Shown here piece by piece: positions 1 through 64,000 of a DNA stretch of 64,000 nucleotides (its first letter is position 1; every line of letters starts with the position of its first letter). The notes beneath the pieces were generated by a model, which saw nothing but the letters and a program-made list of their open reading frames with translations, did no database searches and was not told where the DNA came from. A program made the position numbers and the translations under genes. The DNA comes from an uncultured Granulosicoccaceae bacterium (GTDB lineage Bacteria > Pseudomonadota > Gammaproteobacteria > Granulosicoccales > Granulosicoccaceae): the NCBI GenBank assembly GCA_937930305.1, contig CALGLE010000009.1, positions 186,001 to 250,000 of the forward strand. The letters run 5' to 3'.

Positions 1-1470
1 AGCAGAGGCTGCACCCACCGCCAGAGCGTACTTTACGCCGGTTTCCATGGCCGCTGACATCTCAGGAATTTTGATTCGAGATTGCGGATTGAACAAGCCG
101 ATAATCGAACCAGCCACTAGCAACGATGCCATGGGCAATTCAAACCCACCATTGAAATACTTCCACACAACAAACGCGATAAAAGCCGCCGGATAGACCC
201 AGGTAAGAGGGGATTTCCATCGAGCCATGCCGACAATCACAGACAAAGAGATTCCACAAAATGCCGACATAAACGGGGTGTATCCAGAGAACAGCACAAC
301 CAGCAACCCTATTAACGGCACCACGTTAGCCCAGCCATCACGCCAAACCACGCCAAACTTTGGCAACATATCTTTCGATAAGCCTTTTAGGTTCAATCGG
401 CGGGCCATTAAATGCACCACAGCAAACACACCAACGTAGTGCAGAAGCGCCGGGAAAATCGCAGCAATCACTATCGTGGTGTAGGGCACCTCTAAAAATT
501 CAGCCATGATGAAGGCTGCCGCCCCCATGATAGGTGGTGTGATTTGCCCACCTGCGGAAGAAGCGGCCTCTACTCCACCGGCGAAATGCCCGGGATAGCC
601 CAACCGTTTCATATTAGGAATCGTAAGTGCACCCGTTGACACTGTGTTAGCAACGGAAGAGCCCGAGATGGTGCCAAAAAACGCAGAAGATATGACCGAC
701 ACCTTGGCAGGTCCCCCGGTATAACGCCCAGCCAGGATGGTTGCGTTGTCAATGAACAATTGCCCAAGCCCTGTTCTTTGCGCAATGACACCAAACAGCA
801 CGAAGTGAAACACTATGGTTGATACGACCCACAGAGTTACCCCAAAAATACCTTCTTGAGGAAAATACATGGACGAGACAAAGGTGTTGAACTTAACCCC
901 AGGGTGTTGCAATAACCCAGGGAAAATTGGACCAAACAAGGCGTAGGACATAAATACGCAAATAATAAGCGGTAGCACCCATCCCAAGGTGCGTCGAGCG
1001 ATGTCGAGCACCAAGACAATGAGGATGCATCCGAACACAATATCGAAGCGATTCGGGTTCCCCATTCGAAAAGTTTGTTCGTCAATCCCCAGCATGGGAA
1101 TACCACGCCAAGCTAAACCCACATACAACGCCGCCACCACACCTAACACCATCAGGATTATGTCGTACCAAGGGATGTTACCCAAACGAAAAACACTGGC
1201 TTGCAAACTATAGAGCCGGGTGGTTTTAACAATGGGGAAAAACGCGTAGGTGAGTATGAACAATCCCGCCAAATGCCAACCCATGTGCCAGTGATCGGCG
1301 GGTAATCCGAAACCTGCGGTTATAAAGTGATAAACAGCAAACGACAGCGCCACCACACGCAAAACCCAGGATGCAACAGGCGTGACTTTCCGCGTGGCCG
1401 ATCCTTCATCGTATTTCGCTTCAATGGCTGCTAGTTCTTCAGCACTCAGCGCATCTTCTGTTGTATTCAT
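1..1470 (-). CDS. TRAP transporter fused permease (TAXI-type, 4TM-12TM), 3' end cut by window
   Basis: Reading the minus strand from an ATG at 1470 gives an open frame with no stop before the window edge, so at least 490 residues are present and the C terminus is missing. It has a short acidic N-terminal tail, then many hydrophobic segments typical of a fused small (DctQ-like) and large (DctM-like) TRAP permease. Motifs such as FGTISGSSVANTVSTGA and a following SAGGQITPPIMGAAAF match the conserved substrate-path loops of the large subunit. It lies 80 bases downstream of a TAXI-family receptor gene on the same strand, separated by a strong hairpin and T-run, and should form with it an Na+-driven importer in the inner membrane. 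TAXI systems often take up C4-C5 dicarboxylates such as glutamate or 2-oxoglutarate, but the substrate cannot be read from sequence. Confidence 0.9.
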   Translation of the reverse strand, partial: MNTTEDALSAEELAAIEAKYDEGSATRKVTPVASWVLRVVALSFAVYHFITAGFGLPADHWHMGWHLAGLFILTYAFFPIVKTTRLYSLQASVFRLGNIPWYDIILMVLGVVAALYVGLAWRGIPMLGIDEQTFRMGNPNRFDIVFGCILIVLVLDIARRTLGWVLPLIICVFMSYALFGPIFPGLLQHPGVKFNTFVSSMYFPQEGIFGVTLWVVSTIVFHFVLFGVIAQRTGLGQLFIDNATILAGRYTGGPAKVSVISSAFFGTISGSSVANTVSTGALTIPNMKRLGYPGHFAGGVEAASSAGGQITPPIMGAAAFIMAEFLEVPYTTIVIAAIFPALLHYVGVFAVVHLMARRLNLKGLSKDMLPKFGVVWRDGWANVVPLIGLLVVLFSGYTPFMSAFCGISLSVIVGMARWKSPLTWVYPAAFIAFVVWKYFNGGFELPMASLLVAGSIIGLFNPQSRIKIPEMSAAMETGVKYALAVGAASA

Positions 1471-1487
1471 TACTCGCCTGTACTAAC

Positions 1488-1530
1488 AAAAAAAAGGCGA
1501 GCCCAACACAATGTAATGTTAGGCCCGCCT
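1488..1530 (-). terminator. Intercistronic hairpin with T-run after TAXI receptor gene
   Basis: The arms at 1495-1508 and 1517-1530 form a 14-bp stem with two G-T wobbles and an 8-base loop. On the minus strand the stem is followed directly by eight T residues (A-run at 1488-1495 on the plus strand). This is a textbook intrinsic terminator placed between the receptor stop and the permease start, so it probably works as a partial terminator that lowers permease expression relative to the receptor. Confidence 0.8.
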
Positions 1531-1550
1531 GTCGAACTGCATCGCTTAAA

Positions 1551-2561
1551 TTACTTCAAAAGACCCGCATCTTTGTAGAACTTTTCAGCACCGGGGTGCA
1601 ACGGCACGCCTAAGGCAGCCACTCCATCAAGCGCGGTTTCAGGTGTAATTTGCTTACCCTTCGCATGACCATTGTCCAGTAGCTTTCGAGTGTTTGAGTT
1701 CCAAAGTGCTTCTGTAATACCGTGCACAAGTTCATCTTCCAAGTCAGATGAAACAACTAACAAAGCACTGACTGCTGGGGTCAACACATCTTCATCAACG
1801 CCTTCATACACACCACCCGGAATTTTAGATGGGATGTAGGCAGGAATGATTTCGTTGATTTTCGCCAAGTCCTCTTCAGTAAATGAATGTAACGACATGC
1901 CTTTAGTTGACGCTAACTGCACCATAGCAGCGACCGGCCAACCTGCCGCATAAAAATACGCATCTAACTGGCCATCAGCCAATCGCTCAGCACTTTGACT
2001 GTTATTCAGTTCCGCCTCATCCATGTTGTCTCGGTTGACACCCCATGCATCTAGCATTTGCAGTACTGCAACTTGAGTTCCTGAACCCGCTTGCGCGATG
2101 CCGACACGCTTGCCCGCTAAGTCACCTAAGTTACTCACCGATGCCCCCTTAGGCATGACTAAATGTAAATCTTCAGGGTATAAATTAGCCACAATGCGCA
2201 GTTTTGGATGCGGCTTACCTTCAAACTTGCCTTCCCCCATGTACATAGATCGGGTAACATCCGCAGCCGCTAAGCCCGCTTCCAGTTCCCCGTTTTGTAC
2301 CGCAGCGTTATTGAAAACCGATGCTGTGGTGGATTGAGCAATAGCAATGAGCCCGGGGACACCACATTGGCCACCTTCGTCACAAGGGCGCGCGCCCGGT
2401 GGCGCTGATATGCCGTTGGCGATGGTCCCACCTATTGGGAAATAGGTACCACCTGCCCCACCGGTGCCAATACGGAAGAACGTCGGCGATTGAGCGAATG
2501 CAGCACTGGTTACCAATGTTGCCGACACCATTGCCAGTAACAACGATTTTTTTATAGCCAA
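1551..2561 (-). CDS. TAXI family TRAP transporter solute-binding subunit
   Basis: Periplasmic receptor of about 336 residues. I choose the TTG start at 2561 because it is preceded by AACAGGAG at good spacing and makes the protein begin with a clean signal peptide (basic AIKKS, hydrophobic LLLAMVSATLVTS, cleavage after AAFA). A longer frame to an ATG at 2672 would bury that signal. The mature start FFRIGTGGAGGTYFPIGG is the hallmark of the TAXI family, and the later QAGSGTQ and AGWP(V) motifs fit the same family. The protein would deliver its ligand to the fused permease encoded downstream at 1-1470. Ligand unknown; TAXI proteins are reported for glutamate and related acids. Confidence 0.9.
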   Translation of the reverse strand: MAIKKSLLLAMVSATLVTSAAFAQSPTFFRIGTGGAGGTYFPIGGTIANGISAPPGARPCDEGGQCGVPGLIAIAQSTTASVFNNAAVQNGELEAGLAAADVTRSMYMGEGKFEGKPHPKLRIVANLYPEDLHLVMPKGASVSNLGDLAGKRVGIAQAGSGTQVAVLQMLDAWGVNRDNMDEAELNNSQSAERLADGQLDAYFYAAGWPVAAMVQLASTKGMSLHSFTEEDLAKINEIIPAYIPSKIPGGVYEGVDEDVLTPAVSALLVVSSDLEDELVHGITEALWNSNTRKLLDNGHAKGKQITPETALDGVAALGVPLHPGAEKFYKDAGLLK

Positions 2562-2819
2562 AATTAACTCCTGTTTATCAGTGGTCTTTATCAGTGGTCT
2601 GGTAGGTCTTGCTGTATTTCTTATTCGATTGACAATAAGAGACCTGTCTACAAGCATATACGCGGCGTTCATTTAAAATCAAGAATATACTGCTGCAGCG
2701 GAACTATACCAATAACCAGAAGAGCGCCGCTAAAGCCACTAGCACGTTCAAAAGTAGCAAAAAAGCACATTAATAAAAATTCGGTCAAACTAAGCCTTTG
2801 CAATCTAACCTTTCCCCCT

Positions 2820-3704
2820 ATGAGCTCAACCTCACCTCCCATCCAACTCAGCAACGAGGGTTTATCGCCCTCTCACGACATCAAAGCCACCAATGAATTT
2901 GGCGAAATTGTGGATGCGCACATTCCAGGTGAGATTCCCTTAACACTACGCGTTGACGATAAAGACGTAGTGACCTTGATGACATTGGGCACAGAACCGG
3001 AAGCTCTAGCCCTAGGCTACATTCGAAATCAAAATCTCATTGAGCACATCGATGAGATTAAATCGGTTCAGGTGGACTGGGACAGGGAATTGGTGGAGAT
3101 CCGCACTCACGCGCAACAAGGCATCTCAGATTGGCAAGAGAAGATGCAGCAACGTATTGTGACTCGTGGCAAAGGTCAAAATACAATTTTTAGCCGTACG
3201 GTTGAAAAGCTGCGTGAAGTGCAATTGTCGCCATTGCAATTGAAACAATCTGATATCTACACACTGATAAAGAACGTCGGACAAATGAACGAGGTTTATC
3301 GTGTGTCAGGCGCAGTACACGGTTGTGGCTTGTGCAGTACAACCGAATCGCTGATCCACATAGAAGACGTTGGACGGCACAACGCAGCAGACGCCATCGC
3401 TGGCCGCATGTGGCTAAACGCTATCGATGGTAGCGACAAAATTTTCTACACCACCGGTCGGCTAACTTCAGAAATCGTAATGAAAACTGCATTTATGGGA
3501 ATACCGACATTGTTGTCTCGCAGTGGGATAACACAAATGGGGTTAGAGCTTGCCCAAGAAATTAATATGACTATGATCGCGCGTGCCAAAGGTAAACACT
3601 TTTTGGTTTACAACGGATTCTCACATATTGACTTTGATGCGATTCCACCAGCAACTCCGCGAGCGAGTCCGCGAGCGAAACAACCGAAAAATCCTGAGCG
3701 ATAA
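2820..3704 (+). CDS. fdhD: FdhD-family sulfurtransferase (formate dehydrogenase accessory protein)
   Basis: A 294-residue protein with the FdhD core: IEDVGRHNAADAIAG at about 181-195, YTTGRLTSEIVMKTA, and a C-terminal MTMIARAKGKHFLVYNG. FdhD passes sulfur from IscS to the molybdenum cofactor of formate dehydrogenase in the cytoplasm. In classical FdhD the catalytic CxxC lies in a loop before the conserved core (TSSCGVCG-like). Here that region reads VTRGKGQNTIF with no cysteine, and a CxxC instead sits at Cys169/Cys172 in VHGCGLC, just before the EDVGRHN motif. This looks like a divergent subfamily with a relocated cysteine pair. No formate dehydrogenase gene is in the window. Start chosen at the only ATG that keeps the full domain; no good ribosome site is visible. 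Confidence 0.85.
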   Translation: MSSTSPPIQLSNEGLSPSHDIKATNEFGEIVDAHIPGEIPLTLRVDDKDVVTLMTLGTEPEALALGYIRNQNLIEHIDEIKSVQVDWDRELVEIRTHAQQGISDWQEKMQQRIVTRGKGQNTIFSRTVEKLREVQLSPLQLKQSDIYTLIKNVGQMNEVYRVSGAVHGCGLCSTTESLIHIEDVGRHNAADAIAGRMWLNAIDGSDKIFYTTGRLTSEIVMKTAFMGIPTLLSRSGITQMGLELAQEINMTMIARAKGKHFLVYNGFSHIDFDAIPPATPRASPRAKQPKNPER

Positions 3705-3723
3705 ACCGAACGCAAGCTAACTG

Positions 3724-4575
3724 CTAACCCATAGGATCCAACCAGGCTAGCGTATCGCGGATAACTTGATCGCGCACCAGTGGAATTTCATTCAATATTT
3801 CATGATAGGCACCTGGATATTCATGGCTACTGACTAAAGAAGCTGGTGCTCTATCAGTCCATTCACGAATGGAGGCTGGGTCAATCACCGGATCCGCCCC
3901 AGCAATCAATACCAGCGTAGGCACTGACAAGCTGGGGGCGAGTTCAATAGACTTTGCACCCGCATCAAAAAACCAATTCACCATTCGAGCCGATCTAAAT
4001 GAGTGAATTAGGTTGTCATTTCGACTGGCTGATAATTTTTCTTCATCCCGAGTGAGCAGTTCCGGGTGCGGGGTCAATTTCAGTACTTTGTCGGGCATTA
4101 GCGCATTGAAAATCTTCAGCTTTATCCGATTGGGCGTTGATATCCAAGGCCTAAAAGCCGGTGCTGAGAGCACCAAACCGGCAACAGTTAAGTGATGGCA
4201 AAGTACTAATTCAGTCGCTAGAAGCCCGCCTAAACTGTGCCCGAATACGATGGGTGGTGCGCCCGTTTCAGCAGCAAACCGCTGTATTTGGATGGCGGCC
4301 TGTACAGCCAGCACGCCCACCGGTAACAACGAACCTGGCTGCCCTTGCGATTCACCATGGCCTGGATGATCATGCGCACCGACTGACCAACCTGCTGCAG
4401 TAAGTTGGGTTGCGAATTCATCGTAGCGACCGCAGTGCTCCCCGGTGCCGTGCAACAAATACACGCCTCGTTCACGGGTTGAACTGCCAGAAACAGGCAC
4501 CCAACGACGCGTGTGTACATAATCATTCAACAGCTGCACCCCGAAGCCATCCTTGTTTTCTGGCCCGATGCGCAT
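3724..4575 (-). CDS. Alpha/beta hydrolase, monoacylglycerol lipase-like (Hydrolase_4)
   Basis: A 283-residue cytoplasmic hydrolase without signal peptide. It shows the order expected of the monoglyceride lipase/lysophospholipase group: oxyanion HGTGEHCGRY at 42-51, DHPGHGES, nucleophile elbow GHSLGG with Ser114, acid Asp228 in AGADPVID, and His258 in PGAYHEILNE. The family hydrolyses acyl esters of glycerol. The start at 4575 overlaps the end of the upstream membrane-protein gene by 53 bases, so the two are probably co-transcribed and translationally coupled; a shorter start is possible. Substrate is inferred from family only. Confidence 0.88.
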   Translation of the reverse strand: MRIGPENKDGFGVQLLNDYVHTRRWVPVSGSSTRERGVYLLHGTGEHCGRYDEFATQLTAAGWSVGAHDHPGHGESQGQPGSLLPVGVLAVQAAIQIQRFAAETGAPPIVFGHSLGGLLATELVLCHHLTVAGLVLSAPAFRPWISTPNRIKLKIFNALMPDKVLKLTPHPELLTRDEEKLSASRNDNLIHSFRSARMVNWFFDAGAKSIELAPSLSVPTLVLIAGADPVIDPASIREWTDRAPASLVSSHEYPGAYHEILNEIPLVRDQVIRDTLAWLDPMG

Positions 4576-4960
4576 ACACCACTAAAAACAAGCCGAATAC
4601 AACTGGCCCTAATACAACGAATATCAGTTCAAAACCTTTAAAAGCACTTAATGCTCCGCCCGTTACCACCGCTTGGAAAACGGTTATCACCGCCGCAAGA
4701 AAAGATACAAAGAACAAAGGCCCACACACCCGATGCCGAAATAACAAAGCAATAGCACCTAAAACACCAGTGATTGCTGAAATACCAAATACTCCAGTCG
4801 CCCAGAAGGGTCTGGCTTTAGCCACAGCTTGATGTGATTCAGGCATTTGCGCTAATGCACTTGGATTCAATTGCATCATCAAGTTCATAACCGCGCCGGC
4901 GTGCCACAACAACGCCAATACACCCACTAACCATAAACTCCAAGGAACACGACTTGCCAT
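4523..4960 (-). CDS. Small four-helix integral membrane protein, unknown function
   Basis: A 145-residue protein with about four hydrophobic segments (roughly residues 5-30, 50-73, 78-100, 110-135) and a basic C-terminal tail ending YAHRARKQGWLRGAAVE. I do not recognise a named family. Its last 53 bases overlap the start of the monoacylglycerol-lipase-like gene in another frame, which suggests one transcript. Expected location is the inner membrane. Real-gene status rests on the coherent hydropathy, the clear ATG at 4960 and the coupled neighbour. Confidence 0.7.
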   Translation of the reverse strand: MASRVPWSLWLVGVLALLWHAGAVMNLMMQLNPSALAQMPESHQAVAKARPFWATGVFGISAITGVLGAIALLFRHRVCGPLFFVSFLAAVITVFQAVVTGGALSAFKGFELIFVVLGPVVFGLFLVVYAHRARKQGWLRGAAVE

Positions 4961-5057
4961 AGCTTCACTTTTTCAATTGGATACACAACTAATAGTAAGA
5001 TAAAACAGGGAATAACCATGCACATACCCAGGCATACACCCGCTCATAATACACTCA

Positions 5058-5564
5058 TCAAACCCAAGCTTGTTCGACGTAGCGCACACCCGCCTTGTCC
5101 AGGATGGACGAATATAAACTGATGCCGTCAGCTGTAAAACGAAAATCGGGTTCCAACAGCGGCCCTGCTGGGTTCACGCAGCGACGAGCTAAAGTAATAT
5201 GCGGTACGAAGGTTCTTTGGCTCACTTTAATTCCAGCTCTTGCAGCCAATGATGCGCATTCTCGAGCCAAATTGGAACAAGCCCCCGCAGCTTCTGTTGT
5301 GCCCAAGTACAAAATCTCCTGGGTCGGCCAATACCCCACATCGTTCAAGTTGAAAGTGATTTTTTCGCTCGATAAATCATGCATACCCGCTGTAACAAAG
5401 CGTTGCTGACTTTCAGTTACATCACCCAAAAAACACAAGGTTAAGTGAAGGTTTTGTGTTGGCGTTGGTCGACTGAGCTGCGGCCAATTTTGTTTTCTCC
5501 AATGCTCAATGGCTAACGCAGTGGAGGTGTCTGGAGTTAAAGCTAAGAATAGTCTTTTCACCAT
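5058..5564 (-). CDS. thpR: RNA 2',3'-cyclic phosphodiesterase (LigT/2H family)
   Basis: A 168-residue cytoplasmic protein with the two HxTx motifs that define 2H phosphoesterases: HLTLCFLG with His40 and Thr42, and HITLARR with His122 and Thr124. The N-terminal RLFLALTP and length match the bacterial ThpR/LigT group, which opens 2',3'-cyclic phosphate ends of RNA and can ligate tRNA halves in vitro. It stands alone, divergent from the cupin gene that starts at 5646. Confidence 0.92.
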   Translation of the reverse strand: MVKRLFLALTPDTSTALAIEHWRKQNWPQLSRPTPTQNLHLTLCFLGDVTESQQRFVTAGMHDLSSEKITFNLNDVGYWPTQEILYLGTTEAAGACSNLARECASLAARAGIKVSQRTFVPHITLARRCVNPAGPLLEPDFRFTADGISLYSSILDKAGVRYVEQAWV

Positions 5565-5645
5565 ATTACGGTTTTAACGCTGCAGCAGCACTGGGTTATA
5601 GTGACGACAAGCTTACCAATCTGGCCTTACAAGAGACAAGCGACA

Positions 5646-6125
5646 ATGACTAACTATATTTTAAAAAAATCTGACATCGACGCTATGGAAGGCTTGGATA
5701 AAACACACTTTCTCAACCCCAACGCGAAACGCAATAATAAATCCTTAGGAGATTTAACCGGTTTAACGGGGCTTGGCTTTCACTTAATCGAAGTACCACC
5801 GGGGTATTGGTCAACTGAATACCATGTTCATTACTTTGAAGAAGAATGCACCTATGTACTTTCAGGCACCGGAGAGGTTCGAATTGGGGAAGAAACCTAT
5901 GAGATCGGCCCGGGGGATTTCATCGGATATCGTAGCGCGGGGGACGCACATACGATGAGAAACACAGGAACAGAAAACCTGGTGTGCATCGTAGCCGGTC
6001 AACGCTTGGCACACGATGTGGGCGATTACCCCGATTTAGGGAAACGTCTATTTCGCAGTAAAGACATGCCTTGGGCCCTGACCGATCTTGACTCAATTGA
6101 ATTTCCACAGGGCGGTGGAAAATAA
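5646..6125 (+). CDS. Cupin-domain protein
   Basis: A 159-residue single-domain cupin. The core is visible as GYWSTEYHVHYFEEECTYVL followed by GTGEVRIGEETYEIGPGDFIGYR and AHTMRNTGTENLVCIVAG, giving likely metal ligands in HVHYFEEE and AHT. The ATG at 5646 is chosen over an in-frame GTG at 5601 because it follows AGAGAC and gives the usual family N terminus. Homologues are often annotated as quercetin-dioxygenase-like or transcriptional-regulator-like cupins, and no reaction can be assigned here. It is 42 bases upstream of the peroxiredoxin gene on the same strand, so the two may share a transcript. Confidence 0.85.
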   Translation: MTNYILKKSDIDAMEGLDKTHFLNPNAKRNNKSLGDLTGLTGLGFHLIEVPPGYWSTEYHVHYFEEECTYVLSGTGEVRIGEETYEIGPGDFIGYRSAGDAHTMRNTGTENLVCIVAGQRLAHDVGDYPDLGKRLFRSKDMPWALTDLDSIEFPQGGGK

Positions 6126-6167
6126 CTTCGGTTATTCTGTGCGTACGACAAATTGCTGAGTTCAAAT

Positions 6168-6653
6168 ATGCCTATCCAAGCTGGAGAAACCATCCCTGCC
6201 GCCACACTGACGTTAGTTAATGAAAATGGGCCTGAAGAAGTCTCAACCGATACCCTATTTCACGAAAAAAAAGTGGTGTTGTTCGGCGTGCCTGGCGCTT
6301 TCACCCCCACCTGCAGTGAGGCGCATTTACCCGGCTTTGTAAATTCTGTCGACGTATTTTCAGCCAAGGGCATAGACACCATCGCCTGCATTACCGTAAA
6401 CGATCCGTTTGTGGTGTCCGCATGGGCCAAAGCACAAAATGTTAAAGGCGTTGTCATGCTAGCTGACGGTAATGCAGACTACGTCACTGCACTGGGTATG
6501 AATATCGACATGACAGCGCGTGGGTTTGGTATGCGAAGTTCTCGTTTTGCGATGATTATCGACAATGGCAAGGTTACGTATGTGGCACAAGAGACCATCC
6601 CGAAGGACCATGGCATATCATCAGCTGAATCAATTTTAAACGTGTTGAGTTGA
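6168..6653 (+). CDS. Peroxiredoxin, Prx5/AhpC-TSA redoxin family
   Basis: A 161-residue thiol peroxidase. The peroxidatic cysteine is Cys49 in GVPGAFTPTCSEAHLPGF, the strictly conserved PxxxTxxC signature of the Prx5 group. Cys74 in IACITVND is the second cysteine common in these enzymes, but there is no C-terminal resolving cysteine, so reduction probably needs glutathione/glutaredoxin or an external thiol. It removes H2O2 and organic hydroperoxides in the cytoplasm. The ATG at 6168 is preferred to an in-frame TTG at 6153 because MPIQAGETIP is the normal family start. Confidence 0.92.
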   Translation: MPIQAGETIPAATLTLVNENGPEEVSTDTLFHEKKVVLFGVPGAFTPTCSEAHLPGFVNSVDVFSAKGIDTIACITVNDPFVVSAWAKAQNVKGVVMLADGNADYVTALGMNIDMTARGFGMRSSRFAMIIDNGKVTYVAQETIPKDHGISSAESILNVLS

Positions 6654-6829
6654 CGATAAGCGAGTACAGGAATTGGCCGCATTCCCACAGGCAGATTGTT
6701 TCGTCGTTCGAACGAAAATTAGTAAGTAACAATTTGCCGTTTGCACAATACACACCAGTGTTTAACAAAACGGATTAAGCCATGAGATTTTGTATTTACT
6801 GTTCAGCGACACGGGCGATTAAGGCTGAA

Positions 6830-8803
6830 ATGGTAAACCTAAAACATATAAAGCATCTCGCGCTAAAGGTGCTTGTACTTTTCGCAGCACTAAGCACCAG
6901 CGCGTGTGCAACCAAAGCCACGCACCCCACACTGAAAACCGAAAATCTTCCTCGCAGTATTCCTGTCCGCCATTTTGTCGCCAATGCAGATTATGTGGGT
7001 AGTTTCAATTTATCACCCGACGGAAAACACTTGGCTTTTGAAGGCGTATCGCAGCTAAGACCTGCCATTCGATGGCGTGACATTGAGGGCGGGAAAAACC
7101 ATGCGGTGAAATTTAAAAAATCATCCTCCTATCCGTATTGGTCTGGCGACAGCCGCTACATTTTGTACGTCACCGATCCGTCAGGCAAAGAAAATTTCAA
7201 CGTATTCGCGATAGACACTCACCAACCTGACAAGCCCGCAAAAAACCTAACTCCCACACCCGGTGTTCGTTCCTACATCCATCATATTCCTAACAAAGAT
7301 ACGAACGTTATATACCTGGCGAGTAATCAACGTGATCCAGAGTATTTCGATATCTATCGCCACAATATAGAAACAGGACAGCAGGCGCTTCTGTATAAAA
7401 ATGAGAACAATATCATTGATGCATTTTTGAACGATGAAGGCGAGATGAAAGCCCGTGTTCGCCAAACCACGGAATCGAGAATACTAGAAATTCCAAATGA
7501 AACATCTTGGCAGACTGTCATTACCGCCGATGGATTTGATGTGATTCGTGTGGCTTCACTGAACAGCGATGGCACCTCTATTTATCTGCTAACTAATGTA
7601 AACCGTGATCGTGTGGCCGCCATAGAATTTGACATAGCAACCAAAGAACACACGGTTTTATATGAACACCCTCGTGTGGATGTCGACGGATTGTATTTAA
7701 GCCCAAACAATAAACGACCCTTAATGGCATTTGCTCGCCCCGATTACCCACTCATACATTTTTTTGATGATCGACTAAAAGGGCTATTGGAGCCAAAATT
7801 TGAGGCGGGAGAAAACGGTTTACGCATAATCAGTGTCGATCGATCTGAGAACAGATTGATAACGTCCAGCTTCGATGAAACCGGCAACCGTTTTGAACTC
7901 ATTGACCTAACCACCGGCAATACAACGCCTCTGGGCGAGAGCCCTTCACGAAAAAATGCGGATGTGTTACGACCACAAACCCCTATAAGCTTCACGTCAC
8001 GCGATGGGTTAACCGTACACGGCTATGTCACCCAACCCAACATCAGCCTAAACCAGCCTCTGCCTACCGTCGTTTTGGTGCATGGAGGGCCTTGGGCACG
8101 GGACACATGGGGTTATCAGAATCTCAGTCAATTTCTGGCAAACCGTGGGTACGCCGTATTACAAATCAACTATCGCGGGTCTGCGGGCTATGGTCGACAG
8201 TTTTTGTTTTCAGCAGCCGGTGAATTCGCCGGCAAAATGCATACAGACTTAATTGATGGTTTGGACTGGGCGATTGATCAAGGCATTACAGATCCTGAGC
8301 ACGTGGCCATCATGGGAGGCAGCTATGGGGGATATGCGACTCTAGTCGGCATGACCATGACACCAGAAAGATTCTCTTGCGGCGTCGATTTCGTTGGTAT
8401 GTCCGATTTGGCTTTGCTATGGGAAACAATTCCAACCTACTGGCGTCCATTTATGCCCTTTTGGGAACACTTCATTGGTAACCCAGATAACCCTGCAGAT
8501 AAAAAAATAATGGACAGCAAGTCGCCAGTCAACTTTGCGCACCAAGTGCAAGGCCCACTGCTCATCATTCACGGGGCGAATGATCCGCGGGTTGTGCTCG
8601 AACATTCAGATCGAATGGTGGCGGCACTTAAAGAACACGACAAAGAGGTGGAATATCTTGTAATCGACGACGAAGGGCATGGCTTCCAACATTGGAAGCA
8701 TCAGATGACCCTATACCGAAAGACTGAAGATTTTCTGGCTAATTGTTTAGGCGGACGATCTGGCGGTTTAGACTTTTATCAGTTGGGAAGCTGGGCGTTT
8801 TAA
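6830..8803 (+). CDS. S9-family prolyl oligopeptidase-like lipoprotein
   Basis: A 657-residue peptidase with an N-terminal seven-blade beta-propeller (repeats such as FNLSPDGKHLAFEG and YPYWSGDSRYILYV) and a C-terminal alpha/beta-hydrolase domain. The triad is visible: Ser498 in GGSYGGYATL, Asp585 in HGANDPRVV and His617 in DDEGHGFQHW. The N terminus from the ATG at 6830 is a lipoprotein-type signal (KHLALKVLVLFAALSTSAC), so the enzyme is probably anchored in the periplasm or outer membrane; an in-frame ATG at 6782 would add 16 residues. The S9C/acylaminoacyl-type group cleaves short peptides. Its 3' end overlaps the convergent gene ending at 8739 by 65 bases. Confidence 0.92.
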   Translation: MVNLKHIKHLALKVLVLFAALSTSACATKATHPTLKTENLPRSIPVRHFVANADYVGSFNLSPDGKHLAFEGVSQLRPAIRWRDIEGGKNHAVKFKKSSSYPYWSGDSRYILYVTDPSGKENFNVFAIDTHQPDKPAKNLTPTPGVRSYIHHIPNKDTNVIYLASNQRDPEYFDIYRHNIETGQQALLYKNENNIIDAFLNDEGEMKARVRQTTESRILEIPNETSWQTVITADGFDVIRVASLNSDGTSIYLLTNVNRDRVAAIEFDIATKEHTVLYEHPRVDVDGLYLSPNNKRPLMAFARPDYPLIHFFDDRLKGLLEPKFEAGENGLRIISVDRSENRLITSSFDETGNRFELIDLTTGNTTPLGESPSRKNADVLRPQTPISFTSRDGLTVHGYVTQPNISLNQPLPTVVLVHGGPWARDTWGYQNLSQFLANRGYAVLQINYRGSAGYGRQFLFSAAGEFAGKMHTDLIDGLDWAIDQGITDPEHVAIMGGSYGGYATLVGMTMTPERFSCGVDFVGMSDLALLWETIPTYWRPFMPFWEHFIGNPDNPADKKIMDSKSPVNFAHQVQGPLLIIHGANDPRVVLEHSDRMVAALKEHDKEVEYLVIDDEGHGFQHWKHQMTLYRKTEDFLANCLGGRSGGLDFYQLGSWAF

Positions 8804-9281
8804 GCACATTCTCACTAACGACAATATCCGAATCAGAAAACAGCACCACGTTGCCATCAATAACTCGCCCTTTCATTGGCAATGCACGCTGCTCTGTGTC
8901 GCTATAGTGATGCCATTTTATACGCACGGTAACGATACCATCGGGTGGCAACGTAATTGGCGTCGTATCCATCTTGGTAAAGGGGATTTCAAAATGCGAT
9001 GCGTTCGTTGCGAAGCCGTTAATGTTCAACTCAACTCCGGTAACATTTTCGAGAACCAAAGCGTATTTTCGAGAATCGGGCAGCTCTACTAGGGTGACAG
9101 ATAGCTCCGCCTTATTCCCTATTGCAGGATCTGATAGATTACTTTGGCTTGCCAAATCCCAATCTTGAAAAGCCAATGCATAGACTACCTGTGCGGTGGA
9201 CACACACACGGCAACTACGGATGCGATACCGATACCCAGCAGGATCATTCGATCGTTCAGTTTGGATTTCACGGCGATCAA
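8739..9281 (-). CDS. Hypothetical single-pass membrane protein
   Basis: A 180-residue protein with an N-terminal basic segment (VKSKLNDR), one transmembrane helix at about 13-35, and a periplasmic beta-rich domain (ELSVTLVELPDSRKYALVLENVTG, then FEIPFTK and VTVRIKWHHY). I do not recognise a family; the layout resembles periplasmic Ig-like or FixH-like accessory domains, but no signature supports that. It is transcribed toward the S9 peptidase and the two coding regions overlap tail to tail by 65 bases. A genuine overlapping pair seems likely because both C termini look intact. Confidence 0.65.
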   Translation of the reverse strand: MIAVKSKLNDRMILLGIGIASVVAVCVSTAQVVYALAFQDWDLASQSNLSDPAIGNKAELSVTLVELPDSRKYALVLENVTGVELNINGFATNASHFEIPFTKMDTTPITLPPDGIVTVRIKWHHYSDTEQRALPMKGRVIDGNVVLFSDSDIVVSENVLKTPSFPTDKSLNRQIVRLNN

Positions 9282-9587
9282 TAGACCTCAGCAAACAAAT
9301 TGCGGACACACGTTTTAAGCCATTGCCCCATGCTTCGCTACCCTAAGGATCTTGAGTTTGCAATTGATCACACACAATCAAGCAAGGTGTGAAACGCACT
9401 ATACCTACAACTAACACGCAGTTAACTTTATGTATAGTTATGCGCAGAAAAACCAATAATCCACAACCGGTCCTAGCCTTCGTTTTATACGTACTAATAC
9501 CTATACACCCATGCGAATCAGCCAGTTCACTTTAATTCTCCACTCATCCGAATAATCATCATCTAACGCCTCAATGGACTAATACGC
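9282..9587. other. Divergent intergenic region, no gene seen
   Basis: About 300 bases between two divergent genes. It is AT-rich and stop-dense in all frames. It should carry promoters for both the hypothetical membrane protein (minus) and the CIA30-like protein (plus). The only structure noticed is a loose inverted pair around ACTATACCTAC and GTATAGTTATG near 9396-9440. I see no RNA gene or riboswitch. Confidence 0.5.
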
Positions 9588-10223
9588 TTGCGAATAACCT
9601 TAGCCACTATCTCAGTTATACCAAATATTTTTAGCGCTCTGCTGGTTATCTTAATAGGCTCTTCAGCTACTATCGCATTTGCGACCAGTGAGGATTCCAC
9701 AATGAATTTTACCTGCCACCGAATAATGGATTATTCCCAAGAATCCTCCAACCGCTCAGCACCGTGGTACTCGGTTAACGATAATGTTATGGGAGGGCGC
9801 TCACTCGGTGCTATAAAACAGACCGAAGCGGCTTTAATGTTTTACGGCAGTATTAACACCAATGGAGGTGGGTTTGCTTCTATTCGGCAAGACTTGCCAC
9901 CAAACGCATTACAGAATGCAAACCAAATACGCTTGTCTGTGAAATCCGATGGCCGCCGCTACTCACTGAATATTCGAGACAGGCAATCAGCCAGCCAACG
10001 TATAGCGCATCAAACCAACATTCCTCCCACTGCAGCCAACCGTTTTCAAACCGTGGAAATAGTACTAGCTGACTTAGCGCCCACTTTTCGAGGCCGTCGA
10101 GTGAACGCTGAACCACTCTCTTCCGCAGACGCAACCTCCCTTGGAATCATTCTGAGCGATGGCGTTGACGGACCGTTCGAATTTCAATTGGCTTGGATTG
10201 ATATTTGTAAGCCCATAAGCTAA
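9588..10223 (+). CDS. CIA30-family (NADH dehydrogenase assembly factor-like) exported protein
   Basis: A 211-residue protein with an N-terminal signal peptide (IPNIFSALLVILIGSSATIAFA, cleaved near residue 31) when the TTG at 9588 is used as start. The mature part has the CIA30 signature WYSVNDNVMGGRSLG, then FYGSINTNGGGFASIR and a beta-sandwich ending FQLAWIDI. CIA30 proteins were named for complex I assembly in eukaryotes, but bacterial exported versions are generally considered carbohydrate-binding-like beta-sandwich proteins of unknown role. A start at the internal ATG (MNFTCH) would lose the signal, so TTG is preferred with moderate confidence. Confidence 0.82.
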   Translation: MRITLATISVIPNIFSALLVILIGSSATIAFATSEDSTMNFTCHRIMDYSQESSNRSAPWYSVNDNVMGGRSLGAIKQTEAALMFYGSINTNGGGFASIRQDLPPNALQNANQIRLSVKSDGRRYSLNIRDRQSASQRIAHQTNIPPTAANRFQTVEIVLADLAPTFRGRRVNAEPLSSADATSLGIILSDGVDGPFEFQLAWIDICKPIS

Positions 10224-10273
10224 TTGAGTAGTTTGAAAAAAATTTGACGGACAAAACTGGAGAATAGAGCCAA

Positions 10274-10684
10274 ATGAAGTGCCCGAACTGCGATGTGCCC
10301 TTAATGATGACCGAACGTAAAGGTATTGAAATTGATTTTTGTACTCAATGTCGTGGAATCTGGCTCGATCGTGGGGAACTGGACAAAATCATCGCCCTAT
10401 CTCAGGAAGAATTAAACGCCCCGATCGCCTCAGTGAGCCTGAGTCGAGCAGAGTCAGACTTTAAACCGGCCAAAAGCGACCCCGCTCGTCAATATAACCG
10501 AGAGCGTGATGAACATCGAAGAGAACGCAGCCGCCAAGACCGAAATGACTATCGGGACGATAGGGATAAACGCCATTCTCGTGAAGATGGCCGTGATCGA
10601 GAACGGTCACGAGATGATCGATATCGGAAGTCTTACGATAGAAAGAAATCGTTACTACACACGCTACTAGACATCATCGACTAG
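10274..10684 (+). CDS. TFIIB-type zinc-ribbon protein with charged RD-rich tail
   Basis: A 136-residue cytoplasmic protein. Residues 1-40 form a zinc ribbon: CPNCDVPLM, then FCTQCRGIWLDRGEL, the typical zf-TFIIB domain of small bacterial proteins. Residues 65-125 are a low-complexity, strongly charged tail rich in Arg, Asp and Glu that is probably disordered and may bind nucleic acid. No function has been firmly assigned to this family. Its stop codon shares the palindromic CTAG with the stop of the convergent kinase gene, a 4-base tail-to-tail overlap. Confidence 0.85.
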   Translation: MKCPNCDVPLMMTERKGIEIDFCTQCRGIWLDRGELDKIIALSQEELNAPIASVSLSRAESDFKPAKSDPARQYNRERDEHRRERSRQDRNDYRDDRDKRHSREDGRDRERSRDDRYRKSYDRKKSLLHTLLDIID

Positions 10685-11973
10685 GTTTTCTCGCCATTGG
10701 ACATAACGGAAAACGCTTTTTCGAAAAAATCGTCGCCTCCGAAGTTTCCAGATTTCAACGCCAGCGCCGTGGGTTCATTTGACCCCATCAACAACACCGG
10801 CACACCAGGATCAATCTCTGGGCCAATGCGAAGGGCTTCTTCACCGTTAATTTCAGACAAACGCATAGCGACAGCACTGGATGTTTCACCACCGGCAACT
10901 ACAAGGCGCGTGTAGCCAAGAGACAGCAGCTCACCCGCGACGTCTGCAAACAGATCATCCAAGGCCTCAGCGACGGCTTGCACACCAAACCGTTGTTGCA
11001 ACACCGTCACTTGGTCGGGCGTTCCGGAGGAATACACCAGCGGTAAGTCATCAACGTGCTCAGTAATAAAATCAACGACAGTTCGCACGCTTAACTCACC
11101 CTGCATCACCGATTCCACGTCAATTTTGTACGCAGGATGACTTAAACCATGATGCTCAATTTGTTGCCGTGTTGCACCGGAGCAGGATCCAGCGAGAATC
11201 GCACCCAAGCCTGTCATGGATGGCATCGATTCCACGCAAGCTTTTGCAATACCTTGTGCGTGTAAATTTCTCGGCAGCCCCATCGCCACCCCAGAACCGC
11301 CTGTTATCAATCTATGCTGCTTCATTGCATAACCTAACTGTTCTAAATCAGCATCCGTTACCGCATCAACAACACAAAACAACTCATCAGCGTTAACAGA
11401 ATCCAACAACGCAGCTTGCAGTGAGCTGACACCCTGCTGCACCACGGCATGAGGTACATGCCCTACCTTGCCCACGCACTGGTTTGATAACCAGCGGCGA
11501 ATATCCGCATCTGTCATTGGGTTCAAAGGATGATTCTGCATCCCGCTTTCATGCAGCAATTGATCAAACACAAATAGGTGACCTTGGTACACCGTGCGAC
11601 CGGCACCTGGAAATGCCGGGCACACCACCACACCCTTCTCGCCCATCGCATTCGCGAGTGCTTGCCCAACGGGCCCGATATTGCCCCGCGGTGTGGAATC
11701 AAACGTTGAGCAGTACTTGAAAACAATTTGAGTACATCCTTGCTCAAGCAGCCAATTTAATGCCGCCAGTGATTGCTCAACCGCCAGCTTGGAATCAATA
11801 GAGCGTGTCTTCAACGAAATAACACCTGCCTCTATTGATTCATCTGCAGCCCCCTTAGGTACACCTAAATATTGAGCGGTGCTTAGCCCACCTTCAGGTG
11901 GCAGGCCTTTGGCCAGTGTATTCGCTATATCACTGGCACCTGTAAAGTCATCCGCTATGACACCGATCAACAT
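10681..11973 (-). CDS. otnK: Four-carbon acid sugar kinase family protein (OtnK/DUF1537)
   Basis: A 430-residue cytoplasmic kinase. The N-terminal domain starts MLIGVIADDFTGASDIANTL, the diagnostic DUF1537 N-domain, and the C-terminal nucleotide-binding domain has VVAGGETSSAVAMRL and GPEIDPGVPVLLM. OtnK proteins phosphorylate 3-oxo-tetronate or threonate/erythronate at O4. The ATG at 11973 is chosen because the protein then begins exactly at the conserved ADDFTGA strand; a start at 12036 would add 21 unrelated residues. In most genomes it sits with an OtnC aldolase and a dehydrogenase. None is present here, so it is an orphan copy and the exact sugar acid is unclear. Confidence 0.88.
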   Translation of the reverse strand: MLIGVIADDFTGASDIANTLAKGLPPEGGLSTAQYLGVPKGAADESIEAGVISLKTRSIDSKLAVEQSLAALNWLLEQGCTQIVFKYCSTFDSTPRGNIGPVGQALANAMGEKGVVVCPAFPGAGRTVYQGHLFVFDQLLHESGMQNHPLNPMTDADIRRWLSNQCVGKVGHVPHAVVQQGVSSLQAALLDSVNADELFCVVDAVTDADLEQLGYAMKQHRLITGGSGVAMGLPRNLHAQGIAKACVESMPSMTGLGAILAGSCSGATRQQIEHHGLSHPAYKIDVESVMQGELSVRTVVDFITEHVDDLPLVYSSGTPDQVTVLQQRFGVQAVAEALDDLFADVAGELLSLGYTRLVVAGGETSSAVAMRLSEINGEEALRIGPEIDPGVPVLLMGSNEPTALALKSGNFGGDDFFEKAFSVMSNGEKT

Positions 11974-12198
11974 ACAAACCGCACTCCGAAAGAAATTTTT
12001 TAGTGACTGGGCAGTGTAACCCGAAGGATCTGGCACGAATTTTAGTGTTTATACCCGTGCATCGGGTGATTTCCCGTGCAATTTGTATCCAATCGTGACT
12101 TTTACTTGCATGGACTTTAAGACGGCTGTTTCCGGGCAAGGATTCACAAAAACTGCCGCTATTCGCGAAATAGCACAAAACCACGACGGCCTTTTGCA

Positions 12199-13341
12199 AT
12201 GAATACCAGACACCAATCAATGACTAAGCTGGCTGTGATTAGCCTCACAGCAATTCTGGCGACAGGATGTTCTTCATTCGGAAAAAACCCTTCGGTTACG
12301 CGTCAGTCCGCTGATTCTACGACAGCATTGCGTCAGAACACTGATGCACAACCGCGTTACGAAAATCGAATTGAGCGTCATCTATACGCAGGTATTGGTT
12401 TCGGACCCAGCCGTATGAATCCCGATACCAGCCAAGCGCCCGCTTTTGATGTGGACGAAACCGTCGATGCCGGTGGCCAGTTAACACTGGGTATGGATCT
12501 GTCTCGACAGTGGTCTCTGGAATTGCATACGGCCAACCTTGGCAGCGCGGGATTATCGCCACAAGGTCGAATCAACTACAGCATCCACGGTGCGAGTGCG
12601 TTGTTTTACTTAGGCAAGAATCGCCATAACTATCGTCGCCACGGTTTTAGCGGATTCACACGGTTTGGCTATGCCGTGCTACAAAATTCCGCCGAAGACG
12701 GTGTGGACTACGAGCAAGTTAATCCATCTCACTTTTTATTCGGTGCCGGTCTTGAATACATGACGCGCCTGGGGCTCGGATTACGTCTAGAAGGCATTGC
12801 GTTTGAAGAAGACGCTCAGTACGCACAACTGGGGCTTATCTATCGCACCGGTAGACGAGATCGCAGACGCACCCAAACCATTGAAACCGTCGAGCGAGCC
12901 GCACCAGAACCTATTGTCGCTCCAGAACCCTTAATCGCACCTCCGGTGCCGGCCCTTGTTGTACAAGAGGTTTATGAGCCAGCGCCAGTGAATACCTGTA
13001 GCCAGTTCAATGGCACTTTGGAAGGGGTTACTTTTCATTCTGACTCAGCACGACTCACTGACGAAGCAAACTTCATCCTCGAAGATGTGGCGGTCCGTTT
13101 ATCTGAGTGCAGCAGCACCCCAGTCAGCATTAGCGCTCACACCGATAGCGTCGGCAACGATCAATATAACCAGGACCTTTCACGAGAGCGCGCCAAGTCT
13201 GTTCTTCGATTCTTGGTGCAACGCGGAATCGATATCGGTCGTATGAATGCTCGAGCGTTCGGTGAAACTAAGCCCATCGACACAAACGATACGCCAGAAG
13301 GACGCAAGCGTAATCGACGAGTTGAGCTCATAGCCCACTAA
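12199..13341 (+). CDS. OmpA-family lipoprotein with N-terminal beta-barrel-like domain
   Basis: A 380-residue cell-envelope protein. It begins with a lipoprotein signal (KLAVISLTAILATGC, lipidation at about Cys24). Residues 50-230 alternate polar and hydrophobic residues as in an eight-stranded OmpA-like barrel (LYAGIGFGPSRM, QLTLGMDLSRQWSLEL, FTRFGYAVLQN). A short Pro/Ala-rich linker follows (APEPIVAPEPLIAPP). The last 110 residues are a peptidoglycan-binding OmpA C-domain with GVTFHSDSARLT, SISAHTDSVGNDQYN, LSRERAKSV and GRKRNRRVELI. It should tie the outer membrane to peptidoglycan. A clear terminator follows at 13395. A second in-frame ATG lies at 12220. Confidence 0.9.
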   Translation: MNTRHQSMTKLAVISLTAILATGCSSFGKNPSVTRQSADSTTALRQNTDAQPRYENRIERHLYAGIGFGPSRMNPDTSQAPAFDVDETVDAGGQLTLGMDLSRQWSLELHTANLGSAGLSPQGRINYSIHGASALFYLGKNRHNYRRHGFSGFTRFGYAVLQNSAEDGVDYEQVNPSHFLFGAGLEYMTRLGLGLRLEGIAFEEDAQYAQLGLIYRTGRRDRRRTQTIETVERAAPEPIVAPEPLIAPPVPALVVQEVYEPAPVNTCSQFNGTLEGVTFHSDSARLTDEANFILEDVAVRLSECSSTPVSISAHTDSVGNDQYNQDLSRERAKSVLRFLVQRGIDIGRMNARAFGETKPIDTNDTPEGRKRNRRVELIAH

Positions 13342-13391
13342 TGAGTCAAAAGTAGACAATCAAGTCTAAACACTTATTAAACTCGACAGTG

Positions 13392-13436
13392 AAAAAGCGC
13401 TTGGCAGACTTTTGAAATGTGCCAGGCGCTTTTTTC
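13392..13436 (+). terminator. Intrinsic terminator after OmpA-like gene
   Basis: A 12-bp stem with one wobble (AAGCGCTTGGCA at 13395-13406 against TGCCAGGCGCTT at 13420-13431) is followed by a run of T residues. It lies 50 bases after the stop codon of the OmpA-family gene. Confidence 0.9.
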
Positions 13437-13703
13437 TCGCAGCGACAGCACATACTATTACAGTCGCAATCTATTTAATTCACTATAGGCTAGTAAACCT
13501 ACCCATCGACCGCTCGGCAAAATAACCCTACACCGCAGTCCGACCTGAGGAGACTGGGTATACTGCACTCCGGTTGACAACCAGATCGTTTTCACCAATC
13601 ACTGAGAAGTCATTGCAAATTTTCCAGCAAACTTGTTACATCTTTACGTTAGCCTACGCTTGAATGTGCAGAGTGTGGAGCCAAAAAAACACTGAGTGAG
13701 TTC
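13437..13703. other. Intergenic region upstream of acyltransferase, no gene seen
   Basis: Between the terminator and the acyltransferase start there is no plausible coding frame. A TTGACA hexamer near 13574 could be a -35 element, but I do not see a convincing -10 partner. No RNA gene or repeat was recognised. Confidence 0.4.
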
Positions 13704-14714
13704 ATGGCAGCAAGTGCAAGAATTGACGTATGGGACGGCTGGCGGGGTCTAGCCATCATGCTGGTGCTTATTGGTCACTTCACGCTCTCCCAATGGGTTT
13801 GGGAAGAGCGCATGGGGGTGGACGTATTCTTTGTGCTCTCTGGCATGCTGATGAGCAACATCTTATTCATTGACCGAATGAGCCTACGCGACTTCTACAT
13901 CCGCCGTTTAAGTCGAGTCATACCCGCTCTGTTGGTTTTCTTGTTTTTCACTTATTTAATTGGTGTATTACTTAAATACGAATTTTCAATCATCGAACTG
14001 ATCGCATCACTGTTCTTTATTCGAACCTACTTTCCGGTTGAACCGCACTACTTTACATCCCCACTTCCAACGGGTCATTTGTGGTCACTCAGCGTCGAAG
14101 AGCACGCTTATTTGATGATGAGCCTGATGAGTGTCGTGATGTTCACACGTGGAAAAATAGCCTGGGCATTGATGCTAGTTTTTTTCACCACCATTGTAGT
14201 GAACATTTATAACTACTTTAATTTGGATGATCAAGCATTCGAATACTCCCTGATCCGTACTGAAGCCAGCGTCGGCTTCATTGCCTTTTCGGCAGCTTAC
14301 AACCTGATAAAAAAGCAAAATGGAATCGTATTAAATCCCTATGCGCCATTGGTTTTAACGTTACTGGCGTTTTTGTGCTACATCGACTCGATGCCATTGT
14401 GGATGACGTTTATTTTCTGCCCAATATTACTCGGCTTAGCCATCAATCATTTAGAAGATTCGGCTACCATAATAAAAAGGCTGCTTAGCTTCGCCCCCCT
14501 ACGTTGGATGGGCATCATTTCTTATTCGGTGTATCTCTGGCAGCAAGTATTCTACAAGTTATTTTATGCCTTACCCGGTAAAGAATTCACTGGGCTGGTG
14601 CTGTCCATCGTATTTGGGGCGGCATCATTTTATGTTTTGGAAAACCCCACTCGTCGATACATCAACCGGCGCTGGTCAGCCAACCCGAGCTATCGCAGCA
14701 CAGAACCAGGCTGA
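13704..14714 (+). CDS. Acyltransferase 3 family protein (OafA/YrhL-like)
   Basis: A 336-residue integral membrane protein with about ten hydrophobic helices. The N-terminal DGWRGLAIMLVLIGHF contains the conserved RG(L) and catalytic-type His of Acyl_transf_3, followed by GVDVFFVLSGMLMSNIL and FYIRRLSRVIPALLV. Further on, GHLWSLSVEEHAYLMM and SYSVYLWQQVFY complete the family pattern. These enzymes move acetyl or other acyl groups across the inner membrane onto surface glycans. The next gene on the same strand encodes a membrane protein of glycosyltransferase-like layout, so a cell-surface glycan role is plausible but not shown. Confidence 0.9.
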   Translation: MAASARIDVWDGWRGLAIMLVLIGHFTLSQWVWEERMGVDVFFVLSGMLMSNILFIDRMSLRDFYIRRLSRVIPALLVFLFFTYLIGVLLKYEFSIIELIASLFFIRTYFPVEPHYFTSPLPTGHLWSLSVEEHAYLMMSLMSVVMFTRGKIAWALMLVFFTTIVVNIYNYFNLDDQAFEYSLIRTEASVGFIAFSAAYNLIKKQNGIVLNPYAPLVLTLLAFLCYIDSMPLWMTFIFCPILLGLAINHLEDSATIIKRLLSFAPLRWMGIISYSVYLWQQVFYKLFYALPGKEFTGLVLSIVFGAASFYVLENPTRRYINRRWSANPSYRSTEPG

Positions 14715-14833
14715 CTCCCAGATGTTCACTAACTAGTCGACTGGGTAATTGTGGCGTTCAGAGCTGATTGGTTCGGTTACCCCCTTGCACTTTGTTGCCA
14801 AGACAACCTAAGGTAGGCTTAATTGTTGCACCT

Positions 14834-16150
14834 ATGGATTCTGTTGACCCCAAACCCATCTTCCAAGCTGTGAACACGGAAAAATCACAAGACAATAACT
14901 TGAGTTCTACTCTAAACACCAAGGCCGTATCTTTCATTGTCAAGCTGGCAAATGGTTTACTTGCGCATCGAGAAGCGGTTACAACGCTGGTTACGCTGGC
15001 GTTCATTGTTGCATTTACGACTCTAGTGCTCAGTGCCCCAAATTATGAATGGGACTTATTTCCCTATATTGCGAATGCCACCAATATCGTCAATCCGCTA
15101 CCCATCGGCGAACTGCATGAATACGTTTATAGAAACGTACAACTTTCGGTTCCCACCGAAGCCTATGTAAAACTCATCAATTCACCCAGCCGCTTGGTAC
15201 TGTCTGAAGATCCTGAAGCATTTCGACAAACAATCGCCTTTTTCTACGACGCGCGCATTGTGTACATCCACATCATTGCAGCAGCGATAAAACTTGGGAT
15301 AAACCCGGTCTTTGCTTGCTACTTTTTTTCCATCATTTGTGCTGTAGCCTCTACGCTAATATTGGCGCAATTGATTCCAGTCAAGGTGCCTATAGGTTTA
15401 TATTTTGTGCTTCCGTTTATTGCGCTGTCGTGCGGCTTATTGGATGTAGCCCGTTTGGCCACTCCTGACTCACTAGCCACACTCGTCACAATTACTTTGT
15501 ATTTTTTACTGTTCCGAAACAAAGTTAATCTGTTATTAATTATTCTGCCGTTCGTCATTTTCATACGAACCGATTTGATTCTACTGATTGCCTTGTTTCA
15601 GGGTTATTTTTTGTTTTTTGGCAGGGCTTCAAAGGTAGGCACTCTAATTAGCGGCATGGCGACTATAACCGCCTATTTAGTACTGAATAAATTCCTAATC
15701 GATGCCGATCCTTGGTCATCATTGATTGGATACAACTTCGGCGACAAACCCACTCACCCTGCAGAGTATGCATTTGACGTCACCCTGTCCAACTACGTTA
15801 CCTATTTGGCCAAAGGCTTAATGTCATTTTCTTATACACCCATCGGCTTTGTATATTGCATGCTGACTGTTACTGGAGTGGTGTTATATTCTGCGAAATT
15901 CTTTGTGCATCCAGAAGAAAATACGGTTTCTAATCTGCACGCTGACGTGTTGTTTTTGTTGGTTTCATGCAAACTCTATTTAATAATGCACTTCCTTATG
16001 TTCCCTGTTACCTGGACACGCTTTTTCGCAGCGCAGTATTCACTGGCAGCGGTTGTCGTGGTATGGACAACATTTTCCATATTGGCAGAGCGTAACTATT
16101 CCTCTAGAGATGACTTCGATTTATTGAATGGAAAAGAACGGCCCGATTAA
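14834..16150 (+). CDS. Polytopic membrane protein, possible GT-C-type glycosyltransferase
   Basis: About 438 residues with a 50-residue polar N terminus and then some ten hydrophobic segments. An early extracytoplasmic loop contains NYEWDLFPYIANA, an acidic motif in the place where GT-C glycosyltransferases carry their catalytic Asp/Glu. That is only a resemblance and I do not recognise a named family. The ATG at 14834 is taken as start; an in-frame TTG at 14768 would extend it by 22 residues. It follows the acyltransferase by about 120 bases. Confidence 0.65.
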   Translation: MDSVDPKPIFQAVNTEKSQDNNLSSTLNTKAVSFIVKLANGLLAHREAVTTLVTLAFIVAFTTLVLSAPNYEWDLFPYIANATNIVNPLPIGELHEYVYRNVQLSVPTEAYVKLINSPSRLVLSEDPEAFRQTIAFFYDARIVYIHIIAAAIKLGINPVFACYFFSIICAVASTLILAQLIPVKVPIGLYFVLPFIALSCGLLDVARLATPDSLATLVTITLYFLLFRNKVNLLLIILPFVIFIRTDLILLIALFQGYFLFFGRASKVGTLISGMATITAYLVLNKFLIDADPWSSLIGYNFGDKPTHPAEYAFDVTLSNYVTYLAKGLMSFSYTPIGFVYCMLTVTGVVLYSAKFFVHPEENTVSNLHADVLFLLVSCKLYLIMHFLMFPVTWTRFFAAQYSLAAVVVVWTTFSILAERNYSSRDDFDLLNGKERPD

Positions 16151-16203
16151 TCCAATCAGACCGTCTCTCAACACCCCTACTTAATCGATAGCGTGCTTCT
16201 TGC

Positions 16204-17958
16204 TTAGTCACCCAAGACGACGCCTTCACGCCTGGGGTCGGCGCCGCCCATTAGTTTTCCATCATCAATCACGATGGCGTGCAAACCGGAATTTAACCCA
16301 CGCACTTTCACTTCATACCCTAAAGCTTCAAGTTCGATGGCTAAACTGGTTGAACCCGTATCCTCTTCTAAGTCATAAGTGCCAAAACGATTAACTGCAT
16401 GCGGTAGATTAATCGCTTCTTGTACATCCATTCCCCAATCCAAATGCGCAATAATCGTTTTAGCCACATAGCCAATAATGCGGCTTCCACCAGGCGAGCC
16501 CACCACCATGTATGGTTTGTTGTTTTTCAAGACAATCGTGGGTGACATCGATGAACGTGGGCGTTTCCCAGGCTCTACCCGGTTAGCAATGGGAATACCT
16601 TCTTTATGAGTCGCAAACGAAAAATCAGTCAGTTCATTGTTAAGCAGAAACCCGCCGCTCATTAACCGGGAACCAAACCCATTCTCAATGGTTGTGGTAA
16701 TGGATACCGCGTTACCGTCTGCATCCACAATCGAAAAGTGACTGGTGGATTTAAACTCAATACTTTCGTCATCTGCAAGTAACATCGCGTGATCCCACTC
16801 CGGCTCACCGGGCTCGACAGACTCCAACGCAACATCGCCTGATAAAAGCGCCGAGCGTTCCGCCAAATAGGCAGGCCCAAGTAAGCCTTCAGTGGGCATG
16901 GGCACATAATCACTGTCGGCCATATAACGCCCGCGATCAGCAAACGCTAAACGCGATGCATCACCGATTAAACGCCAACTTTCCACAGAAGTCGCGCCCA
17001 TCGCAGCAATATCATAGGGTTCGACTAAGCCTAGTATTTGCCCCACCGTTAATGCCCCTGAAGATGGTGGCCCCATGCCACAGACATCATGATTGCGATA
17101 GGACACACAAACCGGCTCACGCTCTTTAATGGAATATTGAGAAAGATCCGCCATGGACAATTTGCCAGGATTTCCCGCACTTTGAACCTTATCCACCATG
17201 GCTTGTGCAATTGGACCGGTGTAGAAGGCATCCGCACCTCTTTCTGCAATGGCTCTGAGCGTATCTGCGTACGCTTGATTTTTTAAGCTATGCCCCACGG
17301 GATGAGGATTACCGTCGGCATCAAAAAAATACGCCTTAGTATCTGGGTGCACCGAAAGTCGTTCGGTGTCGTTGCTGATCAATTGATTCAATCGCTCGGA
17401 TACGGGGAAGCCCGCTTCGGCCAATTCAATCGCTGGCTGCACCAACGCAGCCCACTCCATGCTGCCTAACTGCTGATGCGTTTCATACATCAACTTCACC
17501 GTACCCGGTGTGCCCACTGATCGCCCACCCACCACCGCGTCCCAAAATTTTAGTTTCTCTCCCTGCTCATCTTGAAACAACGTTGGGGTAGCAGCAAATG
17601 GTGCAGTTTCACGCCCATCAAACGTGGTGACGGAAGCACTGTTGGCGTCGAAATAAACTAAGAAAGCACCTCCACCTAAACCTGATGACTGCGGTTCAAC
17701 TAGCCCGAGCATCAGTTGCGTCGCCACCATGGCATCAATCGCGTTGCCACCTGCGGCTAATACATCGTATCCAGCCTGCGCCGCTAATGGATTGGCAGCT
17801 GAGATCATAAACTTCTCGGCTGTCTGCATGGTTCGATCGGAAATGCCCGTGGCGATTTCTGGCGCTACGCCATCGGCGGCCTCCTGCGCTTGCACCTGGA
17901 CTACAGAACAACCCAACAATATCCCGCTGATTAAACTAACCAATTTGGTCTTTTTCAT
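16204..17958 (-). CDS. ggt: Gamma-glutamyltransferase
   Basis: A 584-residue periplasmic enzyme with signal peptide (MKKTKLVSLISGILLGCSVVQVQAQ). The proenzyme cleaves itself before the nucleophile Thr405 in KSTSHFSIVD to give large and small subunits. Other conserved segments are AAGGNAIDAMVATQL, SSGLGGGAF, DGRETAP, GPPSSGALT and SPTIVLKN, then VGSPGGSRIIGYV, all standard for the family. It transfers or hydrolyses the gamma-glutamyl group of glutathione and related peptides. It stands alone, convergent with the membrane-protein gene ending at 16150. Confidence 0.96.
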   Translation of the reverse strand: MKKTKLVSLISGILLGCSVVQVQAQEAADGVAPEIATGISDRTMQTAEKFMISAANPLAAQAGYDVLAAGGNAIDAMVATQLMLGLVEPQSSGLGGGAFLVYFDANSASVTTFDGRETAPFAATPTLFQDEQGEKLKFWDAVVGGRSVGTPGTVKLMYETHQQLGSMEWAALVQPAIELAEAGFPVSERLNQLISNDTERLSVHPDTKAYFFDADGNPHPVGHSLKNQAYADTLRAIAERGADAFYTGPIAQAMVDKVQSAGNPGKLSMADLSQYSIKEREPVCVSYRNHDVCGMGPPSSGALTVGQILGLVEPYDIAAMGATSVESWRLIGDASRLAFADRGRYMADSDYVPMPTEGLLGPAYLAERSALLSGDVALESVEPGEPEWDHAMLLADDESIEFKSTSHFSIVDADGNAVSITTTIENGFGSRLMSGGFLLNNELTDFSFATHKEGIPIANRVEPGKRPRSSMSPTIVLKNNKPYMVVGSPGGSRIIGYVAKTIIAHLDWGMDVQEAINLPHAVNRFGTYDLEEDTGSTSLAIELEALGYEVKVRGLNSGLHAIVIDDGKLMGGADPRREGVVLGD

Positions 17959-18171
17959 CGCAAGCCTCGTGTTTGTATTTTGAATTAAAAACTCCCTGCT
18001 GCCTTTTGACCCTACCAGAAACTTCCAGCTGCACCTAAGATTTTTAAATCACAAATGGCTCAACGGGCTTTGTAAGTTGGCCGCCAATATGATCAAATAT
18101 CCCTATTGAAATCTACACGGCTGGCGACTACAACCGTCTTTCTTGTCCCATGCCGTCCAGCGGGAATCGTT

Positions 18172-18642
18172 ATGAAATTTGTATTAATACTTTTGGCTTT
18201 TTTTGCTGTGTCTTTCGCAGTGCAGCAATTTCTGAATAGCGGAAAGGCGAAAGAGAATGATGCATTGGGCCAGGCCTTTCTTAAAAAGAACAGGCAGGTT
18301 GAGGGTGTGCGAACGACTGCCTCTGGGCTGCAATACCAAGTATTACAGCCAGGCACCGGAACCGTGCATCCTAAAGCGAGCGATCAAGTCAACGTGCATT
18401 ACCATGGCACGCTGCTCGACGGCACCGTGTTCGACAGTTCGGTGGAGCGTAATGAACCCATTACTTTTGGACTAAACCAAGTGATATCCGGTTGGACCGA
18501 AGGGCTGCAGCTCATGGTCGAAGGCGAAAAGACTCGACTATTCATTCCAGCAAATTTAGCTTATGGAAATCGTGCCGCTGGTAAAATCAAACCCGGTTCC
18601 ACCTTAATATTTGATGTTGAGTTACTTGGCATCAATCCCTAA
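18172..18642 (+). CDS. FKBP-type peptidyl-prolyl cis-trans isomerase
   Basis: A 156-residue protein with an N-terminal membrane anchor or uncleaved signal (KFVLILLAFFAVSFAV) and one FKBP domain: SGLQYQVLQPGTG, VNVHYHGTLLDGTVFDSS, GWTEGLQLMVEGEKTRLFIP, LAYGNR and GSTLIFDVELL. The residues that form the prolyl-binding pocket are present. It would assist folding in the periplasm. The ATG at 18172 follows GGGAATCG; an upstream in-frame start at 18106 would put 22 residues before the hydrophobic anchor and is less likely. Confidence 0.93.
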   Translation: MKFVLILLAFFAVSFAVQQFLNSGKAKENDALGQAFLKKNRQVEGVRTTASGLQYQVLQPGTGTVHPKASDQVNVHYHGTLLDGTVFDSSVERNEPITFGLNQVISGWTEGLQLMVEGEKTRLFIPANLAYGNRAAGKIKPGSTLIFDVELLGINP

Positions 18643-18653
18643 CACCCAAGTCA

Positions 18654-18704
18654 GTTCCAATATCTAAGTGGTTCCAATATCTAGAGGGTTCTAATATCTA
18701 TTCG
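18654..18704. repeat. Three tandem 17-bp repeats between FKBP and tdh
   Basis: Units at 18654-18670, 18671-18687 and 18688-18704 share GTTCCAATATCTA with small changes in the last bases (GTTCTAATATCTA in the third). The last unit overlaps the stop codon and final residues of tdh. The two genes converge here, so the array lies in the shared 3' region. Its role is unknown; it looks like a short variable-number repeat. Confidence 0.8.
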
Positions 18705-19762
18705 GATCCCACATGTCGCCAATCCAGCACGACTTTACCGCTCGATCCGCTAAGCATGGCATCAAACCCGGCTTTATAGTCTGATGCATCGAAGCGATGA
18801 GTTATTACTTTTGAAACGTCCAGCCCATGTTGGAGCATCGAAATCATTTTGTACCAGGTTTCAAAGATTTCCCGGCCATATACACCCTTGATGGTGATCG
18901 CTTTGAACACAATCCGCGACCAATCCACCGGACTTTTACCTGGCGGTATGCCCAGCATGGCAATTCGCCCACCCATAACCATGACTTCAACCATTTGATC
19001 CAAAGCCAATTGATTACCAGACATCTCTAAGCCCACATCAAAACCTTGCTTCATACCCAACTTACCGGCAACCGATTTAAGCTCTTCAGTTGCCACATTC
19101 ACAGGGACGACATCAGCGACCTTCCCAGCTAAGGCGAGTCGATCAGCGTTTATGTCGGTGATAACCACATTGCGTGCACCCGCATGTCTTGCAATCGCAG
19201 CAGCCATAATGCCGATAGGACCAGCGCCCGTGATTATGACGTCTTCACAAACTAAATCAAAACTCAGGGCTGTATGCACCGCATTCCCCAATGGATCTAA
19301 AATGGCTCCTATATCATCACTGATGTCATCGGGTAAGGGCACCACGTTGAACGCAGGCAGCTTCAGATATTGGGCGAATGCACCTTGCTCGTTCACACCG
19401 ATGCCTCGGGTTTCCGGGTCTAAATGAAATTTTCCCGCTCGCGATTGGCGTGAATTATTTCCAACAAGATGCCCTTCACCACTAACTCTTTGACCCAACC
19501 TTAAGCCACTGACTGCAGCACCCATCTCAACGATTTCACCCGCAAATTCATGGCCGGTGATGAGCGGTACGGGCACAGTTGTCGACGCCCACTCATCCCA
19601 ATTCCAAATGTGCACATCCGTTCCACAGATGCCCGTTTTATTAATGCGTATGAGCACATCATCCGGCGCTATCTCTGGGATCGGTTGAGACTGCATCCAA
19701 AGCCCTTTCTCAGCGTGCGCTTTAACCAAAGCATGCATGGCGTCACCGTGATTGTTGCTCAT
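18698..19762 (-). CDS. tdh: L-threonine 3-dehydrogenase
   Basis: A 354-residue zinc alcohol-dehydrogenase-family enzyme that oxidises L-threonine to 2-amino-3-ketobutyrate with NAD+. Catalytic zinc ligands are present: Cys46 in [15 protein letters not shown] and His71-Glu72 in GHEFAGE. The Rossmann motif is [19 protein letters not shown]. The structural zinc lobe that in E. coli Tdh carries four cysteines is replaced by [16 protein letters not shown] (about 99-114) with no cysteine, so this enzyme should lack the second zinc. The start ATG overlaps the kbl stop as ATGA, showing translational coupling with the next enzyme of the same pathway. Confidence 0.95.
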
Positions 19763-20967
19763 CGGATGACTCCAAGTTCACGACCCACCGCACAGAACGC
19801 CTCAAGCGCTTGATCCAATTCATCACGGGCAAGTGTGGCGTTCATTTGTGTACGGATTCTTGCCTGTCCTTTCGGAACCACTGGAAAGAAAAAACCCGAC
19901 ACATAAACACCGCGTTCAAATAATTTTGCAGCCATTTCCTGTGCCACAGTGGCCTCCCCTAGCATCACTGGAATGATGGGATGAGTACCTGCAGGAATGT
20001 TAAAGCCGGCCGATGTTAATCCCTCTCGCCAATAGGTGGTGTTTGCAAACAGCTGCTTACGTAAGTCGTCGCTGGTTTTAACTAACTCAATGGCTTCGAT
20101 AGAAGCGGCGACCACACTGGGTGGTAGTGAATTGGAGAAAAGATAGGGCCTAGCCCGTTGACGTAATAGATCAATAACCGGTTGAGGCCCAGCCACATAA
20201 CCGCCGATGGCACCCCCTAAGGCTTTACCTAAGGTGCCGGTCAGTATATCGACATCATCATTCACACCAAAATGCGAGGCTGTACCTTGCCCCTTATCGC
20301 CCATGAAGCCGGTGGAGTGACAATCATCCACCATTACGACAGCATCATATTGTTTCGCCAAGGTTGTCACCGCAGGTAAGTTCGCAAGATAGCCATCCAT
20401 CGAAAACACACCGTCGGTGGCTATCATGATGTGCCTAGCCCCGTCGGCCCTGGCCGCTTTTAATTGCTCTTCCAAATCATTCATATCAGAATTGGCATAG
20501 CGGTAACGCTTCGCCTTACACAAGCGAATGCCGTCAATAATGGATGCATGATTTAACGAATCAGACACGATCGCATCTTCAGGGCCGAGCAAGGGTTCAA
20601 ACAAGCCACCATTCGCATCAAAGCAAGCAGCAAACAGAATGGAATCGTCTTTACCTAGGAATTCTGCAAGAGTTGATTCTAATTGGCGGTGCAGCTGCTG
20701 CGTCCCGCAGATGAATCGAACACTGGCCATTCCATAACCATGTGTGTCCATTGCCGATTTGGCCGCGGAAATTAAGCGGGGATGGTTCGCCAAGCCCAAG
20801 TAATTGTTTGCACACAGGTTGATAACACCTTCGTGTTTCGCCCCGTTGAGCACGACTTGAATTTTGCCAGCTTGAGGTGATGTAATTTCACGTTCAATCT
20901 TGGTAAGACCCGCACGCTCGATGTCGCGGAGTTGCTCTTTGACGTGTTTTAGCAGTGCACTTTCCAT
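19759..20967 (-). CDS. kbl: Glycine C-acetyltransferase (2-amino-3-ketobutyrate CoA ligase)
   Basis: A 402-residue PLP enzyme of the alpha-oxoamine synthase family that splits 2-amino-3-ketobutyrate with CoA into glycine and acetyl-CoA. Visible features are [35 protein letters not shown] and the PLP lysine Lys248 in [15 protein letters not shown]. It is the first gene of a two-gene kbl-tdh operon on the minus strand, and its TGA overlaps the tdh ATG. Length matches the E. coli enzyme. Confidence 0.97.
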
Positions 20968-21129
20968 AGGTTACCCGACCATAGAGGTGAAGATCGAAAA
21001 GGATATTGTGAACCGAAATCATTCGCGCTAACGAATGACTATAGTTCCTACCCACCTTATATCGGCAATTTCACATCAAACTTCGGCTATTTTCGGCTAT
21101 GGGATGCGACTTTTGCGGGGCATTTGCCC

Positions 21130-21951
21130 TCAAATAATGGCGTGTCGCACCTTGGCGGAAATCCATTCGCTCACCACCACAGTTGCCAGGATGACAATGA
21201 AAATTAAAGTCACTTGTGGCCAGGCTAAAACATTGAGCGACGCTTGCAGCTGCCGCCCAATCCCACCGGCCCCCACCAGCCCTAAGATGGTTGATTCGCG
21301 GATGTTGATATCCCAACGGAACACGGAAATGCCATAGATGGATGGCATAATTTGCGGCAAGATACCGTAGTTCACAACTTGCGAACGAGACGCACCCGTC
21401 GCGGTAACCGCTTCAATTTGAGCGGTGTCGGTTTCTTCGATGGCTTCATAAAGCAATTTGGCGACGAAACCAATGGAGCGTATGCCAATGGCGACAACAC
21501 CTGCCAATACACCCGGACCAATGATCGACACCAACAACAAGGCCCAGATAAGTGAATTGATCGATCGCGATGCGACAATAATAAATAACGCAATGGGACG
21601 AACAAAAAAACGGCTTGGCGTGGTGTTGCGGGCGGCAAGAAAAGCCACCGGAATGGCAATAGCAACACCAATCATGGTGCCCAGCGTTGCAATATTTAAT
21701 GTGTGCCACAACGGCACCCACAACACGTTGATGTAACTCCACTTCGGCGGCACCATTCGCGAACCCAGATCAGCCGCTTGACGCGGTGCATCCGCCACAA
21801 AGGCCCAAATGGTGGACTCAGTCATGACTTGCCAACAATAAACCGTAAAAGCTACTAACAACAACCAGCCAACCCACAACGCCAGACGCTGAACCCCGGT
21901 TCGGTGTTGCCAACGTAAATGTGATACGCCAGAATTTTCAGTGATATTCAT
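21130..21951 (-). CDS. phnE: Phosphonate-type ABC transporter permease, second PhnE
   Basis: A 273-residue inner-membrane permease with about six helices and the binding-protein-dependent transport loop EAVTATGASRSQVVNYGILPQIMP. The family ending GLVGAGGIGRQL is also present. The ATG at 21951 overlaps the TGA of the upstream permease (ATGA); an in-frame GTG at 21960 is less likely. It is the last gene of phnD-phnC-phnE-phnE and would pair with the other PhnE as a heterodimer. The nearest downstream genes, 160 bases on, are kbl-tdh in the same orientation. Confidence 0.93.
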   Translation of the reverse strand: MNITENSGVSHLRWQHRTGVQRLALWVGWLLLVAFTVYCWQVMTESTIWAFVADAPRQAADLGSRMVPPKWSYINVLWVPLWHTLNIATLGTMIGVAIAIPVAFLAARNTTPSRFFVRPIALFIIVASRSINSLIWALLLVSIIGPGVLAGVVAIGIRSIGFVAKLLYEAIEETDTAQIEAVTATGASRSQVVNYGILPQIMPSIYGISVFRWDINIRESTILGLVGAGGIGRQLQASLNVLAWPQVTLIFIVILATVVVSEWISAKVRHAII

Positions 21952-22778
21952 TGCACCCACTTCCGCGCATAACCGGATAAGTACTCTGCCAGCATCACCA
22001 CACTGATAATGATTAACAAAATCGCGCCAGCCGAATCGTATTCATAGCGATCTATTGCGGTATTCAGTGTTGCACCGATGCCACCCGCACCCACAATCCC
22101 AATAACCGCAGACTCACGGAAATTGATATCGAGGCGATACAAAGATAAGCCAATCAAACGAGGTGCAACTTGTGGCTGCACAGCGTAATTAACCAACTGC
22201 CACCAAGAGGCACCGGTGGCTCGCACCGCTTCTAACTGACTCTTATCCACCACTTCAATGTCTTCAGCCAAAAGCTTCGACAAAAAACCAATGGTGGCAA
22301 ACGATAGCGTAAGAAATCCAGCAAAGGGGCCAAAGCCAAACATGGCGACAAACAAAATGGCAATGATGATTTCTTGAAGTGACCGAGATATTGCAATGAT
22401 CGAGCGACAAATTCGATACACAAACGGTGGGACTAAATTGCGGGCAGCTCCGATGCCAATGGGTATGGATATCAACACACCCGCCACCGTGGACGTAAGC
22501 GCCATAGTGAGGCTCTCAATCATCCCGATTTTGATGTCTTTCCATCGAGATGTGAAATCTGGTTGAAGAAATCCTTTTACAAACTGCCAACCTCGATCTA
22601 AACCTTCGTAAACGCGCGCCCAATTGACCTCAAGGCTACCAATAGCGAGCACTAAGTAAACGATTGCACCAATGATTAGCGCATAGCGCAGCGTGTTGTT
22701 TTTAACCAATACCGGTGGGCGCTTCCACGTACTTGGATGAGTATTTGCAGAGCCGCCAGCGTCCAATGTGGAACTCAC
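21948..22778 (-). CDS. phnE: Phosphonate-type ABC transporter permease, first PhnE
   Basis: A 276-residue permease with a polar N-terminal tail, one long first helix ([18 protein letters not shown]), then the transmembrane core and the coupling loop [35 protein letters not shown] ends the family core. It starts with GTG overlapping the phnC stop (GTGA) and its own TGA overlaps the next permease, so the three genes are tightly coupled. It is about as similar in layout as expected for two PhnE paralogues forming one channel. Confidence 0.93.
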
Positions 22779-23575
22779 GCCTCGCTCACATCGTCTTCAG
22801 CGGATTCTTCACTCCGAGCACCTTCAATATCCGTCCAATCTTCCTCGCCATAAATACGAGTTAACACCGAGTCATCCAACTCATTCGGGGCACCATCAAA
22901 CACCACGCGCCCTTCCTGCAAGCCAATGATGCGTTGGGTGAACTGGCGCGCCAACACCACATCGTGAATGTTAATAATGGCGGGTAAGTTACGCTCACTA
23001 CAGATCTCTACAATGAGCCGCATGATAAGGCGCGAGGTTTTGGGGTCGAGCGAAGCGGTGGGTTCATCAACCAATAAAAGTTCGGGGTTTTGCTCAAGTG
23101 CACGAGCGATACCCACGCGTTGCCTCTGACCACCTGACAAAGCGTCTGCGCGCTTATTCGCATGTTGCACCAAGCCCACACGATCCAACAAGGCAAAGGC
23201 TTGTTGCACATCTTCAGCCGGATAACGGCGCATGAAACTGCGCCAGAAAGACACATAACCCAAACGCCCCGACAACACGTTTTCCATCACCGTTAATCGT
23301 TCAACCAAGGCGTATTCTTGGAAAATCATACCGATGCGTCGTCGCATCTGACCGAGATGTTTGCGTGATAGGCCCGTGATGGCCTCATCATTTAAGTGTA
23401 CCGAACCACTGGTGGGTTCAACCAAACGATTGACACATCGAATGAGTGTGGACTTACCGGCCCCAGAGGGGCCGATCAGCCCAACAACTTGACCGGCTTC
23501 AACAGTGAAACTCACATCATCAAGAGCTTTATCACCGGTTGCGTACGTCTTCGAGAGCGCATCGACACGAAGCAT
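22775..23575 (-). CDS. phnC: Phosphonate-type ABC transporter ATP-binding protein
   Basis: A 266-residue ATPase. Walker A is [17 protein letters not shown], the signature is [15 protein letters not shown], and Walker B is [14 protein letters not shown] followed by the H-loop IINIHDV. Long conserved stretches such as [25 protein letters not shown] place it in the PhnC subfamily. It powers uptake of phosphonate, phosphite or phosphate esters through the two PhnE permeases. The C-terminal acidic tail ([14 protein letters not shown]) is unusual but short. Confidence 0.95.
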
Positions 23576-23620
23576 CTCTGCTACCCCACTTTGAAATACA
23601 TGACTTAACGAACGCGCTTT

Positions 23621-24577
23621 TTAACTGCAGCTGTATTCAACCCCATTGGCATCATCGATTTTACGAATCACTGCCCAATCATCTTTAAAAGTAATGGGCA
23701 CAAATTGCGCCTCACCCGACTTGCTGAACTCAGCTTCTAATGCTGTACCAGCCCATTCAAAGGTCTGGAAAGCTTCTTGAATTTTGGCTTGCAAATCCGC
23801 ACTTAAGTTGTGCGCCGTGCCGTAACTGGTTGTGGGAAATGTTTGCGATTTGTAAATAGACACCAATTGGTCTTCGGTGACGACATCACGGCTTAACATG
23901 CGGTTGAGTACTGAATTGGCGATCGCAGCTGCGGGGTAGTCTTTGTTAGCCACACCTAAAATGGAGTTGTCGTGTTTACCAGAGAACGCAGGTTCGAAAT
24001 CTGTTCCTGGCACCATGTTGTAGTCCGCTTTTAAAATGGCGGAAGGCGCTTTAAATCCTGAATTCGAAGTTTCAGAGGTGAATGCCATCTTCTTACCTTT
24101 GATGTCTTCCACTTTTTCAATTCCACTACCAGGGTAGGTAATGATTTCCATCTCATACCCAAAAGAACCATCGGCTGCCGCCATCATCGTGAAAGGTCGG
24201 TATCCAGCACAGGCAACAGCTAGTGGGTTTGAGCCCGTGTTAAACCCTGCAATATGCAGTCGGCCTGCACGCATGGCCTCAATTTGGGCAGCGTTAGATT
24301 GAACCGGGAAAAACTGCACTTTTTTTCCAGTGATACTGCCCATGTGGTCCAAAAATTCCTGCCACACTTCAGCGTAAACAGCCGGATCTTCTACCGGTGT
24401 GTAAGCAAAGATTAAGGTCCCAGGGTCTACCGTTTCTGCTGGAATATCGGCAATTAGATCGCCATCAGCGTCGGTATATCGACTGTCTAATGTAAATTCT
24501 GCATGAGCAGGCAAGGTGAAAACAATACTTGTGGCCAGGCCGGCGATTAAACCCGTGGCTAGACTGCGTAAGTTCAT
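23621..24577 (-). CDS. phnD: Phosphonate-type ABC transporter substrate-binding protein
   Basis: A 318-residue periplasmic receptor with a clear signal peptide ending PAHA before EFTLDSRYTD. It has the PhnD-like core: LIFAYTPVEDPAVY, FFPVQSNAAQIEAMRAGRLHIAGFNTG, KKMAFTSETSNSGFKAPSAIL and FSGKHDNSILGV. The last motif, FSGSHD-like, and the SNSG-type motif line the phosphonate pocket in known PhnD. GAGGAGCTC precedes the ATG at 24577. No C-P lyase, phosphonatase or phosphite dehydrogenase is in the window, so the real ligand could be phosphite, a phosphonate or a phosphate ester. Confidence 0.92.
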   Translation of the reverse strand: MNLRSLATGLIAGLATSIVFTLPAHAEFTLDSRYTDADGDLIADIPAETVDPGTLIFAYTPVEDPAVYAEVWQEFLDHMGSITGKKVQFFPVQSNAAQIEAMRAGRLHIAGFNTGSNPLAVACAGYRPFTMMAAADGSFGYEMEIITYPGSGIEKVEDIKGKKMAFTSETSNSGFKAPSAILKADYNMVPGTDFEPAFSGKHDNSILGVANKDYPAAAIANSVLNRMLSRDVVTEDQLVSIYKSQTFPTTSYGTAHNLSADLQAKIQEAFQTFEWAGTALEAEFSKSGEAQFVPITFKDDWAVIRKIDDANGVEYSCS

Positions 24578-24739
24578 GAATGAGCTCCTCGTTGGGTGAA
24601 TACCGTGATCGCCCTTCTACGCGGGCTCTACGACTTTAACCACAGCACGTTACTCAAGTGTTACACAGCTTAGGGGTTGTGCGCCATTAATTTTAGAGAC
24701 AACCCGTATTCAACACTGCCATAGGGTTTGAGGGGATTG

Positions 24740-26671
24740 TCAATTACCGCTAAGTGATTCCTGCAGCGCTCCATAGGCGGCTTTCTCTTCGAAGTCTTGA
24801 TTCAGGTACAACGGTTCGGAGAACTTGCGAAACGAGTAACGATCGGTAAAGCCCCAGGTTTGCAGAACCGTGCAACGCGGTTGCCCGATACAAAGCTCAA
24901 CAACCTGCGAATAGACCCTGGCTTGTTTCGATTCATCGTCTCCATCGACTAACGCCACATCCAATTCGGTGATGTGCACATCCAGCCCACGTTCAGCAAT
25001 GGCGGCCATATTAGCGGCTAAGTCATCAAACTGATCAAAGCTTGAAAACACGTGCATCTGAAAACCGACGGCATCAAAGGGCACATTACGTTCTTGCATG
25101 CGATCAATCAATGCCAGTAAACCATCATACTTAGGGCCTGCAAACCCTACATCAAATTCATTTAATACTAAGGTCGCGCTCGGATCCAACTCTCTGGCTT
25201 GCTGAAATGCGATATCAATATAATTCTCACCCATCGCTTCGAACCAAATAGATTCACGCATGTTTCCATTCGCATCATTCAGCGGCTCATTAACAACATC
25301 CCAATATTCAACTTTATCACCATAACGATTCATCACCCGAGTGATAAATTCACGCATATGCACTTCACGATCGGCAACGTTTGTCTCGTCCACCCAAGTG
25401 GGTAAACTGCGATGCCAAACCAATGGATGACCTCGCACACTCATGTCATGCAACTGTGCAAATTGCATTAAGTTGTCCATGTCTGCAAACTCAAAAAGCC
25501 CTGGCAAAGGATTAATCGATGACCACTTCATGGAACTCTCTGGCGTCATGATGGCAAATTCTGTTGAAGCAAAATCTTCATACAACCCACCATCAGCTTG
25601 AAGATAAAACACAGGCGATAGCGCGCTACCAAATAACACACCACCATTGTTTGCCGCATCGCGCAGTCGTTCACCGGAGCGTTCAAAATCTGCAACAGCT
25701 CGGACGTTCAAAGTAAGTTGATCCAGCCCGGTTAGCTGAGGATCCAATGCGTCGCGTGTTAGCACATTGATGGTTAAAACACCTAATTCGTCTGGCACAA
25801 CACGCAACCATTGCAAGTTCGGATCTCGCTCATCCGGAGTTAGCGTGGCACTGGCCGGTGGATTCACTAACTCAACAGATGGCGTCGTGCCGTTGCGATC
25901 AAAACCATCCAGTAAGATGACAGCCGGATCGCCTAATCGCACCGTGTATTCAGTGACGGGCTCAATGCTTGGCGCTACATTCGGAATGGCACTGGGATCG
26001 GTAGGCGCATCAACCGCGATTAATACGCTTTGCGAACTGCGGTAATCAGTCACTTCAGGATCCACTGCTACAACCGTAAATTCATTCACGCCGATATCGG
26101 CTTGATAGGTTTGCCAACGCAGTGTTTTCGTGCCATCAAAGTTGTCATCAAAGGTTGCCCCTTCAGGCAATTCTTGCGGGAACATGCCAGGCAATTCACC
26201 TTCTGGGTCTTCAGGAATGAATTGAATTTCTACTAAGTCCCCAGCCGTGACACGAACATTCTCCAGATCCTCAAAATACGGTGCACCATTTTGCGTCGGA
26301 TCTACGCCGTCCGGCAACGTGATGACAGCATCCGGCAAACCCAGTGCGAAATCGGCTTCGGTGAACTCTTGCACGGGCACTAAAGGAACACGCGGTGAGG
26401 GCTCGCGAACCACTTGAAAACTGGTAATTGTATTGAGCTCGGGCGCTTGCGGTATCGGCTCATCGTTGGTCGACGGCGCCTCGGTTAGCGGAGGATTAGG
26501 CAACAGGCTTAACGAAATTAAAGGAGCCGGATTGCCTGGCGGGTTAATCGGAGGATTACCGGATGGGCCACTGGGGTTCTGCGTACCGTCAGGCTCATCA
26601 CCACCACTACTGCAGGCAGACAGCAAAATCAGCGAAACAACCGCTGCACAGGTTCGTGGGATGAGGGTCAT
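24740..26671 (-). CDS. GH10 endo-1,4-beta-xylanase lipoprotein
   Basis: A 643-residue surface enzyme. A lipoprotein signal (VVSLILLSACSSGG, lipid Cys20) leads into a Gly/Pro-rich linker (NPSGPSGNPPINPPGNPAP). Two Ig/cadherin-like segments follow at about 130-225 and 235-330 (ITAGD/VRLGDPAVILLDGFDRNG type). The GH10 barrel occupies about 340-640: MKWSSINP, VRGHPLVWHRSLPTW, acid/base Glu462 in WDVVNEPLND, nucleophile Glu569 in VHITELDVAL, and LQTWGFTDRYSF near the end. It would cut xylan outside the cell. It stands alone, with no xylosidase or xylose genes nearby. Confidence 0.94.
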   Translation of the reverse strand: MTLIPRTCAAVVSLILLSACSSGGDEPDGTQNPSGPSGNPPINPPGNPAPLISLSLLPNPPLTEAPSTNDEPIPQAPELNTITSFQVVREPSPRVPLVPVQEFTEADFALGLPDAVITLPDGVDPTQNGAPYFEDLENVRVTAGDLVEIQFIPEDPEGELPGMFPQELPEGATFDDNFDGTKTLRWQTYQADIGVNEFTVVAVDPEVTDYRSSQSVLIAVDAPTDPSAIPNVAPSIEPVTEYTVRLGDPAVILLDGFDRNGTTPSVELVNPPASATLTPDERDPNLQWLRVVPDELGVLTINVLTRDALDPQLTGLDQLTLNVRAVADFERSGERLRDAANNGGVLFGSALSPVFYLQADGGLYEDFASTEFAIMTPESSMKWSSINPLPGLFEFADMDNLMQFAQLHDMSVRGHPLVWHRSLPTWVDETNVADREVHMREFITRVMNRYGDKVEYWDVVNEPLNDANGNMRESIWFEAMGENYIDIAFQQARELDPSATLVLNEFDVGFAGPKYDGLLALIDRMQERNVPFDAVGFQMHVFSSFDQFDDLAANMAAIAERGLDVHITELDVALVDGDDESKQARVYSQVVELCIGQPRCTVLQTWGFTDRYSFRKFSEPLYLNQDFEEKAAYGALQESLSGN

Positions 26672-26680
26672 GGGGTTTTA

Positions 26681-27011
26681 ATGGCTGCCGGGACTCCGAT
26701 ATTTTACAAGAAACGGCCGAAGTTGCCGGTGATTTCACCACATAAGCGGATAACAAACTGGAAGAATCAGCCCGGGTCGGCGTATGTGTGTTGGGCGGTA
26801 TTGGTGGGGGCGCTCTGGTCGGTGCGCAATTAGGCGCTTTGGGTGCGAACCCCGTCACCATTGGTGTGGGTGCTGTGGGTGCTGTGGTTGGCGCGGTTGG
26901 GGTGGAATCGCTGGCGAAGCTGCGGTTAATAAAGCCATGAGTTGGGCCTATGAATCCAACAGCGATCAATTCAGAACAGCTCACCCTCACTCGAAAACTG
27001 ACCCTGTTTAA
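26681..27011 (+). pseudogene. Decayed glycine-zipper small protein gene
   Basis: Pieces of one protein are spread over two frames. From about 26692 one frame reads DSDILQETAEVAGDFTT, meets a TAA at 26743-26745, then continues as KLEESARVGVCVLGG and a Gly/Ala-rich zipper (GALVGAQLGALGANPVTIGV). Near 26899-26904 the sense switches frame and goes on as GGIAGEAAVNKAMSWAYES to a TAA at 27011. The ATG at 26681 is in a third phase. So there are at least one nonsense change and two frameshifts. The zipper pattern suggests a small membrane-inserting protein; family unknown. Confidence 0.65.
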
Positions 27012-27156
27012 CACCGCCCACCCCTGAGAAACCATCAATCAAGTGACCTTATGCTCCATGCCATTGGTGTTCGATGAAATTGCCCAACGCGTAAAACACC
27101 TGTGTTCGTAGCGACTGTGGATGAAAACCGCTGTGTACTGTATTGTCCGCAGCACC

Positions 27157-28668
27157 ATGAGCAAAATTGTTCTCAGCACACTCAACGCAAAATACATCCA
27201 CTGCTCCCTGGGCCTGCGTTATTTGTATTCCAATATGGGAAGCCTTCAGGACCAGACCAACCTGCAAGAATTTATTATCGGGCAGCGCCCTGAAGACATC
27301 GTAGAGCAACTGTTGACTCCCGAATTAACCATTGTTGGTTTTGGGGTGTACATATGGAATGTGACTCAAACCACGGAAGTCATTCGCTTACTAAAAGTTA
27401 TTCGGCCAGACATCCATGTAGTTATTGGTGGCCCTGAAGTTAGTTACGAAACTGAAGATCAAGTCATCACAAAGCTCGCTGATCATCTGGTTACAGGCGC
27501 TGCAGATTTTTCGTTTGCAGAGCTTTGCCAGGAAATTATGGATGGCAAGCAGCCGCAGAAACAAGTTTCATCCTTACCCATTTCACTGAATGAACTTAAA
27601 TCGCCGTATCCTTTTTACGATGACGAAGACATCGCACACCGAGTGATCTATGTTGAAGCTTCACGTGGATGCCCGTTCAAATGTGAATTCTGCCTGTCGT
27701 CATTAGATAAAACTGCGGTTGCATTTCACTTGCCCGAATTTTTAGCGCAAATGGAAGAACTCATCAATCGAGGCGCTAAACAATTCAAATTTGTTGATCG
27801 CACTTTTAACCTAAAAGCTGAAACCAGCAAACAGATCCTGACGTTCTTTTTACAACATCTAGATAAGCAACTATTTCTTCACTTCGAATTAATACCCGAT
27901 CGCTTACCTGAAGTACTGCTGGAACTGTTACCAAAATTCCCTGCAAACTCTTTGCAGTTTGAAATTGGCATTCAATCGTTTAACCCAGATGTGCAAAAGC
28001 GCATTAGCCGTCGCCAACAACATGACAAAACTTGCAGCAACTTAACTTGGATTCGTAATAACACAGCAGCCCACATACACGCCGATTTGATTTTCGGTTT
28101 GCCAGGTGAAACCTTGGAGAGTTTTGCAGAGGGCTTTGATTTATTGTATTCGCTCGGCCCTCAGGAAATACAAGTCGGTATTCTTAAGCGCCTTCGTGGA
28201 ACGCCTATCGCAAGGCACACTCAAGACTACGACATGCGGTATCAAACAACACCACCCTATCGCTTACTTGCGCACAAAGATGCAGATTTTGCAACGGTGC
28301 AACGCATGGTTCGGTTCGCACGCTATTGGGATTTAATCGGAAACTCTGGCCGATTTACGCACACCCTTCCTCTGTTGATGAATGCAAAACCCTTCGATCA
28401 ATTTATGGCACTAAGCGACTGGTTGTTTGCGACCACTACTCAAACCCATAAGATCGCTTTGAATCGCTTGTTCGATCTGTTACACGAATTTATGGCCTTA
28501 ACCAACGACTTGCCCACCAACCAATGGGAAGCGGCGTTGTTAGAAGACTACCAACAGAATAAGTTAAAGGGCTTGCCTAAGTTTGCTCGACAGACATCAG
28601 TTGCTCACCGTACAGCTGTCATCCAAAGCCATAACGCACAAAGACAGAAACGGCACACCCAAGTTTGA
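27157..28668 (+). CDS. B12-binding domain radical SAM protein (DUF4080 type)
   Basis: About 503 residues. The N-terminal 1-140 is a cobalamin-binding-like Rossmann domain (TIVGFGVYIWNVTQ, VVIGGPEVSYE). The radical SAM core follows with Cys172, Cys176 and Cys179 in EASRGCPFKCEFCLSS, then KFVDRTFNL and ADLIFGLPGETLESF. A C-terminal DUF4080 region contains LLHEFMALTNDLP. The ATG at 27157 matches the usual family start MSKIVLSTLNAKYIH; an in-frame ATG lies at 27121. This family is common in gammaproteobacteria, lacks an established reaction, and may act in methylation or tRNA-like modification. Confidence 0.88.
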   Translation: MSKIVLSTLNAKYIHCSLGLRYLYSNMGSLQDQTNLQEFIIGQRPEDIVEQLLTPELTIVGFGVYIWNVTQTTEVIRLLKVIRPDIHVVIGGPEVSYETEDQVITKLADHLVTGAADFSFAELCQEIMDGKQPQKQVSSLPISLNELKSPYPFYDDEDIAHRVIYVEASRGCPFKCEFCLSSLDKTAVAFHLPEFLAQMEELINRGAKQFKFVDRTFNLKAETSKQILTFFLQHLDKQLFLHFELIPDRLPEVLLELLPKFPANSLQFEIGIQSFNPDVQKRISRRQQHDKTCSNLTWIRNNTAAHIHADLIFGLPGETLESFAEGFDLLYSLGPQEIQVGILKRLRGTPIARHTQDYDMRYQTTPPYRLLAHKDADFATVQRMVRFARYWDLIGNSGRFTHTLPLLMNAKPFDQFMALSDWLFATTTQTHKIALNRLFDLLHEFMALTNDLPTNQWEAALLEDYQQNKLKGLPKFARQTSVAHRTAVIQSHNAQRQKRHTQV

Positions 28669-28773
28669 TTTAGTGCATAGGTTTAGCGACATCATTTTAT
28701 CTAATCCGCACGTGCGGCAAATATTTAGCGCTCGTATTGGATATGATTAATTGTGCCACTGAAGCATCCACTC

Positions 28774-29049
28774 ATGAAATCAGACCCTAAAAAGCTGCTC
28801 AAGAAAAATGAACAACTCAATCAGCTGGATGCTGTCAAGGTTCTCAGTCATGTCCAACGTGAAAGTGGTGAGTGGTTCATCAACACATTGATGCTGGAAA
28901 ACTACCCTGTTCCGTTTAAATACTCTCGAAAGAAGCCTTATAAAAGTTTAGTGGGCGCTTCTGTTAATTTAACCTACTACCCCAAAACAGAAACGGTGGC
29001 TGGCATTGAGTTTGAAACCATGAAAGTGGTTCGAATTCGAAGAAGCTAA
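28774..29049 (+). CDS. Small hypothetical basic protein
   Basis: A 91-residue protein starting MKSDPKKLLKKNEQ with a central segment ESGEWFINTLMLENYPVPFKY and a basic C terminus VVRIRRS. It has no signal or membrane helix. Conserved-looking aromatic and charged residues suggest a folded cytoplasmic protein, but I do not recognise the family. An in-frame GTG at 28753 would add seven residues. It follows the radical SAM gene by about 100 bases on the same strand. Confidence 0.65.
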   Translation: MKSDPKKLLKKNEQLNQLDAVKVLSHVQRESGEWFINTLMLENYPVPFKYSRKKPYKSLVGASVNLTYYPKTETVAGIEFETMKVVRIRRS

Positions 29050-29072
29050 CCAACTTCAATCACGAAAACATC

Positions 29073-29767
29073 ATGCAAACAGACGATTTTGGCTTCGGCA
29101 CTCAAATCCGCAAATCCCCCTACTTCGACGCCACGGTGCGTTAGGGCGCAAAGGGCTTTTCAGTGTACAACCACATGTACATACCACGAGACTTTGGAAA
29201 CCCAGAGCAGAATTTTTGGAATTAGTAAACGATGCCATTTTGTGTGACGTCGCTGTTGAACGACAAGTTGAAATCACAGGCCCAGATGCTGCCAAGTTCG
29301 TGCAATGGCTAACCCCTCGAGATTTATCAACGATGTCTTACGAAGAATAGAACGTGGCATGTTGTCTTATCACGCGGATGCTGACATCAACACCAATCCC
29401 TTCGAACTAGGCTTGGATCGGTTAGTTAATTTGGATATGGACACCGACTTTATTGGGAAAGCCGCTTTACGTGACATTCATAGTAAGGGCGTATCGCGCA
29501 AACAAGTGGCATTAACACTTACCAGGGCACCTTTGCCTGGGCCCAATACCGCCCTCTGGGCCATTCATGAAAATGACAAACCTGTGGGCAAAGTCACCTC
29601 CGCAATCTATTCACCACGACTTAAAAAATATCGCCCTGGCCATGGTTGCAACTGACGCCGCAGTCATCGGTAATGAACTCACTGTGGTTTCTCGAGAAGG
29701 CGAAATGAGCGCAACAGTCGTTGAACGACCCTTCTTTGATCCTAAAAAGCAATTAGCTTCTGTGTGA
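29073..29767 (+). pseudogene. DmdA/GcvT-family aminomethyltransferase-like pseudogene with internal deletion
   Basis: The sense frame starts at an ATG at 29073 and reads GFGTQIRKSPYFDATVR, then a TAG at 29142 where a Trp codon is expected, then GAKGFSVYNHMYIPRDFGNP. A one-base loss near 29224 moves the frame to LVNDAILCDVAVERQVEITG and WLTPRDLST. The middle of the protein (roughly 150-170 residues) is missing, and the text resumes at VLRRIERGMLSYHAD, ELGLDRLVNLDMDTDFIGK. A third shift in an A-run near 29625 joins the C-terminal NIALAMVATDAAVIGNEL and the stop at 29767. The YNHM and folate-binding-fold motifs fit DMSP demethylase-like GcvT proteins. It is clearly non-functional. Confidence 0.82.
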
Positions 29768-29784
29768 TCAAGCAGTAGGTTTAA

Positions 29785-31614
29785 CTACAGCAGCAATTCA
29801 ACCAGCCGTTCAGCATATTGCGCACCGTGCATATCGCGATCAAAGCGATCCCCTTGCACGATGGCACGGGGAAAGCTAAATTTCACCACCCGCAGCTCAT
29901 CTAAATTAAATCGTTTTAAATCGCTTGGATCCACTTGAAAACAAGCGGCTACTGCTGCCGAACTTAATGTCTTCACTAACGAGTGAAAGCTTTGCTCACT
30001 GGAGCAAAATATATCAACCGTTACCCAAAATGGCCCAGCGTTTTTTGATCGAACTTTTTGGACGATATCGCCTAAGGTTTTTCCAGCTAATGAAGATGAT
30101 GTTTCACCGCCCTCTTGAGCGTTCACATCTACGGTATGGATAGCGTTCTCAATAGATTTACTCTTTGACTGATTTTGACTCTCAGCAATCGAGGGACTAG
30201 GCATTGGGTAAGAGCGTGCACTCTTCACTTCATTCTGCAACGGCGCTGAATCCACACCCAAGTGTTTTGTCTGCAGACGAAACGCTTCGTTGGCAGACTC
30301 TAAGGTCATCACATGGTTTAAAGTGAATTCATACAGGGCCCCACGATTGGATTGGGCAGGCGAATAAGGGAAAGCAAAGGTAGGCAGCTCTTCATCATCG
30401 GTTAATGGGTAATGCAGAACAAACGGGTTGATTAACCGTGCGATGTCATCTGCCAGCTCATCACTGGTTGCGGTAACTAGGGCTAAAACGCCCACTTCAA
30501 CCGGAAGTGCCTTCCGATGCTCCAATTCACCTAATACAGAATCCACACCGATTAAACGAAATTCCAATGTGTAGTCTTGGTCTTTTTGAAGCTGCATTCG
30601 CTGCTGTATGTCATTTTCCAAAAAAGCTGACAAACGATTCAACCAATCTTTCGCCTTAGAAACATAACGCGCGTTTCTAAGCATGGCTAATACCGTGCTC
30701 TGGTATCCCGCCAACCGAGAGCCTTCTAATTTCACGGTGTAGGTGTCGTTAACCACCCATTCAGACCCGGTAACACGTACCACCCCATCATCCAACGCTT
30801 CATACTGGGCGTGACTCACATCCAGCATGCCTCCTGGCTCTAATAATTGTATGGGATCACTGTTCTCATACAGCATATGAGCGGCCACGGATTGTGGCGT
30901 ACATAAAGCCTCGTCAGCCAAAGCCCTAACCGTAAAACCTTCGTGATCGATGTCCACTTCAATGACACCACTGGTCGGATGTGTTGAACATAAGGCACCG
31001 CATTCGGCAATTTTAGCCGCATGCCAAGACGCACCCGGGTGTTCACCGCGCATCAAGGGCACAGCGGCGATCACCGCGGTATCCGTTGTTCTCCCAGCAA
31101 TAACAATATCCACACCTTCTTTCAGCGCTGATTGCAATGGCTCTACACCCGCTAACGCAACAATGTGCGCACACTCTCCAAGGGTCTGTTCGTCAATAGA
31201 CTGTGCTGCTGGCAAGGGTTTTACGCGATTGTTTTGAAAGGCTGTCAAGACTTCGCCAATCGCTTGTTCAGAGTAAACACAGGCAACGTGTGCCGAGAAC
31301 CCCAGTTCCAGCAAAAGTTCGTCAGTCATCGCAGCCATCCAATCCACCATGGCATCCACACCACACGTGCCGGAGGTTCCCAATATCAATGGCACACCAG
31401 CTTGCTCTCGCGCAATGAGTAATTCTTTCCACTGTGAACGGGTGGCAGAGGCGGCGTACTTGGTTGTGCCGGATCCTAAATAGAACGGCCCGCTGTCGGT
31501 AGAGCCTCCATCAATGCAAATGGCATCAGGGTTACGCTCAACACCTCGCTGCAGTGCGGCTGGGTCAAACCCTAAACCCAACACACCTGAAGGTACCAAT
31601 ATTCGAGTGCCCAT
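29785..31614 (-). CDS. AtuA-like acyclic terpene utilisation protein fused to DUF4387
   Basis: A 609-residue cytoplasmic protein. Residues 1-450 are the DUF1446/AtuA domain: ICIDGGSTDSGPFYLG, LILGTSGTCGVDAMVDWM, IVIAGRTTDTAVIAAVPLMRGE and HPTSGVIEVD. After a Ser/Lys-rich linker at 470-500, residues 505-609 form a DUF4387 domain (LGDIVQKVRSKNAGPFWVTVDIF, KFSFPRAIVQGDRFDRDMHGAQ). These two proteins are usually separate neighbouring genes. It lies 97 bases downstream of the TTT transporter on the same strand, so it may act on the imported carboxylic acid. AtuA itself belongs to the citronellol/geranyl-CoA pathway, but its reaction is not settled. Confidence 0.88.
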   Translation of the reverse strand: MGTRILVPSGVLGLGFDPAALQRGVERNPDAICIDGGSTDSGPFYLGSGTTKYAASATRSQWKELLIAREQAGVPLILGTSGTCGVDAMVDWMAAMTDELLLELGFSAHVACVYSEQAIGEVLTAFQNNRVKPLPAAQSIDEQTLGECAHIVALAGVEPLQSALKEGVDIVIAGRTTDTAVIAAVPLMRGEHPGASWHAAKIAECGALCSTHPTSGVIEVDIDHEGFTVRALADEALCTPQSVAAHMLYENSDPIQLLEPGGMLDVSHAQYEALDDGVVRVTGSEWVVNDTYTVKLEGSRLAGYQSTVLAMLRNARYVSKAKDWLNRLSAFLENDIQQRMQLQKDQDYTLEFRLIGVDSVLGELEHRKALPVEVGVLALVTATSDELADDIARLINPFVLHYPLTDDEELPTFAFPYSPAQSNRGALYEFTLNHVMTLESANEAFRLQTKHLGVDSAPLQNEVKSARSYPMPSPSIAESQNQSKSKSIENAIHTVDVNAQEGGETSSSLAGKTLGDIVQKVRSKNAGPFWVTVDIFCSSEQSFHSLVKTLSSAAVAACFQVDPSDLKRFNLDELRVVKFSFPRAIVQGDRFDRDMHGAQYAERLVELLL

Positions 31615-31711
31615 AAGATGAGACCACTTATCCGTTACTTGAAGGGTTCAGCACTGGGTACTGAGAAACCCACCGCTGATCTAACACAATGCTTGAAAGT
31701 GAATCGATGAT

Positions 31712-33217
31712 TTAGTCAGTGACCGCGGGTGGTTTCTTCAATATGTTGCGCAGAAACATCGGTGCGACAAAGCCTGCGATGGCCGCTATCCACAATCCGA
31801 TTGCAATGTTTGAGGAGAATAAATACTTTGCGTCGCCACCAGAAAGCACCATTGCTCGTCGTAGGGCATCTTCCATATGACCGCCCAATAGAATACCCAG
31901 AATGACCGGTACGGTTGGAATGTCCAGCTTTCTTAATACATAGCCCAACATACCAAAGCCGATCATCAGTAATAAGTCGAAGTAACTACCGGATAACGAA
32001 TAGATGCCGACAAACGAAATCATGGTTACGCCTGGCAACAGCACCCACGGGGGAACGGAAAGAACCTTGACAAAGATTTTGACCATGGGAACGTTCATTA
32101 GCAGCAACACGAAGTTGGCAATCAATAGTGAGGCAATAAGGCCCCAAACGACTTCAGGGCGTTCAGTGAATAATGTAGGCCCCGGTGTAATGTTTAGCGT
32201 CATTAACAAGGCGAGCAACACAGCCGTTGTACCTGAACCGGGTACACCCAGTGTGAGCATAGGAACCAGCGCGCCACCTGCAGCCGCATTGTTACCGGCT
32301 TCGGGAGCTGTGACTCCACGTGGCACACCTGTGCCAAAACCACCCTTCTCGCCAGCGATAGATTTTTCCGACATATACGCCAAGAACGAGCCTAGGGATG
32401 CACCCGCGCCCGGAAGGATGCCTGCGATGAACCCAACGCCACTGGCGCGCAGCATGGTCCACTTACAGGCGAATATGTCCTTCCAAGGTATAACAACCTT
32501 TTCCAGTTTCACACCCAGAGAAGATGACTTACCGTGACTTTCAATAAAGAAGAACACTTCCGCCACTGCAAATAAACCCACGATCGCCACCAAGAAATCC
32601 ACACCGTCCATCAAGTGCAAACTGCCACCGGTTAATCGCGGCATACCCGAATTATTATCTACACCGATCATGGCGATGGCCAAACCCAAACACGAAGCCA
32701 AAGCCGCTTTTGCTTGGTTGTTCGATGCCATCCCACCGAGCGTACAAAACGCTAACAAATACAACGCAAAGTATTCTGCGGGACCGAATAAAAACGCGAC
32801 GCGAGCTAGCATGGGCGCCAGCAGCATTAAGCCAATCGTGGCCAAAAACGCACCAACAAACGAGGCGACACCTGACAACACCAGCGCATCGCCTGCTCGG
32901 CCCGCTTTAGCCATCGGGTAGCCGTCCAAGGTGGTCATTAAAGCGGGTTCGTCTCCAGGAATGTTCAATAGGATGGAAGATATGCGCCCACCGTACATCG
33001 CACCGTAGTACACCGCTGTCATTAGAACGAGTGCAGAAGTGGCATCTAATCCCAATGAGAATGTGAGCGGGATAAGAATGGCCACACCATTAGACGGGCC
33101 AAGTCCAGGCAAGGCGCCAATGATGGTGCCAAGAAAGCATCCAATCACGGCCAGCATGAGCGTATAGGGAGAGAGCGCGATGGAAAATCCCAACGCCAAA
33201 TTCGACATGATATCCAT
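31712..33217 (-). CDS. tctA: Tripartite tricarboxylate transporter large permease
   Basis: A 501-residue inner-membrane protein with about twelve helices. Signature segments are GALPGLGPSNGVAILIPLTF, YYGAMYGGRISSILLNIPGDEPALMTTLDGYPMA and GILPGAGASLGSFLAY, then GVTAPEAGNNAAAGGALVPM and LGVPGSGTTAVLL, all typical for TctA. It forms the channel of a secondary importer driven by ion gradients. It is the third gene of tctC-tctB-tctA, nine bases after tctB. Confidence 0.95.
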   Translation of the reverse strand: MDIMSNLALGFSIALSPYTLMLAVIGCFLGTIIGALPGLGPSNGVAILIPLTFSLGLDATSALVLMTAVYYGAMYGGRISSILLNIPGDEPALMTTLDGYPMAKAGRAGDALVLSGVASFVGAFLATIGLMLLAPMLARVAFLFGPAEYFALYLLAFCTLGGMASNNQAKAALASCLGLAIAMIGVDNNSGMPRLTGGSLHLMDGVDFLVAIVGLFAVAEVFFFIESHGKSSSLGVKLEKVVIPWKDIFACKWTMLRASGVGFIAGILPGAGASLGSFLAYMSEKSIAGEKGGFGTGVPRGVTAPEAGNNAAAGGALVPMLTLGVPGSGTTAVLLALLMTLNITPGPTLFTERPEVVWGLIASLLIANFVLLLMNVPMVKIFVKVLSVPPWVLLPGVTMISFVGIYSLSGSYFDLLLMIGFGMLGYVLRKLDIPTVPVILGILLGGHMEDALRRAMVLSGGDAKYLFSSNIAIGLWIAAIAGFVAPMFLRNILKKPPAVTD

Positions 33218-33225
33218 GCTTTAAG

Positions 33226-33669
33226 TTACAACCCTAACCAACTCTTTGGAAAAGGCACCAGCCCTAATCCCAAAGCGTATTTAAACACTAGGAAAAGCCC
33301 CAATGACAGCGACACACCAGCAATGATGGCAGGCACTATGCGGCCAGAAATTTGATAGCTGAGAATGCCAGCAGCGGCAGCGGTGGGGATGAGAAAACCC
33401 AACGGCTTAAGGGCTTTTGCGTAAGCCACTAATACTAAAACGGCAACAAAAAGAGACAACCAGGTACGCCATGCAGGCCATGTAGGATCAGGATCAGGGC
33501 GTACGATGAGTACTAAAGAACTCAAAGCAGCCACCGCGCCAATGAGTATTGGGAATGCCTTGGGGCCGACAGGGTCTACCAGAAAGCTGGTCTGAATCTG
33601 AGTGGCGCTGGCAATATAGCCCAGCGCCACAAACAGAGTAACCAGACCGAAGATTCGGTCACTGGCCAT
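33226..33669 (-). CDS. tctB: Tripartite tricarboxylate transporter small permease
   Basis: A 147-residue protein with four hydrophobic helices and the TctB-like loop QIQTSFLVDPVGPKAFPILIG. It couples the large permease to the receptor. Its ATG shares one base with the tctC stop (TAATG), so the two are translated together. Confidence 0.93.
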   Translation of the reverse strand: MASDRIFGLVTLFVALGYIASATQIQTSFLVDPVGPKAFPILIGAVAALSSLVLIVRPDPDPTWPAWRTWLSLFVAVLVLVAYAKALKPLGFLIPTAAAAGILSYQISGRIVPAIIAGVSLSLGLFLVFKYALGLGLVPFPKSWLGL

Positions 33670-34637
33670 TACTGAATAACGCCGATGTCCTTGGACATCT
33701 GATTGATTTCAGCAACAAGTCCATTCACGTAGTTTTGGAAATCATCACCCACTTTGGTAAACGGTGCTAAACCGTTGTCCGCCATGGCTTGTTTCCACTC
33801 ATCACTGTCAGCCACTTGTTGAAGCTTGTCAGCCCATGAGGCGAATTGATCATCACTGATACCTTTGGGAACATACAGCCCACGCCAGTTAACAGCTACC
33901 ACATCAAAACCTTGCTCTTTTGCCGTCGGGATATCGTCAAAGCCTGGTACACGATCTTCAGTGAGTACCGCTAATACTTTAATATCGCCTGCTTTCAGAA
34001 AGCCAACCACTTCTGACATATCACCAGACATCACTTGGGTAAATCCACCGACAGTTTGAGTGATAGCGTCCGCGCCACCATCAACACCAATGTATTTAAC
34101 TTTTGTGATATCGGTGAAACCAGCGCGCTGTAGAATCATAAGTGGCTTCAAGTGGTCGAAACCACCGACCGCTGAACCACCGGCAATAGCCACGGACGCA
34201 GGGTCTGCTTTCATTGCTTCAACCAAATCACCTAAAGACTCAAAAGGTGAGTCTGCTGCCACAACGACAACACCTGGATCAGCACCAATCGCACCAACAA
34301 AACGCACTTGATCTGCCGTCATCCCGGCATAAGCGTTTTGCGCCAAGCGAGTGGATGTAGCAGACGAGGCTGCAACGATTAAATCTGCATCATCGGCACG
34401 CTCATTAACCACGTGCCCATAGGCGAGACCACCACCAGCGCCTGCCATGTTGGTCACTTGGATTGGCTTATCAACCGCACCAATATCAAACATAATCTTG
34501 CCAATCTGACGGCAAGTGAAATCCCAGCCACCACCCGGATTGGCCGGTGCAATGCACTCGGCCGCTGACACCGTGCTCGGCAGTGTTGCCGCGAGCATCG
34601 CGCCCGCGCACAGTGTCTGTATTAGACGATTTTTCAT
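33669..34637 (-). CDS. tctC: Tripartite tricarboxylate transporter receptor
   Basis: A 322-residue periplasmic receptor. The ATG at 34637 follows a strong GGAGGAACAGT site and gives a good signal peptide (KNRLIQTLCAGAMLAATLPSTVSA), so the longer frame to 34697 is rejected. The mature N terminus ECIAPANPGGGWDFTCRQIGKIM is the ligand-contacting strand of TctC/Bug proteins, and VAIAGGSAVGGFDHL and VNWRGLYVPKGIS are also family features. TctC-type receptors bind tri- or dicarboxylates or aromatic acids; the ligand is unknown here. Confidence 0.95.
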   Translation of the reverse strand: MKNRLIQTLCAGAMLAATLPSTVSAAECIAPANPGGGWDFTCRQIGKIMFDIGAVDKPIQVTNMAGAGGGLAYGHVVNERADDADLIVAASSATSTRLAQNAYAGMTADQVRFVGAIGADPGVVVVAADSPFESLGDLVEAMKADPASVAIAGGSAVGGFDHLKPLMILQRAGFTDITKVKYIGVDGGADAITQTVGGFTQVMSGDMSEVVGFLKAGDIKVLAVLTEDRVPGFDDIPTAKEQGFDVVAVNWRGLYVPKGISDDQFASWADKLQQVADSDEWKQAMADNGLAPFTKVGDDFQNYVNGLVAEINQMSKDIGVIQ

Positions 34638-34823
34638 ACTGTTCCTCCAGTTCATTTTTCTTGCCCCGGCATAGTGTGATAGCCCCGGGGTTAACACTAG
34701 TGTCTCGCTAATCTGGCGCTAGTGTCAACGTTGGGAATTAATCAATGCCCACAGGCCCTAATAACAGGCACTATTGGAGAACAAACCAACCGCAAATCAC
34801 CCATCCAATTCACACTTATCACA

Positions 34824-34979
34824 ATGCCAGTAACACTCTTCTTAGGCGGCACTCGCTCGGACAAAAGTCGCCCTGCCGAATCAAAAGCTGAAAGCTTATC
34901 GAACCGCCGTATCTACATCGCCACCGCTGAAGCGGGTGATGCCGAGATGGCAGAACGCATCGCTCGCTATCAAAAAGCG
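34824..34979 (+). pseudogene. cobU: Remnant of cobU (adenosylcobinamide kinase) 5' end
   Basis: From the ATG at 34824 about 52 residues match the CobU N terminus: VTLFLGGTRSDKSRPAES, then RRIYIATAEAGDAEMAERIARYQKA. The P-loop normally reads GGARSGKS; here the glycine before Lys is Asp. The similarity stops at about 34979, after which the frame runs antisense into the BtuF-like gene. The kinase, guanylyltransferase and catalytic C-terminal parts are absent. This is a truncated relic of a cobalamin salvage gene, next to a cobalamin-binding-protein-like gene. Confidence 0.65.
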
Positions 34980-35006
34980 ATAATTAGTAAATCGGGTTTT
35001 CACCAT

Positions 35007-35903
35007 TCACCGACTGCTCACCGGGCCTGGCTTAGCCAACGCTTCAATGGCATCCACTACAAACCATGCACCGCACGACATCCAGGCGCCATCCAAATAC
35101 ACCGTCGGCAACTCGGTTAGCTGCGACCTCGCGATAGGATGACGCATTGCGCTCCACGAACTGGGATCGTTACCGTGCGTATTAAAAAACGCCGCCGCTA
35201 CCAGGTCTGGTTTCTGATAGGCCAGTTCCTCCAACGGCAACGAACGCCAACCTGGCTCAGTTTCGAAATTGCTTAGGCCGGCTATCTCCAATAAGTTATG
35301 CACCAATGAGCCTGGGCCACTGGTGGCTCCCGATGGCGTCATGTAAAGGGCAACATCCGGTGAATTTCGTGACGGCAGTGCCGCTATTCGGGCCTCCATT
35401 TCCGCAACCAATGATTCGCCCCGAGCTGGCACACCCAACCCTGTTGCCACCTCCCGAGTCACTTGCTTAATACCGGTCACATCCCCTGCCCAACCAATGT
35501 TCAGCACAGGAATACCCACGCTAGACAGAAACTGATTAATGTTCGGACCGCCCCCATAAGATCGCACCACAAGATCAGGTTGTAATTCGAGAATGGTTTC
35601 AACGATGGGTCGCACCTGTTGAATTCCAGCGGCCTGATCACGTAAATACGAAAACGATTTTTCAGCATCCGGGGATAGCGCAACGATGGAATCGCGATCA
35701 CTCAATTTAAGAACGTACTGGTCAGCACAAAAATCGAGGCTTACGATTCTCTTCGGCCCACCATTGGATATTCCGTCTAGGTTAGATTCGGTTACGAACT
35801 TCTGCGGAATCGGTTCGCTACTGCAAGCCACGAGAAAAACAACCAGAGTGATTGCCAAATTTCGCAAGTCGAGCCAAATTTTGTGAAACGAGTGCGCCGT
35901 CAT
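35007..35903 (-). CDS. BtuF-like ABC transporter substrate-binding lipoprotein (cobalamin/Fe-siderophore type)
   Basis: About 298 residues. The ATG at 35903 gives a lipoprotein signal (LAITLVVFLVAC). The mature protein has the helical-backbone fold of class III binding proteins: RIVSLDFCADQYVLKL, VETILELQPDLVVRS, LLEIAGLSN and YQKPDLVAAAFF. These bind vitamin B12, heme or ferric siderophores. The neighbouring cobU remnant argues for B12, but no BtuC/D permease or ATPase is present in the window, so it is either served by a distant permease or left over. No cobalamin riboswitch is visible upstream. Confidence 0.82.
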   Translation of the reverse strand: MTAHSFHKIWLDLRNLAITLVVFLVACSSEPIPQKFVTESNLDGISNGGPKRIVSLDFCADQYVLKLSDRDSIVALSPDAEKSFSYLRDQAAGIQQVRPIVETILELQPDLVVRSYGGGPNINQFLSSVGIPVLNIGWAGDVTGIKQVTREVATGLGVPARGESLVAEMEARIAALPSRNSPDVALYMTPSGATSGPGSLVHNLLEIAGLSNFETEPGWRSLPLEELAYQKPDLVAAAFFNTHGNDPSSWSAMRHPIARSQLTELPTVYLDGAWMSCGAWFVVDAIEALAKPGPVSSR

Positions 35904-36125
35904 ACCTTGGGTATCAATGCAGTTGTTCAGTACCACGTGGCATAAACGGGTACGGGGGATGTATTGTTCCGACTGGCCTGCAAAGTTTCTTTATGCGAAT
36001 ATTGGGATCAGTCGTTGATTGCACCGAAATTGTACACGGTTCATGCATTGACAAAGTGTCAGATGGGATAAGACGAATCACTCGATGTTCGATACATGTG
36101 CCGAAACAGGGTAACTGATAACTTC

Positions 36126-36569
36126 ATGCAAAACATTCTTCTTGAACTGCAAACGGGACAAGTCGCATTCATCAGTGGATTGATGGCAGGTTTTGCATTG
36201 ACAGTCGCCGCTCAAATATTGCGTCACGGCCTAAGTCATATAGTTGAACAAGTGGTGTTTCTCTTACTGATCATTACCACCTTATTGTTTCTAACCACAC
36301 TGTACCTGGATGTTCGGCTCGCGATTGAACTCGTGGGTGTGGAACATTTAACTGCACAAGCGCAAAGCATGACATCAAGCATCAGAGTCGTAGGAACCAA
36401 TAGCGCCACCTCAGGCTTTGTCCTTTTTATCGTATCCATCGGCTTATTGGGCTGGATAGAGCGCCCTCTGCTGGGAATTATTACCAGTGTCGTTGCACTA
36501 ACTGTCTTGGGCGTACTCGCATTGCAATGGGTTAAATTCTTCGAGTTACAAACACTACTGGGCTCATAA
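36126..36569 (+). CDS. Hypothetical four-helix membrane protein
   Basis: A 147-residue inner-membrane protein with helices at about 15-40, 45-70, 95-115 and 120-140. The loop between helices 2 and 3 is polar (EHLTAQAQSMTSSIRVVGTNS). No family is recognised. The ATG at 36126 gives a compact protein; ten further residues are possible upstream. It is divergent from the BtuF-like gene and convergent with the gene ending at 36599. Confidence 0.65.
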   Translation: MQNILLELQTGQVAFISGLMAGFALTVAAQILRHGLSHIVEQVVFLLLIITTLLFLTTLYLDVRLAIELVGVEHLTAQAQSMTSSIRVVGTNSATSGFVLFIVSIGLLGWIERPLLGIITSVVALTVLGVLALQWVKFFELQTLLGS

Positions 36570-36598
36570 ACCACTTCGCTCCACTCATCCATACAGCG

Positions 36599-37660
36599 TT
36601 AGTTTTCGTCTGAACGGGTATGCCCCTTATCCCCCCTATCCTCATCTGAATGCGAAGCGGCCGCCTCAATCAAACCCGTTTTCTTTGCGCGAATTCCTTC
36701 GCCAATATAGGGCCTTACCTTGCCTCGTATGCCGGAGCGTTTAGAACGACTGTTCCGATAAAGCGCTGCTTTGAAATTACGAAAGTGACGCCGAAAGTTA
36801 AGACGTAGGTACATCACACGATGATCATCTTTAACAATCGGGACAAAATCTGCAAATATCGGAAATAATTTAGTTGATAAAAAATTCAATATCACATTGG
36901 GTAAGAAACGCAACACGACGGGTAATAATAAGCGCCACAACCGCGCAATCCAGCGAGCAAGAACCAGCACAAGCTCCCATACTAAATCGAATAGTAAAAT
37001 TGAAACGCCAAGCAAGGTGTGACCCGCAATAACCAATACAAGGCATAAAGTGACACCAAGCACCAGTCGCTTCTGGCGTTCGGTACTTCTCCCCCACCGA
37101 TCAATGACTCGTCCAAAAGCAGAACGCCTTAATCGCGCTGCTACCAATGCAGGAACCCGCTTTACCCCTTTACGTTCACGACCAAACAGCAAATTCAAAA
37201 TAACGCTGATCACCACAAAACGAGCGGTGAAGGAGACGACAAACCTTCCCGACTGGCGAAAGAGTTTTTTTAATGACCAAGCCTTCCAGCCACCTAAATA
37301 CCCAACAACAGCCATGAACATCTCGCCCAACCACCCGCCAAATTTGCCGACCGTGTGCACCCAAATCCACAGCAAAAAGGCCAAAACCCATTTAAACGCA
37401 TGCAGTAAAAATGGTTTGATGAAAAACCAGGTTTTGATTATCGGAGCCAGAAGAGCATCAAGCCCGATCACATAAATGCAGTACCAACTCACCATAAGGC
37501 AAATTGTAAAAGCGGCAATCCAGGGAACAAATATCAGATTAACAAGTCGACGAAACTCGACAAACACTCGACCGAGCGACGCTTTACTAAAACATCGGAT
37601 TAAATAATTCTTTACATCCAATCTACTAAGCAAACATAACGCTACTAGCAAAGAACACAA
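36599..37660 (-). CDS. Hypothetical membrane protein with basic C-terminal tail
   Basis: About 353 residues. Hydrophobic segments lie near 40-70, 80-115, 143-165, 200-225 and 225-280, and a basic, probably cytoplasmic tail follows (RRHFRNFKAALYRNSRSKRSG, ending with Asp/Glu-rich residues). No family is recognised. It overlaps the rhomboid gene end by 35 bases if the ATG at 37660 is used; a TTG at 37621, just after the rhomboid stop, is an equally good start. The order suggests co-transcription with the rhomboid protease. Confidence 0.6.
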   Translation of the reverse strand: MCSLLVALCLLSRLDVKNYLIRCFSKASLGRVFVEFRRLVNLIFVPWIAAFTICLMVSWYCIYVIGLDALLAPIIKTWFFIKPFLLHAFKWVLAFLLWIWVHTVGKFGGWLGEMFMAVVGYLGGWKAWSLKKLFRQSGRFVVSFTARFVVISVILNLLFGRERKGVKRVPALVAARLRRSAFGRVIDRWGRSTERQKRLVLGVTLCLVLVIAGHTLLGVSILLFDLVWELVLVLARWIARLWRLLLPVVLRFLPNVILNFLSTKLFPIFADFVPIVKDDHRVMYLRLNFRRHFRNFKAALYRNSRSKRSGIRGKVRPYIGEGIRAKKTGLIEAAASHSDEDRGDKGHTRSDEN

Positions 37661-38312
37661 GCACCAAAATCAAACCCAAGCCTAACGATTGCGTTGCCAT
37701 CGGGTGCCTCTCAGCGGTGTATACGCCACCGTCTTTAATTTGCTTGCTGCGAACTTGATGTGGCAACACAACCAGCACACCAATCATGAGCAACCCTCCC
37801 ACAGCGCCACCGAGGTGCCCCCAAAAGGAAATGCCGGGAATGATTAATGGAATGGCGACGTTCATAGCCACCAAAATGAGTAGAGATTGATATTGCTTGC
37901 CACGACTGAAGAGTAGAAAGACGACAGCCAAAGCGGCAGCCACTCCCATAACACCACCCGAGGCACCCAGCACGGGTTGTTCAGGCGCGAAAACCACTAC
38001 AGCCAATGCAGCCACAGCGATTGAACCTGCGTAAACCAGGCCAAAACGTATACTGCCTATGGCTTGCTCTAGTTGTTGCCCCAACGCAAACAACAAACCC
38101 AGATTAAACAATATGTGCATTCCCCCGCTGTGTAAGAACGCACTGGAGATGACTCGCCACCACTCGCCATGTGCCACACTCGGGGCATAGAGAACCCCCC
38201 ACTGGGTAATCTGTTGTTGCGTCGCCCCTTGCACGAAATACATAACACCACAAACAACCATAATGCCTAGCGTGGTTGTCGCACCTTTAGGAATAATTGA
38301 TAGCAATGACAC
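37626..38312 (-). CDS. Rhomboid-family intramembrane serine protease
   Basis: A 228-residue polytopic protease. It has WWRVISSAFLHSGGMHILFNLG (the GlpG-like loop and HxxxN helix), the catalytic Ser118 in LGASGGVMG and the catalytic His166 in FWGHLGGAVGG. Six hydrophobic helices are visible. It cuts transmembrane substrates in the inner membrane; the substrate is unknown, although the membrane protein encoded just downstream is a candidate partner. Confidence 0.93.
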   Translation of the reverse strand: MSLLSIIPKGATTTLGIMVVCGVMYFVQGATQQQITQWGVLYAPSVAHGEWWRVISSAFLHSGGMHILFNLGLLFALGQQLEQAIGSIRFGLVYAGSIAVAALAVVVFAPEQPVLGASGGVMGVAAALAVVFLLFSRGKQYQSLLILVAMNVAIPLIIPGISFWGHLGGAVGGLLMIGVLVVLPHQVRSKQIKDGGVYTAERHPMATQSLGLGLILVLVFFASSVMFA

Positions 38313-38352
38313 TAAAGTTGAATCACCTTTTCTGATCTATCGGCATAAGAAC

Positions 38353-38685
38353 TCACAGAAAATCATCACGACGAGGCGTAAAACAATCTATGAGTTCACC
38401 CGGTGCAAGACAAACACAGCCGTGCTCGGCATTAGCTGGGATAACAAAACTGTCCCCACTACCGACTTCAAACTCTTCCCCATCTAAGAAGAATTTAAAA
38501 GCGCCCGACTTGACGTAGGTGGACTGTACGTGCGGATGGCTATGCAGCTTGCCTTCGGCAGCTTTTTGAAATGAAAAGGACACCATCATCATATCGGGAT
38601 GATCAGCCAGCACTTGACGTTGCACACCCGGATCGGATTCGACTTTAGGAAACGTTGACAATGAGCTCTCCTTTAATTCGGACAA
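38353..38685 (-). CDS. kdgF: KdgF-like cupin (unsaturated uronate linearisation)
   Basis: A 110-residue single cupin matching KdgF in length and motifs: LHSHPHVQSTYV gives the metal-binding histidines, followed by GAFKFFLDGEEFEVGSGDSFVIPANAEHGC. KdgF converts 4,5-unsaturated monouronates from pectin or alginate breakdown to linear 5-keto-4-deoxyuronate. It lies 60 bases downstream of a glucarate-dehydratase-like gene on the same strand and beside a lyase/importer cluster, which supports the assignment. It acts in the cytoplasm. Confidence 0.85.
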   Translation of the reverse strand: MSELKESSLSTFPKVESDPGVQRQVLADHPDMMMVSFSFQKAAEGKLHSHPHVQSTYVKSGAFKFFLDGEEFEVGSGDSFVIPANAEHGCVCLAPGELIDCFTPRRDDFL

Positions 38686-38745
38686 TGTTTATTCGATTAT
38701 TTTCATTACAACATATTCTGACCCAGACATTCACTCAGCCAGCGT

Positions 38746-39996
38746 TTACCACCGTGGAACAACGCGTTCATAGTCAGGAATGTATTTACGCATCTCATCT
38801 GTGTCTTCCCTGTCTCGTAAATTTTGTGCCAAATAAAATTCGTGAAATTCAGCCAAGGCAATAGGATCTATTTCAACACCTAATCCAGGCCCTTCCGGAA
38901 CTTGGATTCGCCCATTATCAATTTTCAGCTTGCCGCCTTTGATAATGTCGTGAAGGGTCCACGGGTAATGGGTGTCACAATCATAAGTTAGATTAGGCGT
39001 GGCCGCAGCAACGTGCACCATGGCCGCCAAACTGATACCCAAATGCGTATTGGAGTGCATTGAAATGCCCAGTCCTCCGGCTCGGCAAAATTCGCCCAGA
39101 TGCATAGAACCTGTCGCGCCGCGCCAGTAGTGGTGGTCTGAAAGAATGATTTGCACAGCCCCATTTTTAAACGCTTCAACCACCTGTTCAAATTCAACCA
39201 CCACCAGATTTGTGGCCAGCGGAACTTCCGTTTGTGAAGCCAGCTCCGCCATGGCATCCATTCCACGCACAGGATCTTCCAAATACTCCAAAATATCGCC
39301 AATCGCATCACAGACCCCAAGCGCCGTTGGAACCCGCCATGCGCCCATCGGATCAATACGCAATGGCGATTCCGGGAATGCATCCCGCAACATCTGCATG
39401 GTTTCAATTTCTAGTTTAGGCTCCAGCACCCCGCCTTTCAGCTTAAGCGAATCAAAACCATAGGAATCAACCAACTCCTTCGCTTCATCCACGAGAGCTT
39501 GAGGCGTCATGACTTCGCCAAATAGGTCCTCTCCACGGTAATCCACTGGCTTAGCAAATTTGTAAAACAAGTAGCCACTAAAACCCACGCTGTCCCTGAC
39601 CGCACCGCCCAGTAAATCGCAGACCGGACGCCCAAGAAATTTTCCTTGAATATCCAAAAGTGGAATTTCAAATGCGCTGTAGACCGCGTCCACGACTTGG
39701 TGCTGGGTGAGCATGGTGGGCGCATTGATGCCCCCTGCATTGGGTAACGCAGATTCAACTCGCCGCCGCAGCTCATTGAGATGAAACGGATCTAGCCCGA
39801 TCAACGCATCGGCTGCCTGTCGCATCCCATTTAATGCGCGCGCGCCACCGTAGGATTCACCGATACCGATCAGGCCCTCATTGGTTTCAATCTCAATGAT
39901 GGTGCGAAGGAATACCGCCTGATGAACGCCTTTGGTGTTCACAAGAGGCACATCGGGGATTGCGACCGGAGTTAACCTAACCTGCTGAATTTTCAT
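38746..39996 (-). CDS. Enolase-superfamily dehydratase, glucarate-dehydratase-like
   Basis: A 416-residue enzyme of the mandelate racemase/glucarate dehydratase type. Catalytic Lys185/Lys187 are in KLKGG, metal ligands are Asp215 (RIDPMGAW), Glu240 (YLEDPV) and Asn263 (ATNLVV), and the second acid/base side carries Asp287 (SDHHYW) and a His in MHSNTHLG. Typical GlucD has Asn in the DPNGAW motif; here it is Met, so the substrate may differ from D-glucarate. The ATG at 39996 is chosen because MKIQQVRLTP is the usual start. It sits at the head of a minus-strand pair with kdgF, divergent from the ABC importer. Confidence 0.88.
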   Translation of the reverse strand: MKIQQVRLTPVAIPDVPLVNTKGVHQAVFLRTIIEIETNEGLIGIGESYGGARALNGMRQAADALIGLDPFHLNELRRRVESALPNAGGINAPTMLTQHQVVDAVYSAFEIPLLDIQGKFLGRPVCDLLGGAVRDSVGFSGYLFYKFAKPVDYRGEDLFGEVMTPQALVDEAKELVDSYGFDSLKLKGGVLEPKLEIETMQMLRDAFPESPLRIDPMGAWRVPTALGVCDAIGDILEYLEDPVRGMDAMAELASQTEVPLATNLVVVEFEQVVEAFKNGAVQIILSDHHYWRGATGSMHLGEFCRAGGLGISMHSNTHLGISLAAMVHVAAATPNLTYDCDTHYPWTLHDIIKGGKLKIDNGRIQVPEGPGLGVEIDPIALAEFHEFYLAQNLRDREDTDEMRKYIPDYERVVPRW

Positions 39997-40008
39997 AGTT
40001 TTCCCAGC

Positions 40009-40051
40009 ATTTTTGGCAGAAAATTTCCGAAATAAATTTTCTGCCAAAAAT
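40009..40051 (-). promoter_or_regulatory. Perfect 18-bp inverted repeat in 5' leader of dehydratase gene
   Basis: ATTTTTGGCAGAAAATTT at 40009-40026 is repeated as its exact reverse complement at 40034-40051 with a 7-base spacer. It begins 12 bases before the dehydratase ATG, so on the minus strand it would form a long hairpin just upstream of the ribosome site. It could be a regulator site, a translation control hairpin or both. It lacks a T-run in the place needed for a terminator. Confidence 0.8.
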
Positions 40052-40095
40052 TATGTACACCAGCGGATCAAAAAGATACTATGCACGTAACATTC

Positions 40096-40105
40096 TAGTA
40101 TGCCA
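40096..40105. promoter_or_regulatory. Candidate GntR/FCD operator, ABC importer promoter
   Basis: TAGTATGCCA, inside CTAGTATGCCAACT, fits the TNGTATNCNA half-symmetric form seen for FadR/UxuR-type GntR proteins. The same 9-mer CTAGTATGC occurs at 52114 upstream of the locus's own GntR gene and TRAP receptor. It lies in the divergent region between the dehydratase and the ABC importer. Confidence 0.45.
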
Positions 40106-40188
40106 ACTGATTGTTTTATGCGGAATCCCCAAACCTCCGGCCAGCGCACGGGCTGCAACGTGACTATTTTCTGCAGGAGAAAAACGTA

Positions 40189-41283
40189 ATGTCAGGTGTT
40201 CAGCTCTCCCAATTGGTCAAGCGATATGGCGACATTGAGGTCGTGAAAGCCATCGACCTTGAGGTTCAGCCTCATGAATTCGTTGTGTTGGTGGGTCCTT
40301 CCGGTTGCGGCAAGTCAACCACGCTGCGCATGATTGCCGGGCTTGAAGAAATCTCAGCTGGCAGCGTCACCATCAACGATCGAGTCGTTAACCGCGTTGC
40401 ACCGAAAGATCGTGACGTGGCCATGGTGTTTCAAAACTACGCGTTGTACCCACACCTCAATGTGGCTGACAACATCGCTTTTGGGCTTAGGATTCGAAAA
40501 ACACCCAAAGATGAAGTGGATAGATTGGTGGCAGAGGTCGCCGACATTCTCGGCTTAACGGACTATTTAAAACGCCGCCCTGCAGATTTATCGGGTGGAC
40601 AACGCCAACGTGTTGCTATGGGAAGAGCGATTGTTCGCCATCCAATGGTATTCCTGTTTGATGAACCCTTATCTAATCTTGATGCCAAGCTACGCTCGCA
40701 AATGCGCGCTGAAATCAAACGATTGCACAAACGCCTGGATGTGACCAGCATTTACGTCACCCACGATCAAGTTGAAGCGATGACATTAGCCGATCGAATC
40801 GTCGTCATGAACGATGGCTTGATTGAGCAAGTGGGCACACCGATGGACTTGTTTCTAAATCCCGCCAATACCTTCGTGGCAGGCTTTATTGGCTCCCCGC
40901 CCATGAATCAATTCGATGCACTGGTAAGCGGCAGCCCGGAAGCACCGATAGCAGAAATTGGTGATCAACGGATGGCATTACCCTCTCTGCCCGAACTGTC
41001 AGAGCGTATCGGCTCTAAAGTCACTGTCGGCATTCGTCCCGAGCACGCACAGGTGCTCACGCCGAGTGAACACCTCGTTCATGTTCAACTTGAAATTGTC
41101 GAAACCTTGGGTTCTGAAGCTTTGCTGCACACAACGCTGGAGAACAACCCATTCATCATAAAAACCGAAACAGAAGGCTATTACTCAAAGTTAGAAGAGG
41201 TGTCTGCATTTTCGGTTGATCCGGCTCAGGTCAAGGTCTTTGACATTGAAACCGGACGAGTTTTCGGGCAATCCGGAGCTTAA
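40189..41283 (+). CDS. ABC transporter ATP-binding protein, UgpC/MsmX/AlgS type
   Basis: A 364-residue carbohydrate-importer ATPase. Walker A is GPSGCGKSTTLRMIAGLE, the Q-loop is MVFQNYALYPH, the signature is [17 protein letters not shown], and Walker B is VFLFDEPLSNLDAKLR. A C-terminal MOBE/TOBE regulatory domain starts near residue 240. CAGGAG precedes the ATG at 40189. It is the first gene of an importer operon and would energise the two permeases that follow, as AlgS does in the alginate importer of Sphingomonas. Confidence 0.93.
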   Translation: MSGVQLSQLVKRYGDIEVVKAIDLEVQPHEFVVLVGPSGCGKSTTLRMIAGLEEISAGSVTINDRVVNRVAPKDRDVAMVFQNYALYPHLNVADNIAFGLRIRKTPKDEVDRLVAEVADILGLTDYLKRRPADLSGGQRQRVAMGRAIVRHPMVFLFDEPLSNLDAKLRSQMRAEIKRLHKRLDVTSIYVTHDQVEAMTLADRIVVMNDGLIEQVGTPMDLFLNPANTFVAGFIGSPPMNQFDALVSGSPEAPIAEIGDQRMALPSLPELSERIGSKVTVGIRPEHAQVLTPSEHLVHVQLEIVETLGSEALLHTTLENNPFIIKTETEGYYSKLEEVSAFSVDPAQVKVFDIETGRVFGQSGA

Positions 41284-41286
41284 GGG

Positions 41287-42210
41287 ATGCAGCCCGAATC
41301 CCGAATCAACCGAATAATTCATCACCTGCAACGTGAGTGGCAGATCTATGTGATGTTGTTACCCACCATTATCTGGTTCATCGTGTTTTTGTATAAACCG
41401 ATGTATGGGCTGCAAATTGCGTTTAAAGATTACTCCATCTTTCGAGGTGTCGCCAAAAGCCCTTGGATTGGATTAGAACATTTTGAATATTTGTTCAGTA
41501 ATGATCAATTTATTCGCGCCGTATGGAACACCATAAAAATCAGTGCATTGAATCTTTTGTTTGGCTTTCCAGCACCCATTATATTGGCGCTAATGTTTAA
41601 TGAAGTGTTGCATGCCACTTACAAGAAAACTGCACAGACCATTGTTTATCTACCGCACTTCATTTCATCGGTCATCATCGCTGGCATCGTTATCACCGCC
41701 TTCTCGCCGTCTGTAGGAATCGTGAATACTGTGCTGGAATGGTTTGGTATTGATTCCATTTATTTTCTTACTAAGCCAGAATGGTTTCGACCCATTTTTG
41801 TCGGCACGGGAATCTGGCAAGAGGCTGGGTTCGGCTCCATTGTATTTTTAGCAGCCATCGCAGGTGTTAGCCCATCACTTTATGAAAGTGCGGTCGTTGA
41901 TGGTGCAAACCGCTGGCAAATGATGTGGAAGATAACCATCCCATCGATTCTGCCCACCATCATCATCATGCTGATTATCCGAATTGGCAATATTATGGAA
42001 GTATCCTTCGAGCTCATTATCCTGTTGTACCAACCGGCCACTTACGAAACCGCCGATGTGGTCAACACCTTTGTGTATCGCCAAGGCTTGCAAAACGGTC
42101 AATACGACTTTGCCGCCGCCGCTGGTTTGTTCAACGCCTTGGTCGCCTTTGTGCTGGTGATGGTTGCCAACACCCTGTCCAGACGCTATTCGCGCACATC
42201 GTTGTGGTAA
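41287..42210 (+). CDS. ABC sugar transporter permease, LplB/AlgM1 type
   Basis: A 307-residue inner-membrane permease with six helices. Features are YVMLLPTIIWFIVFLYKPMYGLQIAFKDYSI split over the first helix and loop, the extended periplasmic loop, and the coupling motif ESAVVDGANRWQMMWKITIPSILP. It starts three bases after the ATPase stop. This subclass imports oligosaccharides or uronate oligomers through a large binding protein. Confidence 0.92.
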   Translation: MQPESRINRIIHHLQREWQIYVMLLPTIIWFIVFLYKPMYGLQIAFKDYSIFRGVAKSPWIGLEHFEYLFSNDQFIRAVWNTIKISALNLLFGFPAPIILALMFNEVLHATYKKTAQTIVYLPHFISSVIIAGIVITAFSPSVGIVNTVLEWFGIDSIYFLTKPEWFRPIFVGTGIWQEAGFGSIVFLAAIAGVSPSLYESAVVDGANRWQMMWKITIPSILPTIIIMLIIRIGNIMEVSFELIILLYQPATYETADVVNTFVYRQGLQNGQYDFAAAAGLFNALVAFVLVMVANTLSRRYSRTSLW

Positions 42211-42220
42211 GGGTGAGACT

Positions 42221-43102
42221 ATGTTGAATTGGAATCTGTATTCACGCGGCGATAAGTTCTTCGCCATTGCTGTGTCTGTATTAGTTGGCATGTTCACCAT
42301 AGCCACGCTGTATCCGTTCATTTACATCGCGGCGGTATCGTTTAGTTCAGGGTTTGCCGCACAAGCTGGCAAAGTGGTGCTAACCCCCATCGATGCCACC
42401 GTTGAAGCCTACAAATACATCCTGGTGAAACCTGAGTTTTGGATTTCGTATCGCAATACGTTTATCTACACCATCGGCGGCACCATAGTAAGCATGCTGT
42501 TCATTATCCCTGGCGCTTATGCGCTATCCCGGCCACAGTTGTTCGGTCGCCGGTTTTTTAATTTATTCATCGCCTTCACCATGTGGTTCAACGCAGGGCT
42601 TATACCGTTCTATTTGAACATGCGGGATCTTCACTTACTGGACAGCATGTTCGGCATCATCCTGGCGTTCGCGGTGAATGCGTTCAACATCATCTTATTG
42701 CGTAACTTTTTTGAAGCCATCCCCAGTAGCTTTGAAGAAGCCGCCAGAATGGATGGGGCTAATGAATTTCAAGTACTTTGGAAAGTGTTTATTCCTTTAT
42801 CCAAACCCGCTATTGCCACAGTGACCTTGTTTTGCATCGTATCCCGTTGGAACGGTTTTTTCTGGGCCATGGTGCTTTTGAGTAGTTCAGAGAAAATCCC
42901 ATTGCAAGTTTTCTTACGGCATACGCTGGCAACGCTCAGCGACGATGACGAATTTGCCATTACACAATTAGAGGCCGCGTACAGCGCAGAAACTGTAACC
43001 GCTGCCATAATTGTTTGTTCAATTATCCCGGTACTCTTGGTTTATCCGTGGATTCAAAAATACTTCGAGAAGGGCATCCTTCTCGGAGGTGTCAAAGAGT
43101 AA
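42221..43102 (+). CDS. ABC sugar transporter permease, LplC/AlgM2 type
   Basis: A 293-residue permease with six helices and the coupling loop EAARMDGANEFQVLWKVFIPLSKP. It ends PWIQKYFEKGILLGGVKE, the standard end of the YtcP/LplC group. The ATG at 42221 follows AAGGGTGAG, ten bases after the previous stop. It pairs with the LplB-like permease. Confidence 0.93.
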   Translation: MLNWNLYSRGDKFFAIAVSVLVGMFTIATLYPFIYIAAVSFSSGFAAQAGKVVLTPIDATVEAYKYILVKPEFWISYRNTFIYTIGGTIVSMLFIIPGAYALSRPQLFGRRFFNLFIAFTMWFNAGLIPFYLNMRDLHLLDSMFGIILAFAVNAFNIILLRNFFEAIPSSFEEAARMDGANEFQVLWKVFIPLSKPAIATVTLFCIVSRWNGFFWAMVLLSSSEKIPLQVFLRHTLATLSDDDEFAITQLEAAYSAETVTAAIIVCSIIPVLLVYPWIQKYFEKGILLGGVKE

Positions 43103-43129
43103 ATCAACTAACTCTAATTGGAGGAGCAT

Positions 43130-44698
43130 ATGCGTAAACATTTACTCACAACCGCTATTGCAGCAACACTGGTGTCAAGCACATCAGTTCTGGCTGACAC
43201 TAGCGATTTGAAGATCGTTGAGGGCGACCCGCTTCAGCTGACTATTCAGATGAATCATGCCCGCTATCCGGTGTACAAAGAAGACTGGCCAGTGGAACAA
43301 CAAGCACGTGAATGGACCAACGTTCACTTAAATGATGTAACCGTTGGTTCAAACATGCGTACCGATGAAAATTCGGGCAAAACCGAAGTGCTGAACCTGA
43401 TGTTAGCTTCTGGCGAAATCCCCGATATCGTTGGCTCTAGCCGAATAAAAGATTTCGTTAATCAGTACGGCCCTGAAGGTGCGTTCTTACCGCTCAATGA
43501 TTTAATCGAAGAGCATGCACCAAACTTAAAAAAATACTTCGACGAAAGACCTGAAATTGCGGCTGCTATTTCAGCGGCCGATGGCAAGATGTATTACATC
43601 CCTTACCTGCCCGATGGTAAATACGGCAGAGCCTATTGGATTCGCACCGACTGGTTGAACAAATTAGGGCTTGAAGTTCCACAAACGGTTGAAGAATACG
43701 AAAAAGTACTGCGCGCATTCAAAACCCAAGATCCTAATGGCAACGGTGAAGCTGATGAAGTGCCGTACTTTGCACGTCAGTGGCCAGAGCTGATTCGATT
43801 AGTCACCCTATGGGACGGACGATCTTCCGGTTCTGACACCTATCACGATTTTATGGTGAATGAAGGCAAACTTGAACACCCCTACGCAGGTGAAGGGTAC
43901 CGGGAAGGCATTAAGAATCTCGCTCGCTGGTACGACGAAGGTTTGATTGATGCAGAAATTTTCACCCGCGGTAGCTCCGCTCGTGACTTCTTACTGAGTG
44001 AAAACCTCGGTGGCTCAACTCACGATTGGTTTGCATCCACTTCCGGTTACAACCGATTGTCTGCTGATATCGAAGGCTTTGAGTTCAAAGCGATGGCACC
44101 TCCAGCATCAGTCAGCGGTAAGCGAATTGAAGAACATCGTCGCATTCCCATTAAGCCTGACGGTTGGGCCATAGGAGGCACGAATGAGCACCCCATTGAA
44201 ACCATAAAGTACTTTGATTTCTGGTTCACAGAACCTGGTCGTCGCCTCGCTAACTTTGGTGTTGAAGGCATGCACTACGACATGAAAGATGGCAAAGCGA
44301 TCTTTAAGCAGGAATTCTTAGATCAAGGGCCCGTGAATCGTTCGCTTTATCAAGTCGGTTCACAGCTTCAAGGCCGCGGTTACTTCCAAGACTATGGCTA
44401 CGAAATTCAGTGGTCTAACGAGTTTGCACTGGAAGGCATTAAGTTGTATGACGAAGGCGATTATTTAATCGATCAATTTCTGGGTGTGGCTTTCAATCAA
44501 GATGAGCAGAAAGTCTATGATCGTTTCTGGGGATCAGTTCGTGACTACATGTTAGAGCGTCAACAAGGCTGGATTTTGGGTAATGGCGATGTAGAAGCTG
44601 ACTGGGACGACTACACCGCTCAATTGGAAAAGAAAGGTCTTGGAAAAGTCCTTGAAGTGATGCAATCAGCGTACGACCGTCAGTACGGAAATAACTGA
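43130..44698 (+). CDS. ABC transporter extracellular solute-binding protein, AlgQ/LplA type
   Basis: A 522-residue receptor with signal peptide (RKHLLTTAIAATLVSSTSVLA). At about 200-212 it has DPNGNGEADEVP, the EF-hand-like calcium loop known from the alginate-binding proteins AlgQ1/AlgQ2 and related GAG-binding receptors. The size, over 500 residues, also fits that group rather than ordinary monosaccharide receptors. GGAGGAG precedes the ATG at 43130. It would hand unsaturated or saturated uronate oligosaccharides to the permeases upstream. A perfect hairpin follows the stop. Confidence 0.9.
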   Translation: MRKHLLTTAIAATLVSSTSVLADTSDLKIVEGDPLQLTIQMNHARYPVYKEDWPVEQQAREWTNVHLNDVTVGSNMRTDENSGKTEVLNLMLASGEIPDIVGSSRIKDFVNQYGPEGAFLPLNDLIEEHAPNLKKYFDERPEIAAAISAADGKMYYIPYLPDGKYGRAYWIRTDWLNKLGLEVPQTVEEYEKVLRAFKTQDPNGNGEADEVPYFARQWPELIRLVTLWDGRSSGSDTYHDFMVNEGKLEHPYAGEGYREGIKNLARWYDEGLIDAEIFTRGSSARDFLLSENLGGSTHDWFASTSGYNRLSADIEGFEFKAMAPPASVSGKRIEEHRRIPIKPDGWAIGGTNEHPIETIKYFDFWFTEPGRRLANFGVEGMHYDMKDGKAIFKQEFLDQGPVNRSLYQVGSQLQGRGYFQDYGYEIQWSNEFALEGIKLYDEGDYLIDQFLGVAFNQDEQKVYDRFWGSVRDYMLERQQGWILGNGDVEADWDDYTAQLEKKGLGKVLEVMQSAYDRQYGNN

Positions 44699-44721
44699 TC
44701 AACGATAAGTTGAGTAGGTCA

Positions 44722-44751
44722 AGTCTGGGTGTCGACATCGACACCCAGACT
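44722..44751 (+). terminator. Perfect 13-bp hairpin after binding-protein gene
   Basis: AGTCTGGGTGTCG pairs exactly with CGACACCCAGACT around a 4-base loop. Only a weak T-run (TTTC) follows, so it more likely protects the upstream message or attenuates than fully terminates. The lyase gene starts 38 bases later. Confidence 0.75.
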
Positions 44752-44788
44752 TTCATCCACGAATTATTAAAAGAGAATTTATTTAAAG

Positions 44789-47131
44789 ATGTCCTCCCAT
44801 GCCAACACAAGCGATGCTGTGCCCATTCTTGATGAGCCACGGGCTGGGAAAATGAACATCGGCTATCAGCCGGATCAAAACACCGATATTGTTGAGAACC
44901 CACCGCGATTTACGTGGATGCCGGTAATTGAAGACGAGGCCACCTACGCAATACGCATTTCTACCGATAACAACTACGCGAAAGACAATACGCGTGTATT
45001 CGAAAACATCAGCATTAACTTTTTCACCCCTGATGAAGCCCTTCCTCCAGGAAGCTACTTCTGGTCCTATGCCGTGTGGTCGAATGAGAAACAGGGGGCT
45101 TTGACTACTTGGAGTGAATCTCGGCAATTCAATCTGGTTGATGGCTTACCCAACACACCAATCCCAAATCGAGATAAGCGCCATGCAACACTCAGCCAAG
45201 CTCATCCACGGCTTTGGCTAAATCCGGAAACTCTATCCGAATTTTCCGTTGCGGTTACTCAGTCGGAACAGCATTGTGGCTGGGGCGATTTTTTTGAAAA
45301 GTCTGTTAAGCCATGGATGGGTCGCGACGTTATGGAGGAACCTGCTGGCTACCCCAATCACCAACGGGTGGCACCGATTTGGCGACAAACCTACATCGAT
45401 TGCCAAGAATTACTGTACGCCATTCGTCACCTTGCCATTGCAGGGCAGGTCACGCAGGATGCAGCGCTCACAGAACGAGCAAAAGCGTGGTTGTTAGCCG
45501 CTGCGAGTTGGAATCCCACGGGAACCACGGCACGTACGTACACAGATGAATGGGCCTTTCGCGTCACTCTGGCATTAGCTTGGGGATACGATTGGTTGTA
45601 CGACGAACTGAACGAAGAAGAACGAACTCTGGTGCGGGCAGCTTTATTAACGCGTACGCGCGAGATCGCAGATCACATCATTAATCACGCACGGATACAT
45701 CTCTTCCCTTATGACAGCCACGCTGTGCGCGCCGTGTCCGCTGTCTTGGTACCCGCATCGATTGCGATGCTGCACGAAGAAGAGGAAGCGCAGCTTTGGC
45801 TTGATTACTCCATCGAATTTTTATCCACTGTCTATTCCCCCTGGGGTGACAATGATGGTGGTTGGGCTGAAGGGCCTCACTACTGGATGACCGGGTTAGC
45901 TTATTTAATTGATGCAGCCAACTTATTAAAAAGTTACACCGGCATTGATTTATACCAACGACCGTTTTTACAAAAAACTGCCGACTTTCCGTTCTATACC
46001 AAGCCGCCTGATATTCGCCGCGCCACGTTTGGTGACGACAGCACAATGGGTGACTTACCCTGCTTAAAACTGGGCTACAACGTGCGCCAGTTTGCAGGCA
46101 TCACAGGTAACGGCGTTTACCAATGGTATTACGATGAAATCAAAAAGAATGACCCCGGCACAGAAATGGCGTTTTATAACTGGGGCTGGTGGGACTTAAA
46201 TTTTGATGACATGGTGTATCGCCATGACTATCCGGTGGTTGAATCTGTTGCCCCTGCCAACATTCCTAAAGTACGTTGGTTTCAGGGTATTGGCTGGGTA
46301 GCCATTCAACATCGAATGGACAACCCCGATGATCACGTGTCGTTCATCATGAAGTCCTCACCCTTTGGATCAATCAGCCATTCTCATGGCGACCAAAACG
46401 CGTTTTGCTTATCCGCTTATGGTGAAGACTTAGCCATTCAATCCGGGCACTACGTAGCTTTTAACAGCTCAATGCATCAAAAATGGCGGCGTCAAACGCG
46501 ATCTAAGAACGCCATTTTAATTGATGGGAAAGGACAATACGCAGACGGTGATAAATCTAAAACGCTTCGCGCCACCGGTAACATAACGAGTGTTAAGGAA
46601 AACGATGACCACGTATTTATTTCCGCCGATGCCACCATGGCCTACCAGTCACTGAATGACTCGGTGACTTTAGCGCGACGTGATGTGTATTTTGTACACG
46701 ACAGCTACTTCGTTATCGTTGATACCGTTGATGCAGAAAAGCCTGTTGAAATCGACTGGCTGCTTCACGCCAACGCACCCATGCAATTGGGCGACACCAC
46801 CTTTCGATACACCGGCGAGAAAGCCGGTTTTTATGGACAAGTGATTTGGTCAGAAGCTGGCGCAGGCAAACTGACCCAACAAACTGGCTTTGACGATGTG
46901 GACCCAGCCGACTACGAAGGCTTGCCGGTAAGCACCTGTTTGAATGTAAAGTTTCCAGCAGCCATTCGACATCGTATTGCGGTGCTGCTTGTGCCCTACC
47001 GACTCGATGCACCCCAACGCATATTTAATTTTCTTGATGATCAAGGCTACGATTGCGATCTGTATTTCTCCGACGCGGACGAACGTAGCTTCAAGGTTGT
47101 TGTACCCAAATCTTTTAACGTCGGCAAATAA
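44789..47131 (+). CDS. PL15-family exolytic alginate/uronan lyase (Atu3025-like, heparinase II/III fold)
   Basis: A 780-residue lyase, close to the 776 of Agrobacterium Atu3025. It has an N-terminal DUF4962-type beta domain (NPPRFTWMPV), a central alpha/alpha toroid and a C-terminal heparinase II/III beta domain (SHSHGDQNAFCLSAYGEDL). The residues I recall as active in Atu3025, Arg199, His311, Tyr365 and His531, are Arg199 (WRQT), His311 (YDSHAVR), Tyr365 (EGPHYW) and His531 (ISHSHGD) here at identical numbers. There is no signal peptide, so it works in the cytoplasm on imported oligosaccharides, releasing unsaturated monouronates by beta-elimination. Gene order importer-lyase-reductase also mirrors Agrobacterium. 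A non-alginate uronan cannot be excluded. Confidence 0.85.
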   Translation: MSSHANTSDAVPILDEPRAGKMNIGYQPDQNTDIVENPPRFTWMPVIEDEATYAIRISTDNNYAKDNTRVFENISINFFTPDEALPPGSYFWSYAVWSNEKQGALTTWSESRQFNLVDGLPNTPIPNRDKRHATLSQAHPRLWLNPETLSEFSVAVTQSEQHCGWGDFFEKSVKPWMGRDVMEEPAGYPNHQRVAPIWRQTYIDCQELLYAIRHLAIAGQVTQDAALTERAKAWLLAAASWNPTGTTARTYTDEWAFRVTLALAWGYDWLYDELNEEERTLVRAALLTRTREIADHIINHARIHLFPYDSHAVRAVSAVLVPASIAMLHEEEEAQLWLDYSIEFLSTVYSPWGDNDGGWAEGPHYWMTGLAYLIDAANLLKSYTGIDLYQRPFLQKTADFPFYTKPPDIRRATFGDDSTMGDLPCLKLGYNVRQFAGITGNGVYQWYYDEIKKNDPGTEMAFYNWGWWDLNFDDMVYRHDYPVVESVAPANIPKVRWFQGIGWVAIQHRMDNPDDHVSFIMKSSPFGSISHSHGDQNAFCLSAYGEDLAIQSGHYVAFNSSMHQKWRRQTRSKNAILIDGKGQYADGDKSKTLRATGNITSVKENDDHVFISADATMAYQSLNDSVTLARRDVYFVHDSYFVIVDTVDAEKPVEIDWLLHANAPMQLGDTTFRYTGEKAGFYGQVIWSEAGAGKLTQQTGFDDVDPADYEGLPVSTCLNVKFPAAIRHRIAVLLVPYRLDAPQRIFNFLDDQGYDCDLYFSDADERSFKVVVPKSFNVGK

Positions 47132-47163
47132 CGCACGACACGAACCTATAAGGAATACAGCTG

Positions 47164-47904
47164 ATGAATTTATCTGGAAAAACCGCCCTGGTCACCGGTG
47201 GCGGTCGTGATATCGGCCGCGCCTGTGTCATCCGCCTGGCCGAAGCCGGTGCCAATGTGGCCATCAATTACCACGCTTCAGCCAGTGGCGCAGACAGCGC
47301 GGTTTCTGAAATCGGTGCAGAGCGTGCGTTTGCGATGCAAGGTGATATGACCGTTGAATCCGAAGTTAAAGCGTTCGTAGAAAAAACAGCCAGCACATTC
47401 GGCTCGATTGACATTGTTGTGCATGTCACCGGTGGTTTAGTCGAACGTATTCCCATGCGGGAGATGTCCCTAGAACACTTCCATAAAGTGATGGACTTAA
47501 ACCTTACATCAAACTTTCTGGTTGTACGAGAAGCCGTTGCTCATATGAAAAACGGTGGATCCATCGTTAATTTAGCTTCACTGGCTGGTCGTGACGGCGG
47601 TGGCCCCGGTGCTGGAATTTACGCAGCTTCTAAGGGGGCCGTCATGACCATGACACGCGCCATGGCGAAAGAATTTGGTCCTGACATCCGCTGTAACGCA
47701 CTTTGCCCCGGAATGATCGATACCGATTTTCATAATACGTTTACAAAAGATGAAGTACGTAAGAATGTCGCTAATGCCACCCCGTTGAAGCGAGAAGGTA
47801 CATCAGAAGATTGTGCGAATCTGGTTGCCTATCTTGCCTCAGATGAAGCCGCATTTGTTAACGGCACGTGTATCGACATCAACGGTGGTATCGCTTTTTC
47901 ATAA
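47164..47904 (+). CDS. SDR-family oxidoreductase, probable keto-deoxyuronate reductase
   Basis: A 246-residue short-chain dehydrogenase. The cofactor motif is TGGGRDIGRACVIRLAEAG. The catalytic Ser is in IVNLASLAG, with Tyr and Lys in YAASKGAV, and the C terminus ends FVNGTCIDINGG. In Sphingomonas and Agrobacterium an SDR beside the alginate lyase reduces 4-deoxy-L-erythro-5-hexoseulose uronate to 2-keto-3-deoxygluconate. The position 32 bases after the lyase and before a GH88 hydrolase supports the same role here, but cofactor preference cannot be read. Confidence 0.85.
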   Translation: MNLSGKTALVTGGGRDIGRACVIRLAEAGANVAINYHASASGADSAVSEIGAERAFAMQGDMTVESEVKAFVEKTASTFGSIDIVVHVTGGLVERIPMREMSLEHFHKVMDLNLTSNFLVVREAVAHMKNGGSIVNLASLAGRDGGGPGAGIYAASKGAVMTMTRAMAKEFGPDIRCNALCPGMIDTDFHNTFTKDEVRKNVANATPLKREGTSEDCANLVAYLASDEAAFVNGTCIDINGGIAFS

Positions 47905-47929
47905 AGCATCAAGCTAAAGGCATCGACCC

Positions 47930-49141
47930 ATGGAACTTAAGCAGGACAGCGACAACAACGTATCCTACGAGGCGTTAGAACTGTTTCAGCCAGCCACGGC
48001 GCACAAAGCAACGTTTCAAAATGCGCTAGATGGCGCACTCGACAAGGTGAGCTCTTTAGTTCCCAAGTTCGGCCTTAGAAACCCCCGCATGGGTATTCCT
48101 GGAACCCATCGCTACGCGTTTTGCATTCCAGATGAATGGGTGGCCAGTTTTTGGTGCGGGCAAATGTGGCTGGCCTACTCGTTAACAGGAGACTCGCGCC
48201 TAAAAAACAGCGCCCGCATGCGCCGTGACTATTTCAAAACGGTATTAGAACACCCTCGTTGGCACGATCACGATCTTGGCTTCCTGTTTTCCTTATCCGC
48301 CGTTGCTGACTACACACTCACCGGCAACGAAAGTTCACGAGCCATGGCCTTACGGGCAGCTGATTTTCTCGCCGCTCGTTGGCGACAGCCACTGCCGTTT
48401 GTTATGTGTTGGAATCCGATGTTACGCGATGGGCCAGAATTCATGGCTCGTAAAACAGGAACTTTAAACATCGATAGCATGCAGGCAATGGCGTTGTTGT
48501 TTTGGGCCGCTCGGGAAACCGGCCAGGCTTCCTTCATCGAAATAGCTAACATGCATCTTGAAACCAGTCGTCAGTATCTGGTGCGCGACGACTACAGCTC
48601 TTATCACGCCTATGAATTTGATCCAAGAAGTGGCGAACCCATGAGCGGTTACACCCACCAAGGCTTGCACGATGAGAGCTGCTGGTCACGCGGGCAAGCT
48701 TGGGCAATTCATGGGTTTGCACAGGCGTACCTGTATACCGGCAATATCGACTACCGCAAGACGGCAGCGAAGATGGCCAACTATGTGTCCGAGCACTTAC
48801 CCAACGATGGGGTACCGCTGTGGGACTACAACTTAAGCGCTGATGAAACCCCATACCGCGATTCATCTGCTGGTGCTATCACGGCAGCTGGCCTCTACAC
48901 CCTGGCCCGTTGTTACGGTGGTGGAGCCGAAGCGGAACGGTATACCGCACTCGCCGATAAAATGTTGCTGGGACTCGTCGAGCACTGCGACCTGACACAA
49001 GACAAAGACGCCGAAGGGCTATTAAAAGAAGGGGCTGCATTCGTGGGGCTTGGACGCGCGAACAACCTATTGCCCTATGGCGACTATTACTACCTAGAGG
49101 CCTTGATGCGCTCAGTGGGGCATTCTGAATTTTTCTGGTAG
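47930..49141 (+). CDS. GH88 unsaturated glucuronyl hydrolase
   Basis: A 403-residue alpha/alpha-barrel enzyme without signal peptide. The two acidic residues typical for GH88 are Asp115 in WHDHDLGFLF and Asp182 in NIDSMQAMALLFW. Further conserved segments are THQGLHDESCWSRGQAWAIHG and YRDSSAGAITAAGL. GH88 removes the unsaturated uronic acid from the non-reducing end of lyase products by hydrating the double bond. Its presence with an alginate-type exo-lyase is unexpected, since alginate pathways do not need it, and suggests a mixed or different uronan. It is the last plus-strand gene of the importer operon. Confidence 0.93.
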   Translation: MELKQDSDNNVSYEALELFQPATAHKATFQNALDGALDKVSSLVPKFGLRNPRMGIPGTHRYAFCIPDEWVASFWCGQMWLAYSLTGDSRLKNSARMRRDYFKTVLEHPRWHDHDLGFLFSLSAVADYTLTGNESSRAMALRAADFLAARWRQPLPFVMCWNPMLRDGPEFMARKTGTLNIDSMQAMALLFWAARETGQASFIEIANMHLETSRQYLVRDDYSSYHAYEFDPRSGEPMSGYTHQGLHDESCWSRGQAWAIHGFAQAYLYTGNIDYRKTAAKMANYVSEHLPNDGVPLWDYNLSADETPYRDSSAGAITAAGLYTLARCYGGGAEAERYTALADKMLLGLVEHCDLTQDKDAEGLLKEGAAFVGLGRANNLLPYGDYYYLEALMRSVGHSEFFW

Positions 49142-49193
49142 CTCTTCCGTGGGTTAGCGGCGTCCTTGCTAACAGCGAGAAAGTGCTGCTGGC

Positions 49194-50477
49194 CTACGGG
49201 TCAACCAAGTACGGAAGCGTCAGTGAAATGGCCGGCACAAAGGTGATTAACATTAAGGCCACGAAGATGGCTAGATAGAATGGCCAAATGGTTTTCACCG
49301 CTTCCTCTATCGGTAACTTACCCACCGCACAGCCCACGAATAAACAGGAACCCACGGGCGGTGTACACAATCCCAAACCCAGATTCACCAATAGAATCAT
49401 GCCGAACTGCAGTGGGTCTATGCCCAACTGATTCATAATCGGTAAAAAGATCGGCGTGCAAATAAGTATCAACGCTGCCATATCCATGATCATGCCAAGC
49501 AGCAATAAAACCGCGTTGATCATCAATAAAATTAAGATGGGGTTATCAGTAACGCCCGTTAGAAAATTGATGGTTAAGCTCGGCACACGAAAGAACGTCA
49601 GCATGTAAGCGAATGCACCAGCGCAGGCGATAAGAATCATAACCATCGATGTTGTGCGTACCGCTGACACCACCGCGACTTTAAATTTTTGCCAGGTAAT
49701 ACTTCGATACACCAGTACCGTAACTAAGAACGCGTACATCGCGCCAAAAGCGCCAGATTCCGTGGCCGTAAACACACCAGACAGAACCCCACCCACAATG
49801 ATAACAGCGGTGAGTAAGCCAGGGATGGCACTGAAAAAACTTAACAAAAGCACCGTCCAACCAGAAAACTTCTCAGCTCCGTACCCACGCTTTATTGCTA
49901 CGACATAAGCTGCAACCGCTAAACACGTACACATGAGTACACCGGGCACCACTCCGGCAAGAAACAACTTGGATATTGACACCGCGCCGCCTGTGGCGAG
50001 TGCAAAGATAATCATATTGTGACTGGGCGGGATGATGATGCCAGCAATGGAGGATGTCACGGTCACGTTAACCGCATAGTCAGCGTCGTAACCCTTGTCT
50101 TTCATCACCGGTACAAGGATAGAACCTAACGCGGATATATCGGCAATGGCTGAGCCAGAAATACCGCCAAACAACATCGAAGAAAAGACATTCACGATGC
50201 CGAGCCCACCGCGCATTGCACCCACGGCATTTTGCGCGAACCGCACCAAACGCATGGCGATGCCACCGTGAAACATCAGCTCGCCAGCGAAGATAAAAAA
50301 CGGAATGGCCATTAAAGAGTACACATTGATCCCAGCAACAATTCGCTGAAACACAATGAGTAGCGGCAAACCCTCATGCCAGAAGGCCGCTAACGCAGAT
50401 ATACCTAACGCAAAGGCAACCGGTAAGCCGATGATGACGCAAAACGCGAACACCCCGAGCAAAAGCAAAAAACCCAT
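49194..50477 (-). CDS. dctM: TRAP transporter large permease (DctM)
   Basis: A 427-residue inner-membrane protein with about twelve helices. It starts GFLLLLGVFAFCVIIGLPVAFALG and has SSMLFGGISGSAIADISALGSILVPVM, SIAGIIIPPSHNMIIFALATGG and LGLCTPPVGSCLFVG, all family markers. It is the third gene of dctP-dctQ-dctM and converges with the GH88 gene 52 bases away. It would import monomeric uronates or sugar acids with Na+. Confidence 0.95.
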   Translation of the reverse strand: MGFLLLLGVFAFCVIIGLPVAFALGISALAAFWHEGLPLLIVFQRIVAGINVYSLMAIPFFIFAGELMFHGGIAMRLVRFAQNAVGAMRGGLGIVNVFSSMLFGGISGSAIADISALGSILVPVMKDKGYDADYAVNVTVTSSIAGIIIPPSHNMIIFALATGGAVSISKLFLAGVVPGVLMCTCLAVAAYVVAIKRGYGAEKFSGWTVLLLSFFSAIPGLLTAVIIVGGVLSGVFTATESGAFGAMYAFLVTVLVYRSITWQKFKVAVVSAVRTTSMVMILIACAGAFAYMLTFFRVPSLTINFLTGVTDNPILILLMINAVLLLLGMIMDMAALILICTPIFLPIMNQLGIDPLQFGMILLVNLGLGLCTPPVGSCLFVGCAVGKLPIEEAVKTIWPFYLAIFVALMLITFVPAISLTLPYLVDP

Positions 50478-50486
50478 GGCTGCCTC

Positions 50487-51014
50487 TTAGTCCAAACGGT
50501 TAGAGCGTTGATCCAATCGGAGCAACAAACGAATTAAATGGCCTGTGGAAAATAGAAACACTAAAGCACCACAAATGGTCAGAGGCAAAGATCGAAAACC
50601 TTCGGAAACCTGGATTAAAGGAATTAACATCTTCCATTTAAACTGGGTGAGTTCCAAACCATACCAGAACATAAACGCACCAAAACCTGCCATAAGCACA
50701 TCGGTCACAAACACAAATACCGAGCGTATAACTGATGGCACAGCGTCTCTAAACAATACAACCGACAGATGGGTATCTTGCTGCACACCCACCGCTGCAC
50801 CTAAAAATGCAATGACCATTAACAAGAGGTGGGATACCTGCTCGACCCAGGTTGGCGTGGCATTCAATACGTAGCGTCCGAACACCAGCCACGCAAACAT
50901 CAATGTCATCACGACAAGAGCGACGCCCGCAATGATTAGACAGATTCGAGAGAGGAAATTAAAAACGCTGTCCATAACCCGCAAAAATTGCGGTGTATCG
51001 GAGTCTTTGTTCAT
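50487..51014 (-). CDS. dctQ: TRAP transporter small permease (DctQ)
   Basis: A 175-residue four-helix protein with the DctQ motif WLVFGRYVLNATPTWVEQVSHLLL and GAAVGVQQDTHLSV. It bridges the receptor and the large permease. It lies 9 bases before dctM and 74 bases after dctP, the gap holding a strong hairpin. Confidence 0.94.
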   Translation of the reverse strand: MNKDSDTPQFLRVMDSVFNFLSRICLIIAGVALVVMTLMFAWLVFGRYVLNATPTWVEQVSHLLLMVIAFLGAAVGVQQDTHLSVVLFRDAVPSVIRSVFVFVTDVLMAGFGAFMFWYGLELTQFKWKMLIPLIQVSEGFRSLPLTICGALVFLFSTGHLIRLLLRLDQRSNRLD

Positions 51015-51041
51015 TTAAGGTCGCATGTTGAGACGCAAATG

Positions 51042-51067
51042 GATCCCCCCGATTGCTCGGGGGGATC
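51042..51067 (-). terminator. Perfect 11-bp GC-rich hairpin between dctP and dctQ
   Basis: GATCCCCCCGA at 51042-51052 pairs exactly with TCGGGGGGATC at 51057-51067 around TTGC. There is no T-run on the minus strand side, so it is probably an mRNA-stabilising or attenuating structure that favours the receptor over the permeases. Confidence 0.75.
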
Positions 51068-51088
51068 GGTACAAAATAGATTCAGAAA

Positions 51089-52069
51089 TTATTCCGTTTT
51101 CTGAGCCATTTCAACTAAACCTGCCATGTCTGGATTGGCAGCTAAGTATTCATCATATACTTGTTTCATTGCATCCTGAAAGGGCCCTTTGTCGGCAATT
51201 TCATTCACTGCGATACCAGCAGCCTCTACATCCTTACGCGCTTGTTCTGACTGAACAGCCCATAACTCACGCTGGAACAGTGCAGCTTCTTCAGCAGCTC
51301 CGCGAACTGCGGCCTGCATATCTGCAGACAAGGCGTCAAACTTTGCCGTGTTCACACAAATGCACTCAGGGATAATCAAGTGCTCACTGAGAGAATAGTG
51401 AGTGGTGACTTCATAATGGCCAACGTTCTTAAATGATGGGAAGTTATTTTCCGCACCATCAACAACACCCGTTTTCAATGCCTGCTGAACTTCAGCGAAC
51501 GCCATCGGTGACGGGTTGCCACCCAGGGCAGAAATCATTGACGTATACAGATCATTATTCATAACCCGGATTTTCAAACCTTCCACATCTGCCGGCGCAT
51601 TGATAGGCTTTTGGCTATAGAACGAGCGTGCACCCGCATCTACCCAAGCCAATGGCTTAACACCCGCTTCAGCCATGGCATCAGCTATGGTTTGCCCAGC
51701 TTCACCTTCCAGCACTCGGAACATGTGCGGAACGCTTTTGAAAATGAAAGGCAATGAAACCAAATTAGCTTCTTTCACCATGGGACCAATTGGACCTAAG
51801 TTGAAATTACCAATCTCGATGGCACCTAAGCGAACTTGCTCTAGCGCATCAGGTTGAGAACCCAGCACACCACCGTGGAACACTTCCACAGTAACTTCGC
51901 CGCCAGTCGCCTTATCCACTAATTCTGAAAACTTATCCATCGCGGCGGTATTGGGGTGGCCGTCGTTATGAATATTCCAAGCGCGCCAGTTCTCAGCAGC
52001 GTGCACGGGACCAATCAAGGCAGCCGCCACCGCGGCGCCCACCAAAACCTTTGATATTTTTTGCAACAC
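51089..52069 (-). CDS. dctP: TRAP transporter solute-binding protein (DctP family)
   Basis: A 326-residue receptor with signal peptide (KISKVLVGAAVAAALIGPVHA before AENW), GTG start and an AGGAGG site upstream. Family features include NWRAWNIHNDGHPNTAAMDKF split around the pocket, GLKIRVMNNDLYTSMISALGGNPSPMAFAEVQQALKTGVVDGAEN in separate parts, and the Arg of KIRVM that contacts the carboxylate of the ligand. Position beside a uronan lyase cluster and a GntR regulator suggests a uronate or sugar-acid ligand. Confidence 0.93.
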   Translation of the reverse strand: MLQKISKVLVGAAVAAALIGPVHAAENWRAWNIHNDGHPNTAAMDKFSELVDKATGGEVTVEVFHGGVLGSQPDALEQVRLGAIEIGNFNLGPIGPMVKEANLVSLPFIFKSVPHMFRVLEGEAGQTIADAMAEAGVKPLAWVDAGARSFYSQKPINAPADVEGLKIRVMNNDLYTSMISALGGNPSPMAFAEVQQALKTGVVDGAENNFPSFKNVGHYEVTTHYSLSEHLIIPECICVNTAKFDALSADMQAAVRGAAEEAALFQRELWAVQSEQARKDVEAAGIAVNEIADKGPFQDAMKQVYDEYLAANPDMAGLVEMAQKTE

Positions 52070-52112
52070 GGAAATCCTCCTGAAGTGATTTTTATCGCGT
52101 CTAGCCGAGTCG

Positions 52113-52126
52113 ACTAGTATGCTAGT
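52113..52126. promoter_or_regulatory. Candidate GntR/FCD operator, dctP-gntR promoter
   Basis: ACTAGTATGCTAGT has perfect 5-bp arms around TATG and contains TAGTATGCTA, of the TNGTATNCNA type. It lies in the divergent region between the TRAP receptor and the GntR gene. The core CTAGTATGC recurs at 40095 in the other divergent promoter of the locus. A partial second copy (TAGTATATGA) follows immediately. Confidence 0.5.
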
Positions 52127-52254
52127 ATATGAACATCGCAGTATTCATGTCAACTGACCAACGCTAGAATGGTGAGCTCGGTGCAAACCATCTGATTTAT
52201 CAGTTCACCGACCATGGAATAACAGACACCGGCTTGAGGTGTAAACGAAGGTCT

Positions 52255-52950
52255 ATGCAGAACTTAGTTATTGACAACGAACGCCGAACAACCACGGATC
52301 TGGTGTTCGACCGATTGCACGAAGAAATCAACTCCCTTAAGTTGCCCCCCGGTGCACGCGTATCTGAAGTTGAGATCGCACAACGTTTTGGTGTTTCCCG
52401 TCAACCGGTGCGCGATGCGTTCTATCGTCTCGGCAATCTAGAGCTGCTTTTAATCAGGCCTCAAAAAGCAACGATTGTTCGGGGCTTCTCTGAAGAATCT
52501 ATAGTCACCGCACGTTTTATCCGCTTGGCAGTGGAGCTTGAAGTGATGAACCGGGCGTGTCGAATCTGGAAAAAAGAACACTCAAAAAAGCTTAACTATA
52601 ATTTGGAGCAACAAATAACGGCTGTTAAAGCAGATCAATGGGATGACTTTCATCGATTAGATTCGATGTTCCACGGCTTAATCTGCCAGATTAGCGATAC
52701 AGAACATGCCATTGAAACCATAAAAAGCTGCCGACAAAAAACGGATCGTATTTGCGCGCTTGGTGTGCGTAAGGAAGAGGAAGTCGATTTAATTCTTACC
52801 GATCATCGCCAGCTAATTGCCGCTTTGGATGAACGTGACATCACGACCGCATTGGATGTCACTCGTCTGCATCTTAGCCGCATCGATTCGATTATTAAAG
52901 ATATTCGCAACTCACACGCAGAGTACTTTGACAATTCCAGCCAAAACTAA
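52255..52950 (+). CDS. GntR-family transcriptional regulator (FadR/FCD subgroup)
   Basis: A 231-residue regulator. The N-terminal winged helix reads LKLPPGARVSEVEIAQRFGVSRQPVRDAFYRL in two parts at about 30-65, and the rest is an all-helical FCD ligand domain with metal-binding-type residues (FHRLDSMFHGLIC, DHRQLIAALDERD). FCD regulators of this kind usually respond to sugar acids and repress uptake and catabolic genes. It is divergent from the dctPQM operon and is the likely controller of the whole uronate locus. The ATG at 52255 follows GAAGG; a TTG at 52234 is in frame. Confidence 0.92.
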   Translation: MQNLVIDNERRTTTDLVFDRLHEEINSLKLPPGARVSEVEIAQRFGVSRQPVRDAFYRLGNLELLLIRPQKATIVRGFSEESIVTARFIRLAVELEVMNRACRIWKKEHSKKLNYNLEQQITAVKADQWDDFHRLDSMFHGLICQISDTEHAIETIKSCRQKTDRICALGVRKEEEVDLILTDHRQLIAALDERDITTALDVTRLHLSRIDSIIKDIRNSHAEYFDNSSQN

Positions 52951-52977
52951 TAAAGAGCTTTTCTTTAAGTATTTTGA

Positions 52978-54870
52978 TTGACATTTCTGAGTATCGAGAC
53001 TTCATACATTAGACAACGAACTTCCATTTTTTACGAAAGGGTGACTCGGTGGTTTCTTAATCGCTTTGACCCCTATGATCTCACCGGCGTTGCACCTGAA
53101 CGCAAATTATTGCCTTATTTAAAGTCCCACATCAAGCCGATGAGGCGTGTCATCGCGCTTAGCATACTTGTCACTGTCTTTGCCGCCAGCATTGAAGTTT
53201 GGTTAATTCAATATGCCGGACAAATCGTAGACATTCTGGCCTCCAGCCGCCCGGATGAATTATGGCAAAAAGAAGGGTTGGGTCTACTGTTCGCAGCGCT
53301 TGTGGTGATGCTCGTTCGCCCTATCGCACAGTTTCTACGGCTCGCGGTTAACGATATATCCTTTAACTGCAACGCAGCAACCTTAGTACGATGGCGCGCC
53401 TATGATCATCTGATTCGACAATCGGTAGGTTGGTTCCAAGAAGATTTAACCGGCAGAACGTCAGGACGACTGGTGGACATTGGCAATCACGTCGCTGATG
53501 CCATTCATACCGCTCTAAATACCATCGCGTTTGGCCTGGTTTACATGATCGGTGTGGTATTGCTCATGGCGGGCACTGAAATTTGGCTTGCGCTTCCCTT
53601 GCTGTTGTGGCTTGTACTCTATATCAGTGTGCTTGCTTGGATTATGCCGAGCATGATTCCTGCACAACATAATTTTCAAGCAGCAAAATCTGCGCTCGTT
53701 GGTACCGTGGTCGATAGTTTCTCGAACTTTGAAACCTTAAAACTCTTCGCACCTAAAGATCAAATTGCAAAAGAGCAACGCATTTCACTTGAAAACACGC
53801 GAGAAACCTTATTTAGAACCCGTCAAATCGGTACCGCATTACGAACCATATTGGTCTCACTAGAGGCAGTCGTCATCGTCGGCTTTGTGGGCTATGGCAT
53901 TTGGCTTTGGTCAGTAGATGCTGCAACCATTGGTGTTATATCAGCTGCCATCGCCCTGTCTTTACGAATCACGACCATGGCTGATTGGATCCTTGATTCC
54001 ATCTGGTGGCTGTTTCAGCGTATCGGTTCGTTAAGAGAAGCCTTACAGACCATCGGCCAACCCATCGAAATCCCTCAAGACGATAACGCACCAGAACTCA
54101 AGGTGGGTAAAGGCGCAATAGAAATTAACCAATTACATCATCACTACGGACAACGATACGGAGGGCTTAGCGATGTGTCCTTGGCGATAAGTCCGGGTGA
54201 AAAGGTCGGTATTGTCGGTCGCTCTGGTGCCGGAAAATCGACTTTGGTGAATCTTTTGTTGCGTTTTTTTGAAGCGGAAAAAGGCACCATCGTTATCGAT
54301 GGCCAAAACATACGTGACGTTGACCAAGACAGCTTACGCAAAGCGATTGGCATGGTGGCACAGCAAGCGTCTTTGTTAAATAGATCAGTTAAAGACAATA
54401 TTTTGTTAGGCCGTGAAGACGTCAGTGAAGAAGAACTCATATCAGCAGCCAAACAAGCACGCGCCCACGAATTTATTCAACAGCTACGCGACAAACAAGG
54501 GCGAACCGGGTATGACGCTCATGTTGGTGAACGCGGTGTTAAGTTATCTGGTGGCCAAAGGCAACGCGTTGCCATTGCCCGAGTCATATTAAAAGATGCG
54601 CCCATCTTAATTCTGGACGAGGCAACCAGTGCGTTAGATAGCGAAGTGGAGTCAGAGATACAAGCGTCCTTAGTCGATATCATGCAAAACAAAACCGTCA
54701 TTGCAATCGCACACAGACTGTCCACCATCGCCCGTATGGACCGAATAATCGTAATGGATGAAGGCAAAATCATTGAACAAGGCACGCACACAGAACTGGT
54801 CGCCAAGTCGGGAATTTACTCAACGTTCTGGGGGCATCAGTCGGATGGTTTTATCGATACAACGATGTAA
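52978..54870 (+). CDS. ABC exporter, MsbA-like fused TMD-ATPase
   Basis: About 630 residues: a six-helix transmembrane domain (roughly 55-350) and a C-terminal ATPase with Walker [19 protein letters not shown], signature [16 protein letters not shown], Walker B ILILDEATSALD and H-loop AIAHRLSTIARMD. The GRTSGRLVDIGNHVADA segment is typical of the intracellular coupling loops. As a half-transporter it would homodimerise and export lipids, peptides or drugs. The frame has no good ATG at its start; TTG at 52978 or GTG near 53040 are the options, so the N terminus is uncertain. It follows the GntR gene by only 27 bases. Confidence 0.9.
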   Translation: MTFLSIETSYIRQRTSIFYERVTRWFLNRFDPYDLTGVAPERKLLPYLKSHIKPMRRVIALSILVTVFAASIEVWLIQYAGQIVDILASSRPDELWQKEGLGLLFAALVVMLVRPIAQFLRLAVNDISFNCNAATLVRWRAYDHLIRQSVGWFQEDLTGRTSGRLVDIGNHVADAIHTALNTIAFGLVYMIGVVLLMAGTEIWLALPLLLWLVLYISVLAWIMPSMIPAQHNFQAAKSALVGTVVDSFSNFETLKLFAPKDQIAKEQRISLENTRETLFRTRQIGTALRTILVSLEAVVIVGFVGYGIWLWSVDAATIGVISAAIALSLRITTMADWILDSIWWLFQRIGSLREALQTIGQPIEIPQDDNAPELKVGKGAIEINQLHHHYGQRYGGLSDVSLAISPGEKVGIVGRSGAGKSTLVNLLLRFFEAEKGTIVIDGQNIRDVDQDSLRKAIGMVAQQASLLNRSVKDNILLGREDVSEEELISAAKQARAHEFIQQLRDKQGRTGYDAHVGERGVKLSGGQRQRVAIARVILKDAPILILDEATSALDSEVESEIQASLVDIMQNKTVIAIAHRLSTIARMDRIIVMDEGKIIEQGTHTELVAKSGIYSTFWGHQSDGFIDTTM

Positions 54871-54955
54871 TAAATCGTAGCCTGACTAGCACTGTCACAT
54901 CGCCCAACAGGATAATCCGCTACTCTGTGAAGCACACCGTTTAAAGTTGAACATC

Positions 54956-55456
54956 ATGAAACAAATTTCGGTCATCCTTATACTCGTAGTTACCGCACTG
55001 ATTAGCGGTTGCGCCACGTTGTCAGGCAATGCTGACGGCCCCAGTGTGCGAGTGATCGGTATCGATCCTTTACCCAGCGAAGGGTTAGAAGCGCGGTTTG
55101 CTTTAAAACTTCGCGTACAAAACCCAAACGAAAGCGCCCTGTCTTACGACGGCCTTTCGGTCAGTTTAGACTTAGATGGGAAAGGTCTTGCCAGTGGGGT
55201 TAGCGATATAACCGGTGAGATTCCGCGATTCAGTGAGGAGGTGTTAACCGTGCCTGTAAGCATTTCAGCGTTTAGCGTTTTTCGCCAACTTTTAGCTCTT
55301 GCTGAAGATGCCAAGGGTGCAGGCAACGCACTCAATCGCCCAATCGCCTACAAACTTCGTGGCAAACTCGGCGCGGGTAAGGGCACATTCGGCGCAACTC
55401 GTTTCACCGACTCAGGCGTATTAGACTTCTTAGCCTCAGAAAAAACTGAACAATAA
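54956..55456 (+). CDS. LEA-2/WHy-domain lipoprotein
   Basis: A 166-residue lipoprotein (signal ILILVVTALISGC, lipid Cys at about 18). The rest is a single LEA type 2 domain with the pattern LRVQNPNESALSYDGLSVSLDLDG and a beta-sandwich end RFTDSGVLDF. Such proteins occur in bacteria and plants and are linked to desiccation or salt stress, but the bacterial function is not established. It should face the periplasm. The ATG at 54956 is chosen over a TTG nine bases upstream. Confidence 0.88.
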   Translation: MKQISVILILVVTALISGCATLSGNADGPSVRVIGIDPLPSEGLEARFALKLRVQNPNESALSYDGLSVSLDLDGKGLASGVSDITGEIPRFSEEVLTVPVSISAFSVFRQLLALAEDAKGAGNALNRPIAYKLRGKLGAGKGTFGATRFTDSGVLDFLASEKTEQ

Positions 55457-55611
55457 CTTTGGCGCGCACATTACCGTAAATTGCCACTAAAGGTTAGTAA
55501 TTACCGGGGGAAGTGGTCGCAGCCTCGGCATACATTTAAGATGGGGCCCTATTCCTTGCGTTAGTGCAAAATACTACGTAGTCTCCTGAGTGCACTAGGA
55601 GTCCCAGATAC

Positions 55612-57456
55612 ATGGAATTACCGTCCGAAGAATTTCCAGAGCATCGAAGCCGAACAATAAACGACTCTCCGGAAGATTTCGAGTCTCCCGAAGCCTTAAT
55701 CAGGCTTGAACGAATTCGCCTCACACTAACCGATGTCGATACAGCGGGCGCGGGAATTTTAATCACATTTATATTTGCGACTGTTGCGGTATGGGGTCAT
55801 ATACCGACTAGCTGGATTATCGTTTTTTGGGCTTTGTTGGTCACAGAAGTTGCACTTAAATTAAAATTTTCGCAAGACTTCAAACGCGACTACACCAACT
55901 ATTCTGTGGACATGCGCAAATACGATTTGGGCATCCTCGTTGGCTCCTGGCATGCCAGTATTGTTTATGGCATTTCTTTTCTTGTCATATTTATGCCAAT
56001 GCCTGAGGAGAATCGATGGTTGTTAGCCGTATGTATTCTCAGTTCGATATTAATAATCAGTACGTTTAACAGTGAGCTGCCAAAAGCCGGGTGGCTTCCC
56101 TTTCTTGTATTAATCCTCCCACTTTGTATTGCGTTATTATTCAGCGGCAACATCATTCTGTTTCTCATTGTGCTGGTCATTTTTACGAGCATGGCGGTAG
56201 TTATACTACGCGGTCAAAAGCTTGCCGAGCGGCTGGGGAAAATTATCGTTTACCACAAAGACAACGATGCTCTTTTACAAAAACTTTCTATAGAACGAAC
56301 TAAGGCTGAAGAACAACGAGAAGTAGCCGAACAAGCCGTAATCAACAAAAGTAAATTTATTGCCGCTGCCAGTCACGACTTGCGCCAACCACTGCATGCT
56401 CTTGGGTTGTTTCAAGATTCACTGAAGCATGGCATTACTGATGAGAACTTGATGCCCATTGTCAATTCAATGGAGAAGTCCACTTCAGCATTAAGAGAAC
56501 TGTTTGACGATTTACTTGATGTTTCTCGGCTTGATGCTGGTGTTGTTAAACCAAACTTAAAGGATGTATCGGTTGAATCACTATGTGAAACATTAGGCGT
56601 TGAATTTCGAGAAATCGCTAAGCACCAAAAATGCACACTTACCATTGAACATAACGATATCGCTGTATTCACAGACGATCACTTAATTGAACGCATCATC
56701 AGAAATTTATTAACCAATGCGGTTAAACACACACAAGAAGGTGAAATTAAGTTATCCGCCAACGCTCTGGATGATAACTATGCCGAACTTGTCATAGAAG
56801 ACACAGGTAGCGGCATTGACGCATCCCAGCTAGAACATATCTTCAAAGAGTACTATCAAACAGACAACTCAAACCATCCCCCAACCAGTGGGTTTGGCCT
56901 AGGCCTTGCCATTGTGAATCGCATTGCGCCATTATTGGATATTTCTGTATCCATAGAATCTGAAATAGGCGAAGGCACAAAAGTAACGCTGCGCGTTCCC
57001 ATTGGTGACTCCACAGCCGTCGCTCAAAGCATGAGCGAAACTGTATCACTACCAGACGTTAAAAGCCTTAATGTTGCTGTACTTGATGACGATGAACACA
57101 TTTTGCGAGGCATGCAAAATGCGTTAGAACAATGGGGACATGAAATTTCTGCTTACTCTGATGCCGAAGCATTAATGAGCGACTTGGCCAGCAACTGTTT
57201 AACACCAGATATCGTCATCATTGACTACCACCTCGGTGATCAAACCGATGGGCTACAAGTATCATCAAGAATTGACAATTCGATAGATTCTGAGTTGAAG
57301 CTGGTAATTATTACGGGCGAGAGTGCACCAGAACATATGACGAAACTTTATAACAGTAAGTTTGATGTACTACAAAAACCCGTTTCTCCAGATGACTTAC
57401 AACACTACTTATCAAAGCTCCATGAGGACGCTGGCTCGGAAAGGGCATCAGCGTGA
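55612..57456 (+). CDS. Hybrid sensor histidine kinase/response regulator
   Basis: A 614-residue membrane kinase. Residues 45-205 contain about six hydrophobic helices forming a sensor without large periplasmic domain, then a short coiled coil (KAEEQREVAEQAV). The HisKA site is His255 in AAASHDLRQPLHALG. The ATPase has LLTNAVKHT, EDTGSGID and GFGLGLAIVNRI. The C-terminal receiver has acidic LDDDE, phospho-acceptor Asp538 in IVIIDYHLGD and Lys in VLQKPVSP. The HDLRQPLHAL-type box is common in kinases of quorum or surface-linked systems. No separate output regulator is encoded next to it. Confidence 0.93.
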   Translation: MELPSEEFPEHRSRTINDSPEDFESPEALIRLERIRLTLTDVDTAGAGILITFIFATVAVWGHIPTSWIIVFWALLVTEVALKLKFSQDFKRDYTNYSVDMRKYDLGILVGSWHASIVYGISFLVIFMPMPEENRWLLAVCILSSILIISTFNSELPKAGWLPFLVLILPLCIALLFSGNIILFLIVLVIFTSMAVVILRGQKLAERLGKIIVYHKDNDALLQKLSIERTKAEEQREVAEQAVINKSKFIAAASHDLRQPLHALGLFQDSLKHGITDENLMPIVNSMEKSTSALRELFDDLLDVSRLDAGVVKPNLKDVSVESLCETLGVEFREIAKHQKCTLTIEHNDIAVFTDDHLIERIIRNLLTNAVKHTQEGEIKLSANALDDNYAELVIEDTGSGIDASQLEHIFKEYYQTDNSNHPPTSGFGLGLAIVNRIAPLLDISVSIESEIGEGTKVTLRVPIGDSTAVAQSMSETVSLPDVKSLNVAVLDDDEHILRGMQNALEQWGHEISAYSDAEALMSDLASNCLTPDIVIIDYHLGDQTDGLQVSSRIDNSIDSELKLVIITGESAPEHMTKLYNSKFDVLQKPVSPDDLQHYLSKLHEDAGSERASA

Positions 57457-57504
57457 GTGATTACACCATGGCAAGTAAACGACTTCGTTCGAGTAAAAGC
57501 ACCA

Positions 57505-57540
57505 GCTAAAAAAGCCACTCTATAAATCAAGAGTGGCTTT
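57505..57540 (-). terminator. Intrinsic terminator for glycine-rich protein gene
   Basis: AAAGCCACTCT at 57511-57521 pairs exactly with AGAGTGGCTTT at 57530-57540. On the minus strand the stem runs into TTTTTT (A-run before 57514 on the plus strand), so it terminates the leftward gene ending at 57600. It may also serve the kinase gene from the other side. Confidence 0.85.
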
Positions 57541-57599
57541 GATAAAAACTGCCTTACCTCACAGCATGGTAAGCGCAGAGAACGTGCAGATGCTCATCT

Positions 57600-57896
57600 T
57601 TACATAATCGCGCCGAGAACGCCCTGGGCAATTGCTCCAGCACCTGCACCACCGGCAAGACCACCTAGTATTTGGCCGACGTTAAATTTACCCCTTGCGG
57701 CATTTCCTGCAGCCGCTGCAGCATCGCCACCTCGACCCATCAATCCACCGACAGCACCACCACCTACAAGTCCACCAACAATGCCCGCTATTCCATCAAG
57801 ACCACCGGCACTGGAACCCATAAGGCTTTGAACGAGTTCTCCGCCGAGAAACCCACCACCGCCACCGATTAGCATTGAAATTATTGTACCTAACAT
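57600..57896 (-). CDS. Small glycine-rich membrane-like protein
   Basis: A 98-residue protein starting at the ATG at 57896, which follows AGGAGTATTCAGT. It is very rich in Gly and Ala with zipper-type spacing (GGGGGFLGGEL, GIVGGLVGGGAVGGLMG, GGLAGGAGAGAIAQG) and has no lipobox. Such proteins insert or oligomerise in membranes, but the function is unknown. A terminator follows its stop. The decayed gene at 26.7-27.0 kb has a similar composition, though I cannot claim homology. Confidence 0.75.
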   Translation of the reverse strand: MLGTIISMLIGGGGGFLGGELVQSLMGSSAGGLDGIAGIVGGLVGGGAVGGLMGRGGDAAAAAGNAARGKFNVGQILGGLAGGAGAGAIAQGVLGAIM

Positions 57897-58097
57897 ACTG
57901 AATACTCCTATGTTAACAAACAAAGACTGTCGGCTCATTCCAACAATCCCATCGCCTATACAGTAAGGGCAGATGACTCCTTATTTCGTAAAACATTGTA
58001 GATCGCGTGTCAATTGCAAGATATTGAAAAACAATGAGGTCTTTACTACCGTGCTAACGCTGGATCCTTGATGATGCGCCTTAAAAGAGAAATATAT

Positions 58098-58526
58098 TTA
58101 TTTATCACCAGACGAGAATGGTTTCCAAACAAAAGCTAGGCATTGCTTGCATAATCGCACGAAGGCACCTGGCGCAGAAACTATTGGCTGCTTCATACCA
58201 ACGACCGTGCTCACCAAGACTTCCTTTAAAAATTCACGCGCCTCCTTACGTGTTAGTCGTTCTTCTTTATTCTCTATGCTGTCCAGAACGATTTGATGAG
58301 CGTTTTCTATTAACACTATCTGCTCATCGGTGAAATAGCCTGTTTTATTTCGAAACTTGGCGTATTTCAATGGCGTGCCGCTGGACATATTCACCAAGAA
58401 ATTTGCGGTTGTCACCGGAGCTATGGCAGCTCCCAAACCCACACCAATAAACTTAACACTACCAAGTGCTAATATTTTTATCAGTGGTAGCAACCATGCG
58501 AGTGGTGCGAGAAGCGGCAATGCCAT
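58098..58526 (-). CDS. Hypothetical protein with N-terminal membrane segments
   Basis: A 142-residue protein: two hydrophobic stretches in residues 1-45 (LPLLAPLAWLLPLIKILALG, then GVGLGAAIAPV), followed by a soluble, charged helical part (DEQIVLIENAHQIVLDS, KEAREFLKEVLVSTVVG). No family is recognised. It is probably membrane-anchored with the helical part in the cytoplasm. The intergenic space to the glycine-rich gene is about 200 bases and appears empty. Confidence 0.65.
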   Translation of the reverse strand: MALPLLAPLAWLLPLIKILALGSVKFIGVGLGAAIAPVTTANFLVNMSSGTPLKYAKFRNKTGYFTDEQIVLIENAHQIVLDSIENKEERLTRKEAREFLKEVLVSTVVGMKQPIVSAPGAFVRLCKQCLAFVWKPFSSGDK

Positions 58527-58601
58527 AATGAACCCCAAACCTCATGCCATATTCGTGATATTTGAGTATATCGCGTAGGGATAGATTAACTTTAAGTGTT
58601 A

Positions 58602-59390
58602 TTACTGCTTATTCAAAAAGCCCATCATGGCGTCGTTGAATGCCTGTGTCTGTTCAATATTCGACAAATGCGCAGCGTTTTTCAAGACCACTAATTCAGC
58701 GCCCTCAATATGCTCTTCAAGTACTTTGGATTGCTCAACCGTGCATGCAGGGTCATCTTCTCCCACTATAATAAGGGTCGGCACGGTTATTTTCGACAGA
58801 AGGGAAGTTTGGCTCATATCTCTTACTGCACTGGCGCATGAGATATAGCCACCGGTATCGGTGGTACGAATCATCTGAGCCACCTTCTCTACAGCGGTCT
58901 TGTCATCATCCAAAAAAGCGGACGTGAACCAACGCTTCAGTGTGCCATCAACTAAGCCGACTATGCCGTGCTCTTTGGCCGTTGAGATACGCTCATTCCA
59001 CAATGCCAATGTAGGCATTTCACTTGCGGTGTCACACAACATGAGTGAATGCAGACGGGTTGAGTAGTTAGCGCCCAGATACTGAGCGATCATACCCCCC
59101 ATCGATAACCCGGCAAAATGCACTTTGTCGATTTTTAAAGCGTCAAGTAGAGCAATCGCATCCTCTGCCAAGAGTTGAATGGTGTAGGGCCCTTCTGGCG
59201 CATCGGTAGCTCCATGGCCACGCGTATCGTAACGCAATACTCGAAATGATTTTGTTAAGACGGGTAATTGATCATCCCACATGGTGAGGTTCGACATCAG
59301 ACTGTTACTGAGCATAACAATAGGTGCGTTTTGTGGACCATCCCACCGATAAGCGATGCTTATACCATTAGCTTCAACCGTTAGTGCCAT
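58602..59390 (-). CDS. Alpha/beta hydrolase, 3-oxoadipate enol-lactonase-like
   Basis: A 262-residue hydrolase of the PcaD-like group. It has LRYDTRGHGATDAPEGPYT, the nucleophile Ser96 in FAGLSMGGMIAQYLG, the acid in IIVGEDDPACT and the base His in LKNAAHLSNIEQ. PcaD opens 3-oxoadipate enol-lactone in the protocatechuate pathway, but no other ring-cleavage gene lies here, so the name is only by similarity. It is the last gene of the leftward cluster with the Rieske ferredoxin and desaturase, about 110 bases after the ferredoxin. Confidence 0.85.
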   Translation of the reverse strand: MALTVEANGISIAYRWDGPQNAPIVMLSNSLMSNLTMWDDQLPVLTKSFRVLRYDTRGHGATDAPEGPYTIQLLAEDAIALLDALKIDKVHFAGLSMGGMIAQYLGANYSTRLHSLMLCDTASEMPTLALWNERISTAKEHGIVGLVDGTLKRWFTSAFLDDDKTAVEKVAQMIRTTDTGGYISCASAVRDMSQTSLLSKITVPTLIIVGEDDPACTVEQSKVLEEHIEGAELVVLKNAAHLSNIEQTQAFNDAMMGFLNKQ

Positions 59391-59499
59391 ATCCGTTTTT
59401 CCCAAGGCTAATGTTCGCAGATTCAGTACATTATAGCGTTAGTGGCCTAATCCCCTCAGCCGTACAACCCCAAAGGGGGTCATGACCTATCCGCATCCG

Positions 59500-59820
59500 C
59501 TATTTGGATATTGGCGCTATTTGAACGAAGCCGTTTTCCACTCTTGCCTTAAACATTTTGAGTGGCCTAACAACGGGAGCGGCTTTCGCCTGTCCTGTTC
59601 TGGCATCAAACAGTCCTTGATGCAGAGGGCATTCAATGTGTTTTCCATCGAAGTACCCATCACACAGATTGGCACCGGCATGGGTACAGCGTGAATCACT
59701 GACGAAAATACCATTTACCGTGTCATAAACCGCCAGCACCAACTCACCAAACGGTACAGGCGTTACATCACCTGGCTCAAGCGCGTCCTGTGAAATCAAG
59801 GTTTGCCAATTGTCAGCCAT
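59500..59820 (-). CDS. Rieske-type [2Fe-2S] ferredoxin
   Basis: A 106-residue soluble ferredoxin with both Rieske cluster motifs: Cys45-x-His47 in SRCTHAGANL and Cys64-x-x-His67 in IECPLHQGLFD. Length and sequence fit the small ferredoxins that feed oxygenases (naphthalene- or biphenyl-dioxygenase type). Its start overlaps the desaturase stop by 8 bases, so it is probably the direct electron donor to that di-iron enzyme. No reductase gene is in the window. Confidence 0.92.
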   Translation of the reverse strand: MADNWQTLISQDALEPGDVTPVPFGELVLAVYDTVNGIFVSDSRCTHAGANLCDGYFDGKHIECPLHQGLFDARTGQAKAAPVVRPLKMFKARVENGFVQIAPISK

Positions 59821-60793
59821 TGTTTTTATCTTGACGCGGGGAACGACCCAGTAATTGAGAAAGAATATCGACGTGCGCCCCTAAATAGCCGTGCTTCTCA
59901 ACATGAATATAACCCTCTAGTTTTCGATTGAGCTCGGGCAAAGCATGAAACGGTACCGATGAGGCGTAGTGATGCTCCGCATGGTAGTTCATGTTCCAAC
60001 AAAGGAAACGCCATGGCAAGCTCACTATGTTAGAACGCGTATTGGTTTTCATGTCATACACCATGGGACGCCCTACATGCTCTGTCATACGGATCGCACG
60101 CATGACAGGCTCGCCCAATACCACTGGCAAAAACCAGTACCAAATGGCGACGGTGGATTGCAGCAAAATCGATGCAACTATAACAACCGCATAAAAAAGT
60201 ACCATCAAACGCGCTTCCAGAATAATTGTCTTACGTTCTTCTTTGGGCACAAACTTTTTTTCAGCCGGTGTCAATTCACCCAGAGAATGTCTGAACAATT
60301 CACTAAATTTCGCTTTCCAATAAGGCACAGAGGATATATACCAAAAGTACCCACCCAAGCTGTTTGGCAGCTCAATCATTTCTGTATCTTTGCCTTTGAG
60401 CTGGGTGTACGTATGGTGATCACAGTGCTCATACCGAAAAAAACGATTGGGAAGCATGATCACCAACCCACAAATGTTTCCTACCACATCATTTAACCAG
60501 CGGGTTCTAAATGCAGTGTAATGGCAGCACTCGTGTTGCAACGAAAAATGATGAACCAGAACGATTCCATGTAAGAACATGGCCGGCAGCAGCCACCATG
60601 AATCTCCTGCCAGCCAGATAAAATAAGCCGTGACCGCAACCACACAAAACCAGGCAAGCAAACGTAAGAGCGCAGGACTGTTTGAGCGTTGCATCAGCGC
60701 CTTCAACTCTTTCCGAGTTAAAGCCCCCTCAGCCATCGCCTGAGTAATCGGGGTTTGCACCGCTGCATTTACATGGCTAGTTGCTGATGACAC
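59813..60793 (-). CDS. Membrane di-iron fatty acid desaturase-like oxygenase
   Basis: A 326-residue membrane enzyme with the three histidine boxes of the desaturase/hydroxylase superfamily: His87-ECC-His91 preceded by HHFSLQ, HCDHH at 123-127, and HAEHH at 271-275, plus His239 in RMTEHVG. Four or more membrane helices are present. These bind a di-iron centre that activates O2. The GTG start at 60793 overlaps the amino-acid permease stop by 17 bases and its end overlaps the ferredoxin gene, so it is embedded in an uptake operon. The substrate is therefore more likely a small imported compound or its product than a membrane lipid; that is inference. Confidence 0.88.
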   Translation of the reverse strand: MSSATSHVNAAVQTPITQAMAEGALTRKELKALMQRSNSPALLRLLAWFCVVAVTAYFIWLAGDSWWLLPAMFLHGIVLVHHFSLQHECCHYTAFRTRWLNDVVGNICGLVIMLPNRFFRYEHCDHHTYTQLKGKDTEMIELPNSLGGYFWYISSVPYWKAKFSELFRHSLGELTPAEKKFVPKEERKTIILEARLMVLFYAVVIVASILLQSTVAIWYWFLPVVLGEPVMRAIRMTEHVGRPMVYDMKTNTRSNIVSLPWRFLCWNMNYHAEHHYASSVPFHALPELNRKLEGYIHVEKHGYLGAHVDILSQLLGRSPRQDKNNG

Positions 60794-61661
60794 TGGGCTT
60801 CTCTAACCGCCTGAACAGCATGGATAAGGAAAAACAAATTATAAAATAAAATACAGCTGTCGTTATCCAGGCTTCAAATATGGCTCGAGTGGATGCGACT
60901 AACTCGACCGTTTTAAATGTAAGTTCTTGCACCGATATCAGCGAGATGATTGAACTATCCTTGATCAGCGATATGAACTGGTTCGCCATTGGAGGTACTA
61001 CTTTTTTAAGCGCTTGCGGCAGCACAATAAAACGCAATTGATCTGGCTTACTCATACCAATTGACTGTGCGGCTTCAATTTGGCCTTTACCCACGGATTG
61101 AATGCCTGCCCGTACAATTTCCCCCACAAACGCACTTTCAAACAGCGCTAGAACAACAACACCAGACACCAACGAAGGAAATCTTCGCATATCGCCAAAG
61201 AAAAATTCCCATACATCGTTATCTTCCTGCCGAGCAATCGTTCGGGCCCAACCTTCAATATTGAATGCAGTGACCAGCTGTTCTGAAAGAAAAAAGAAAA
61301 ATATGAAAATGACGACAACGGGTGGAATATTTCTTAGAACTTCGAGATAGGTTCTGGCCAGCATTCGTACCGCCAAATTATTCGCACACCGAGCCACCCC
61401 GAGTATTACGCCTAGAATCAGCGCAAGAATACTGGCGTATAGACTGACACGAATCGTGGTTATCACACCTTGAAGCAACAGATTCGCCACCCATGTTTCT
61501 TTCTCAGGGTGCCAGCGAATAATGTAGTTGGGAATGATCTCCCAGCGCCACTTGTAATTCAGTGCGCCTTCAATACGAAACCAGACGATACCGATAAGCA
61601 GCGCTAAAACAGCCAGAAGCGCGTAGTCCATCCAGTGTAGTTTTTTGATTTTAAAATGCAC
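60777..61661 (-). CDS. Polar amino acid ABC transporter permease (second)
   Basis: A 294-residue permease of the His/Glu/Gln family. It has SLYASILALILGVILGV at the start of the core, LRNIPPVVVIFIFFFFLSE, and the coupling segment EAAQSIGMSKPDQLRFIVLPQALKKVVPP. An N-terminal extra helix and a periplasmic insertion around residues 130-150 (ARQEDNDVWEF) fit the AapM/BztC-like subgroup. It is translated into the desaturase gene by a 17-base overlap. Confidence 0.92.
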   Translation of the reverse strand: MHFKIKKLHWMDYALLAVLALLIGIVWFRIEGALNYKWRWEIIPNYIIRWHPEKETWVANLLLQGVITTIRVSLYASILALILGVILGVARCANNLAVRMLARTYLEVLRNIPPVVVIFIFFFFLSEQLVTAFNIEGWARTIARQEDNDVWEFFFGDMRRFPSLVSGVVVLALFESAFVGEIVRAGIQSVGKGQIEAAQSIGMSKPDQLRFIVLPQALKKVVPPMANQFISLIKDSSIISLISVQELTFKTVELVASTRAIFEAWITTAVFYFIICFSLSMLFRRLEKPSVISN

Positions 61662-61691
61662 GTGAACGGGTAATCAGAAAAAAAGGCTGTA

Positions 61692-61738
61692 TCGATACGG
61701 CCAAGGCAAGAACGTATGAATTACGTTCTTGCCTTGGC
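61692..61738 (-). terminator. Perfect 17-bp hairpin after amino-acid receptor gene
   Basis: GCCAAGGCAAGAACGTA at 61700-61716 is followed after 5 bases by its exact reverse complement at 61722-61738. On the minus strand a small GTATCGATAC palindrome and then seven T residues follow near 61685-61692. It lies between the receptor gene and the second permease and probably acts as a partial terminator and mRNA stabiliser. Confidence 0.8.
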
Positions 61739-61789
61739 GTACTCTGCAGGCCTTTAATAGTCCATTCATATGAATGAGACCCGATCAAC

Positions 61790-62629
61790 CTAGCCTTCAG
61801 GAACCATATCGGACCATTCATCACCGCGAAACCAATAGTCATGACGTTCTTTTAACCAGCCATTTTTCGTGTGCATGTTAATCCAATTGTTGAAAAAGTT
61901 AATCGCATCTGGATCCCCTTTTCGTATACCAAAGGCTTCGCCTGTGGCTGAGAATGCCGTATTAAAGGGCACATTCAGCACATCGGGGTAGCGCCGGGCT
62001 TCACTTGATGGTGTGGGTTCTGAAGCCATGGTCGCATGAGCTTTTCCATTCAGAACCTCTTGAGTGGAAGCACCATCTTCATCAAATAACAACAGTTCCG
62101 CTTTTGGAAACATTTGCGGAATTAACGCAGCCGGTGTTGCACCACGGCGAGCAGCAAAGATGACGTCTTCACTGTTGTAGTCTTCAATTGTTGCTAGACC
62201 CGCGGTCATTTTCGTGTTCGCTAAAATCGTCAACCCGGAATAAGCGTAGGGGTCGGTGAAGTTAATGGTCAGATTTCGTTGCGGCGTTGTGGTCATACCA
62301 CTAATGATTGCGTCAAATTTACCACTCACCAACGCGGGGATGATTCCATCCCAAGACGTTGGAATAAATTCCGCCTCAACGCCCATGTCTTCAGCCAGCT
62401 TTTTACCAACATCCAGTTCAAAACCGATTAACTCACCGTTCTTATCACGCATAGACCATGGCTTGAATATCGACAAACCGATCTTGATGGCACCACGTTT
62501 CTTTATCGACTCTATAACACTTTCGGAAGCCAGCTCTTTAGTGGCTTGCTGGGCCATAGCTGTGGTGCTGAATCCGAGTACAACCAAGAGTAGTACAGCA
62601 CAGGTACTGATTCGTTTTATTAAATTCAA
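61790..62629 (-). CDS. Polar amino acid ABC transporter substrate-binding protein (family 3)
   Basis: A 279-residue receptor with signal peptide (KRISTCAVLLLVVLGFSTTAMA). The mature protein has GAIKIGLSIFKPWSMRDKNGELIGFELDVGKKLAEDMGVE in separate parts, then DAIISGMTTTPQRNLTINFTDPYAYSG and GTTP-like AARRGATPAAL. The Arg in TPQRN contacts the ligand carboxylate and Asp contacts the amino group in family members. Ligand is an amino acid or similar zwitterion. Confidence 0.93.
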   Translation of the reverse strand: MNLIKRISTCAVLLLVVLGFSTTAMAQQATKELASESVIESIKKRGAIKIGLSIFKPWSMRDKNGELIGFELDVGKKLAEDMGVEAEFIPTSWDGIIPALVSGKFDAIISGMTTTPQRNLTINFTDPYAYSGLTILANTKMTAGLATIEDYNSEDVIFAARRGATPAALIPQMFPKAELLLFDEDGASTQEVLNGKAHATMASEPTPSSEARRYPDVLNVPFNTAFSATGEAFGIRKGDPDAINFFNNWINMHTKNGWLKERHDYWFRGDEWSDMVPEG

Positions 62630-62697
62630 GGTAAATTCTCCTTATATTTTTTATCTTGATGACGAACGAAAAAATTCACAAGCTTACTGGGTAAAAC

Positions 62698-63525
62698 TCA
62701 ACTTACTGCATAACGCCTTTCGACAAACGAGATACCGATTGACAAAATTAAGGTAACCACCAAATAAACGGCGGCAATCGTAAACCAAATTTCAAAACTC
62801 ATATACGTGTCAGAAATAATATTTCTACCAATTGTCGTTAATTCAGCCACGGCAATAACACTTACGATGGCCGAACTTTTAATCATGTTAACCGCCTCGC
62901 CTGTCAGAGGTGGAAGCATGAAACGAATAGACTGCGGTAATATAATGAAACGATACACTTGGCTATTGGACATGCCGATCGATTTGGCACCTTCCCACTG
63001 ACCCACCGGTACCGCGTTGATACCCGCCCGAAATATTTCCGACACCATCGCGCCGTGGTAAACGCCTAAGCACAAAATACTGGCGACATAGCGGTCCAAA
63101 TCGAAAATCGGGCCCAGGACATAATAAAAAAGATACAACAATACCAACAGCGGGGTGTTACGAACGATTTCGAGAAACACCACCGCCAATGCACCGCCAA
63201 CCAACAATCCAGATAACCGGAGCAAGGCAACCACAAGCCCAAGAACCACAGCAAGTAGAAACGCCAGTGTCGAGATCTCTACCGTTTTGACCAGACCTAT
63301 TGCTATCTCGCCCCATTGAAACCCATCGTCGGTCATCGTGTAGAAATACTTTGGTACTTGATACCATTGCCAGTTGTATCCCATCGCCTGCGCACCGTTG
63401 TAAGCCGATAGGATGATCGCACCCACTACAACGAGATAAATTAAAACACTCACAGGTATCGAGGAAAAAAACCTCGACAGAACGGGCGTTTTGGGAGGCA
63501 CATACTTGGCAGCTGTTTGACTCAC
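62698..63525 (-). CDS. Polar amino acid ABC transporter permease (first)
   Basis: A 275-residue inner-membrane permease with LVKTVEISTLAFLLAVVLGLVVALLRLSG at the core, EIVRNTPLLVLLYLFYYVLGP and the coupling loop EGAKSIGMSNSQVYRFIILPQSIRFMLPP. An N-terminal extra helix (PVSVLIYLVVVGAIILSAYNG) fits the same subgroup as the second permease. It starts 3 bases after the ATPase stop. Confidence 0.93.
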   Translation of the reverse strand: MSQTAAKYVPPKTPVLSRFFSSIPVSVLIYLVVVGAIILSAYNGAQAMGYNWQWYQVPKYFYTMTDDGFQWGEIAIGLVKTVEISTLAFLLAVVLGLVVALLRLSGLLVGGALAVVFLEIVRNTPLLVLLYLFYYVLGPIFDLDRYVASILCLGVYHGAMVSEIFRAGINAVPVGQWEGAKSIGMSNSQVYRFIILPQSIRFMLPPLTGEAVNMIKSSAIVSVIAVAELTTIGRNIISDTYMSFEIWFTIAAVYLVVTLILSIGISFVERRYAVS

Positions 63526-63528
63526 GCT

Positions 63529-64000
63529 TTAGTGCACTAAAATTTGTTGCAGAAATTCTTGGCAGCGTTCAGTTTCAGGTGCTGTAAAAAAACGCTCCGG
63601 TGGGGCTGTTTCGATGATTTCGCCCTCGTCCATAAAGACCATTTTGTCGGCAACCTTTCGTGCAAAGCCCATCTCGTGCGTCACACACACCATAGTCATG
63701 CCGCCACTTTCCGCTAGATCCACCATCACTTCCAACACCTCGTTGATCATTTCAGGATCCAAAGCGGAAGTGGGTTCATCAAACAACATGATTCGGGTTT
63801 CCATACACAAAGAGCGCGCTATGGCCACACGTTGTTGTTGCCCACCTGATAACTGACTGGGGTACTTATCCGCTTGTTCTGGAATGTGTACGCGCTCCAG
63901 ATAGGTTCGTGCGTTTTCTTCCGCTTCCTGTTTCGATTTCTTTCTTACCCGAATAGGACCAATTGTTAAGTTCTCCAGCACAGTCAGGTGTGGAAAAAGA
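63529..64000 (-). CDS. Polar amino acid ABC transporter ATP-binding protein, 5' part outside window
   Basis: The open frame continues past the window end, so about 157 C-terminal residues are visible. They include LFPHLTVLENL, the signature LSGGQQQRVAIARSL, Walker B IMLFDEPTSALDPEM and the H-loop VCVTHEMGFARKVAD. These are the GlnQ/HisP/AapP type. The Walker A lies outside the window. It is the first visible gene of the leftward cluster that ends with the enol-lactonase-like hydrolase. Confidence 0.93.
   Translation of the reverse strand, partial: LFPHLTVLENLTIGPIRVRKKSKQEAEENARTYLERVHIPEQADKYPSQLSGGQQQRVAIARSLCMETRIMLFDEPTSALDPEMINEVLEVMVDLAESGGMTMVCVTHEMGFARKVADKMVFMDEGEIIETAPPERFFTAPETERCQEFLQQILVH

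Follow-up and report, generated by a model that had tools for sequence, protein, structure and literature searches.

The window (64,000 nucleotides, the whole stretch of DNA that was analysed) belongs to a bacterium placed with the Granulosicoccaceae (Gammaproteobacteria), whose assembly is 94.7% complete. Positions 38353 to 52950 encode a KdgF-type cupin, an enolase-superfamily dehydratase, an AlgQ-type ABC importer, a PL15 lyase, a short-chain dehydrogenase/reductase (SDR), a GH88 hydrolase, a TRAP importer and a GntR regulator (Table 1). Each gene named in a preliminary description of this DNA was recovered as an open reading frame at the position claimed for it. The right end of the block (52950) is arbitrary, since an MsbA-like exporter gene starts just downstream; this gene directly adjoins GH88 in six relatives and is also found in loci without GH88. 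No further lyase, sulfatase or glycosidase was found among the assigned genes of 38353 to 54870, and a GH10 gene lies 12 kb away. Two divergent promoters had also been proposed; the two divergent intergenic gaps are present, but promoter-like matches in 38000 to 55000 were not enriched (13 found versus 20.9 expected by shuffling). A single 11-of-12 match (52153 to 52124) is situated upstream of the gene for the TRAP receptor.

Table 1. Features of the locus (window coordinates)
Feature	Position	Strand	Remark
KdgF-type cupin (predicted: unsaturated uronate to DEH)	38353..38685	-	
Enolase-superfamily acid-sugar dehydratase (MR_MLE), glucarate-dehydratase-like	38746..40047	-	
ABC importer ATPase, UgpC/MalK type	40189..41283	+	
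ABC importer permease 1	41287..42210	+	
ABC importer permease 2	42221..43102	+	
AlgQ-type oligoalginate-binding receptor (predicted)	43130..44698	+	leader peptide by eye
PL15_1-type exo-oligoalginate lyase	44789..47131	+	DUF4962 + heparinase II/III lyase; no leader peptide by eye
SDR, proposed DEH reductase	47164..47904	+	starts 32 bp after PL15
GH88 unsaturated uronyl hydrolase (proposed substrate: imported unsaturated oligouronates)	47930..49141	+	
TRAP large permease DctM	49194..50477	-	
TRAP small permease DctQ	50487..51014	-	
TRAP receptor DctP (proposed monouronate importer)	51089..52069	-	
GntR/FCD regulator	52234..52950	+	divergent from TRAP
MsbA-like ABC exporter	52978..54870	+	locus membership uncertain

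Core operon and KDG route

Conservation of the core was scored in the best 80 of 220 GTDB PL15 loci, and distribution within the family in 48 Granulosicoccaceae genomes, of which 34 were PL15 positive. The receptor had AlgQ2 as its best PDB match (545 bits) and conserves the stretch DPNGNGxADEVP, which we take to be the calcium loop. The lyase aligned with Atu3025 free of gaps over residues 12 to 776 (1,107 bits), and this full-length similarity, together with His311 and Tyr365 accompanied by Arg199, Glu254, Arg314 and His531 (Atu3025 numbering), places it in PL15_1. All six residues, whose roles follow PMC11921355, were invariant in 113 of 113 aligned PL15 rows (some genomes entered twice; the equivalence of some residues derived by constant offset). 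A characterized relative is the Falsirhodobacter alg1 enzyme (locus L043; 66% identity), reported to leave DEH as the sole product from alginate (PMC4866713). Receptor, ATPase and SDR genes accompany PL15 in 77, 72 and 72 of the best 80 of 220 loci, respectively, so the arrangement is not due to chance. Importer, receptor, PL15 and SDR follow one another on one strand as in the Agrobacterium-type alginate operon (compared via the alg1 operon), and the resemblance pointed out in the preliminary description has already been published for the Falsirhodobacter operon (PMC4866713). By sequence comparison, then, the importer-PL15-SDR core is an alginate operon of a known type.

The PDB relatives of the cupin include four named KdgF or pectin degradation protein; this small protein aligned with solved KdgF and retains His/His/Gln/His, presumably the metal residues, and a homologue of at least 40% identity occurs in 57 of the best 80 of 220 PL15 loci. 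The SDR is nearer 4yqy and 3edm than A1-R. The preliminary description advised looking for a KDG kinase and an aldolase elsewhere in the genome, where a probable KDG kinase (contig C7) and a KDPG aldolase (contig C20) were located. The kinase, located using the PfkB sequence of a relative (P0001), had 2-dehydro-3-deoxygluconokinase 4e69 as its best PDB match, on which its assignment to the DEH-KDG-KDPG pathway is based; its NCBIfam score of 249.6 is below the cut-off of 400, and the relative's PfkB likewise scores well under the KDG-kinase cut-offs. Both eda and edd exceed their cut-offs in this genome. With the probable kinase and the aldolase present, the standard route is therefore predicted to be complete.

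Genes added to the core

GH88, TRAP and the dehydratase are additions to this core, as had been proposed earlier. The GH88 protein scored above the family profile cut-off with two aligned aspartates, presumably catalytic, and its eight PDB matches were named unsaturated glucuronyl hydrolase (3), gbs1889 (3), unsaturated chondroitin disaccharide hydrolase (1) and GH88 (1). Of the 48 family genomes, 14 carry GH88, each of them PL15 positive (Fisher 0.003, kinship ignored); it was not found in the other 20 of the 34 PL15-positive genomes, many of which are incomplete. Alginate genes adjoin it in 11 of these 14. In the PL15 tree, GH88 loci occupy three distinct branches, and the gene directly follows SDR or PL15 on separate ones. 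At E 1e-60, a search of 369 genomes of the class, its listing including three other family members, matched only this genome (348 rows without a match). Among 47 PL15-bearing genomes of other families, three carried GH88, with no PL15 within the 17 kb read around the best match of each; one of the three has a second, weaker match (L169, 34%). The next kin (44 to 46% identity) sit in a TRAP-GH88-LacI module in L119, L170, L171 and L172, with PL15 absent from the 17 to 20 kb read around it. On these comparisons, GH88 is a real addition that is specific to the family.

The dehydratase is nearest to 3vdg (“probable glucarate dehydratase”) and shares K-x-K, D, E, N, D, H and N, and further N, H and R, with glucarate dehydratase 3mzn. 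Canonical D-glucarate dehydratase was rejected, the TIGR03247 equivalog score (261.6 bits) being far below the cut-off (828.7 bits). In 11 of the best 80 of 220 PL15 loci the gene occupies this divergent position ahead of the importer genes, and it occurs in 8 of 48 family genomes, exclusively PL15-positive ones; six of the eight carry GH88 (Fisher 0.005, or 0.035 among PL15-positive genomes; kinship ignored). In one genome (G007), its frame has an internal stop in the assembly. No KdgD above the cut-off was found in the window's own genome (two weak matches, the best at 118.6 versus 373.95 bits), and a KdgD-based exit was discarded, the better match scoring highest with dapA, itself under the cut-off.

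The TRAP set also adjoins the operon in alginate-degrading Falsirhodobacter alg1 (L043), and its receptor occurs in 17 of the best 80 of 220 PL15 loci. A literature search on TRAP uronate ligands gave nothing useful, so the ligands of 4ovq and its kin are presumed ones.

Comparison with known systems

Bacillus sp. GL1 GH88 acts on fragments of gellan, xanthan and glycosaminoglycans. This enzyme (1vd5) aligned with the window GH88 at 245 bits over 367 residues, including the aspartates, which are invariant in the family rows; the window gene sits within an alginate operon. Agrobacterium fabrum (Atu3025) and Falsirhodobacter alg1 (alyFRB operon) likewise keep ABC importer, receptor, PL15 and SDR together, and in alg1 the KDG kinase and aldolase are elsewhere in the genome, as here (PMC4866713). 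L043 has TRAP and GntR genes, but its 22 kb of available sequence include none for GH88, the dehydratase or KdgF. Sphingomonas sp. A1 (AlgS/M1/M2/Q1/Q2) provides the closest receptor structure and, in A1-IV, an exo-lyase of the PL15 family (PMC11921355); its DEH reductase genes are described as far from the alginate cluster (PMC8778563), whereas here the SDR adjoins PL15. In Flavobacterium UMI-01 (FlRed, FlDet, FlDeg), an SDR acts on DEH and a hexarate branch has a precedent, with an RraA-family dehydratase/decarboxylase and, unlike here, no enolase-superfamily enzyme (PMC8563752).

Interpretation

The locus is best read as an alginate-oligosaccharide utilization locus (probability about 0.85). 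Families, catalytic residues, gene order and conservation are established at the sequence level, and all substrates are inferred, most of all for GH88, TRAP and the dehydratase. Unsaturated oligoalginate would be taken up by the AlgQ-type receptor and ABC importer and cleaved by cytoplasmic PL15 to unsaturated monouronate, whose conversion to DEH KdgF would accelerate; the SDR would then reduce DEH to KDG, with KDG kinase and KDPG aldolase completing the route. The TRAP set probably takes in free monouronates, the dehydratase most likely serves to salvage a saturated acid sugar that makes up a minor part of the imported pool, and GH88 most likely acts as a lineage-specific helper, hydrolyzing the unsaturated end residue off oligomers or dimers of that pool. 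There is no obvious need for GH88, because PL15 enzymes have been reported to break dimers down into monomers (a PL15_3 enzyme [PMC11921355] and the alg1 enzyme [PMC4866713]). Conversion of alginate oligomers by GH88 is stated in PMC13274419, which cites others, and one GH88 is annotated accordingly; no measured activity of this kind was found in the literature searched. The preliminary description suggested a new substrate or a branched pathway in which some of the uronate leaves as an aldaric or aldonic acid. We reject a new substrate as the main reading because the receptor and PL15 active site are the same with or without GH88: the active site is invariant, and the AlgQ-like receptors of L114 (a GH88 locus) and L031 are 96% identical, no GH88 having been found in the genome of L031 (G043; 87% complete). 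The TRAP set beside the alg1 operon and in other PL15 loci also speaks against it.

A rather unlikely alternative is that the importer and PL15 serve alginate and GH88 a different unsaturated disaccharide (for instance one derived from ulvan, glucuronan, glycosaminoglycan or the side chains of fucoidan) that is taken up through the same importer or through TRAP. GH88 enzymes do act on such disaccharides; the chondroitin-named PDB match and the TRAP-GH88-LacI modules lacking PL15 nearby fit this, but the unchanged receptor, the recurrent placement next to SDR or PL15, immediately behind them, in different branches of the PL15 tree, and the lack of another lyase, sulfatase or glycosidase among the assigned genes of 38353 to 54870 argue against it. 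That GH88 and the dehydratase are unrelated passengers is very unlikely: their patchy occurrence and the interrupted G007 frame would suit it, but both are confined to PL15-positive family genomes, recur beside the operon and co-occur above expectation.

A hydrolytic or an aldarate/aldonate side branch is possible. In an oxidative version, which we consider unlikely, uronate or DEH would be oxidized to an aldarate that the dehydratase would pass towards alpha-ketoglutarate. Oxidation of L-guluronate at C1 gives D-glucarate, and the residues shared with 3mzn agree with such a role, but KdgD was not detected above its cut-off in the genome, and the dehydratase (11 loci) and an RraA-like gene (16 loci) occur together only in L028 among the best 80 of 220. 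DEH oxidation is published for Flavobacterium, but with an RraA-family rather than an enolase-superfamily enzyme (PMC8563752). It is quite unlikely that alginate breakdown has a second, hydrolytic end made up of GH88 and the dehydratase, with saturated uronates rejoining the KDG pool. GH88 would split unsaturated dimers into DEH and saturated mannuronate or guluronate, a reductase would produce D-mannonate or D-gluconate from these, both of which the dehydratase would take directly to KDG; alternatively, oxidation would come first and the dehydratase would give a hexarate product. Of these steps, the GH88 step alone is already in print (PMC13274419), and a saturated-uronate bypass with an enolase-superfamily dehydratase was not met in the literature searched.

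The alginate-oligosaccharide locus is thus a known system, and its modest variation is GH88 in the alginate loci of some family members. Recurrent GH88 beside an exo-lyase that would not be expected to need it raises the question of whether the last alginate bond is sometimes hydrolyzed, not eliminated. Attack on the alginate polymer is left unexplained, because searches of the 94.7% complete genome for lyases of the PL7, PL6 and PL5/17 types gave none (PL7 control silent). A complete intracellular alginate route without a detected endo-lyase would mark users of fragments made by others. Brown seaweeds contain alginate as their main sugar polymer. On kelp, alginate lyase genes have been reported in Granulosicoccaceae, and on the kelp of that study no genome was more abundant than that of Granulosicoccus (PMC9238374).

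Locus and genome context

The locus is a known kind of system to which GH88, specific to the family, and a sporadically occurring dehydratase have been added. The host genome (4.2 Mb, 55 contigs, 94.7% complete) belongs to the Granulosicoccaceae, placed by NCBI taxonomy in Chromatiales, Gammaproteobacteria; the nearest PL15 genes in a GTDB search (loci L009, L011, and L010; 79 to 81% identity) come from the same family, as determined by whole-genome search. All genes named in the preliminary description were recovered as open frames with family matches. KdgF and the dehydratase run leftward, with the importer ATPase starting divergently from both; the ATPase, two permeases, AlgQ-type receptor, PL15, SDR, and GH88 follow in that order on the plus strand (PL15-SDR spacing, 32 bp; SDR-GH88 spacing, 25 bp). 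The TRAP genes lie downstream of GH88, leftward and divergent from the GntR regulator.

Features located in the window and in related loci
Feature	Location	Strand	Remarks
SBD_N/NBD_C domain protein	window 10681-12036	-	presumably of the four-carbon acid sugar kinase type
GH10 (xylanase-family) domain protein	window 24740-26671	-	long N-terminal part; 12 kb from the alginate block
AtuA/DUF4387 protein adjoining TctA permease and TctC receptor	window 29785-34697		separate uptake unit, putative
MsbA-like ABC exporter gene	window 52978-54870		just after GntR
Tandem GH88 pair	L117:722-3238	-	65% and 52% to the window's; next to SDR and PfkB kinase; PL15, importer, and dehydratase on same contig
PL15 frame interrupted in the assembly by a single TGA	G045:C202:92-1759		next to SDR and GH88 frames
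RraA-like gene	L028:21212-21937	-	PF03737 (Pfam assignment for the L028 protein only)
Other RraA-like genes	L026, L032, L033, L034, L045, L047, L049, L052, L053, L067, L069, L077, L079, L082, L086

Alginate core and downstream pathway

Judged by its sequences, the importer-receptor-PL15-SDR core is the known alginate operon. The PL15 aligns without gaps to Agrobacterium fabrum Atu3025 (residues 12 to 776) and has Arg199, Glu254, His311, Arg314, Tyr365, and His531 (Atu3025 numbering; active-site roles in PMC11921355), which are unchanged in 113/113 PL15 rows (some genomes represented twice). The top PDB match of the receptor is AlgQ2. Around PL15 in the best 80 of 220 GTDB loci, we found the ATPase in 72, the permeases in 73 and 76, the receptor in 77, and the SDR in 72, with part of the missing genes due to contig ends. 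The Falsirhodobacter sp. alg1 locus (L043) shares importer, receptor, PL15, and SDR with the window; its operon is reported as highly conserved with Agrobacterium's, and its PL15 as converting alginate to DEH with all dimers consumed (PMC4866713). The likeness to the Agrobacterium cluster, pointed out in the preliminary description, is borne out by the Atu3025 alignment and the operon order shared with alg1.

The remaining pathway appears to be encoded elsewhere in the genome, where the preliminary description had proposed looking for KDG kinase and aldolase. Contig C20 carries KDPG aldolase and phosphogluconate dehydratase, and a PfkB kinase on C7 (top PDB match, 2-dehydro-3-deoxygluconokinase 4e69) is the probable KDG kinase, only probable because it scores under the NCBIfam cut-off. 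PL7, PL6, and PL5/17-type lyase models gave no match in this 94.7%-complete genome, the PL7 control also being silent.

GH88

GH88 is a genuine addition to the core, as first described: it occurs in 3 of the best 80 of 220 loci, all Granulosicoccaceae, and in 14/48 family genomes, all within the 34 that are PL15 positive (Fisher P = 0.003, shared descent ignored). It adjoins alginate genes in 11 of the 14, immediately 3' of the SDR in nine, after PL15 without an SDR in G011, and as a tandem pair next to the SDR, ~4 kb off PL15, in G047; in G022, G023, and G029 it is located away from them. On the PL15 tree (FastTree, 54 proteins; G045 excluded, its PL15 frame being broken in the assembly), the 10 GH88-neighbor rows require three changes, even counting well-supported branches only, and family-type GH88 sequences form one group against 44 to 46% relatives (94% SH-aLRT). 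These patterns may reflect repeated pairing, PL15 exchange around GH88, or repeated GH88 loss; either of the first two would suggest a function shared with PL15, and repeated loss does not decide that question.

The receptors of L114 (with GH88) and L031 (without) are 96% identical, and a GH88 search of the genome of L031 (G043, 87% complete) gave no match. Receptor sequence does not track GH88 presence, which makes it most likely that GH88 acts on the same material that the alginate importer delivers. Given this identity and the invariant PL15 active-site residues, the new substrate suggested earlier is not supported. Conversion of alginate oligomers by GH88 is mentioned, citing others, in PMC13274419; GH88 would be less needed because PL15 enzymes reportedly degrade dimers unaided (PMC11921355 and PMC4866713).

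MsbA-like exporter genes lie directly 3' of GH88 in L108, L110, L113, L114, L115, and L116 (62 to 82% identity) and, at 46 to 63%, also occur in eight GH88-less loci of the 80. In loci L119, L170, L171, and L172, GH88 (44 to 46% to the window's) recurs with a TRAP receptor, a fused TRAP permease, and a LacI-family regulator as a conserved module, with no PL15 nearby; this module may serve to take up and hydrolyze an unsaturated disaccharide.

Dehydratase, TRAP importer, and possible side branches

The dehydratase belongs to the enolase superfamily (nearest structures 3vdg, 4it1, 3vc5, and 3va8, mostly deposited as probable or putative dehydratases); a canonical glucarate dehydratase was ruled out, as the protein scores below the canonical cut-off. 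It retains the residues aligned with those of glucarate dehydratase 3mzn that we take to be catalytic and carboxylate binding. Their retention favors a diacid substrate and counts against that version of a second, hydrolytic alginate end in which GH88 acts with a dehydratase turning mannonate or gluconate into KDG. Among the best 80 of 220 loci, 11 have the gene on the upstream side of the importer and divergent from it; 10 of these 11 loci lack GH88. Of the eight family genomes that have it, six carry it beside alginate importer genes; in the other two its contig is not that of PL15, and one of these two frames contains an internal stop. GH88 is present in 6/8 (Fisher P = 0.005; 0.035 among PL15-positive genomes; kinship ignored), a mild positive link; the dehydratase is absent from 8/14 GH88 genomes.

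The TRAP set probably imports free monouronates. The best PDB matches of its receptor are 4ovq, 4pf8, and 4p1l, presumably hexuronate bound. In 17/80 loci (raw count), including alg1, this receptor type (at least 50% identity) is encoded no more than 10 kb from PL15, so TRAP is a common companion.

What the GH88, dehydratase, and TRAP additions do we infer as follows. C1 reduction turns L-guluronate into D-gluconate and D-mannuronate into D-mannonate, and dehydration of either hexonate gives KDG; oxidation of the two uronates yields D-glucarate and D-mannarate, respectively. Because these products feed KDG or hexarates, a salvage role for saturated uronates would fit. The branched aldarate/aldonate pathway proposed earlier may operate here. 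No KdgD scored above the cut-off in a profile search of the host genome. An oxidative branch from DEH is described in Flavobacterium (PMC8563752), via an RraA-family enzyme rather than one of the enolase superfamily. In 16 of the best 80 of 220 loci, a gene resembling that of the L028 RraA-family protein is found no more than 10 kb from PL15, and four of these loci, L028 (adjacent), L032, L033, and L067, also carry a similar aldehyde dehydrogenase; by sequence, other alginate clusters may here have an oxidative DEH branch of the FlDet type.
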